Positions 1 through 37,633 of a DNA stretch of 37,633 nt are shown piece by piece. The DNA comes from an uncultured Erysipelotrichaceae bacterium. Lineage in GTDB: Bacteria > Bacillota_I > Bacilli_A > Erysipelotrichales > Erysipelotrichaceae. The notes beneath the pieces are model-generated. The model saw only the letters and a list, made by a program, of their open reading frames with translations, searched no databases and was not told the DNA's origin. The position numbers were made by a program, and so were the translations under genes. Where the stretch lies: positions 1-37,633 of the forward strand of contig CADBEA010000022.1 of assembly GCA_902793635.1 (NCBI GenBank). Direction: 5' to 3'. Every line of letters begins with the position of its first letter. The first letter of the stretch is position 1.

Positions 1-13
1 CTTGCATGCTCAT

Positions 14-22
14 ATTATACCA
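14..22 (-). promoter_or_regulatory. Outward extended -10 promoter element (left)
   Basis: Read on the minus strand, the segment gives TG-G-TATAAT, a perfect extended -10. It lies just past the terminator and points off the left end of the window. No convincing -35 is visible, because that position falls in the terminator hairpin. The gene it would serve lies outside the window. Confidence 0.45.
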
Positions 23-24
23 AG

Positions 25-60
25 TAAAAGCGCCTGTCCTTTATAGGTCAGACGCTTTTA
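25..60 (-). terminator. Terminator of the decarboxylase operon (copied from dacA)
   Basis: A 16-position stem, with one G-U pair and one A-A mismatch, closes a 4-nt ATAA loop and ends in TTTTA. It is the left copy of the dacA terminator. Here it lies downstream of the beta subunit gene, so that operon appears to use a terminator that came with the repeat. Confidence 0.8.
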
Positions 61-99
61 TTTCTTTTTTGACTGTTTCTTATTCGTTACAGCCCCTTT
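58..99 (-). pseudogene. 3' fragment of dacA (last 14 codons)
   Basis: Read on the minus strand, this encodes KGAVTNKKQSKKK and a stop, identical to the C-terminus of the intact carboxypeptidase at 36342-37577. It begins exactly at a codon boundary, 15 nt after the stop codon of the upstream oadB-like gene, and has no start codon. It is a rearrangement scar with no function as a protein. The intact gene at the other end of the window shows where it came from. Confidence 0.93.
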
Positions 100-114
100 C
101 ATTGTGATTGTTTA

Positions 115-1236
115 TCAGCCGCCGAATATCTTCAGCATGAAGCCGGCTGCGACAGCCGAGCCGATAACACCGGCAACGTTCGGACCCATGGCATGCATGA
201 GCAGGTAGTTGCTGGGGTTTGCCTTCTGGCCTTCGATCTGGCTGACACGGGCAGCCATCGGAACAGCCGATACACCGGCCGAACCAATCAGCGGGTTGAC
301 TTTGCCGCCGGTGACCTTGTACATGACCTTGCCGATCAGCAGACCGCCGATCGTCGAGAAGCAGAATGCGATCAGACCGAGGATAATGATCTCGATCGTG
401 CGGAATGTCAGGAAGGTCGGAGCAATCGCCTTGGCACCGACAGAGATGCCGAGGAAGATAATGACCATATTGGTCAGGGCATTCTGGGCGGTATCGCTCA
501 GTCTGTCCGTCAGACCTGTTTCCTTCAGCAGGTTGCCCATCATCAGCATGCCGACAAGCGGTGCTGTATCGGGAATCAGCAGAACGACGAATGTCGTAAC
601 TGCGATCGGGAAGATGATACGTTCCTTCTTGGAGACTTTACGGGCCTGCTTCATGACTGTCTTGCGTTCTGTTTCCGTTGTGACCATACGCATCAGCGGC
701 GGCTGGATCATCGGAATCAGAGCCATGTAGGAATAGGCAGCGATGGCAATCGCCGGCAGATATTCCATGGCCAGCTTGGACGCTGTCAGGATGGCAGTCG
801 GACCATCGGCACCGCCGATAACACCGATCGCCGCGGCAACTTTCGGATCAAAACCGAGCAGCAGAGCCATCAGGAAGGCTGTGAAGATACCGAACTGCGC
901 GCCAGCCCCCATCAGCAGCGAAGAAGGATTCGCAATCAGCGGTCCGAAGTCCGTCATGGCTCCGGTGCCCAGGAAGACCAGGGACGGATAGATACCATAT
1001 TCCACACCGAGTGAAAGATAGTGGACCAGACCGTCGGTAATGCCTGTCCGCGGCAGATTCGCCAGCAGTACACCGAAGGCGATGGGAACCATCAGCAGCG
1101 GTTCGTATTTTTTATGAATGCCCAGGTACAGCAGTACGAAGGCAACGATGATCATGACCAGATAACGCGGGTCTTCAATAAGACCGGCAAAACCTGATTC
1201 AGAGAAAATCTTTCCTAATATATCGAAAATATTCAT
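115..1236 (-). CDS. oadB: Sodium-pump decarboxylase beta subunit (OadB/GcdB family)
   Basis: This is the 373-residue integral membrane subunit of a biotin-dependent, Na+-translocating decarboxylase. In this family the beta subunit decarboxylates carboxybiotin and exports Na+. The sequence is almost entirely hydrophobic segments and contains the family hallmark GGADGPTAI, whose Asp is implicated in Na+ transport, plus the conserved tail region near ANPSNYLLMHAMGPN. Length is normal for the family. AGGAG sits 9 nt before the ATG. It is the last gene of a four-gene operon, 11 nt after the biotin carrier gene. It is followed after 15 nt by a scar of dacA and a terminator. The substrate (oxaloacetate rather than methylmalonyl-CoA or glutaconyl-CoA) is inferred from the alpha subunit. 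Confidence 0.93.
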   Translation of the reverse strand: MNIFDILGKIFSESGFAGLIEDPRYLVMIIVAFVLLYLGIHKKYEPLLMVPIAFGVLLANLPRTGITDGLVHYLSLGVEYGIYPSLVFLGTGAMTDFGPLIANPSSLLMGAGAQFGIFTAFLMALLLGFDPKVAAAIGVIGGADGPTAILTASKLAMEYLPAIAIAAYSYMALIPMIQPPLMRMVTTETERKTVMKQARKVSKKERIIFPIAVTTFVVLLIPDTAPLVGMLMMGNLLKETGLTDRLSDTAQNALTNMVIIFLGISVGAKAIAPTFLTFRTIEIIILGLIAFCFSTIGGLLIGKVMYKVTGGKVNPLIGSAGVSAVPMAARVSQIEGQKANPSNYLLMHAMGPNVAGVIGSAVAAGFMLKIFGG

Positions 1237-1247
1237 CAGATTTTCTC

Positions 1248-1634
1248 CTATTGAATGGTCGCGACAGTCATCTCAGATGTTACGGACGCTCCTTTGGCAA
1301 CAAGAACGGATGTAACCGTGCCTGCTTTCGGAGCCAGAACTTCATTTTCCATCTTCATCGCTTCCAGGATGAACAGAATGTCGCCTTCCTTAACGGTCTG
1401 ACCGACAGAAACACGGACATCCAGAATCGTACCCGGCATCGGTGCCTTGACCGGATCGCCAAGTCCTTCCGCGGCCGGTGCCGGAGCGGCAGCCGGAGCT
1501 GCGGCAGCCTGCGGTGCTGCGGTCGGAGCCTGGGTCGTTACCGGTTCCGCCGGACCTGCGTATACAGCTGTGGCCTGTCCTTTTTCGACTTCCACTTCAT
1601 ATTTCTTACCATTTAACGCAATGATGTATTTCAT
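1248..1634 (-). CDS. Biotin carboxyl carrier subunit of the decarboxylase
   Basis: This 128-residue protein carries biotin between the carboxyltransferase and the membrane subunit. The N-terminal part (residues 1-25) is a short beta segment. Residues 27-56 form an Ala/Pro-rich flexible linker, and residues 60-128 form the biotinyl domain with EAMKMENEV. The biotinylated lysine is K94. Such Ala/Pro linkers are typical of the gamma or delta carrier subunits of glutaconyl-CoA and methylmalonyl-CoA decarboxylases. AGAGGG precedes the ATG. It lies between the gamma-type small membrane subunit and oadB, in the same operon. Confidence 0.93.
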
Positions 1635-1651
1635 AAGTTATCCCTCTTTCT

Positions 1652-2131
1652 TCAATCCAGTGCCCGGATCGATTTGAAAACCAGTTCATTCAGCGGAATC
1701 TTCGTCTGCTCACAGACGATTGCCATCAGACATGCGGCTGTCTTTTCGTCGACATCGAACAGCAGCAGTTCGCCGCCGTAAGCTGCCTGCTGTACCGGTT
1801 CGCCAGCAGAAGCTTTCGCTGCCTTTTCAGCCGGTTTTGTTTCTGCCGGTTTTGTTTCTGCCGGTTTCGTTTCAACAGGTTTAGGTGTAAACATGCCGAT
1901 AACTTTCTGGATCGGTCTGTCCCATGTTTCGTCTCTCATCTCACCGAAAGCAAACTGTTTTGCCGGTTCCGATTCGACGATCTTCTGGTTTGTTTCCGAA
2001 ACTCTTTCGAAACTTTCAATGAAGGAAACCAGTTTGTCGATCAGAATCATGGCAAGCCAGAGAATGCAGAGCATCAGGAAGACGACTGAAATACCGGACA
2101 CGGCAATAATCAGCGCATCTGTAAACGGCAT
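1652..2131 (-). CDS. Sodium-pump decarboxylase gamma/delta-type membrane subunit (OadG-like)
   Basis: This 159-residue protein has one N-terminal transmembrane helix (about residues 8-33). It is followed by a charged segment with repeats of the type KPAET/KPVET (about residues 87-108) and a C-terminal patch ending near LVFKSIRALD. This layout fits the small OadG/MmdD subunits that tether the carboxyltransferase to the membrane. The ATG lies 1 nt past the stop of the alpha subunit gene, so translation is probably coupled. The assignment rests on context and topology more than on sequence motifs. Confidence 0.82.
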   Translation of the reverse strand: MPFTDALIIAVSGISVVFLMLCILWLAMILIDKLVSFIESFERVSETNQKIVESEPAKQFAFGEMRDETWDRPIQKVIGMFTPKPVETKPAETKPAETKPAEKAAKASAGEPVQQAAYGGELLLFDVDEKTAACLMAIVCEQTKIPLNELVFKSIRALD

Positions 2132-2132
2132 A

Positions 2133-3518
2133 TTACTCAGCCTCCGTTATTGTGTAGCTGACTTTCAGGGCTTTCTTTTCATCACGGCGGCGGAAGTATG
2201 CTTCAGCCTGCTGCGGGAAGGCAACATAGCTCAGCACGTCTTCCTCACTCTCGGCCATCTTTCCGAGATACGCGCGGGCGGCCGGAATTTCCGGCTCGAT
2301 CGTATCATCATAACGGCCTTCGTACGGCTTCTCGTCACCGAGCGCCAGTTTCATCAGTTCTTCGGAAATCGGAGCCGGAGAATGTCCGTATTCACCGCGG
2401 CAATAAGCCTTGACTTCCTTGGAAATGGACTTGTAGCGCTGGCCGGTCAGAACGTTGGAAACGGCCTGGGCGCCGACCATCTGGCTCATCGGAGTAACCA
2501 GCGGCGGATAACCCATATCCTTACGGACAAGCGGTGTTTCCTTCAGTACTTCATCCAGCTGATCCAGTTTATTGACGGCTGTCAGCTGGGAAATCAGGTT
2601 CGACAGCATGCCGCCCGGAATCTGATAGTTCAGAGCGTCGATCTTTGTTGTCAGAACAGATGGATTCAGTCCGCCTTCCTTCAGGAAGCGGGCCTGTACC
2701 GGCTTGAAATGGTCGTTGATCTTCTGGCAGACCTTCAGATCCACGCCTGTGTCATAGTCCATCTCATGCAGAGTATAGACAAGTGACTCGGTTGCCGGAT
2801 GGGAAGTGCCACCGGAGAAAATCGAGATCGCTGTATCAACACCGTCCGCACCTGCTTCAATGGCCTTCAGCAGAGTCATCGAAGCCAGACCGGTCGTTGA
2901 ATGGGAATGTACATATACCGGAATCTTGACGTCCTTCTTCAGTTCCTTTACCAGGTCATAGCAGACCTGCGGGCTCATGATGCCGGCCATATCCTTGATG
3001 CACAGGGAATGGCAGCCCATGGATTCCAGTTTCATACCCAGCTTGACATAGCTTTCAAATGTGTGGATCGGGCTGATCGTATAGCAGATCGTTCCCTGGG
3101 CATGGCCGCCGGCCTTCAGACATTCGTCAATGGCCGTTTCCATGTTCAGCGGGTCATTCAGGGCATCAAAGATACGGATGATGTCAATGCCGTTTTCCAC
3201 GGACTTGCGTACGAAAGCACGTACGGTATCATCAGAGTAATGTCTGTAGCCAAGAATGTTCTGACCGCGCAGAAGCATCTGAAGCTTGGTGTTCTTGACT
3301 TTCGAGCGGATAAAGCGAAGTCTTTCCCATGGATCTTCATCCAGATAACGCAGACAGGAATCAAATGTCGCGCCGCCCCATACTTCCAAGGAGTAGTATC
3401 CGGCCTGATCCATTGTTTCGAGAATATCTTCAAAGTCCGATCTCGGCATACGTGTGGCGATCTGTGACTGGTTGGCGTCACGCAGAACCACTTCGGTTAT
3501 ATTTACTTTTCTTTTCAT
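2133..3518 (-). CDS. oadA: Oxaloacetate decarboxylase alpha subunit / carboxyltransferase (OadA, pyruvate carboxylase B-type)
   Basis: This 461-residue carboxyltransferase moves CO2 from oxaloacetate to biotin. The N-terminal TIM barrel (about residues 1-290) carries the metal-site motif LRDANQSQ, the EVWGGATFD segment and the HSHSTTGLAS metal-ligand segment typical of the OadA/pyruvate carboxylase B family. A conserved C-terminal domain follows, but the usual fused biotinyl domain is absent because the carrier is a separate gene. An upstream in-frame ATG would add 8 residues. I chose position 3518 because AGGAG sits 9 nt before it and lies inside the longer version. It is the first gene of the operon. 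The complex probably couples oxaloacetate decarboxylation to Na+ export. Confidence 0.93.
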   Translation of the reverse strand: MKRKVNITEVVLRDANQSQIATRMPRSDFEDILETMDQAGYYSLEVWGGATFDSCLRYLDEDPWERLRFIRSKVKNTKLQMLLRGQNILGYRHYSDDTVRAFVRKSVENGIDIIRIFDALNDPLNMETAIDECLKAGGHAQGTICYTISPIHTFESYVKLGMKLESMGCHSLCIKDMAGIMSPQVCYDLVKELKKDVKIPVYVHSHSTTGLASMTLLKAIEAGADGVDTAISIFSGGTSHPATESLVYTLHEMDYDTGVDLKVCQKINDHFKPVQARFLKEGGLNPSVLTTKIDALNYQIPGGMLSNLISQLTAVNKLDQLDEVLKETPLVRKDMGYPPLVTPMSQMVGAQAVSNVLTGQRYKSISKEVKAYCRGEYGHSPAPISEELMKLALGDEKPYEGRYDDTIEPEIPAARAYLGKMAESEEDVLSYVAFPQQAEAYFRRRDEKKALKVSYTITEAE

Positions 3519-3551
3519 TTCTTTCTTCTCCTGAAAAAACAAATCTTCTCT

Positions 3552-3581
3552 ATAATAATAGATTTTTCATTTTTTTGTTAA
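3552..3581 (-). promoter_or_regulatory. Candidate promoter of the decarboxylase operon
   Basis: The AT-rich minus-strand segment has TTAACA at 3581-3576 and overlapping TATTAT hexamers at 3560-3552. Spacing is 15 or 18 bp depending on which -10 is used. It is the only good promoter-like sequence in the gap between the upstream terminator and oadA. Confidence 0.4.
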
Positions 3582-3637
3582 AGAAATTGCATTTTTCCTT
3601 TATTTATTACACTTTTTGACACTTTTTCATGAAAAAA

Positions 3638-3656
3638 GCGCTCTCATAAGGAGCGC
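3638..3656 (-). terminator. Terminator after the PRTase-like gene
   Basis: GCGCTC pairs with GAGCGC around a 7-nt loop. On the minus strand it is followed by six T residues. It ends the transcript of the gene at 3671-4315 and insulates the decarboxylase operon. Confidence 0.85.
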
Positions 3657-3670
3657 CTGATGATGTCTGT

Positions 3671-4315
3671 TTACTTAAAGAAGGAGATACCGTGTGTGTT
3701 GACGATGGCGTCCACCTTCCTGCCTTTTTTGCATAACGGGCATTCCAGCGAAGTCTTGCTCATGTAGTCATCCAGGATTCCTTCCGGTGTGAATACGGAA
3801 TAAACCGGATAGCCGAAGCATTCCTTGACCTTTGAGAAGATTGCGCATACACCGGCAACCGAACCACCGTAATACTGGATGGCTTCAATACCGCCGGCCA
3901 CGGTATAGCCGGTCGTCACCGATGCGGCAAGGATCAGAATATGCTTGTCTCTGATCATCGGCTGGATGTTGTCACGGAACAGCAGCTGACTGCCAGTCGT
4001 GTGTTCGGGTGTCACGACATAGATCGTTTTGTGATTATTCACACTGGAGAAGCCATGCCGGGTCAGTTCACTCGCCATGCATGCACCTACCACTTCCGTG
4101 CCGTCCAGACACAGGATCGTGTCAATGATCGTCGTATTGCTGAGATTTTCAGCGAGAATTCGCGCGGCTTCCTTTGCCTCGGAAAGACGATGCTTCGTAT
4201 AAGTCAGGTCAACATAATAATTGACATGGCTGTGGCTTGTCGCGAAATGGCCTTTCACGACCCGCAGCTTCAGTGATCCTTTCGGATTTGGATATTCCAT
4301 CATTTTCAATGCCAT
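3671..4315 (-). CDS. Phosphoribosyltransferase-like protein with altered PRPP loop (orotate PRTase-related)
   Basis: This 214-residue protein has the fold pattern of type I phosphoribosyltransferases. The region ILILAASVTTGYT (residues 126-138) aligns with the PRPP-binding loop, normally hydrophobic-DD-xxTTG. Here the two acidic residues are Ala-Ala. The C-terminus has CPLC (192-195), a possible metal site, and a conserved-looking THGISFF end. It is probably the kind of gene annotated as orotate phosphoribosyltransferase, but no other pyr biosynthetic gene lies nearby, so I do not call it pyrE. The start at 4315 is preferred because GGAGGG lies 5 nt upstream; an earlier ATG (4327) would overlap that site. 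It may be a purine- or PRPP-binding regulator rather than an enzyme. Confidence 0.75.
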   Translation of the reverse strand: MALKMMEYPNPKGSLKLRVVKGHFATSHSHVNYYVDLTYTKHRLSEAKEAARILAENLSNTTIIDTILCLDGTEVVGACMASELTRHGFSSVNNHKTIYVVTPEHTTGSQLLFRDNIQPMIRDKHILILAASVTTGYTVAGGIEAIQYYGGSVAGVCAIFSKVKECFGYPVYSVFTPEGILDDYMSKTSLECPLCKKGRKVDAIVNTHGISFFK

Positions 4316-4418
4316 AGAACCCTCCATATGAAATAAATGTCTGTCAATATTGTAACAGAATCAGTCAGTTTGGTGACAGCCGACGCGAAGAAAAAACATA
4401 GTTCAGTGATGAACTCTG

Positions 4419-5273
4419 TCAGGATTCCTCATAATCCGCGCATGCACGCATGCTTTCATAGAAGGCATACGGAACAAACAGATTGCCGCGGCCGCTGCCC
4501 AGTAAAATGCCCGGCTTGGTCTTGCCGTGAAAGTCGGAGCCGCCGCTCTGCTTCAAACCGAACTTTTCAGCCAGCCGGATGGCAGTATTGGTCATTTCCT
4601 CAGTAAACTCGGTATACCGTGTCTCGATTGCGTCCAGACCTGCCTTTTTGGCTTCCGGCAGGAATTCCTCCATTTCTTCCGGTGTCAGGTTCAGCAGCGG
4701 ATGCGCCATGATGGCGGTCGCTTTATATGTCTTGATGAAGCGGATGGCCGCGATGGAAGTGATCCGCTTGGCCGGAACGTAGAATCCGTGTTCAGGTTTC
4801 AGCAAAGTATCAAACGCTTCAGCAACGCTTTTCACATAGCCTTTTTTCATCAGAATACGGGCAATATGGGCACGGTTGATATCACCGTCGGTCAGCGCCG
4901 CGCACTCGTCATATGTGACTTCGTATCCGGCTTTATTCAGATTCTTGATCAGAATGTTGTTGCTGTTGATCTTGGCGATATGCGTCAGTTCCAGGAAGTC
5001 TTCGATTTCCTGCCAGTACTCGCGGCGGAAGAAAAGACCGACAATATGAATTTCCTTCTTGTGCCATTCCGTCGTGAATTCACAGCCCGGTATCGTAATG
5101 ACGTCGCTGTGCCGGCCGGCTTCCATAAATGCCGGAAGGCCCTGGGATGTGTTGTGATCCGTCAGAGCCAATGCTGAAATACCCAGCTCTTCAGCAAGGC
5201 GGACGAGTTCTTCCGGTGTTGAAGTACCGTCGGAGAACAGCGAATGACTGTGCAGATCACATCTTTTTTCCAT
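4419..5273 (-). CDS. PHP-domain metal-dependent phosphoesterase
   Basis: This 284-residue protein belongs to the PHP (polymerase and histidinol phosphatase) family related to YciV/RNase AM. The N-terminus has the H-x-H metal motif (DLHSHSLFSDG, residues 6-16) and TDHN, then GCEFTTEW, HIVGLFF and AHPLLNLTP, and near the end SGGSDFHGKTKP. All are expected metal ligands in order. In the family it acts on small phosphoesters or as a 5'-3' RNA or oligonucleotide exonuclease; the substrate here is not visible. ATG (5273) and an upstream GTG (5282) are both possible starts, and neither has a strong Shine-Dalgarno sequence. It is transcribed towards the PRTase-like gene, 103 nt away. Confidence 0.88.
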   Translation of the reverse strand: MEKRCDLHSHSLFSDGTSTPEELVRLAEELGISALALTDHNTSQGLPAFMEAGRHSDVITIPGCEFTTEWHKKEIHIVGLFFRREYWQEIEDFLELTHIAKINSNNILIKNLNKAGYEVTYDECAALTDGDINRAHIARILMKKGYVKSVAEAFDTLLKPEHGFYVPAKRITSIAAIRFIKTYKATAIMAHPLLNLTPEEMEEFLPEAKKAGLDAIETRYTEFTEEMTNTAIRLAEKFGLKQSGGSDFHGKTKPGILLGSGRGNLFVPYAFYESMRACADYEES

Positions 5274-5413
5274 ATATAACACTTTATCACAATTGTTATA
5301 AAAGAGAGTCGTGTTCCTTATTCATAAATTCAGTACCAGGAAAACATCCGTTCCGTCAGTTTCGGCACTAACAATATAGGATTGTAGTTTCTGCTTTTGA
5401 CGCAGATTGCGTG

Positions 5414-5419
5414 TACAAT
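5414..5419 (+). promoter_or_regulatory. Candidate -10 of the jelly-roll/macro/sirtuin operon
   Basis: TACAAT at 5414-5419 lies 25 nt before the chosen ATG (5445). A TTGACG at 5397-5402 is only 11 bp upstream, too close to be its -35, so the -35 is uncertain. Confidence 0.3.
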
Positions 5420-5444
5420 AATGTCAGAAAACGGAGAAAAGACA

Positions 5445-6062
5445 ATGAGAAAAATACCTACTGATACAGCACCATTTAACAGTATTCATACTGACATTCA
5501 GAATGTGACGATCGACGGCGAACCGGCAGTCCGTGTCACCAAAAAAGACAAACTGATGCAGTTTGACGAAAACACGATCGTTACCGTGAAGGATCTTGAT
5601 TTTCATAACGGCACGATCAGAGTGAAAATGCTGAGCCGTCTTCTGCCGGACGCACCTGATTTCGCCAGAGGGTTTATCGGCATCGTCTACCGGGTCAGTC
5701 CGGACACCAGTGAGTTTGAATCTTTCTATATCCGGCCGACAAACGGCATGACGGATGACCCTGTCCGCAAGGCCCATGGCTGCCAGTATTTCTCCTACCC
5801 GGGCTATACATTCGCTTATTTCCGGGAATTCGGAATCACCGGATATGAAGCACCGATGAACTACGGTCTTGATGAATGGGTGCAGCTGACAGCTGTCATC
5901 CAGGATGAAAAAGCATCCTTTTATCTGAATGACGAACCGGATCCGGTTCTGACTGTCGATCCTATGAAGCACGGAAAAGACGCGCATGGCAGTGTCGGCT
6001 TCTTCTCCGAGATCGGCACTGAGGCATTCTTCAAAGACCTGGAAATCGAAATTGCGGATTGA
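5445..6062 (+). CDS. Jelly-roll (LamG/concanavalin-like) domain protein of unknown function
   Basis: This 205-residue protein has no signal peptide and no transmembrane segment, so it is probably cytoplasmic. The sequence reads as a beta-sandwich: FDENTIVTVKDLDFHNG at the start, GFIGIVYRV in the middle, WVQLTAVIQDEKASFYLND near residue 160, then GSVGFFSEIGTEAFFKDLEI at the end. This pattern is typical of LamG/DUF1080-type carbohydrate-binding or hydrolase-like folds. I cannot see catalytic residues with confidence. GGAGA lies 7 nt before the ATG at 5445; earlier TTG or ATG codons lack a site. It is the first gene of a run with the macrodomain gene 21 nt downstream, so a link to ADP-ribosylation or sugar metabolism is possible but unproven. 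Confidence 0.6.
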   Translation: MRKIPTDTAPFNSIHTDIQNVTIDGEPAVRVTKKDKLMQFDENTIVTVKDLDFHNGTIRVKMLSRLLPDAPDFARGFIGIVYRVSPDTSEFESFYIRPTNGMTDDPVRKAHGCQYFSYPGYTFAYFREFGITGYEAPMNYGLDEWVQLTAVIQDEKASFYLNDEPDPVLTVDPMKHGKDAHGSVGFFSEIGTEAFFKDLEIEIAD

Positions 6063-6083
6063 TCTGCACAAAGAGCTGATAAT

Positions 6084-6866
6084 ATGGAGCAACGCGAAAG
6101 AAGACAGTATCTGATCCGCTATCTTCTGAATGAACAGGACAGATATCAGGACATACAGATTCCTGCCGGAACAAATGAACAGAAGCAGCTGCTGCGTGCC
6201 TTGATGAATGTCCGCATGCCGCAGGAAATCAGCGAAGAATTCCTGTCCGTGCAGGACGATTATCTTGCCGAAGCAGTCCGGCAGAAAGGAATTACCGATT
6301 ATAAAAGTCTTGTCCCGGTCAAAGACGGCATCTATCTCTGGCAGGGAGACATCACCACGCTGAAATGCGATGCCATTGTCAATGCGGCAAACAGCGGCAT
6401 GACCGGCTGCTATGTGCCATGTCACAACTGTATCGACAACTGCATACATACGTATGCGGGCATTCAGCTGCGCAGGAAATGCGCGGAAATTATGAGCCTT
6501 CAGGGTCATGAAGAAGAAACTGGCAGAGCGAAAATCACCCCTGCCTACAATCTTCCCTGTTCCTATGTGATTCATACCGTCGGTCCGATCATCTATGACA
6601 CCGTCAGAGCAGAAGATGAAAGACTTCTTTCATCCTGTTACCGCTCATGTCTTGCGGCTGCCTCGCAGAACAAGCTGCACAGCATTGCCTTCTGCTGCAT
6701 ATCGACGGGAGAATTCCGTTTCCCGAACCGGCGGGCTGCCGAAATCGCCGTGCAGACAGTCGATGAATACCGCAAAGAGACAGATTCAGAAATCGAGGTG
6801 ATCTTCAATGTTTTCAAGGACAAAGACTATGACATCTACACCGAATTACTCCGCCGGCATCCATAG
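6084..6866 (+). CDS. Zinc-type macrodomain protein (probable ADP-ribosyl hydrolase)
   Basis: This 260-residue protein has an N-terminal helical extension (about 1-80) and a macrodomain (about 85-255). Visible motifs are QGDITTLKCDAIVNAAN (ADP-ribose binding), the Cys/His-rich loop with C109, C113, H114, C116, C120 and H122, then YVIHTVGP and STGEFRFPNRRAAEIA. The Cys-His-Cys loop matches the zinc-dependent macrodomains found next to class M sirtuins in staphylococci and streptococci, which remove ADP-ribose placed by the sirtuin. The downstream sirtuin gene overlaps it by 59 nt. The usual partners, a lipoyl carrier GcvH-L and the ligase LplA2, are absent from the window. Its ribosome binding site is weak. 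Confidence 0.9.
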   Translation: MEQRERRQYLIRYLLNEQDRYQDIQIPAGTNEQKQLLRALMNVRMPQEISEEFLSVQDDYLAEAVRQKGITDYKSLVPVKDGIYLWQGDITTLKCDAIVNAANSGMTGCYVPCHNCIDNCIHTYAGIQLRRKCAEIMSLQGHEEETGRAKITPAYNLPCSYVIHTVGPIIYDTVRAEDERLLSSCYRSCLAAASQNKLHSIAFCCISTGEFRFPNRRAAEIAVQTVDEYRKETDSEIEVIFNVFKDKDYDIYTELLRRHP

Positions 6867-7761
6867 ACTCGCTGACGTTCTGCAGAACTGTGATTCCGTT
6901 GTCATCGGAGCCGGAGCCGGTCTTTCGACGGCAGCCGGTTTTATCTATACCGGTGAACGTTTTGCAAAATATTTCGCGGATTTTATTGAGAAATACCATT
7001 TTACGGATATGTATACCGGCGGTTTCTATCCTTTCCCCAGTCAGAATGAATTCTGGGCTTACTGGTCCCGGTATATTTACATCAACCGTTATATGAACGC
7101 CCCGCTGCCGGTTTATGAAGACCTGCTGAAACTGGTCAGCGCCAAAGATTATTTTGTCATCACAACAAATGTCGACCATTGTTTCCAGAAAGCCGGTTTT
7201 GACAAGAAAAGGCTTTTCTATACCCAGGGTGACTACGGTCTCTTCCAGTGCAGTGAACCATGTCATCAGGAAATATATGACAACCGGGAAATGATCACCC
7301 GGATGGTTCTGGCGCAGGGTTTTGAAATCGATGAAGAAGAGAATCTGATCATTCCGGATGAAAAGGCGCTTTCCATGGAAGTGCCGGATCATATGTTTCC
7401 GATATGTCCGGTCTGCGGCAAACCGCTGACGATGAATCTCAGATCGGATGACCGCTTTGTCGAAGATGAAGGCTGGCACGCCGCCGCGGAAAGATACCAG
7501 AATTTCCTGCGCACCCGGATCACCGGGAAAATTCTGTTCCTGGAAATCGGTGTCGGCTATAATACGCCTGTCATCATCAAATACCCCTTCTGGCAGATGA
7601 CCGCCGGCAATCCGGAAGCCGTATATGCCTGTCTTAGTTATGACAGTGCCGCCTGTCCGAAAGAAATTGAAAAACAGTCTGTCTGTATTGAAGGCGATGC
7701 CGCGAAAATTCTGAAGGATCTCGCTGAAGCCATCAGGCAGATCCCGGAAGCAGGTTTATGA
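6808..7761 (+). CDS. Class M sirtuin (SirTM), Sir2-family ADP-ribosyltransferase
   Basis: This 317-residue protein has the Sir2 NAD-binding motif GAGAGLS (34-40), the TTNVDHCFQ segment (119-127, in place of the canonical TQNIDxLH), and two Cys pairs likely to bind zinc (C148/C152 and C200/C203). It ends its NAD-binding core with LEIGVGYNTP. Class M sirtuins use NAD+ to ADP-ribosylate a lipoylated GcvH-L carrier in known systems and are paired with macrodomain proteins, as here. Start choice: 6808 has GAGGTG 7 nt upstream inside the macrodomain gene, and 6829 has AAGGA 8 nt upstream; either is plausible. The substrate in this organism is unknown, because no carrier gene is nearby. Confidence 0.9.
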   Translation: MFSRTKTMTSTPNYSAGIHRLADVLQNCDSVVIGAGAGLSTAAGFIYTGERFAKYFADFIEKYHFTDMYTGGFYPFPSQNEFWAYWSRYIYINRYMNAPLPVYEDLLKLVSAKDYFVITTNVDHCFQKAGFDKKRLFYTQGDYGLFQCSEPCHQEIYDNREMITRMVLAQGFEIDEEENLIIPDEKALSMEVPDHMFPICPVCGKPLTMNLRSDDRFVEDEGWHAAAERYQNFLRTRITGKILFLEIGVGYNTPVIIKYPFWQMTAGNPEAVYACLSYDSAACPKEIEKQSVCIEGDAAKILKDLAEAIRQIPEAGL

Positions 7762-7807
7762 TTTTATCCTGACCTGTCAGAAGATATGCAGAAAGGTTTT
7801 AACAGCT

Positions 7808-8575
7808 ATGATCGTCAATTATCACACCCATACCGCCCGCTGCGGACACGCGGACGGGGCTGATCGGGAATATGTGGAAACCGCCGTCGCACGGGGACTG
7901 AAGACCATCGGTTTCTCCGACCATGTGCCTATGCCCTTCCCTGACGGACATGAATCCGGTTTTCGGGTTCCCATCAGAAAACTGGAAGATTACGTGCAGA
8001 GTGTTCTTTCTCTGCGTGACGAATTTCGAAATGACATTGAAATCCTGCTTGGTTTTGAAGCGGAATATTATCCCGATCTCTTTGCCGGCCTGCGGGACCT
8101 TCTCTCTCCCTATCCGGTGGACTATCTCCTGCTTGGTCAGCATTTCAACGACAGCCGGGAAGCAATTTACAACAGCCGTCCGCAGTCGGATGCCAAAGCA
8201 TTGGCTGCTTATGTGGACCAGGTGATCGCCGGCATGGAAACCGGCAGTTTCACCTATGTCGCCCATCCGGACCTGTTCCGCTTCAAAGGGCCTGATGAGA
8301 TCTATGAGAAGGAAATGAGACGTATCTGCCAAAGGGCAGTCACTTTGAATATTCCCCTGGAAATCAATATCCTTGGCCTGCGGCAGGGAAGAAACTATCC
8401 GGATGATCGTTTCTGGACCATCGCCGCCGAGGAAAAATGCAAAGTCATTCTGGGCTGTGATGCCCATACACCCGACGATGTCGCCCATCCGGATCAGCTG
8501 AAAAAAGCCATGGCCTACGCCGCCCGCTTCGGCCTGGTTCCCGAAACCGAAACAGTTCTCAGAAAACCATTCTGA
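7808..8575 (+). CDS. hisK: Histidinol-phosphatase, PHP family (HisK-type)
   Basis: This 255-residue protein has the PHP metal motifs HTHTARCGHADG at the N-terminus, FSDHVPMP, GFEAEYYP, GQHF, AHPDLFRFKG, LEINILGLRQG and GCDAHTP near the end. Order and length match HisK-type histidinol-phosphatases, which release phosphate from L-histidinol phosphate. No other his gene is in the window, so another small phosphoester substrate remains possible. It is 46 nt after the sirtuin gene, on the same strand, and is followed by a terminator. It may be the last gene of the sirtuin operon. Confidence 0.88.
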   Translation: MIVNYHTHTARCGHADGADREYVETAVARGLKTIGFSDHVPMPFPDGHESGFRVPIRKLEDYVQSVLSLRDEFRNDIEILLGFEAEYYPDLFAGLRDLLSPYPVDYLLLGQHFNDSREAIYNSRPQSDAKALAAYVDQVIAGMETGSFTYVAHPDLFRFKGPDEIYEKEMRRICQRAVTLNIPLEINILGLRQGRNYPDDRFWTIAAEEKCKVILGCDAHTPDDVAHPDQLKKAMAYAARFGLVPETETVLRKPF

Positions 8576-8587
8576 ATCACAGAAAAA

Positions 8588-8617
8588 AGGCCTCGTATCC
8601 CCGCGGACATGAGGTCT
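8588..8617. terminator. Bidirectional terminator between hisK and the MFS gene
   Basis: A 13-position stem with two G-U pairs and one mismatch surrounds a 4-nt CCGC loop. The minus-strand side ends in six T residues, strong for the MFS gene. The plus-strand side has only a short T run. The two genes converge here. Confidence 0.75.
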
Positions 8618-8636
8618 TTGTCATTGATAAGAGAGT

Positions 8637-9941
8637 TTATTCGGAATCCTGTCTGACAAACCACACAGGAATGACAGCCGGCAGCGCCGCGATGGCAGCC
8701 GCCAGAAACAAAGTATAAGGCGGAACAAAATCAGCACCGTTCATACCCATGGCATCCAGGCCGATCAGCAATGAAATGATTGGTCCGACGATCATCGGAA
8801 TCAGCACCATGAAGCACATACGCACACCCTGGAAACGGCCTTCCGTACCTTCGGGCAGATAATCCTGGAACGAAGACGTAAACGCCCCGGTCAAAGACAG
8901 AATGCCGCCCATCATGAGCACGCCGCCGACGTACAGAATCACTGTCTTCAATACACCGTCGGTAAACTGAATCGCCCAGAATGAGAGAATGCCCAGAATC
9001 ATGATGGCAAGCAGCGGATAATAGAAATGCTTGCGTCCTTTCCTGTCAAACAGGACACCCATCACAGCCGTAAATACAGCAGCGCCGACAATGATCACCG
9101 CCATCGGAATCACGAAACCATCACCCAGGCCAAGTGTGACGATCAGGAAATTGATGAGATAGGAGAAGAACGTCTGCTGGGCAATACCGACGATACAGGC
9201 GGTCGCCAGACAGATATAGATCATCCTGTTGTTTCTGATGACATCGCGGCGAAAGCCATAGAACGTATCACTGAGATAATTCTTCCCTTCTGCTTTTTTC
9301 AGATCTGGTGCATCTTCCAGAACAAACAGGGCCAGAATGCCGGCAATGATTGGTATGATGCCGAGAATGATGAAGAAACGGGCATTGCTGGGATTGGCGG
9401 AATTATACAGACTGCCCAGTCCGACAAATACGATGACAACTGCGATAACCGGCAGGATGGCAAGAATGGCATTCAGTTTGCCGCGGTTGGTTTTATCTGT
9501 CACGTCGGCCACCCAGGCATTGAACGCCGCATCATTGGACGTTGATCCGGCAAAGGTCATCAGACAGTCAAAGATGATCAGCAGCGCGGCGATCAGTCCG
9601 ACTCTTGAAGTTTCCGCCTTCATCGGCAGCAGCGCAAACAGCATGATTGTCAGTCCCCAGAAGATATAACCGAAGGCAATGAACGGTTTCCGTTTTCCGG
9701 TGCGGTCACTGAGGCTGCCCGCGAAGATCGTCGTTACCGTGGCGGCGATGGCCGAGAGAATCACCATCAGTGTCGTGACACCGTAGGACATGTCCGGCCG
9801 GCCGGAATTGGCGAATATATCCTGGGCGAATGTCGCGAAATACATATTCTCAACGATCCATGCGATCTGTCCGACCAGTCCGAAAAAGACTGCCGAAAAC
9901 CAGATCTTCGCGCCAAGCGGCGTTGCTTTTTTCTCTTCCAT
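8637..9941 (-). CDS. MFS transporter, sugar:cation symporter type
   Basis: This 434-residue protein has about 12 hydrophobic segments. It contains two MFS motif A sequences, SLSDRTGKRKPF after helix 2 and LFDRKGRKHF in the second half. Such proteins import sugars or glycosides without phosphorylation. The start at 9941 is chosen because GGGGAAGGA lies just upstream; an in-frame ATG 16 codons earlier has no site. It lies downstream of the GH4 gene on the same strand, but a terminator sits between them, so it may have its own promoter or depend on read-through. A role in supplying the glycosidase is inferred from proximity. Confidence 0.85.
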   Translation of the reverse strand: MEEKKATPLGAKIWFSAVFFGLVGQIAWIVENMYFATFAQDIFANSGRPDMSYGVTTLMVILSAIAATVTTIFAGSLSDRTGKRKPFIAFGYIFWGLTIMLFALLPMKAETSRVGLIAALLIIFDCLMTFAGSTSNDAAFNAWVADVTDKTNRGKLNAILAILPVIAVVIVFVGLGSLYNSANPSNARFFIILGIIPIIAGILALFVLEDAPDLKKAEGKNYLSDTFYGFRRDVIRNNRMIYICLATACIVGIAQQTFFSYLINFLIVTLGLGDGFVIPMAVIIVGAAVFTAVMGVLFDRKGRKHFYYPLLAIMILGILSFWAIQFTDGVLKTVILYVGGVLMMGGILSLTGAFTSSFQDYLPEGTEGRFQGVRMCFMVLIPMIVGPIISLLIGLDAMGMNGADFVPPYTLFLAAAIAALPAVIPVWFVRQDSE

Positions 9942-10079
9942 GATCCTTCCCCTTTTCTGTATATGATCCAGCAGAATACAAACAGGCATTTTTCTGTTTC
10001 TTTACATATTATTGTATTCCTGTATGGCAATGGAAATACAGATATGCGATACAGTTTTTCTTTCTGCCGGCAAAAAAAA

Positions 10080-10101
10080 CAGACGCTCCTCGGAACGTCT
10101 G
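10080..10101 (-). terminator. Terminator after the GH4 glycosidase gene
   Basis: CAGACGTTC pairs with GAGCGTCTG (one G-U) around CGAG, followed by eight T residues on the minus strand. It lies between the GH4 gene and the MFS gene. Confidence 0.88.
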
Positions 10102-10120
10102 CTGTTTCAAAACGGGAATA

Positions 10121-11512
10121 TCATAATCCCTGCGCACAGAGCTGTCTGACTTTTTCGTCATGGATGACAACACCCTGTTCCTTCAGTTCAGCGATCTTCG
10201 CTTTGAACTGCGGCAGGTATTTTTCGTTGGCGACAAGCATTTCATCCATCATCGCCTTCGCATTGTGACCATGACGGATCAGCGGATTGATCTGGAAAGC
10301 CTTCATCAGACTGCCGTAGTTTCCGCTCACTGCCGCCTCTATGACACATTCTTCCATCGCCTTCATGATCTGCAGCCAGCCTCTTTCTGACGGTTCGAAA
10401 TCACCCCATACAAGCGGTGAGGCACCTTCGGCATTGATCAGCGAACTGACTTCGACAATACTGTCATACGGCAGACAGGATATTGCGCCTTTGTTTCGGG
10501 TATTTACGACCATGAGGCTGCCGGTGTTGTTGTAAATGTTGTGGATGGTCTCACAGGCCGCGTCGCTGTAGTATGCGCCGCCTCTTTTCTTCAGCAGTTC
10601 CGGCATTTCATGAAGGGATGGATCCTTGTACAGTTCAAAGAGTTCCTCCTCCACTTCTCTGACATTCTCAGCTCTGGTCGTATGATGCCGGTAATCGTCC
10701 AGCTGGCGGGCCAGCATTTCTTCGTAGAGAAAATAGTAGCGGTGATAGCTGAAAGGAATACAGTTCATCGCTTCCATCTGCTCGCCAATATAGCTTTCAT
10801 TATGCACATTGGCCATGTTGGTTCGATCATCTTCACTCATCTTCGCAAGAATATCTTTGGTCAGTTCCTTGCCGTTCTTATCCCAGATCCGGTGATAGTG
10901 GAAATGATTGAGACCGGCAAACCGCCAGGTATAGTCATCCTGTTTTCCGCCGAGCATTTCCGGTTCTTCCTTCATAACGGTGATCGGTCCGTTGCATAAG
11001 CCGATGCATTTTTCAAAACCGGCTTTTCTGATCACTGATTCAGTGATCATGCCGGAAGGATTTGTGAAGTTGATCAGCCAGGCATCCGGGCAGAGTTCCC
11101 GCATGTCCTTCACGATATCGAGAATGACCGGAATCGTCCGGAGGGCTTTGAATATACCGCCGGCTCCGTTGGTTTCCTGACCGATCTGGCCATAGGAAAG
11201 CGGAATGCGTTCATCCTTGATTCTGGCATTGAGCAGGCCCACCCGGAACTGGGTCGTGACAAAATCAGCGTCTTTAAGAGCTTCTCTTCTGTCGAGGGTC
11301 AGATGGACTTTCACATCATATGGAGAAGCATCCCACATGCGCTGGGCAAGAGCCCCGACGATCTTCAGTTTTTCTTCTCCTTCCGGAATATCGACCAGCC
11401 AGATTTCCCTGATTGGAAGTGTTTCATAGCGTTTGATAAACCCCTGCATCAATTCCGGGGTATAACTGGAGCCGCCGCCGATGGTGACGATTTTAAGACC
11501 GTTCTTATTCAT
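10121..11512 (-). CDS. GH4-family glycosidase (6-phospho-beta-glucosidase-like)
   Basis: This 463-residue enzyme belongs to glycoside hydrolase family 4, which uses NAD+ and a divalent metal in a redox-elimination mechanism. The N-terminus has the Rossmann motif IGGGSSYTPEL (11-21). NFTNPSGMITE, the specificity motif CNGP (173-176) and NHFHYH (202-207) follow. In GH4 the CN-x-P type motif is associated with 6-phospho-beta-glucosidases. That implies a PTS-imported substrate, yet the neighbour is an MFS symporter. The start at 11512 follows GGGAG; an upstream in-frame codon lacks a site. A small membrane protein gene lies upstream behind its own terminator. Confidence 0.88.
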   Translation of the reverse strand: MNKNGLKIVTIGGGSSYTPELMQGFIKRYETLPIREIWLVDIPEGEEKLKIVGALAQRMWDASPYDVKVHLTLDRREALKDADFVTTQFRVGLLNARIKDERIPLSYGQIGQETNGAGGIFKALRTIPVILDIVKDMRELCPDAWLINFTNPSGMITESVIRKAGFEKCIGLCNGPITVMKEEPEMLGGKQDDYTWRFAGLNHFHYHRIWDKNGKELTKDILAKMSEDDRTNMANVHNESYIGEQMEAMNCIPFSYHRYYFLYEEMLARQLDDYRHHTTRAENVREVEEELFELYKDPSLHEMPELLKKRGGAYYSDAACETIHNIYNNTGSLMVVNTRNKGAISCLPYDSIVEVSSLINAEGASPLVWGDFEPSERGWLQIMKAMEECVIEAAVSGNYGSLMKAFQINPLIRHGHNAKAMMDEMLVANEKYLPQFKAKIAELKEQGVVIHDEKVRQLCAQGL

Positions 11513-11578
11513 GAATATAAACTCCCATGTATCTCTGCTGTCATTATGCCACATTGATACAGAGCTGCCGAAAAAAAA

Positions 11579-11595
11579 GCCGGTTCATTCCCGGC
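11579..11595 (-). terminator. Terminator after the small membrane protein gene
   Basis: GCCGG pairs with CCGGC around a 7-nt loop and is followed by eight T residues on the minus strand. Confidence 0.82.
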
Positions 11596-11613
11596 AGGTT
11601 CAGATGCGGTATG

Positions 11614-12003
11614 TCAGCCTGGCAGACCCAGGTAGGTAATGATGCAGGCAATGACACTGACAGCTATGGCAGCACCCGGCATCCACAGGATATCCGTCCG
11701 CTTGTTTGCCAATACGGAAATGCCACCGATAATACCAAATGCGAAACCGATCAGAGAAAATGTAAAACCAAACAGTGACAGAATAATGAAACCGCCGATT
11801 TCAAGTACAGCCTGATTATTCAGATGTGTCGATCCGACCGGATTGGCTATCATAAGCGGGCTCAGGATGCCGCAGACAAGAGCGAGCACCGCAAATATCA
11901 GGGCAATCGTCGACAGGACCTTTGGTGCCCCTTTTTTCTTTTCGGACTGAACCAGATCAGATCCGTTTCCTCCACGTTTCTGATTTGCGAAATGTTGCGT
12001 CAT
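11614..12003 (-). CDS. Small membrane protein of unknown function
   Basis: This 129-residue protein starts with a polar, Lys-rich stretch (residues 1-28). Three hydrophobic segments follow, near 29-53, 66-95 and 105-126. No signal cleavage site or conserved catalytic motif is visible. The pattern resembles small DUF4190-like membrane proteins, but I do not recognise the family with certainty. AAAGG lies about 10 nt before the ATG. It stands alone between a divergent PLP-enzyme gene and the GH4 gene, with its own terminator. Confidence 0.6.
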   Translation of the reverse strand: MTQHFANQKRGGNGSDLVQSEKKKGAPKVLSTIALIFAVLALVCGILSPLMIANPVGSTHLNNQAVLEIGGFIILSLFGFTFSLIGFAFGIIGGISVLANKRTDILWMPGAAIAVSVIACIITYLGLPG

Positions 12004-12088
12004 ATATGTAAAACCTTTCTTTCATTCAGTATTCTCAGTGATTATATCTCAATACCGGCAAATGATTAAATATATTATCTGGCTATAA

Positions 12089-12217
12089 AGACTCTGTGCC
12101 CGGCTGTCTGATGGACCTACATACCAATATAGCCACAAGAAAGAGTTTCCGGAAGCGGTGGAAGAAGTGTTCGGGAAAGTCTATAATGACCCTGTGAAAA
12201 AATACAGGAGTGAATGA
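12089..12217 (+). pseudogene. 3' remnant of an unidentified gene, coupled to the PLP enzyme gene
   Basis: An open frame of 42 codons follows an in-frame TAA and has no start codon. It reads like a normal protein tail (TYQYSHKKEFPEAVEEVFGK, then a Lys-rich end). Its TGA stop (12215-12217) shares one base with the ATG of the next gene, the classic TGATG coupling arrangement. The AGGAG used by that gene lies inside this frame. These features suggest the end of a formerly intact upstream gene whose 5' part has been lost. The family is not recognised. Confidence 0.45.
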
Positions 12218-13473
12218 TGATTACAGATCAGATCAATAAAGAACTGCTGGCTCTGGCCAGACAGTCAGATATCGAACTGGAACCGGTATACCGTCGGATC
12301 GATGCCGTATGCATGGCCAATTCCGACCGGATCCTTTCCGCCTTTATTGCCAACAATGTGTCCTATACCGACTTCGCGGATATCAACGGCTACGGAAACT
12401 ACGATGCCGGAAGAGACAAACTGGAGCGTATTTTCGCGGACGTCCTCGGCAGTGAAGATGCCCTGGTGCGGCCGCAGATCATGAGCGGAACAAATGCCCT
12501 TTACATTGCCTTTACCGGTCTTCTGAAACACGGTGACACGATGATTTCCCTGACCGGCACACCCTATGATTCCCTGCAGGAAATGATCGGTATCAGCGGC
12601 AGTTCTTCCCAGTCTTTAAAAGCATATGGCGTTCGTTATGAACAGATCGATCTCATCAATGACGAATTCGACGAGGATACAATTGTAAACCGGCTTGCCC
12701 GGAACGATGTTCGTCTCGTGGAGATCCAGCGCTCGCGCGGCTATTCATCACGCCGCTCTCTCACAGTAGATCAGATCGGTCATATCATCGCAAGAATCCG
12801 GGAAGTGAACAAGGATGTCGTCATCATGGTCGACAACTGCTATGGCGAACTGGCGGAAGAAAAGGAACCGGGACATGTCGGTGCCGATATCACCGTCGGT
12901 TCCCTTATGAAAAACCTCGGCGGCGGTATCGCCCCGACCGGCGGATATATCGCCGGCCGCAAAGACCTGATCTCTGAAATCGCCGAACGTTTCTCAGCCC
13001 CCGGACTCGGCAAGGAACAGGGAGCCAATTTCAATCTCAACAATGCCTTCTTCAAAGGCCTGTTTCTGGCTCCGGGTGCTGTCCGCAGCGCCATGAAGAC
13101 AGCTGTCTTCTCCGCCTGGATGCTGGAGAAGCTCGGCTATGCGGGTGTGTCTCCGCGCTATGACGAATACCGCACGGATATCATCCAGACTGTGGAACTT
13201 GGCACAAAAGAAAACCTTGTCCGCTTTACCCAGGGACTGCAGGAAGCTTCCCCGATTGATTCCTTCGTCAAGGTCCTGCCGGCTCCGATGCCCGGTTACC
13301 CGTTTGATGAAGTCATGGCCTGCGGTGCCTTTACTCAGGGCAGCACGATCGAACTGAGTGCTGACGCACCGGTCATTCCTCCATACACACTTTATATGCA
13401 GGGCGGCATGACACCGGAATACGGAAAACTCTGTGTTCTTCTCGCCCTTTCCAAAATAAAAGAGAGCTGCTAA
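12217..13473 (+). CDS. PLP-dependent methionine gamma-lyase family protein (YnbB/aluminium-resistance type)
   Basis: This 418-residue, fold type I PLP enzyme belongs to the Met_gamma_lyase/YnbB family. Visible parts are GYGNYDAGRDKLE near residue 58, MSGTNALYIAF (89-99), the Asp of IMVDNCYGE (about 206) that supports the PLP ring nitrogen, and SLMKNLGGG with the likely Schiff-base lysine K232. Members are annotated as methionine gamma-lyase or aluminium resistance protein, but the physiological reaction is not settled. The second of two tandem ATG codons (12217) fits AGGAG with 6 nt spacing and overlaps the stop of an upstream remnant. It converges with the SDR gene, overlapping it by a few bases. 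Confidence 0.87.
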   Translation: MITDQINKELLALARQSDIELEPVYRRIDAVCMANSDRILSAFIANNVSYTDFADINGYGNYDAGRDKLERIFADVLGSEDALVRPQIMSGTNALYIAFTGLLKHGDTMISLTGTPYDSLQEMIGISGSSSQSLKAYGVRYEQIDLINDEFDEDTIVNRLARNDVRLVEIQRSRGYSSRRSLTVDQIGHIIARIREVNKDVVIMVDNCYGELAEEKEPGHVGADITVGSLMKNLGGGIAPTGGYIAGRKDLISEIAERFSAPGLGKEQGANFNLNNAFFKGLFLAPGAVRSAMKTAVFSAWMLEKLGYAGVSPRYDEYRTDIIQTVELGTKENLVRFTQGLQEASPIDSFVKVLPAPMPGYPFDEVMACGAFTQGSTIELSADAPVIPPYTLYMQGGMTPEYGKLCVLLALSKIKESC

Positions 13474-13479
13474 CAGCTC
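13464..13479 (-). terminator. Terminator embedded in overlapping convergent stop codons
   Basis: GAGCTG pairs with CAGCTC around a 4-nt loop. That loop contains the stop codons of both convergent genes. Only the minus-strand side is followed by a T-rich stretch (TCTTTTATTTT), so it should end the SDR transcript. That T-rich stretch lies within the last codons of the opposing gene. Confidence 0.6.
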
Positions 13480-14216
13480 CCCGGTTGTCCTCCGTCGATC
13501 CGGATGATCGTATTGTTGATAAAGTCGGCTTCGTCTGATACCAGAAAGCGCACCAGAGATGCGACTTCTTCCGGTTTTCCATACCTCTGCACAAGGATCT
13601 TGTCGGTTTCCTGTTTCAGGAATTCTTCATCGTATCCGGCCAGTTCATTCGGTGTTCCGATGAAACCCGGCGCGATGGCGTTGACATGAACGAACGGTGC
13701 GAACTGCACGGCCAGATCATGGGTCAGCGCATTGAGAGCGGCTTTCGATGCGTCATAGTCAAAGCACATCGGATAATAGGTATTCATTCCGTTGGTGGAA
13801 GATATGTTGATGATCCGGCCGTATTCCTGTTTCTTCATGTGCGGCCATGCCCGTGCCGCGCAATTGTATGCGCCGACAACATTCACGTCAAGAATACGCC
13901 GGAACTGGTCGGCATTCTTACGGCTGAACAAATCCGGCTGATCGATGCCGGCATTGTTGATCAGAATGTCAACACCGCCGAATTCCTCTTCGATCCTGGT
14001 GATCATCGCATCCACATCCGCTTCCTTTGCGACATCAGCCCGGACTGTCATACACCTTACACCGAATTCCCCGCTGATCTTCACCTGAAGGTCACGGGCT
14101 TTTTCTTCTGCCTGGAAATAACTGATCACAACATCATATCCGGCTTTCGCCATCTCACGGACGATTGCACTGCCGATGCCGCCGGTGCCGCCGGTTACCA
14201 ATACTGTTCTGCTCAT
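13470..14216 (-). CDS. Short-chain dehydrogenase/reductase (FabG-like)
   Basis: This 248-residue classical SDR has the cofactor motif TGGTGGIG (8-15), NNAG (about 88-91), NISSTNG with the catalytic Ser, and YDASK with the Tyr-Lys pair. The end IRIDGGQPGSC matches the family. It reduces or oxidises carbonyl/hydroxyl groups with NAD(P)H; the substrate is not predictable, and no other fatty-acid genes are nearby. The ATG follows the T tract of the efp terminator by only a few bases and has no Shine-Dalgarno sequence, so expression may need read-through or an unusual initiation. It converges with the YnbB-type gene. Confidence 0.88.
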   Translation of the reverse strand: MSRTVLVTGGTGGIGSAIVREMAKAGYDVVISYFQAEEKARDLQVKISGEFGVRCMTVRADVAKEADVDAMITRIEEEFGGVDILINNAGIDQPDLFSRKNADQFRRILDVNVVGAYNCAARAWPHMKKQEYGRIINISSTNGMNTYYPMCFDYDASKAALNALTHDLAVQFAPFVHVNAIAPGFIGTPNELAGYDEEFLKQETDKILVQRYGKPEEVASLVRFLVSDEADFINNTIIRIDGGQPGSC

Positions 14217-14224
14217 GGAAAAAA

Positions 14225-14243
14225 AGAGCCCTGATCAGGCTCT
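14225..14243 (-). terminator. Terminator after efp, ending at the SDR start
   Basis: AGAGCC pairs with GGCTCT, with the efp stop codon inside the loop and seven T residues on the minus strand. The T tract ends 2 nt before the SDR start codon. Confidence 0.85.
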
Positions 14244-14792
14244 TCCTGCATACTTTCCGTCAGCTGTGCTGACTGAGATCGTTTCACCCTGTTCGATGAA
14301 CTGCGGAACACGGAGTGTCAGACCTGTATCAGTAACAGCATCCTTTGTCTGAGTGGACGGTGCGCCTTTGATTGCCGGTGTTGTCTGCTCAACGACCAGA
14401 TCAACAGTTGCCGGTAAGGAAACGTTCAGAACGCTGCCTTCAAAGATCATCAGGCTGACTTCCAGACCGTCTCTGATGAAGTACTTGTTGAAGCCAATCT
14501 GCTCTTCTGACAGTTCATATGTTTCAAATGTTTCCATGTCCATGAAGTTATAGACACCATCTACCATATAGGAGAACTGTACAAGCTGCTTTGTGATCTG
14601 CGCTGCTTCAAACTTTGTGGATGCATTGAAGTTTCTTTCCTGGGTGGATCCTGTTCTCAGATTGCGCATCTTTGTTCTCAGAATCGCAGCACCTTTTCCA
14701 GGCTTCACATGCATGAATTCAATAACCTGCCACGGATCGCCGTCAACGATGACGGTCAGACCTGTTCTAAAATCGCCAGCTTCAATTGCCAT
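14235..14792 (-). CDS. efp: Translation elongation factor P
   Basis: This 185-residue EF-P rescues ribosomes stalled on polyproline stretches. The three-domain length is standard. The loop HVKPGKGAA (residues 28-36) presents a conserved lysine, K33, at the tip that reaches the peptidyl transferase centre. In other Firmicutes the tip lysine is modified with 5-aminopentanol. GGTGG precedes the ATG, and a good promoter lies about 50 nt upstream. Its stop codon is in the loop of its own terminator. No modification enzyme gene (ymfI, epmA or earP) is recognised in the window. Confidence 0.96.
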   Translation of the reverse strand: MAIEAGDFRTGLTVIVDGDPWQVIEFMHVKPGKGAAILRTKMRNLRTGSTQERNFNASTKFEAAQITKQLVQFSYMVDGVYNFMDMETFETYELSEEQIGFNKYFIRDGLEVSLMIFEGSVLNVSLPATVDLVVEQTTPAIKGAPSTQTKDAVTDTGLTLRVPQFIEQGETISVSTADGKYAGRA

Positions 14793-14843
14793 AGTATTAC
14801 CACCTTATATAATTTACATCGATTATTCTATCAACTTATTTCC

Positions 14844-14872
14844 ATCATAGCAAACGCAAAGTATTCTGCCAG
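14844..14872 (-). promoter_or_regulatory. efp promoter
   Basis: The -35 is CTGGCA (14872-14867) and the -10 is TATGAT (14849-14844), with TG one base upstream. Spacing is 17 bp. It would give a leader of about 45 nt. Confidence 0.6.
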
Positions 14873-14879
14873 ACTGATA

Positions 14880-15157
14880 CAGTGTAAAAAACAGGAACTG
14901 ATTGCTGTTTATCCCTCTGTATCCGCCTTCACTCCAACCCGCAAATTTCAGATTTCTGCTATCTGATTATCTGCCATTTTACGCTTTAGAACAGTTGACT
15001 TCTGAACGGTTTGAACTGATTCAATCTGGTCAGTTCTTTTTCTTGCAGTACCCATTTCCAGATTGGGTGGCTCCCGCCACACCGGAATATTCAATAAAAC
15101 CGTGAAGTGATATGACCCTTTTTGTCAATATGAAGCCGGGTTACGTTTTCGCCTAAA
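14880..15157. other. Gene-free stretch between efp and the GGGtGRT gene
   Basis: Together with the efp promoter and the flanking terminator, this fills a 422-bp gap. I see no gene with a start and ribosome binding site. On the minus strand there are short open frames without good starts, one of about 35 codons beginning near 15053. There is a small hairpin GTGGC-TCCC-GCCAC at 15067-15080. It looks like decayed or unconstrained sequence. Confidence 0.4.
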
Positions 15158-15184
15158 AAGCTCCCGAAACATTTTCGGGAGCTT
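15158..15184 (-). terminator. Terminator after the GGGtGRT gene
   Basis: A perfect 12-bp stem (AAGCTCCCGAAA with its complement) closes a 3-nt loop and is followed by T residues on the minus strand. Confidence 0.9.
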
Positions 15185-15214
15185 CAGCAGACTGAAATCC
15201 ACTGGACTGCTGCT

Positions 15215-16234
15215 TTATTTTGACATTGCCTCCTGGACAGCGACAGCAACTGCAACAGTCATGCCGACCATCGGGTTGTTGCCCGCGCCAAGGAAGCCCA
15301 TCATCTCAACGTGCGCCGGAACAGAGGAAGAACCTGCGAACTGCGCATCTGAGTGCATACGGCCCAGAGTATCCGTCATACCGTAAGAAGCAGGACCTGC
15401 AGCCATGTTATCGGGATGCAGAGTGCGTCCTGTGCCGCCGCCGGAAGCAACTGAGAAGTACTTCTTGCCGGCTTCCCAGCGTTCTTTCTTGTAGGTACCT
15501 GCAACCGGATGCTGGAAGCGGGTCGGGTTGGTGGAGTTTCCGGTAATGGAAACATCCGCGCCTTCATGCCACATGATTGCAACGCCTTCGCGGACATCAT
15601 CCGCACCGTAGCAGTTGACCTTTGCACGCTCACCGTTTGAATAAGCGGTCTTGCTGACAATTGTCAGGGCGTGATCTTCCTTTACGTCAGCGGAAAGATA
15701 ATCATACTTGGTCTGGACATAGGTGAAGCCGTTAATGCGGCTGATAATCATCGCTGCATCTTTTCCAAGACCGTTCAGAATGACGCGGAGCGGTTTCTGA
15801 CGAACCTTGTTCGCATTCAGAGCAATCTTGATTGCGCCTTCCGCCGCCGCAAAAGACTCGTGTCCTGCAAGGAAAGCGAAGCATTCGGTCTCTTCATCGA
15901 GCAGCATCGCACCGAGGTTACCGTGTCCGATACCGACCTGACGCTGGTCTGCGACAGATCCGGGAATGCAGAATGCCTGCAGTCCGACACCGATCCATTT
16001 GGCAGCGTCTGCAGCTTTCGCAGCGCCTTCCTTCATGGCGATTGCTGCACCGAGCTCATAAGCCCATTTGACATTTTCAAAACAGATCGGCTGGGTACTC
16101 TCAACGATACTGTAAGCATCTACGCCCTTGCTGTTGGTAAAAGCTTTTACTTCGTCAAAGTCTGTGAAGCCGTACTTTTCAAGAACAGGCTGCAGCTGGG
16201 GCATGCGTCCTTCATAGTTTTCAAATAAAGCCAT
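15215..16234 (-). CDS. GGGtGRT family protein
   Basis: This 339-residue protein is named after its signature, here SGGGTGRTLHPDNMAAG (GGGTGRT at 265-271). The length and the conserved end (FLGAGNNPMVGMTVAVAVAV) fit the family. It has no signal peptide; the C-terminus is rich in small hydrophobic residues. The biochemical role of GGGtGRT proteins is, to my knowledge, not established. The gene is 11 nt downstream of a NifU/IscU-like scaffold gene. The pair probably forms a two-gene unit with a role in iron-sulfur cluster handling or in an oxygen-sensitive enzyme. GAGGTG lies 4 nt before the ATG. Confidence 0.9.
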   Translation of the reverse strand: MALFENYEGRMPQLQPVLEKYGFTDFDEVKAFTNSKGVDAYSIVESTQPICFENVKWAYELGAAIAMKEGAAKAADAAKWIGVGLQAFCIPGSVADQRQVGIGHGNLGAMLLDEETECFAFLAGHESFAAAEGAIKIALNANKVRQKPLRVILNGLGKDAAMIISRINGFTYVQTKYDYLSADVKEDHALTIVSKTAYSNGERAKVNCYGADDVREGVAIMWHEGADVSITGNSTNPTRFQHPVAGTYKKERWEAGKKYFSVASGGGTGRTLHPDNMAAGPASYGMTDTLGRMHSDAQFAGSSSVPAHVEMMGFLGAGNNPMVGMTVAVAVAVQEAMSK

Positions 16235-16245
16235 ACCGCACCTCT

Positions 16246-16947
16246 TTATTCCTTACGCGGATCGATCCACTTGACCGCTCCGTCTTCTGCCTTAAACCTG
16301 CCGTATGTACCGAGATTCTTTTCATAAGCCTCGTTCGGTTCCATTCCGTTCTTGATTGCATCCATCATCTTGCCGAGACTGAGGAACTGATAGCCGCACA
16401 CCTGATCATCCTTATCAAGTGCCATCTTTACGACATATCCTTCAGTCATTTCCAGATAACGGGTTCCCTTTGCGCAAGTACCATACATGGTGCCGACCAT
16501 AGATCTGAGCCCTTTTCCGAGATCCTCCAGACCTGCACCGATGCGAAGACCGTCATCTGAGAAAGCAGACTGTGTACGGCCGTATACGATCTGCAGGAAC
16601 AGTTCACGCATTGCTGTATTGATCGCATCGCATACCAGGTCCGTGTTCAGTGCTTCCAGAATGGTCTTGCCGGGAAGAATTTCACTCGCCATTGCTGCGG
16701 AATGAGTCATACCGGAGCAGCCGATTGTCTCAACCAGTGCTTCCTGGATCACGCCATCCTTAACGTTCAGACTCAGCTTGCATGCTCCCTGCTGCGGAGC
16801 ACACCAGCCGATTCCGTGGGTGTAGCCGGAAATGTCCTTGATCTCTTTTGCCTGGACCCACTTTCCCTCTTCAGGAATTGGGGCAGGACCATGATCCGGG
16901 CCTTTCGCGACACACGTCATTTCTTCAACTTCTTTTGTGTATTGCAT
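16246..16947 (-). CDS. Iron-sulfur cluster scaffold-like protein (NifU/IscU N-terminal family)
   Basis: This 233-residue protein is longer than standard IscU. The region around ETIGCSGMTHSAAMASEILPG (C77) matches the central Cys motif of NifU/IscU scaffolds (GC-xx-A-x-AS), followed by GKTILEAL. Other cysteines are C12, C49, C56, C106, C158 and C184, with C49 and C106 in places expected for cluster ligands. It ends with an extra segment (about 160-233) not present in IscU. The start at 16947 is chosen because GGAGG lies upstream; an earlier in-frame TTG overlaps that site. It is the first gene of a pair with the GGGtGRT protein. No IscS/SufS-type desulfurase gene is in the window. Confidence 0.85.
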   Translation of the reverse strand: MQYTKEVEEMTCVAKGPDHGPAPIPEEGKWVQAKEIKDISGYTHGIGWCAPQQGACKLSLNVKDGVIQEALVETIGCSGMTHSAAMASEILPGKTILEALNTDLVCDAINTAMRELFLQIVYGRTQSAFSDDGLRIGAGLEDLGKGLRSMVGTMYGTCAKGTRYLEMTEGYVVKMALDKDDQVCGYQFLSLGKMMDAIKNGMEPNEAYEKNLGTYGRFKAEDGAVKWIDPRKE

Positions 16948-17164
16948 ATGACACCTATCCTCCTTCAATTATATTTTGGACTTCAGCAGTTACTTTCACT
17001 CTACCATAGCCCCCCTTTCAGTTTCCAATATCAACATCATAACTGAGAGGAAAATCTGACATATTTTTATTCCAAATACTCTTTTTCCTGATATGCGGCT
17101 TAGAAGCAGCATTTATGTCCAGTTCTTCCTGTTTCCACGCGGTATTTACCTCCAGACACAAAAA

Positions 17165-17188
17165 AGCCCTGCGGATAACTGCAAGGCT
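17165..17188 (-). terminator. Terminator in the remnant region
   Basis: AGCCTTGCAG pairs with CCGCAGGGCT (two wobble pairs) around TTAT, followed by six T residues on the minus strand. No intact gene precedes it closely; the nearest is the EIIB-ROK gene, ending 270 bp upstream. It may be the terminator of a lost gene. Confidence 0.82.
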
Positions 17189-17239
17189 TGAGGTACGAAA
17201 TAGATGTTCAGATCATTTTGGGCGGGGATCAACAGCAGC

Positions 17240-17290
17240 TTATTCCCACTCGATAATGATTTCCTGCACGTATAGTAAATAGTTTACGTT
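17240..17290 (-). pseudogene. Possible gene tail ending IIIEWE
   Basis: A 16-codon open frame ends with VQEIIIEWE and a stop. The last 15 bases, from GAG TGG GAA TAA upstream by one codon, resemble the 3' end of guaA at 26501 (ending TIEWE). IEWE is the usual GMP synthase C-terminus. The match is short, so descent from a guaA-like gene is only a suggestion. Confidence 0.25.
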
Positions 17291-17320
17291 TTAGTATATT
17301 TCATGTCTTTATATCTACGG

Positions 17321-17386
17321 TTTTCACTCACATCTACCACGTTTACGATCTGCATGGTAGCAAAATGGTATCAGAGAGTGGTATCA
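17321..17386. repeat. Direct repeat copy A (DUF4143 gene 3' end)
   Basis: This matches 25022-25083 at 57 of 62 aligned positions, with a 4-nt insertion (TCAC) here. The minus strand reads DTTL and a stop, the same C-terminus as the intact ATPase at 25068-26399, followed by about 45 bp of shared downstream sequence. No other part of that gene is present here. The two copies have the same orientation and lie 7.7 kb apart. Confidence 0.88.
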
Positions 17387-17460
17387 GTCTTCAAAGTGTA
17401 TATACAAAGATCAGCAGCTGATAAGGTCTGCTTAAAGTGTATTTTAAAAGGATACTTTCG

Positions 17461-18891
17461 CTAATTTCTGAATTCTTTCAGATCTTCCCGGTAGCTGTAG
17501 CTGTCATGCAGGACGTTGTAAAGCAGGACGCCGGCGCCGTAGAACAGCTCCCAGAAGCGGCTGTCCATCTTGGTGATCTCCGGCAGATGGCGCTCAGGAA
17601 CATACTTCTTCAGGCTTTCCTTCAGCTCCTCAGGATCGGTCAACAGATCACAATAGACCGCCAGCGTGTCCGGGCCGATTGTGCAGACCATCGGCAGAAC
17701 CAGCTTCGTAATCAGTTCAACGATACCTTCCGGCGTTCTGGCAAGATCATATCTGTCCTCGGAGAAATTGAGCGTCTTCAGATAATTGGCGCATTCGCCG
17801 GCGAAATCCTTTTTGCCGAAAACCGGATTTCCGTTGATGACAAGACCGGCACCGCCGACAACGTTGCCAAGCGGATGATAATAGGCAAGAAGATTGCCGC
17901 AGTCACGGTGATTGGCATAATAGCCGACTGCTGATGCGTTGGCATCATTGCACAGGATAAATGTACGGCCGTATTTCTTTGTAAATTCACCAACCACATC
18001 GACATCGAAGATTTTAACTGTCGGCAGCGTGAGACGTCCTTCATAGACAATGCCCGGTGCGACAATTGCGACGCCTTTGATCTCCGGATGACGGATGAAC
18101 AGAACATCGAGCACATCCTCCAGATCACGCAGATTGATTTCGTCTTTCACAGTAACCCCGCGTTCCATCGCTGCTTCTTTGTCCGCTCCACGCCAGTGAA
18201 TTTCGAATTTGCGGTTTCTGCGGATAATGGCCACAATAGCGATCGCGCTGTCCCATTCCGGATCATGGATGTCTTCAATGACCTCTTCTGTCTTTTCTTT
18301 TTTCTCGAGTTCCTCTTTGATCAGATCGATGGTCTGGGTCACATTGTATGACGCAAATACACTGGCAGGGATCTGAATGATAACCTTGTCTTTCAGTACT
18401 TCCTTTGCCTTTTTAAGCAGATAGCCGATCTGTGGTGCCAGCAGGATCACGTCCTTGTCCTGAGCAGCCTCAAACAGTTCGGTATAAGGAACAGCCAAGA
18501 ACTCATACTCAAGGTCCAGTGTTTCTGCAGCACCATTGAGCTTATCCGCAAAGAAGGAAGTGGTAAATCCGGAGGTGCAGCTTAACAAGACTTTAATCTT
18601 GCTGTCACTTCCTGCTTTCTTCAATGAAGCAATCATCTGTGTGAACAGATCTTTGGCATGGTCAAGATCCTTGATTTCAAAATGCAGGAAGAAAACAGGC
18701 TCATCTGATTTTTCGCTCTCGATTGTCAGGGCACAGATCTCATATTCAAGATGATAGAACTGCACATGGCCGACGGCGTTCTCTGTCACAAAGTCGATTT
18801 CATCTTCGCTTTTTTCATTGATTTCATAAGCCGGATCTGTCTGTTCAAGAATCCATTTCCGGTACATTTCATACATTTCTCTGTCTGTCAT
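17461..18891 (-). CDS. PTS EIIB (lactose/cellobiose type)-ROK fusion protein
   Basis: This 476-residue protein has three parts. Residues 1-97 are unassigned. Residues 98-195 match EIIB of the lactose/cellobiose PTS: VLLSCTSGFTTSF with the phosphorylatable Cys105, and DVILLAPQIGYLLKKAKEVL, aligned by eye to ChbB. Residues about 212-465 resemble a ROK sugar kinase/regulator: CNDANASAVGYY with D316 at the catalytic-base position, and VVGGAGLVINGNPVFGKKDF. The ROK N-terminal phosphate motif (D-x-G-x-T) and the Cys-rich zinc motif are absent, as is any helix-turn-helix. So it may sense PTS phosphorylation or sugar rather than act as a kinase. AGGAG precedes the ATG. It follows the phosphatase gene by 5 nt. 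The fusion is unusual to me. Confidence 0.75.
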   Translation of the reverse strand: MTDREMYEMYRKWILEQTDPAYEINEKSEDEIDFVTENAVGHVQFYHLEYEICALTIESEKSDEPVFFLHFEIKDLDHAKDLFTQMIASLKKAGSDSKIKVLLSCTSGFTTSFFADKLNGAAETLDLEYEFLAVPYTELFEAAQDKDVILLAPQIGYLLKKAKEVLKDKVIIQIPASVFASYNVTQTIDLIKEELEKKEKTEEVIEDIHDPEWDSAIAIVAIIRRNRKFEIHWRGADKEAAMERGVTVKDEINLRDLEDVLDVLFIRHPEIKGVAIVAPGIVYEGRLTLPTVKIFDVDVVGEFTKKYGRTFILCNDANASAVGYYANHRDCGNLLAYYHPLGNVVGGAGLVINGNPVFGKKDFAGECANYLKTLNFSEDRYDLARTPEGIVELITKLVLPMVCTIGPDTLAVYCDLLTDPEELKESLKKYVPERHLPEITKMDSRFWELFYGAGVLLYNVLHDSYSYREDLKEFRN

Positions 18892-18896
18892 TTTCT

Positions 18897-19523
18897 TTAT
18901 CTCCTGCTGGTTACGTAAACCGTTTTAGACAATTCAGGATCGAGAGCGGAGAAGTCATGAATGATGACATCCTCACACATAAAGACGACCCCGTCGTAGG
19001 AATACTTAAAGATCGCGCAGTTGCCGATACCGGTTTTTCTGGGAATCAGCGTATAAGCCTGCCATTTGTTGAAAAACTGTCCGCATGCGGCACCATGAGC
19101 TACGATCAGCGTCGTCGTATTATCCTCTGCCATTTTCATAATGCCGGTGACTGTATCACTGAATCTATCCTGGAATTCCTTTTCCCCTTCGCCGCCGTAC
19201 TGTTTAAACTGATCACCATACGGGAAAGAAGGATTCAGCGACTCATCATGACCTTCCAGTTTGCCAAAGAACCATTCCTTCAGTCCCCTGATCCTTTCGT
19301 AGGGCATCTGTCCGCCGGTAACGATTTCCAGGGTGTCGGCTGCCCGCTCAGATGTGGAAGAATACGCATAGTCAAAAGTAATGTTCCTGTCGCGGAACCA
19401 CTGCCCGGCAACTTCTGCCTGCGCTCTGCCAAGATCCGTAAGAGGAGCATCACACCATCCCTGGATCTTATGCGCAACGTTAAACATCGTCTGACCATGA
19501 CGCATCAGATATAAGGTCTTCAT
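18897..19523 (-). CDS. Histidine phosphatase superfamily protein (phosphoglycerate mutase-like)
   Basis: This 208-residue protein has the RHG motif (LMRHGQTMFN, catalytic His9) and the second-half motif IVAHGAACGQFF with the partner His. Glu84-type acid appears in the segment LKEWFFGKLEGHDE. The family includes cofactor-dependent mutases and sugar-phosphate phosphatases; the short length and gut-Firmicute context favour a phosphatase. It is the first gene of a two-gene operon with the EIIB-ROK fusion, 5 nt apart. That suggests both act in sugar-phosphate handling. AGGAG precedes the ATG, and an extended -10 lies just upstream. Confidence 0.85.
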   Translation of the reverse strand: MKTLYLMRHGQTMFNVAHKIQGWCDAPLTDLGRAQAEVAGQWFRDRNITFDYAYSSTSERAADTLEIVTGGQMPYERIRGLKEWFFGKLEGHDESLNPSFPYGDQFKQYGGEGEKEFQDRFSDTVTGIMKMAEDNTTTLIVAHGAACGQFFNKWQAYTLIPRKTGIGNCAIFKYSYDGVVFMCEDVIIHDFSALDPELSKTVYVTSRR

Positions 19524-19549
19524 TATCTTTATCTCCTGTATCTGTTTTC

Positions 19550-19558
19550 AGTATAACA
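19550..19558 (-). promoter_or_regulatory. Extended -10 promoter of the phosphatase/EIIB-ROK operon
   Basis: On the minus strand TG-T-TATACT lies 27 nt before the start codon. The -35 region is poor, as is common with extended -10 promoters. Confidence 0.5.
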
Positions 19559-19663
19559 AATATTTACAGCTTCCCTCCCACAGAAAAATCCAACTCTTTG
19601 TCATCGTTTTTCTTCTGTCTTTGATGTTACACGCACTGCTCCGAAACCTAATCATCAGCGCAC

Positions 19664-20515
19664 TTAAACCTGTTCCTCAAAATTGCATTTGGTCACTGCC
19701 ATTTTATGCAGTGACTCTTTTGTCACCTTGTAAAATGGTTCATGTTTATTCAACGTGGCAATCAATGCCATTTCCTCTTCAGTGAGTTGAAAGTCAAATA
19801 CTTTCGCATTGTCTTCGATATGACCATGGGATTTAGAGCCCGGTACCAGACCGAAGCCCATCTGGATATGCCATCTGATAACGATCTGGACAGTGCTTTT
19901 CCCGTATTTTTCCGCCATTTGCACAAGGAACGGCTCATTGAGCATTTCCGGGGAACCATGTCCCAGCGGAAACCAGGACTGCAGGCGGATGTCATTAGCG
20001 TCACAATATGGCTTTCTTGTCTCAGCCGGGAAGTACGGATGACATTCCACCTGCATGATCATCGGTCTGATTTCTCCTTGATCGATAACTTCCTGAATCT
20101 GGTCTGTCTGGAAGTTAGAAAGACCGATTGCGCGAATCTTTCCTTCCTTATACGCCTTCTCCAGCATGCCCCAGGCATAGAGATAATTGTTTACCGGATG
20201 ATGCAGCAGCATCACATCAATATAGTCAACCCCGAGTCTGACAAGTGTATCATCAATGGCAGAGTCCTTTTCATAAAGCGTCGGCCCCAACTTTGTCTCA
20301 AGAAAGTAGTCTTCCCTTTTCATACCGGATTTTTTTAAACCAAGTCCTACTTCAACCTCATTTCCATAGCGGTTGGCAGTATCGATCAGCTCATAGCCAT
20401 GGTGCAGCGCAAATGCGACGTTATCTGTAATAAGGTCACCGGCCTGGCCGATCGTTCCGAAACCCAGTTTTGGAATTTCCAGGCCGTTATTCAGTTTCAT
20501 TCTGTTGACATTCAT
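19664..20515 (-). CDS. Aldo/keto reductase (AKR 1)
   Basis: This 283-residue enzyme is an NADPH-dependent aldo/keto reductase. The catalytic set is visible: Asp and Tyr in ELIDTANRYGNE, Lys in FLETKLGP and His in VMLLHHPVNN. The cofactor region includes LVPGSKSHGHIEDN. It is the last gene of the operon divergent from the LysR gene, 5 nt after the flavodoxin-like gene. It is a distinct paralogue of the other two AKRs in the cluster, differing throughout. The substrate is unknown; such proteins reduce small aldehydes and ketones. Confidence 0.9.
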   Translation of the reverse strand: MNVNRMKLNNGLEIPKLGFGTIGQAGDLITDNVAFALHHGYELIDTANRYGNEVEVGLGLKKSGMKREDYFLETKLGPTLYEKDSAIDDTLVRLGVDYIDVMLLHHPVNNYLYAWGMLEKAYKEGKIRAIGLSNFQTDQIQEVIDQGEIRPMIMQVECHPYFPAETRKPYCDANDIRLQSWFPLGHGSPEMLNEPFLVQMAEKYGKSTVQIVIRWHIQMGFGLVPGSKSHGHIEDNAKVFDFQLTEEEMALIATLNKHEPFYKVTKESLHKMAVTKCNFEEQV

Positions 20516-20520
20516 TTTGT

Positions 20521-20973
20521 TTACTCCCCTACAGAGTGTTTCTGTGCTTGTTTTGCATTAGTGATCATCCCCTTATATTCCATGCCATAGAGACCGGCAA
20601 ACCGTTTCATAGTATATTCACCGGCTTCCATCATCCACTGTTCCGGTGCAGCGCCCTGGTAAATAAACCAGAGTTTTTTTCCGCTGAGTTCACCCTGTGA
20701 AACCGGTCCGTAGAATCGGTCCAGAAGATTACGTACAGAACCGCAGATATTATGCCAGTAAACTGGTGAGCCAATGATCAGCACATCCGCTTTTTTCATC
20801 ATGGCCAGTACTTCATCAAACTGATCACCGGGTAATGTCTGACCATAAACATTGATTCGATAATCTGTCAGATTCAATGTTTCTGCTTCTGTGCCTTTGA
20901 GAAGAGCTGCTGCAAGACCTGCTGTGTTTCCCTGTCTTTCAGGGCTTCCATTGATGAATAATACTTTTGTCAT
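20521..20973 (-). CDS. Flavodoxin-like NAD(P)H-dependent FMN oxidoreductase
   Basis: This 150-residue protein has the FMN phosphate-binding start VLFINGSPERQGNT and the conserved GSPVYWHNICG loop of the flavodoxin-like/NADPH-dependent FMN reductase family. The Cys-containing iron-sulfur motif of some relatives is absent, so it is a simple flavoprotein. Its ATG overlaps the stop of the upstream esterase-like gene by 4 nt (ATGA), which indicates translational coupling. It probably supplies electrons or reduces quinone-like compounds within the cluster. Confidence 0.85.
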   Translation of the reverse strand: MTKVLFINGSPERQGNTAGLAAALLKGTEAETLNLTDYRINVYGQTLPGDQFDEVLAMMKKADVLIIGSPVYWHNICGSVRNLLDRFYGPVSQGELSGKKLWFIYQGAAPEQWMMEAGEYTMKRFAGLYGMEYKGMITNAKQAQKHSVGE

Positions 20974-21857
20974 ATTCTTTTCCTTTCCGGTATCATCTGT
21001 TTTTCCCAGAAGATTACAGCCCGGTCGATCCAGCCTTCCGCTTTTGTGTGCGTACCAAGGCCGAAGCCATGGTCAAGTCCGGGAAAGACTTCTATCATGG
21101 CATCTGTGCCGTTTCTTCTGATTCTTTCAATTCTTCTTTCCATTGTCTGATATGAAGCGATCCAGTCTGCTGTTCCGACACAGTTATAGGTCGGCGGCTC
21201 ATTGCCAAAGACTTCACCAAGACCGGTATACTGCATTACCACAGTTCCGGCATTGGGACATGGTTTTTCCCCAAAGGCAGCAGTACCGTATGAACCCAGC
21301 CAGGCCGCCATCCTCGCACCGGCACTTCCGCCCCAGAGAGAATAGCAGTCCGTATTGATGTCAAGTTCTTCAGCATGTTCAAAGATGAAGGCAATGGCTC
21401 TTGCCAGATCCTCACAGGCGGTCTGTGCCCCAGGTCTGTAAATCAGGGCAAAGGCGTGGTATCCGTTCTGTGACAGTGTATATGCATGGGGCATACTGTC
21501 ATGCATGGCACCGACGTAGGCAAAACCGCCGCCGGCATTGCATACAGCAAAGCGGCTTCCGGGCTCTCCTTTGAAATACCAGAGGCCGGTATCTTTTTTG
21601 CGGGGATCTGCTTTCTTCTCTTCTTCACTGTAGATATCAAAGAAGATCTTTTCTCCTGCTTCGGCTCTTTCCTTCAGATGATTGCAGATGGTTACTGTCA
21701 TATTGCCATCAATCTCTGAATACCAGGTCAGATCCATGCTTCCCAGGGTGTTTCCTGACATGTATCCTCTTTGAACCGGGAACAAAAGTCTGCCCTTTCC
21801 GTGGAAAGCCGAGTCATTGATCACTTCATTGATTTTTGTATTTCCTGTATATGTCAA
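20970..21857 (-). CDS. Alpha/beta hydrolase (esterase-like)
   Basis: This 295-residue protein has the nucleophile elbow GGSAG with Ser178, an oxyanion-type NAGGGFAYVG (107-116) and a late His in GLDHGFGLG, the pattern of BD-FAE/hormone-sensitive-lipase-like esterases. There is no signal peptide. In the operon it sits between the NTF2-like protein and the flavodoxin-like protein. The substrate is not predictable. A weak hairpin (21879-21900) lies just upstream and may attenuate transcription from the first three genes. Confidence 0.85.
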   Translation of the reverse strand: MTYTGNTKINEVINDSAFHGKGRLLFPVQRGYMSGNTLGSMDLTWYSEIDGNMTVTICNHLKERAEAGEKIFFDIYSEEEKKADPRKKDTGLWYFKGEPGSRFAVCNAGGGFAYVGAMHDSMPHAYTLSQNGYHAFALIYRPGAQTACEDLARAIAFIFEHAEELDINTDCYSLWGGSAGARMAAWLGSYGTAAFGEKPCPNAGTVVMQYTGLGEVFGNEPPTYNCVGTADWIASYQTMERRIERIRRNGTDAMIEVFPGLDHGFGLGTHTKAEGWIDRAVIFWEKQMIPERKRI

Positions 21858-21878
21858 TGATTCCTCCTTGTTTCACAA

Positions 21879-21900
21879 AAGGTCAGCCAGTGCTGACCTT
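21879..21900 (-). terminator. Weak terminator or attenuator within the AKR operon
   Basis: AAGGTCAGC pairs perfectly with GCTGACCTT around a 4-nt loop, with a short T run (TTTTG) on the minus strand. It lies between the NTF2-like and hydrolase genes. Confidence 0.5.
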
Positions 21901-21911
21901 AACTATGCCGT

Positions 21912-22274
21912 TCAGTGAACGAGAGCCGTGAATGTGAACTGGATGAGCTTCCAGTCTTCTTTCTGATTCTGATAAACCTCTGTCACCATGAAATGATGTG
22001 TTGTCGGTTTGCCGTCGAGCATCAGACCATAGTCAACATCAGTCAGGACAATCGCGGTATCACCAAAGGAATGCAATTCACGGTTATGGACGGTGATGTC
22101 TGTCGGCTGGAAGATGCCGTCTGTGTAGTATTTGACTTCCTTGTCCAGATTTGCGTTGGTGCCGATGTGGACAAAGTTGCAGTTGGGATCGGCGATTGCA
22201 TACATTGTTTCGCCATCCCTCATCTTCATCGCATTCCAGAATGCGTCAGATAATGCAAACAGTTTTTCCTGCAT
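21912..22274 (-). CDS. NTF2-like/SnoaL-fold protein (DUF4440-type)
   Basis: This 120-residue protein reads as one cone-shaped NTF2-like domain. It begins with an alpha helix (LFALSDAFWNAMKMRDGETMY) and ends with strands HHFMVTEVYQNQKEDWKLIQF. Such proteins bind small ligands or act as isomerases or dehydratases; no catalytic residue is evident. It lies 11 nt after AKR 2 in the same operon. The assignment is by fold pattern only. Confidence 0.75.
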   Translation of the reverse strand: MQEKLFALSDAFWNAMKMRDGETMYAIADPNCNFVHIGTNANLDKEVKYYTDGIFQPTDITVHNRELHSFGDTAIVLTDVDYGLMLDGKPTTHHFMVTEVYQNQKEDWKLIQFTFTALVH

Positions 22275-22285
22275 GTGATCCTCCT

Positions 22286-23152
22286 TTAATCGTGGATATT
22301 TCTTCTGTTCAAAAACTGAACGAGTTTTGGATCGAAGTGGTTGATGATCTCGGAATGATCCAGGGACTTCGCAGTGATCTGTTCCATTTCCTCGTCGGTC
22401 AGTGTGAAGTCAAAGAGATCCTTGTTCTGGGCCATTCTTTCCGGCTTTGTGCTCTTGGGCAGAATGACTACACCTCTCTGTACATTCCACTTCAAAACGA
22501 CCTGGGCTGCACTCTTGCCGTACTTCGCACCGATCGCTGTCAGTTCAGGATCTATGAAGATGCCGTGCTTGCCTTCTGCCAAAGGTGCCCATGCCTCCGG
22601 CTGGATGCCGAGTTCCTTCATGTTTTCCAGAGCGGCTGTCTGGGCAAAGAACGGATGCAGTTCAACCTGGTTGACCGCCGGCTTGATTTCAACATTTTCA
22701 ACGAGGTTCATCAGAACATTCGGGAAGAAGTTGGAAACACCGATTGCTTTCAGTTTTCCTTCTTTATATGCATCTTCCATCGCTCTGTAGGCGGAGAAGT
22801 AATCCCCCATTGCCTGATGGAGCAGATAAAGATCAAGATATTCCAGGCCGAGCTTTTCCAGAGATGTTTCAATAGCTTTCTTTGCCATGTCATAATTCTT
22901 CATATCCTGGACCCACATCTTGGATGTGATGAACAGTTCTTCTCTTGTGACAAGACCCGTTTCAATGGCTTCCTTGATTGCAGCGCCGACTGCTTCTTCA
23001 TTCATATAGGAAGCCGCTGTATCAAAGGAACGATAGCCAGCCTTAACGGCATCCAGAACTACTCTTTTGCATTCATCTGCGTCCGGGATCTGGAAGACTC
23101 CGAAACCGACCTGTGGCATTTTCGCGCCTGTGTTCAATGTGACATATTCCAT
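22286..23152 (-). CDS. Aldo/keto reductase (AKR 2)
   Basis: This 288-residue enzyme has the aldo/keto reductase signature GYRSFDTAASYMNEEAVG (Asp, Tyr), Lys in FITSKMW and His in LYLLHQAMG. The late motif VVILPKSTKPERMAQN binds NADPH phosphate. It is the second gene of the operon, 11 nt after AKR 3, with which it shares the N-terminal pattern MEY-[VL]-TLN-[TN]-G. The best guess is a diketogulonate- or methylglyoxal-type reductase; the substrate is unproven. Confidence 0.93.
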   Translation of the reverse strand: MEYVTLNTGAKMPQVGFGVFQIPDADECKRVVLDAVKAGYRSFDTAASYMNEEAVGAAIKEAIETGLVTREELFITSKMWVQDMKNYDMAKKAIETSLEKLGLEYLDLYLLHQAMGDYFSAYRAMEDAYKEGKLKAIGVSNFFPNVLMNLVENVEIKPAVNQVELHPFFAQTAALENMKELGIQPEAWAPLAEGKHGIFIDPELTAIGAKYGKSAAQVVLKWNVQRGVVILPKSTKPERMAQNKDLFDFTLTDEEMEQITAKSLDHSEIINHFDPKLVQFLNRRNIHD

Positions 23153-23163
23153 ATGATTTCTCC

Positions 23164-24009
23164 TTATTCCTGGGCATTGAAGTCCATGTTCATCTTTGCG
23201 TATTTCTGTGCTTCTTCAATCGTTGCGTTGTAGTAGCGGAGGTTCTTGTCGACTGATGCGATCTCTGCCATTTCTTCATCGGTGAGCGTGAAGTCGAAGA
23301 TGTTGAAGTTGTCCCTGATATGAGCAGGATTTCTGGATCCCGGGAAGATGACGTTGCCGGACTGCACATGCCATCTCAGGATGATCTGGGCATTGGATTT
23401 GCCGTATTTTTCCGCCAGCTTTGTGAACACCGGTTCGTTGATCAGGTTTTTGTCGCCGTGTCCAAGCGGATACCATGCCATTAAGCCCATGCCTGTTTCC
23501 GCAAGAACTTTCTTCAGTTCTGTCTGCGGATAGTACGGATGCGCTTCGACCTGCACCATCTGCGGTTTGATCTCTGCTGTTTCAATGATCTCCTTCAGCC
23601 AGTCAATCGGGAAGTTGGAAACGCCGAGGGCCTTTACTTTGCCTTCCTTATAGGCTTTTTCCATCATCTTATAACCTGTACGCCAGTCACCTGCCGGCTG
23701 ATGCAGGAAGAGCAGATCGACATAATCAGTGCCGAGTCTTGCCAGGGTTTCATCGACGGCGTTTTCGTCGGTATAAACAGTAGGCCATAACTTTGTGACA
23801 AGGAAGATGTCCTCTCTTGCAACACCGCTCTTCTTCATTGCACGTCCGACAGCCTTTTCATTCATATAAGCGTTTGCTGTATCAATGAGGCGGATACCAT
23901 CAGCCAGAGCACTTAAGACTGAGAGTTCTGTTTCTTCCGGTTTGAGGAGAAAGACGCCGATTCCTGCCATTGGCATTTTGTTTCCATTATTGAGTGTTAA
24001 GTATTCCAT
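23164..24009 (-). CDS. Aldo/keto reductase (AKR 3)
   Basis: This 281-residue enzyme has Asp and Tyr in RLIDTANAYMNEKAVG, Lys in LVTKLWPT and His in LLFLHQPAG, and ends with the NADPH loop VIFPGSRNPAHIRDN. It is the first gene of the six-gene operon divergent from the LysR gene. I chose 24009 because AGGAG lies 10 nt upstream and the protein then starts like AKR 2; upstream in-frame codons would add 20 residues with no homologous look. Regulation by the divergent LysR protein is inferred from layout. Confidence 0.92.
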   Translation of the reverse strand: MEYLTLNNGNKMPMAGIGVFLLKPEETELSVLSALADGIRLIDTANAYMNEKAVGRAMKKSGVAREDIFLVTKLWPTVYTDENAVDETLARLGTDYVDLLFLHQPAGDWRTGYKMMEKAYKEGKVKALGVSNFPIDWLKEIIETAEIKPQMVQVEAHPYYPQTELKKVLAETGMGLMAWYPLGHGDKNLINEPVFTKLAEKYGKSNAQIILRWHVQSGNVIFPGSRNPAHIRDNFNIFDFTLTDEEMAEIASVDKNLRYYNATIEEAQKYAKMNMDFNAQE

Positions 24010-24039
24010 GTTTCTGTATCTCCTTCTGTTTACACTTTC

Positions 24040-24069
24040 AGAATAACGAGTTTTCAAGCCCTTGTACAA
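24040..24069 (-). promoter_or_regulatory. Promoter of the AKR operon
   Basis: The -35 is TTGTAC (24069-24064) and the -10 is TATTCT (24045-24040), 18 bp apart. The -35 lies in the perfect palindrome TTGTACAA (24062-24069), a plausible site for the divergent regulator. Confidence 0.5.
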
Positions 24070-24086
24070 TGCCGGTTAGTTAAGCA

Positions 24087-24095
24087 TGCTATAAT
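24087..24095 (+). promoter_or_regulatory. Extended -10 promoter of the LysR gene
   Basis: TG-C-TATAAT lies 26 nt before the start codon. It overlaps the palindrome GCATGC (24084-24089). The -35 is not clear. It lies 18 bp from the -35 of the divergent AKR promoter, so one bound regulator could control both. Confidence 0.6.
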
Positions 24096-24121
24096 TGAAA
24101 CGCATAGTGAAGGAGAAGCTT

Positions 24122-24991
24122 ATGATTGAAATCTATCTGCTGGAAGCTTTATGCGCTTTATATGATTACGGAACCCTTTCCGCTGCCGCAGAACACCTGC
24201 ATATCTCCCAGCCGGCCTTAAGCCGCTCAATGCAGAAACTTGAGGATTTGTTCGGTGTTTCGCTATTTGACAGAACAAAGAACAGGATCACGCTGAATGA
24301 CACCGGAAAGATTGCGGCTTCCATAGCAAGAAGAATTCTTGAGTCAGAAGAAGACATGATCACCGCCGTCAGGAATTACGATTCTTCTCTGCATACCGTC
24401 TCTGCCGGTTACTGCACTCCTGGCCCGATGATGGAGCTGCCACTGCATCTGACACAGCTTTATCCCAAGATGAAAGTCTCTTCAGAAATGGAAAATGATG
24501 AAGCTTTGTTAAAAGGACTGAGAACAGGAAAATATGGATTTGTGATCCTTTCCCATTCATACGAGGATGAAGACATACTCTGCATTCCGTGCGGCAGTGA
24601 GTCGCTTTACTTTTCCCTGATTCCTGCCCATCCGGCTTCACTGTTCAAAGACCAGGGACTTACCTTCAGTCAGATGAACGGAGAAACATTTGTCATGGCC
24701 GGCGACATCGGTGTCTGGCGTGATCTGACAATGAATATGATGCCGGATTCCCGATTTGTTCTTCAGGACTCTCTGGAAGCTCTAAGTGCAGTCATTAACG
24801 CTTCCACCCTTCCTGCCTTCGCTTCCAACCTGACGATTCGTCTCTTCCGTTCAAGAGAAAACAGTGGCCGCATATTCATCAGAATTCTCGATCCTGAAGC
24901 GACATTACACTACCATTGTCTCATCCTGAAGAAAAACCTGGAGAGATATAAACGATGGATCACTTTCCTGGAAGAAAGATATACAGAATAA
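24122..24991 (+). CDS. LysR-family transcriptional regulator
   Basis: This 289-residue regulator has the N-terminal winged helix-turn-helix (about 1-60): LEALCALYDYGTLSAAAEHL, then ISQPALSRSMQKLEDLFG and LFDRTKNRITLNDTG. A substrate-binding domain (about 85-285) follows. Sequence and length are typical. AGGAG lies 7 nt before the ATG at 24122; an upstream TTG would overlap the promoter. It is divergently transcribed from the AKR operon with an intergenic distance of 112 bp, the usual arrangement for a LysR target. The inducer is unknown, perhaps a reactive carbonyl. Confidence 0.95.
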   Translation: MIEIYLLEALCALYDYGTLSAAAEHLHISQPALSRSMQKLEDLFGVSLFDRTKNRITLNDTGKIAASIARRILESEEDMITAVRNYDSSLHTVSAGYCTPGPMMELPLHLTQLYPKMKVSSEMENDEALLKGLRTGKYGFVILSHSYEDEDILCIPCGSESLYFSLIPAHPASLFKDQGLTFSQMNGETFVMAGDIGVWRDLTMNMMPDSRFVLQDSLEALSAVINASTLPAFASNLTIRLFRSRENSGRIFIRILDPEATLHYHCLILKKNLERYKRWITFLEERYTE

Positions 24992-24994
24992 ACA

Positions 24995-25016
24995 ATGCCG
25001 GCCAACTGGCCGGCAT
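24995..25016 (+). terminator. Terminator after the LysR gene
   Basis: ATGCCGGCC pairs perfectly with GGCCGGCAT around AACT. The following T run is short (TTTT at 25022-25025). It may also slow transcripts from the other strand. Confidence 0.65.
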
Positions 25017-25021
25017 CATAG

Positions 25022-25083
25022 TTTTCACATCTTCCTCGTTTACGATCCGCAAGGCAGCAAAATGGTATCAGAGAGTGGTATCA
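25022..25083. repeat. Direct repeat copy B (DUF4143 gene 3' end)
   Basis: Partner of 17321-17386 (57 of 62 positions identical). It covers the last five codons and stop of the ATPase gene and about 46 bp beyond. Inside it TGGTATCA occurs twice, separated by GAGAG. Confidence 0.88.
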
Positions 25084-26399
25084 CGGCAAAGAAGAAATCC
25101 CATGTAGGATGGAAGTGTCAGTATTCCGTTCGCATATCCCACATTGTAATCATTTCCCAGTTTTACTGCACGATGAACATGATACTTCTCGGGATGCGCA
25201 AGAATTGTTTTTACACTTTTCGCATTTCCGGTTGAAGCTTTGATTTCCAGAAGTGTCGCTTCATTCTGAAAGTGGATGATAAAGTCAATCTCCAGTCCTG
25301 AATCTTTATGAAAATAGTACAGTTTTCTTCCGCTCTTCCCAAGGATATCCGCCATTAGGTTTTCAAAAACTGCGCCTTTATAACCATACAGATTTCCTTT
25401 GAGAATATCGTACTGTGTCCCGTCTTCCAGCATTGCTGTAAACAGCCCGGTATCCGCCATATATACTTTGAATATTTCCGGTATCGCATTACCATCCAAA
25501 GGCAGCTCAGGTATCGTCAGGTTATAGCATCTTCTGATAATCCCGGCATCTTCGATCCATTTGATACTACCTTGAAACATCTCAGAAGTCCCCTTCTTCC
25601 GGATCACAGAATACTGGAATTTTTTGTTTTCTTTTGCCAGCTGTTTCGGAATTGAATCAAAGCATTCCCGGATCTTTGATTTATCTTTTCCGACAGCGTA
25701 TTTGACCATATCATCCCTGTATTCATCAAGAATGTTTCTCTGCAGAACAAGTGTCTGGGAGATCTGATGCGTGTCAATGAAGCGCTGCACGACTTCCGGC
25801 ATACCGCCGATAACCGTGTATTGCAGAAGAAGTTCTCTCATCCGGTTATGGATCGGTTCAGGTACGGGTGAGCATTGCTCCAGGTTGTTCTGCATCAAAT
25901 CGATCACCTGGTCACTGATCCCATTTGCCCAGAGAAACTCTTCAAAATCCAGCGGAAACATTTCTATGATCTCTTCATAGCCGACGGGGATCGACAATTC
26001 CTTATCTCCATACCCGCTTACGCCAAGTAAAGAGCCTGTCGCAATCACATCATAGCGGCCATCTGTTTTAAAGAATTTCAAGGAAGTCCTGGCATTCGGG
26101 CAATGCTGTATTTCGTCAAGAATGATAATAGTCTGCCCTTCTTCAAAAACTGCTCCTGTTCCAAGCAATGCTGACATATACATAACCAGATCATCAACTT
26201 TCAAAGACCCGGAAAACAAAGATGCATATTCCGGGTTTTCATAGAAATTGATATAGATCGCATGTGAATAATTCCTGCGTGCAAAATCCATAACGCTGAA
26301 AGTCTTTCCACACTGCCGCACCCCTTTGATTACCAACGGTTTTTTATGTGGATCATTCTTCCAGTTATTCAGTCGCTCTGTTATTTTTCGTTTCAGCAT
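25068..26399 (-). CDS. AAA-type ATPase with DUF4143 domain
   Basis: This 443-residue protein belongs to the AAA_14/DUF4143 family. The Walker A motif is GVRQCGKT (26-33), and Walker B is IIILDEIQHCPNA (near 92). Then come the sensor-like VIATGSLLGVS and the DUF4143 part with YMADTGLFTAML. Near the C-terminus GLEIDFIIHF and TLLEIKAS form a D-ExK pattern of the PD-(D/E)XK nuclease fold. Its function is unsettled; members are common accessory genes. ATG at 26399 follows GGTGG. It lies between guaA and the LysR gene, with repeats at both ends (26430-26480 upstream, 25022-25083 at the 3' end), which suggests insertion. A second copy of its 3' end is at 17321. Confidence 0.9.
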   Translation of the reverse strand: MLKRKITERLNNWKNDPHKKPLVIKGVRQCGKTFSVMDFARRNYSHAIYINFYENPEYASLFSGSLKVDDLVMYMSALLGTGAVFEEGQTIIILDEIQHCPNARTSLKFFKTDGRYDVIATGSLLGVSGYGDKELSIPVGYEEIIEMFPLDFEEFLWANGISDQVIDLMQNNLEQCSPVPEPIHNRMRELLLQYTVIGGMPEVVQRFIDTHQISQTLVLQRNILDEYRDDMVKYAVGKDKSKIRECFDSIPKQLAKENKKFQYSVIRKKGTSEMFQGSIKWIEDAGIIRRCYNLTIPELPLDGNAIPEIFKVYMADTGLFTAMLEDGTQYDILKGNLYGYKGAVFENLMADILGKSGRKLYYFHKDSGLEIDFIIHFQNEATLLEIKASTGNAKSVKTILAHPEKYHVHRAVKLGNDYNVGYANGILTLPSYMGFLLCRDTTL

Positions 26400-26429
26400 A
26401 CATTTCACCACCCGCAAACTAAGTATATA

Positions 26430-26480
26430 ACTTTTTCAAGCGACTTTATATAATATTATGCGACTTTTTCAAGTGACTTT
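26430..26480. repeat. Two direct repeats upstream of the DUF4143 gene
   Basis: An 18-bp unit, ACTTTTTCAAG-C/T-GACTTT, occurs at 26430-26447 and 26463-26480 (17 of 18 identical), with starts 33 bp apart. The AT-rich spacer resembles a promoter. On the minus strand each repeat contains TTGAAA. It could be an operator pair or a duplicated promoter region of the ATPase gene. Confidence 0.7.
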
Positions 26481-26500
26481 TAGAACTGATTATGGTAATT

Positions 26501-28042
26501 TTATTCCCACTCAATTGTTCCCGGCGGCTTGGATGTGATATCCAGAGCCACTCTGTTGACATGCGAGACTTCATTGACGATTCGTGTGGATATTCTGTCC
26601 AGTACGTCATAGGGTATTCTCGCCCAGTCAGCTGTCATGCCGTCGATAGAAGTGACTGCTCTGACAACTACCGTGTAATCATATGTCCGCTGATCTCCCA
26701 TGACACCAACAGAGTGAATATCCGGAAGACAGGTAAAATACTGCCAGATTTCCCGGTGCAGACCTGCCTTGCGGATCTCTTCTCTGAGGATTGCGTCACT
26801 TTCTCTGACGATCTGCAGTTTTTCTTCCGTGATCTCACCAAGTACACGAATGCCGAGACCCGGTCCCGGGAATGGCTGACGCCAGACCATTTCTTCCGGC
26901 AGTCCAAGTTCTGTGCCCAGCTCTCTGACTTCGTCCTTGAACAGTTTGTTCAAGGGTTCAATCAGCTGGAAATTCATATCTTCCGGCAGGCCGCCGACAT
27001 TATGATGTGATTTGATCGTCTGGGCTGTGTCCGTACCGGATTCGATGACGTCTGTGTACAGGGTTCCCTGCGCCAGCCATTTGATATCCGTTCCGGCCAG
27101 AAGCCGTGCGACTTCATCCCGGAAAGTATAGACAAATTCATTGCCGATCGCCTTGCGCTTGTCTTCCGGATCCTTCAGTCCCTTCAGTTTTTCCATGAAG
27201 CGTTCCCGGGCATCGATCTTGATCAGATTCAGATCCATGTTCCGCGAGAATGTATCCATGACGGATTCCGCCTCTCCTTTTCTTAACAGACCGTGATCAA
27301 TAAACATGCAGTACAGGTTTTTGCCGATGGCTTTATTAAGCAGTGCCGCGACAACTGATGAATCCACACCGCCGGAAAGCCCCAGCAGTACTTTGTCATC
27401 ACCGACCCTGGCCCTGATCTCACTGATCTGGGTCTCAATATAGTCTTTCATTGTCCAGTTGGCTTCCGCACGGCAGATCTTGAAAACAAAGTTCCGCAGA
27501 ATATCCAGACCGTATTCACTGTGTCTGACTTCCGGGTGAAACTGCAGCGTATATATCTTTCTGTCATCATCCGCGGATGCCGCAAACGGACATGTCGCAC
27601 TGTAAGCTATGCCATGGAAGCCATCTGCCAGTTTTGTCACCTGATCACCATGGCTCATCCAGACTGTCTGAATTTCCGGCAGTCCGGCAAACAGTGGACT
27701 GTCAGCAGTGACTTTGATTTCCGTCCGGCCGTATTCCTTTTTATCGGAAGGTGTAACTTCTCCCGCCAGCATGTAGTGTGTCATCTGCATGCCGTAGCAG
27801 ATGCCAAGAATCGGCAAACCGCTGTGCAGGATCGCTTCGTCACATTTCGGCGAACCTTCTTCATAGACACTGTTGGGACCACCCGAGAAGACGATGCCTC
27901 TGACATCCTTCATCGCCATGATCTCATCCAGTTTCATACTGCCCGGATGCAGTTCACTGTATACACCGAATTCTCTGATTCTGCGGGCAATCAGCTGGTT
28001 ATACTGACTGCCGAAATCCAATACGATAATCTTGTCTGCCAT
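26501..28042 (-). CDS. guaA: GMP synthase (glutamine-hydrolysing)
   Basis: This 513-residue enzyme converts XMP, glutamine and ATP to GMP. The N-terminal class I amidotransferase has the nucleophile in GICYGMQ and the His-Glu pair in [13 protein letters not shown]. The ATP pyrophosphatase P-loop is [10 protein letters not shown], and the C-terminal dimerisation domain ends in IEWE. Length and motifs are complete. It lies 49 nt after pyrG on the same strand, so the two nucleotide amination genes are probably co-transcribed. Its stop is 102 bp before the DUF4143 gene; no terminator is seen after it. Confidence 0.98.
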
Positions 28043-28091
28043 AGGCTTCCCCTTTCACACTGATTTGTTAGTATCATATCTCAGAAACGCC

Positions 28092-29779
<1,688 letters not shown>

Positions 29780-29838
29780 GGACAGACTGATTATACAGCC
29801 ATATTTTCATGCATACAATACCTGAATTTCAGAAATTT

Positions 29839-31014
29839 TCAGCGCAGGCTTTCAATGTATTCCAGAAGCATTTCTTCCGGCGCGTAACCGGGATAATACC
29901 CGGTGTATTCTCCGTCTTTATTGATGAAGTAAGTCATCGGATAACCGGTAACCGCGAAGGTTCTGGTCATCGCCAGTTTATCGTCAAAGGCAATTTCGGC
30001 TGTGATGCCTTTGTCACGCAGATAGTTCACGACATATTCCGCGTCCCCTTCACTGCCAGCGGAAGGTGTCGTGACAATGATCACTTTGACATCATCCATC
30101 GTTTCGTGGATCTTCTGGAAGGACGGCAGTTCCTGGTTGCAGTACTGGCACCAGGTTTCAAAGAAATTGAGCACGACCACTTTGCCTTTCTGATCGGAAA
30201 GACGGATCGTTTTTCCCTCCGCGGTCGGCAGGGTGAAATCGAACATGTCGACGGTCACCGGTTCACCTTCCGGAACTTCTTCCTGGGCCGGTTCGCTCTG
30301 GCTGTAGGTATCCGGTGTGGTGCGCATGCCGGTGAAGCCCTGATACAGCATATAGGCACCCATTATCAGTACGATGATGCCGGCTGCTGTTCCGGTATAT
30401 TTCACGATATTCTTATGTTTCTTCAGCAGATTCAGAACGCTGTTGGTGAACAGGCCAAGCAGAAGGAACATTAGAATAAAGCCAAGTGTATAGGATGCGA
30501 TCAGAAGCCAGCCCTGACTGGCTGTATCAGCTGCGGATGCCATAACAAGGGCATGAGCCAGCATCGGTCCGATGCATGGTGACCAGGCAAAGCTGAAGAA
30601 GAAGCCCATCAGCCACGCCTTCAGGCAGGACATGGTGCCGCTCAGATTCACGTTCTTCTGATAAGTGCGGTTCAGAAAAGGAATCTCAATGACATGCAGA
30701 GATACCAGACCGAACAGGATCAGGATGACGCCGCCGCCCACCTGCATGGCGGTTTTGTGATCCGCGAAGAAAGTCCGCAGTACCGCCGAGCCAAGCCCGG
30801 CCAGAAAGAACACTGTGCAGATGCCGAGCACAAAGCACAGTGTCAGTAAGAATGTCCGGCCGCGCCGGTATGTATATGTGCCGTCTTCGTTTTCTTCCCG
30901 GGCGTCTTTCGTCAGATAACTGATATATAAAGGAATCAGCGGCAGTACGCAGGGTGAGAAGAAGGACAGCAGGCCTTCCAGAAAAAGACTGTAGGCACTG
31001 ATCGTATAGTCCAT
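29839..31014 (-). CDS. CcdA-like thiol transporter fused to a thioredoxin-like domain
   Basis: This 391-residue protein passes reducing power across the membrane. Residues 1-225 form the CcdA/DsbD-type membrane domain with conserved cysteines in FFSPCVLPLIP (C21) and WSPCIGP (C147). A linker of about 30 residues, rich in Glu and Pro, follows. Residues 255-391 form an extracytoplasmic TlpA/ResA-like domain with the redox motif WCQYC (C289, C292) and TGYPMTYFIN. In two-gene systems these parts are separate. It lies 12 nt after the UppP-like gene, and GGAG precedes its ATG. No cytochrome c gene is near, so a role in envelope disulfide reduction is more likely. Confidence 0.92.
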   Translation of the reverse strand: MDYTISAYSLFLEGLLSFFSPCVLPLIPLYISYLTKDAREENEDGTYTYRRGRTFLLTLCFVLGICTVFFLAGLGSAVLRTFFADHKTAMQVGGGVILILFGLVSLHVIEIPFLNRTYQKNVNLSGTMSCLKAWLMGFFFSFAWSPCIGPMLAHALVMASAADTASQGWLLIASYTLGFILMFLLLGLFTNSVLNLLKKHKNIVKYTGTAAGIIVLIMGAYMLYQGFTGMRTTPDTYSQSEPAQEEVPEGEPVTVDMFDFTLPTAEGKTIRLSDQKGKVVVLNFFETWCQYCNQELPSFQKIHETMDDVKVIIVTTPSAGSEGDAEYVVNYLRDKGITAEIAFDDKLAMTRTFAVTGYPMTYFINKDGEYTGYYPGYAPEEMLLEYIESLR

Positions 31015-31026
31015 TGAAAAACTCCG

Positions 31027-31881
31027 TTATGAAATCACTTTGAAAAGTGTGAATACCAGTACGAGGATACCCAGAATGATGCGGTATATGCCGAAAACCT
31101 TCAGATCGTTGCGGCGGATATAGCGCAGCAGATAGCGTATCACAAACAGCGAGGTGACAAAGCAGACCACAAGACCGGCCAGCAGAACGCCGAAGGCCGA
31201 AAGACTGAACATGGCATTCGACAGAATGTATTTGAGCACCCGCATGATAAAGGCGCCGGCAATTGTCGGAATGGCCAGAAAGAAGGAATATTCCACAGCT
31301 GTCTCACTGCTGAAGCCGATCAGCTTGCCGCCGATGATGGTGCTGGCGGAATGGCCGATGCCGGGAATCAGTGACAGGAAACGGAACAGACTGATCTTGG
31401 CGGAATCAGCCGGTTTGATTTGATTGACCGTTTCGGCTCTGACGGGTGTTTCTTTCAGTTCCGCCCAGATCATGAAGGCGCCGAAGAGAATCAGTCCGGC
31501 AGCCAGCGCGTAACCTTTGCTTAACGTCGTCAGAATCACTTCATCCAGCAGGATGCCGACGAGAACGGCCGGGACACAGCTGATCAGGATCATCAGCCAG
31601 AGCCGGGTGATCTTCCGTTTCCGCTGCTCGCGCAGACCTTTCTGATACGGATTCAGCCGGTTCCAGTAAAGAAGCAGGACAGCCGCGAGACCGCCCAGCT
31701 GGATCACCGAACGGAAAAGACTCCAGAATGCCATGTTGGACAGATAATCCTCAAACACCCGGAGCGGCAGAAAAGATTTCATTAAGGTCATATGGGCAGC
31801 CGAGCTGATCGGAAGCCAGCTGGTAAGGCCCATGACAAATCCGTAAAGCAGTGACTGAAGCAAATTCAGTAAGAACGTCAT
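31027..31881 (-). CDS. UppP/BacA-like membrane protein lacking key catalytic residues
   Basis: This 284-residue multi-span protein aligns with undecaprenyl-diphosphate phosphatase (UppP/BacA) without gaps at the N-terminus. GLTSWLPISSAAH here corresponds to GLTEFLPVSSTGH in E. coli as I recall it. His30 is kept, but E17 is Met, E21 is Ser, and the second motif PG-x-SRS is PGIGHSAST, with His177 in place of Arg174. These are the residues assigned to catalysis. So this is a divergent paralogue that may bind or flip the lipid or use another substrate. It is the first gene of the operon with the CcdA fusion; GAGGG precedes the ATG. A true UppP is probably elsewhere. Confidence 0.8.
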   Translation of the reverse strand: MTFLLNLLQSLLYGFVMGLTSWLPISSAAHMTLMKSFLPLRVFEDYLSNMAFWSLFRSVIQLGGLAAVLLLYWNRLNPYQKGLREQRKRKITRLWLMILISCVPAVLVGILLDEVILTTLSKGYALAAGLILFGAFMIWAELKETPVRAETVNQIKPADSAKISLFRFLSLIPGIGHSASTIIGGKLIGFSSETAVEYSFFLAIPTIAGAFIMRVLKYILSNAMFSLSAFGVLLAGLVVCFVTSLFVIRYLLRYIRRNDLKVFGIYRIILGILVLVFTLFKVIS

Positions 31882-31998
31882 AAATCTTTTCCCTCTTTGA
31901 TATCGCAGATATTATAGCATACCAGTTTCTTTCGTGAACATGACATGCCGGCAAGTAAATAACTGCCTGTTAATGGGCTTTTTTGGGGTTTAAATAGT

Positions 31999-32027
31999 TT
32001 GCAATAGATATTGTTTTCTGTTAATCT
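31999..32027 (+). promoter_or_regulatory. Promoter of glgP
   Basis: TTGCAA (31999-32004) and TAATCT (32022-32027) are 17 bp apart, with TG one base before the -10. The start codon lies 40 bp downstream. Confidence 0.5.
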
Positions 32028-32067
32028 ACCAAAGTATGTGTCTTTTGACACTGATAAGGAGGCTTTT

Positions 32068-34326
32068 ATGACACTTCAGGAAGAACTGGTATCTTTATTG
32101 GGAAAAGATATCTCTGAAGCAGCTGACAGTGAGATTTATGAAGCCTGTCTTGAACTGGTTCGCCAGCGGGCCGAAGGTATTCCCTACGTTCAGGGCAGTA
32201 AGAAGATTTATTATATCAGCGCCGAATTCCTTACCGGTAAACAGCTGGGTAAGAATCTGATCAATCTCGGTCTGTATGACGAGATGAGCAGAATCCTCAG
32301 AATCAACGGCAAGTCGATCGACGCTGTCGAGAATGTTGAAAAAGAACCGTCTCTCGGCAACGGCGGCCTGGGAAGGCTGGCTGCCTGTTTCCTTGATTCG
32401 ATCGCAACTCTGAACCTGCCGGGCGACGGCATCGGTCTGCGTTACCATTACGGACTGTTCAAACAGCAGTTCAGAGATCACAAGCAATATGAAATTCCGG
32501 ATGAATGGCTTGACTGCAGCAATATGCTTAAGGACACCGGCATTTCCTTCCCAATCCAGCTGGCCGGCAAGGTTTACCAGTCCCGTATGTATGACATGGA
32601 TGTCATCGGCTACAAGGGAAATAAAAACACCCTGCATCTGTTTGATCTGGATTCCGTTGACGACAGTATCGTCCACGACGGCATTCAGTTCGATAAGACA
32701 AATATCGAAAAGAACCTGACACTGTTCCTCTATCCGGACGACAGTGACAGAGACGGACAGTTGCTGCGTATCTACCAGCAGTACTTCATGGTCAGCAACG
32801 CCGCCCAGCTGATCATCAAAAACGAAAAGGATGCCGGCCATGACCTGCACCGTCTCGATCAGTACGTTGCCGTGCAGATCAACGACACACATCCGTCCAT
32901 GGTCATCCCGGAACTGATCCGTCTGCTGATGGTGGAAGGCATTCCGATGAAGCGGGCTGCCGATATCGTCAACAATGTCTGTGCCTACACCAACCACACG
33001 ATCCTCGCGGAAGCTCTGGAAAAATGGCCGCTGGACTATCTGGCGGAAGTGGTTCCGCACCTGCTGCCGATCATCGAAGGTCTTGACTACGCGGCATACT
33101 GCGCCTTCAGCGGCAATCCTGATCTGATGATCATCGACGAGAACAACCGTGTGCACATGGCGAAGATGGACATGCATTATTCCCGGTCCATCAACGGTGT
33201 AGCCGCTCTGCATACCGATATCCTGAAGAATCAGGAACTCAAGCCGTTCTATAACGTTTATCCGCAGCGTTTCAACAACAAGACAAACGGCATTACCTTC
33301 CGCCGTTTCCTGATGCATTCCAATCCGAAGCTGACAAACCTGATCGATACCCTGATCGGTGAAGGCTGGAAACAGGATGCCAGCCATCTGGAAGAACTGC
33401 TGCGTTATTACAATGACGAAAACGTTCTGAACCAGCTGGAAGAAATCAAATACCAGAACAAGGTACGCCTGGCTGCCTACGTCAAGGAAAGAGAAAATGT
33501 CGATATCGACCCGAACTCCGTATTCGACGTCCAGATCAAGCGTATGCATGAATACAAGCGTCAGCAGATGAATGCGCTGTGGATCATCTATAAATACATG
33601 CTGATCAAAAACGGTGCCCTGCCGCCGCGTCCGATCACCGTGATCTTCGGTGGTAAAGCAGCCCCGGCCTACAAGATGGCCAAGAATGTAATTCACCTCA
33701 TTCTCTGTCTGCAGGAACTGATCAACAACGATCCGGAAGTCAGCAAATATCTGCGTGTTGTCATGATCAGCAACTACAACGTCGGCAAAGCCGAAAAGAT
33801 CGTACCGGCCTGTGATATCTCCGAACAGATCTCTCTGGCCTCCAAGGAAGCTTCCGGCACCGGCAACATGAAGTTCATGCTGAACGGCGCAATTACCCTC
33901 GGTACGGCGGACGGCGCCAACGTTGAGATCCGCAACCTGGTCGGCAATGACAACATCTATATCTTCGGACGTTCTTCCGACGAAGTCATCGGCCTGTACA
34001 ACACCAGCAGCTACCATGCGACAGACTTCTATTACCGGTCCAATTCCATTCACAAGTGCGTGGACTTCATTACTGGTGAAGAACTGTGCGCGATCGGTGA
34101 CAAGGCGCTGCTCAGTGAACTGAGAGACAACCTGATCAATAAAGACTGGTTCATGACGCTGCTCGATCTGGAAAGCTACTGTGCTGCCAAGGAAACAGCC
34201 CTGATGGACTATGAAAACCGGGCATGGTGGAAGCGGAAGTCCCTGGTCAATATCGCCAAGAGCGGCTTCTTCTCCTCTGACCGTACGATCAAGGAATACA
34301 ACAACGATATCTGGCATTTAAGATAG
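32068..34326 (+). CDS. glgP: Glycogen/maltodextrin phosphorylase
   Basis: This 752-residue enzyme releases glucose-1-phosphate from alpha-1,4-glucans. It includes [37 protein letters not shown] and the PLP segment [13 protein letters not shown], in which the lysine holds PLP. The length is within the bacterial range. ATG at 32068 follows AGGAGG by 5 nt; an earlier frame start lacks a site. It stands alone with its own promoter and terminator; the glycogen synthesis genes are not in the window. Confidence 0.97.
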
Positions 34327-34342
34327 TCAGAGGTATATGATA

Positions 34343-34373
34343 AAGGGGCGAAACAAAAGCGTCCCTTTTTTCT
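34343..34373 (+). terminator. Terminator after glgP
   Basis: AAGGGGCG pairs with CGTCCCTT (one G-U) around a 9-nt loop, followed by T residues. It lies just before the cyclophilin gene's ribosome binding site. Confidence 0.82.
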
Positions 34374-34392
34374 GAATGGAGGAATATAGAAA

Positions 34393-34866
34393 ATGGTTAT
34401 TATCGAAATGGAAAACGGCGATGTGATCAAGATCGAACTTGATCCGACAGCAGCTCCGCTCACCGTCGCAAACTTCACGGAACTTGTCAAAGAAGGATTC
34501 TACGACGGCCTGATCTTTCACCGCGTCATCCGCGGCTTCATGATCCAGGGCGGCGATCCGACCGGCACCGGCATGGGCGGTTCCAAAAAGAATATCAAAG
34601 GTGAATTCGCTGCCAACGGCGTTCCCAACCCGCTGAAGCATACCCGCGGTGTTATTTCCATGGCCCGTGCCCAGAATCCGGATTCCGCATCTTCCCAGTT
34701 CTTCATCATGCACCAGGATGCCCCGCACCTGGACGGCAGTTACGCAGCTTTCGGCAAAGTCGTGGAAGGCATGGAAGCAGTCGACAGAATCGCTTCCGTC
34801 AGAACCGACTGGCGTGACAAACCGCTGGAAAAGCAGGTCATGAAGCGCGTCTATATCGCTGAATAA
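34393..34866 (+). CDS. ppiB: Cyclophilin-type peptidyl-prolyl cis-trans isomerase
   Basis: This 157-residue protein is a single cyclophilin domain. The hallmark parts are FHRVIRGFMIQGGDPTGTG, GVISMARAQNPDSASSQFFI and HLDGSYAAFGKVVEGM. It has no signal peptide and acts in the cytoplasm on Xaa-Pro bonds. GGAGG lies 10 nt before the ATG. The promoter is not obvious, so it may depend on read-through from glgP. Confidence 0.95.
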   Translation: MVIIEMENGDVIKIELDPTAAPLTVANFTELVKEGFYDGLIFHRVIRGFMIQGGDPTGTGMGGSKKNIKGEFAANGVPNPLKHTRGVISMARAQNPDSASSQFFIMHQDAPHLDGSYAAFGKVVEGMEAVDRIASVRTDWRDKPLEKQVMKRVYIAE

Positions 34867-34873
34867 GCATCAG

Positions 34874-34900
34874 AAAACACTTCTCCGGAAGTGTTTTTTT
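34874..34900 (+). terminator. Terminator after ppiB
   Basis: AAAACACTTC pairs with GAAGTGTTTT around TCCG, with a T run that continues to 34900. Confidence 0.9.
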
Positions 34901-34909
34901 CATATAAAA

Positions 34910-34931
34910 GGAGAAGAGTTTCCTCTTCTCC
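34910..34931 (-). terminator. Terminator after the HU gene
   Basis: GGAGAAGAG pairs perfectly with CTCTTCTCC around a 4-nt GAAA loop, followed by TTTTAT on the minus strand. It is back-to-back with the ppiB terminator. Confidence 0.88.
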
Positions 34932-34956
34932 CCTGAATACTGAATATTATCGGCAA

Positions 34957-35247
34957 TTACTTGACAAGGTCCTTCAGTGTCTTGCTGGCTTTGAACTTCG
35001 GAGATTTTGTAGCCTTGATCTTGATCTTTTCACGGGTTGCCGGGTTCAGACCAACACGGGCCTTTTTCTTAACAACAGAGAATTTGCCGAAACCATTGAT
35101 GTTGGCTTCGCCGCCCTTCTTCATTGTTTTTGCGATTTCGTCAAAAACGAAATTGACTGCTTCGTTTGCGTCTTTCTTTGTTAAATCAAATTTAGCTGCC
35201 AGATCTTCAGCAATGGTTTTCTTTGTAATAACCTTTACTTCTGCCAT
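34957..35247 (-). CDS. hup: HU-type DNA-binding protein
   Basis: This 96-residue nucleoid protein has the HU fold: helices in the first half and the DNA-binding arm segment GFGKFSVVKKKARVGLNPATREKI. It is slightly longer than the usual 90 residues because of N- and C-terminal additions rich in Lys. AGGAGG lies 10 nt before the ATG and a good promoter is upstream. It is a single-gene transcript. Confidence 0.96.
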   Translation of the reverse strand: MAEVKVITKKTIAEDLAAKFDLTKKDANEAVNFVFDEIAKTMKKGGEANINGFGKFSVVKKKARVGLNPATREKIKIKATKSPKFKASKTLKDLVK

Positions 35248-35275
35248 AATACATTGGCCTCCTTATCTGTAGATA

Positions 35276-35303
35276 ATTTTATCCCTTTTTACTGTGTTTT
35301 CAA
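35276..35303 (-). promoter_or_regulatory. Promoter of the HU gene
   Basis: TTGAAA (35303-35298) and TAAAAT (35281-35276) are 16 bp apart on the minus strand. Confidence 0.6.
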
Positions 35304-35329
35304 TAGAGAGCACCCAAAATATGCTTTAT

Positions 35330-35434
35330 TTACAGGCTTTTTCGGCATTTTCGGGTTTTCTCAGCATACTGTTTCAACAGCTCACGAGCAGCGTTTGTAG
35401 TAGCCTCCACGGCAGCCTGGAAACAGATTCCCAT
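35330..35434 (-). CDS. Possible small protein (34 aa)
   Basis: A minus-strand ATG frame encodes 34 residues (MGICFQAAVEATTNAARELL, then a Lys/Arg-rich end). The composition looks protein-like, with an amphipathic helix. The only nearby site, GAGG, is 13 nt from the ATG, which is long. A 26-codon alternative frame starts slightly upstream with a better site. It lies between the mtnN terminator and the HU promoter. It could be a remnant or a chance frame. Confidence 0.25.
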   Translation of the reverse strand: MGICFQAAVEATTNAARELLKQYAEKTRKCRKSL

Positions 35435-35473
35435 TGTTCATGTATTCCTCTTTGTCTTCCATGCTTCTCCGAA

Positions 35474-35493
35474 AAAAAGGCCGCAGCCTTTTT
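35474..35493. terminator. Terminator after mtnN
   Basis: AAAAAGGC pairs with GCCTTTTT around a 4-nt loop. T residues follow on both strands, but only mtnN (minus) reads into it. Confidence 0.82.
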
Positions 35494-35495
35494 CG

Positions 35496-36194
35496 TTATT
35501 CAAATGAATGCACCACGGAGAACAGGATGTTCGAAGAGTTATGCGCCGCTTCTCTTTCAAATGCCCCGTAGTCAATTTCCGCAGAATCATCCGCCTTGTC
35601 GGAAATATAACGGACGATGACAAACGGAATGCCGTTCCGCTCCGCTGTATGGGCGATCGCGCAGCCTTCCATTTCCGTGCAGAGAGCACTGAACGTATTG
35701 CGGATGAAATCTTTCTTATCCTGGGAGGCGATAAACTGATCACCGCTGGCAATCCTGCCTTCGTGCACACCGATATCCGGAGCACTGGTGCGGATCGCTT
35801 CCAGGATCTTCTGCCTCAGTGATTCGTCAGCCTTAAAGCCTAGTCCGTCATGGCCGGGAACCTGGCCGGCCGGATAGCCGAACGCACCGACGCTGAAATC
35901 ATGGTATACGGTATCGGTGGAAACGACCACGTCACCGACATTGATCCGATTGTCCAGTGAGCCGGCAATGCCGGTATTGATAATATGGGTAACCTTGAAC
36001 CGGTCGATCAGAACCTGTGTGCAGGTCGCGGCATTGACTTTGCCGATACCGGAACGGACAATGACTGTATTGATTTTGCCGATTTTTCCGACATAGAATT
36101 TCATGCCGGCGGCTTCTTCTGATTTACTGATGATCATCCGGTCCAGCAGATTGACTATTTCAACATCCATGGCACCGATAATTCCGATTTTCAT
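35496..36194 (-). CDS. mtnN: 5'-methylthioadenosine/S-adenosylhomocysteine nucleosidase
   Basis: This 232-residue enzyme cleaves adenine from MTA and SAH in the methyl recycling and AI-2 pathway. It has IGAMDVEI with the N-terminal Glu, the NTGIAGSL phosphate-site loop, CTEMEGCAIAH (ribose contact Glu) and YISDKADDSA with the catalytic Asp. No luxS is seen nearby. It is divergent from dacA with a 147-bp intergenic region. Confidence 0.96.
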   Translation of the reverse strand: MKIGIIGAMDVEIVNLLDRMIISKSEEAAGMKFYVGKIGKINTVIVRSGIGKVNAATCTQVLIDRFKVTHIINTGIAGSLDNRINVGDVVVSTDTVYHDFSVGAFGYPAGQVPGHDGLGFKADESLRQKILEAIRTSAPDIGVHEGRIASGDQFIASQDKKDFIRNTFSALCTEMEGCAIAHTAERNGIPFVIVRYISDKADDSAEIDYGAFEREAAHNSSNILFSVVHSFE

Positions 36195-36226
36195 ACTAAA
36201 TTGACTCCTTCAGATTTGTCTGTATT

Positions 36227-36232
36227 ATTATA
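36227..36232 (-). promoter_or_regulatory. -10 element of mtnN
   Basis: A perfect TATAAT on the minus strand lies 33 nt before the ATG. The -35 is weak. Confidence 0.5.
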
Positions 36233-36328
36233 AACCGATTCATCCATGATTCCATATGTGTAAAGCGTTTTCATTATCAACAAACGCTAAAAACAGGCTT
36301 TTTCTCTTTCTTTATACATTCTTTTCAA

Positions 36329-36334
36329 TATAAT
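36329..36334 (+). promoter_or_regulatory. -10 element of dacA, close to the start codon
   Basis: TATAAT is separated from the dacA ATG by only 7 nt. If it is the active promoter the mRNA would start at or near the A of the start codon. Confidence 0.5.
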
Positions 36335-36341
36335 AGAAAAC

Positions 36342-37577
36342 ATGAAAAAGAAGAAAACCCTGAGACGAATCCTGCTGAGCGCACTCACTGCCGCGTCTGT
36401 CCTGTTTTCCCCCGCCCCGGTTCTGGCTGAGGGAACGGATGACACCCTGGCAGACAGCCTGCGCAGTAAATATGTCATCATCATGGATGCTGATACCGGT
36501 CAGGTTTTATCCGAAAAAAATCCTGACGAGCGGATGTATCCGGCTTCCATGACCAAGATGATGACCGCCATTGTCGCCATTGAGAATATCAAGGACTATG
36601 ACGAAAGAATCACGATCACCGAAGAAATGACCGCCGGACTGGCGGAAGAGAATGCCTCCCGTATCGCTTATGAACCGGGTGATGATCCGATCATCCGCGA
36701 TCTGCTGTACGCGGTCGCCCTGCCTTCGGCAGCTGATGCGACAAACGCCCTGGCTTTGAAAGTATCCGGCAGTATCGATGCTTATGTCGACCTGATGAAC
36801 ATGAAGGCCAAGGCATTGGGCATGACAAACACCCACTTCGTCAATACTTCAGGTTTGCACGATCCTGATCATTATTCGACAGCCAGAGACATGGCGAAAC
36901 TGCTGGACTACTGCCTGCAGAACGAAATGTTCCGGAATATCTTCAGCACCAATGAATATCATCTGGGAAGTGTCGCGACATTCCCGGACGGCGTCGATAT
37001 CTATTCCACTGCCACCATGGCAGCGGACCGTCAGGAAGTTGATATCTCGGAAATGATCGGCGGCAAGACCGGGTTTACCTACGAAGCCGGCTACTGTCTG
37101 GCATACTGGACGAAGATCAACAACCTGAATCTGATCGTTGTCACCGGCAATGCCAGCGATGTCATGGAAGATCCCATGCATGTCGTGGATGCCAGTGAAA
37201 CGATGCAGAAACTGCACAGCTGGCACCGCAAGACCTTCTTTACTTCCGGCGAAGTACTGCATACGATCACTGTCAATCATTCCTTTGACAAGGAAATGCT
37301 GTATATCGAAGCTCCCCAGGAGCTGACCCTGGATCTGCCGGAAGAATGGAAAACATCCATGACCATTACCCTGCCGGACGAAGTCAAGGCAAGCTATGAA
37401 GAACGGGAAGTCACCGGCGCCCTGATTGTCAAAGGCGGTGATCACGTCCTCTTCAGCAAAGATTACACGCTGACCATTCCGCGGGAGAAAAACTTCTTCA
37501 TGCGCATATATCTGCGTATCCGTTCCTGGTTTTCAAAAGGGGCTGTAACGAATAAGAAACAGTCAAAAAAGAAATAA
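36342..37577 (+). CDS. dacA: D-alanyl-D-alanine carboxypeptidase (DacA/PBP5-like)
   Basis: This 411-residue serine peptidase trims the terminal D-Ala of peptidoglycan. The signal peptide (about 1-29) has a KKKK start and ends near VLA-E. The SxxK motif is S69-MTK72 (PASMTK), and the KTG motif is at 242-244. The middle motif, normally S-x-N, reads S129-A-A131. A C-terminal beta domain is followed by an amphipathic tail (NFFMRIYLRIRSWF) and a Lys-rich end. No Shine-Dalgarno sequence precedes the ATG. The last 14 codons and terminator are copied inverted at the left end of the window. Confidence 0.93.
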   Translation: MKKKKTLRRILLSALTAASVLFSPAPVLAEGTDDTLADSLRSKYVIIMDADTGQVLSEKNPDERMYPASMTKMMTAIVAIENIKDYDERITITEEMTAGLAEENASRIAYEPGDDPIIRDLLYAVALPSAADATNALALKVSGSIDAYVDLMNMKAKALGMTNTHFVNTSGLHDPDHYSTARDMAKLLDYCLQNEMFRNIFSTNEYHLGSVATFPDGVDIYSTATMAADRQEVDISEMIGGKTGFTYEAGYCLAYWTKINNLNLIVVTGNASDVMEDPMHVVDASETMQKLHSWHRKTFFTSGEVLHTITVNHSFDKEMLYIEAPQELTLDLPEEWKTSMTITLPDEVKASYEEREVTGALIVKGGDHVLFSKDYTLTIPREKNFFMRIYLRIRSWFSKGAVTNKKQSKKK

Positions 37578-37610
37578 AAGCGTCTGACCTATAAAGGACA
37601 GGCGCTTTTA
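37575..37610 (+). terminator. Terminator of dacA
   Basis: The stem is as in the left copy (16 positions, one G-U, one A-A mismatch) and begins at the stop codon of dacA. TTTTA follows. Confidence 0.85.
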
Positions 37611-37612
37611 CT

Positions 37613-37621
37613 TGGTATAAT
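37613..37621 (+). promoter_or_regulatory. Outward extended -10 promoter element (right)
   Basis: TG-G-TATAAT directly follows the dacA terminator and points off the right end, mirroring 14-22. Confidence 0.5.
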
Positions 37622-37633
37622 TTGAGTATGCAA

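Follow-up and report, generated by a model that had tools for sequence, protein, structure and literature searches.

Both ends of the window, the 37,633-base stretch of DNA that makes up the whole of contig C22 in a Solobacterium-like draft genome (79 contigs, 2.43 Mb), very probably consist of the left end of a multi-copy, ~1.8-kb IS1182-family element that replaces terminator hairpins and that broke up a short-read assembly made with k=99. Five copies of it are present in this genome. In related genomes, all five insertion loci are occupied by an intrinsic terminator.

A dispersed element at the contig ends

Comparison of the window with itself confirms the inverted repeat given in the preliminary description. 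Its exact part, 86 bp long, pairs 14-99 with 37536-37621 in inverted orientation, and 2-99 matches 37536-37633 in 96 of 98 bases, with two mismatches and with similarity reaching both contig edges. Chance alone would not be expected to yield an exact 86-bp match within 37.6 kb. Across all contigs of the genome, 98-99 bases of the repeat recur at five contig ends (C22L, C22R, C55L, C48R and C33R), which makes it a dispersed repeat where contigs stop, not a pair private to the C22 block. Two alleles of this left end are present, one shared by C22L and C55L and the other by C22R, C48R and C33R; we infer that the former goes with two truncated copies and the latter with three complete ones.

A search of relatives places the same sequence inside contigs of other genomes. 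Contig C27 of genome G005, which matches the public record JAFRJJ010000008.1 (Solobacterium MAG), holds an intact element of 1810 bp (L049:863-2672) with the ends GGGGCTGTAACG...CGTTACAGCCCC. Between its terminal inverted repeats (GGGGCTGTAACG) lies one transposase of 517 amino acids, starting ATG CAA. This single gene carries the Pfam domains DUF772 (PF05598), DDE_Tnp_1 (PF01609) and DDE_Tnp_1_6 (PF13751), and the G005 protein scores 294.2 bits against the NCBIfam IS1182 model NF033551 (cut-off 270). Judged by its sequence, the repeat of the window is the left end of such an element, comprising inverted repeat, hairpin, promoter and transposase start codon. In its own genome, the transposase occurs only as fragments, 77-79% identical to the G005 copy. 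An exact 24-base pattern gave 0 matches in GTDB genomes, and blastn against plasmids was likewise without a match.

The element proper ends at position 96 and begins at 37539, and the window is cut within the transposase start region at both ends. The first copy (1..96, minus strand) lies downstream of oadB (115..1236, minus strand; Na+-transporting oxaloacetate decarboxylase beta subunit, Pfam OAD_beta, 504 bits). It is 92% identical to the intact element, and the same 99 bases stand at C55L. The second copy (37539..37633, plus strand) is 94% identical to the intact element, shares its bases with C48R and C33R, and follows dacA (D-Ala-D-Ala carboxypeptidase; Pfam Peptidase_S11, 184 bits). A TATAAT box at 14..19 (minus) and 37616..37621 (plus), read from the sequence, is presumed from its position to be the transposase promoter; the start codon (ATG CAA ...) at 5..7 (minus) and 37628..37630 (plus) is the one used in the intact copy (L049:951). 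The outermost repeat bases, 97-99 and 37536-37538, are A/T tracts of the target sites. Compared with the empty sites in G011, G017 and G045, 97..99 (AAA on the minus strand) is the A-tract remnant of the oadB terminator, the T-tract of which lies on contig C60. The A-tract at 37535..37538 (plus) is the corresponding remnant at dacA; G045 has the identical flank TTTTCAAAA, there followed by a 26-bp hairpin.

A search within the same genome places the right end of the element at three contig ends (C24L, C50L and C26R), while two further contig ends start inside the transposase, C60L leaving the element at position 642 and C35L at 903. With five left ends matched by as many right sides, the genome holds five copies. 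As the full interior of the element is absent from all contigs of this genome, the pairing of left and right ends relies on synteny with relatives, not on sequence running through the element; the engB/C50 pairing rests partly on elimination. The longest prefix shared between contig ends is 99 bases in three of four groups and 97 in the fourth, and a de Bruijn graph with k=99 should produce prefixes of exactly 99 bases where it forks. The earlier suggestion that the assembly stopped at these two points on account of the repeat therefore holds, the repeat being a multi-copy insertion sequence that forks such a graph.

Three further remnants were observed. At oadB, the copy is cut at base 642 and joined directly to the terminator T-tract (G000:C60:1-99), so that the lost right part ended at the element's own boundary. 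Genome G034 contains elements of ~65 bp (L045:2328, L046:3716 and L047:3917) that share the terminal repeat, GGGGCTGTAACGAATAAG...CGTTGCAGC, but lack a transposase; they are likely miniature derivatives, themselves terminator-like in look. A lone right-end relic in the genome under study (G000:C25:12449-12521, L057) is flanked by A and T tracts and folds back on itself, as though it had stayed behind as a terminator.

Gene order and competing readings

The closest relative, G045, has ~91% DNA identity; the relatives compared here are other species, ~9% different. In G045, window positions 26502-37539 are followed directly by the sequence of contig C24 (G045:C4, 105937 vs 105912), and 120-14899 are directly preceded by that of contig C60 (G045:C1, 107684 vs 107646). 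G011 and G017 have the same genes next to dacA and oadB. This conservation marks the joints dacA/C24 and oadB/C60 as ancestral, and the gaps of some 25-40 bases at these joints in the relatives as the element sites of the present genome. The genes of C26 and C48 are adjacent in G011, G017 and G045, and pfp and pepF, on C55 and C35 here, lie close together in G011.

The preliminary description read the inverted duplication as the footprint of a staggered-break inversion of the 37.6-kb block. Two oppositely oriented copies, one at each end, agree with such an event, but the sequence is the left end of a transposase element and occurs in five copies at five unrelated loci. Moreover, in G045 and G011 only an ordinary terminator separates dacA from the C24 genes and oadB from the C60 genes. 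The comparison of gene order around oadB and dacA that had been proposed as a check finds no exchange of flanks at either end relative to G011, G017 and G045; synteny is unchanged on both sides, and an inversion scar, highly improbable on these grounds, was rejected. A related idea, that recombination between the opposite copies keeps the 37-kb block in both orientations in the population, draws on their common length of ~0.6 kb (the oadB copy being truncated at 642) and on their opposed direction. Any pair among the five copies is equally able to recombine, however, so that this block is not special, and the flanks fit the ancestral pairing on both sides, though a flip after insertion would be invisible in contigs. 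We regard such flipping as unlikely.

The practically negligible case is that of a purely artificial duplicate, such as contig-end chimerism or adapter-like sequence. Both copies do coincide with contig ends, and their shared length equals the assembly k, yet independent genomes (G005 and G045) carry the same sequence inside contigs with the transposase attached, and the flanks match true terminator sites in relatives. A multi-copy IS1182-family element explains the contig ends and removes the false lead of a flipping 37-kb block.

Gene order relative to G045 breaks within the window, somewhere from 14.9 to 26.5 kb, and not at the ends: G045:C1 is collinear with 120-14899, and G045:C4 with 26502-37539. 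Synteny between G011 and the window ends at 5294 and resumes at 25025. The AAA ATPase gene at 25025-26515 is 98% identical to G045:C1:156768-158258 in surroundings of 88-91%, which suggests recent transfer or recombination.

Terminator hairpins at the insertion sites

The empty sites of relatives are intrinsic terminators for five of five insertion loci. Folding of twelve such sequences, drawn from G045, G011 and G017 and representing each of the five loci, gives a hairpin with a T-tract behind it in every case (z -2.2 to -5.4); the fold z-scores at dacA are modest (-2.2 to -3.0). The dacA site reads TGGTTTTCAAAA-GACGACTGAATCATGAATCAGCCGTC-TTTTTTCTTTTTCA in G045 and TGGTTTTCAAAA-IS-TTTTTTCTTTTTCA here; in short form, CAAAA[GACGACTGAATCATGAATCAGCCGTC]TTTTTTCTTTTTC of the relative corresponds to CAAAA[IS]TTTTTTCTTTTTC. 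On this alignment, a complete copy stands at dacA where a 26-bp terminator hairpin was. The C26/C48 site is CTGAA-AGCACATCCCGTGATGTGC-TTTTTT in G045 and CTGAA-IS-TTTTTT here, and the engB site is TTGAAAA-GGTTTCCGAAAAGGAAACC-TTTTTTTGACAGAT in G045 and TTGAATAA-IS-TTTTTGACAGAT here. Relative to G045, the stem-loop is deleted without target duplication at all three. At oadB and pfp, the right end of the element is truncated, and in relatives the left junction again coincides with an intrinsic terminator; with two of the five copies truncated, replacement of the whole hairpin is demonstrable for three sites. As the relatives are other species, the presence of each terminator in this strain's ancestor is something we infer from them. 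Terminators cover ~1.1% of the window in a simple scan; if the elements are confined to intergenic DNA, five hits out of five are less striking, though still unexpected.

At the same pfp terminator, G045 has a copy truncated in another way (G045:C27, L048), representing either an old shared insertion or a repeat strike on the same site. In a second family, copies in G091 stand directly behind ntpD and a histidine-kinase gene, where congeneric genomes have terminator hairpins.

The flanks of further copies have the same character. In 48 copies, many of them related and hence not 48 independent cases, the six bases 5' of the element are 69% A (baseline 34%) and the six bases 3' are 75% T (baseline 35%). 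These A-rich and T-rich flanks are the remains of terminators once the stem is gone. Complementarity between left and right flanks in 53 IS1182-family copies is not above chance (7.36 vs 7.29 when re-paired, 1747 of 5000); given this lack of residual stem pairing, removal of the hairpin seems to extend as far as the A/T tract.

Very probably, then, the element, which has one DDE transposase, enters the hairpin of an intrinsic terminator and removes the stem-loop, leaving an A-tract on one side and a T-tract on the other without target duplication. At oadB, a copy now truncated at base 642 occupies the terminator. As for the chemistry, the proposal made for IS1272 would have a cruciform extruded, strand transfer at its 3' feet, and the hairpins lost afterwards. 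The cruciform-attack model is adopted here by analogy. According to Wan et al. 2017 (PMC5678879), IS1272 likewise deletes a hairpin and makes no target duplication, and the proposal given there is that its 3' ends attack the 3' feet of both cruciform hairpins, which are then trimmed. Furi et al. 2016 (PMC4923244) reported that TnSha1 and IS1272 remove stem-loops by blunt deletion and, from RNA-seq, identified several of their targets as terminators.

The element shares with staphylococcal IS1272/TnSha1 an IS1182-family transposase, hairpin targets that are often terminators, deletion of the stem-loop, lack of target duplication, and a target without primary-sequence consensus other than structure. 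It differs in its Erysipelotrichaceae host and in inverted repeats that begin GGGGCTGTAACG; furthermore, all five sites here are terminators, whereas IS1272 takes other hairpins too. The REP-targeting insertion sequences described by Tobes and Pareja 2006 (PMC1525189) also have an intergenic palindrome as target, but they hit repeated sequence families, while the sites here have a common structure and not a common sequence. Other IS1182-family elements, from Bacillales, Lactococcus and Erysipelotrichia (inverted repeats GAGGCTGGGAC or GAGGCTGTAAC), resemble the present one in their length of ~1.8 kb, their hairpins at both ends, and an A-rich left and T-rich right flank. The transposases from Bacillales and Lactococcus are ~30-36% identical to that of the element, and the end-hairpin sequences differ.

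Gene ends and hairpins supplied by the element

At dacA (36342..37577, plus strand), the reading frame runs into the element and the protein ends ...WFSK-GAVTNKKQSKKK-stop, its last 12 residues (GAVTNKKQSKKK) and stop codon being encoded by the insertion sequence. The native end is ...WFSKDD* in G011 and G017, with the same DNA in G045. The repeat is thus not the end of dacA, as had been supposed; the gene is intact as a frame, but its tail is donated by the element. The convergent short-chain dehydrogenase gene on C24 stops within the right end of the element (...KKMKKKK-GAVTNR-stop), and the enolase gene of G091 (...KIKKGL-stop) also has its stop inside an element.

Behind the donated stop codons sits the terminator-like hairpin of the left end, at 26..60 (minus) and 37576..37609 (plus). 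Folding against shuffles gives -26.3 kcal/mol for both, with z -6.2 for the former (15-99, minus strand) and z -5.5 for the latter. A second hairpin forms from the right end and the adjoining host T-tract (z -5.1 to -6.7, both directions). In 12 distinct elements, both ends fold better than shuffles, and the end hairpins from Bacillales, Lactococcus and Erysipelotrichia are mutually unrelated in sequence. A looser scan of our own detects terminator-like hairpins in the left ends of 43/48 (forward) and 46/48 (reverse) of the partly related copies and in the right ends of 40/48 and 46/48; the same scan of two interior segments yields no such hairpins. A stricter terminator pattern scan of the intact copy returns two weak sites, near the chance number, so the end-hairpin results rely on folding with shuffles and on the looser scan.

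With terminator-like hairpins at both ends, each insertion may swap one terminator for another. We give about an even chance to the model that IS1182-family elements exchange terminators in general: the host hairpin would be deleted, and the element's own two-way terminator-like hairpins and early stops at each end would preserve termination of the adjacent genes and guard the transposase against read-in. The excerpts of the two IS1272/TnSha1 papers (PMC5678879, PMC4923244) make no mention of end hairpins or of IS-donated stop codons, and the open-access literature searched contained no description of terminator-like hairpins at both ends of IS1182 elements.

Stem-loop-replacing transposition is little known and has so far been documented for staphylococcal IS1272; the sites described here, with their exact empty counterparts, add gut Erysipelotrichaceae. 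If terminator exchange is true, the 3' ends of genes would be a safe niche for the whole IS1182 family. It would explain how such elements lie directly behind housekeeping genes without obvious harm, as at dacA, pfp and engB here and at the enolase and V-ATPase subunit D genes in a relative, and it would provide a simple rule for locating them.
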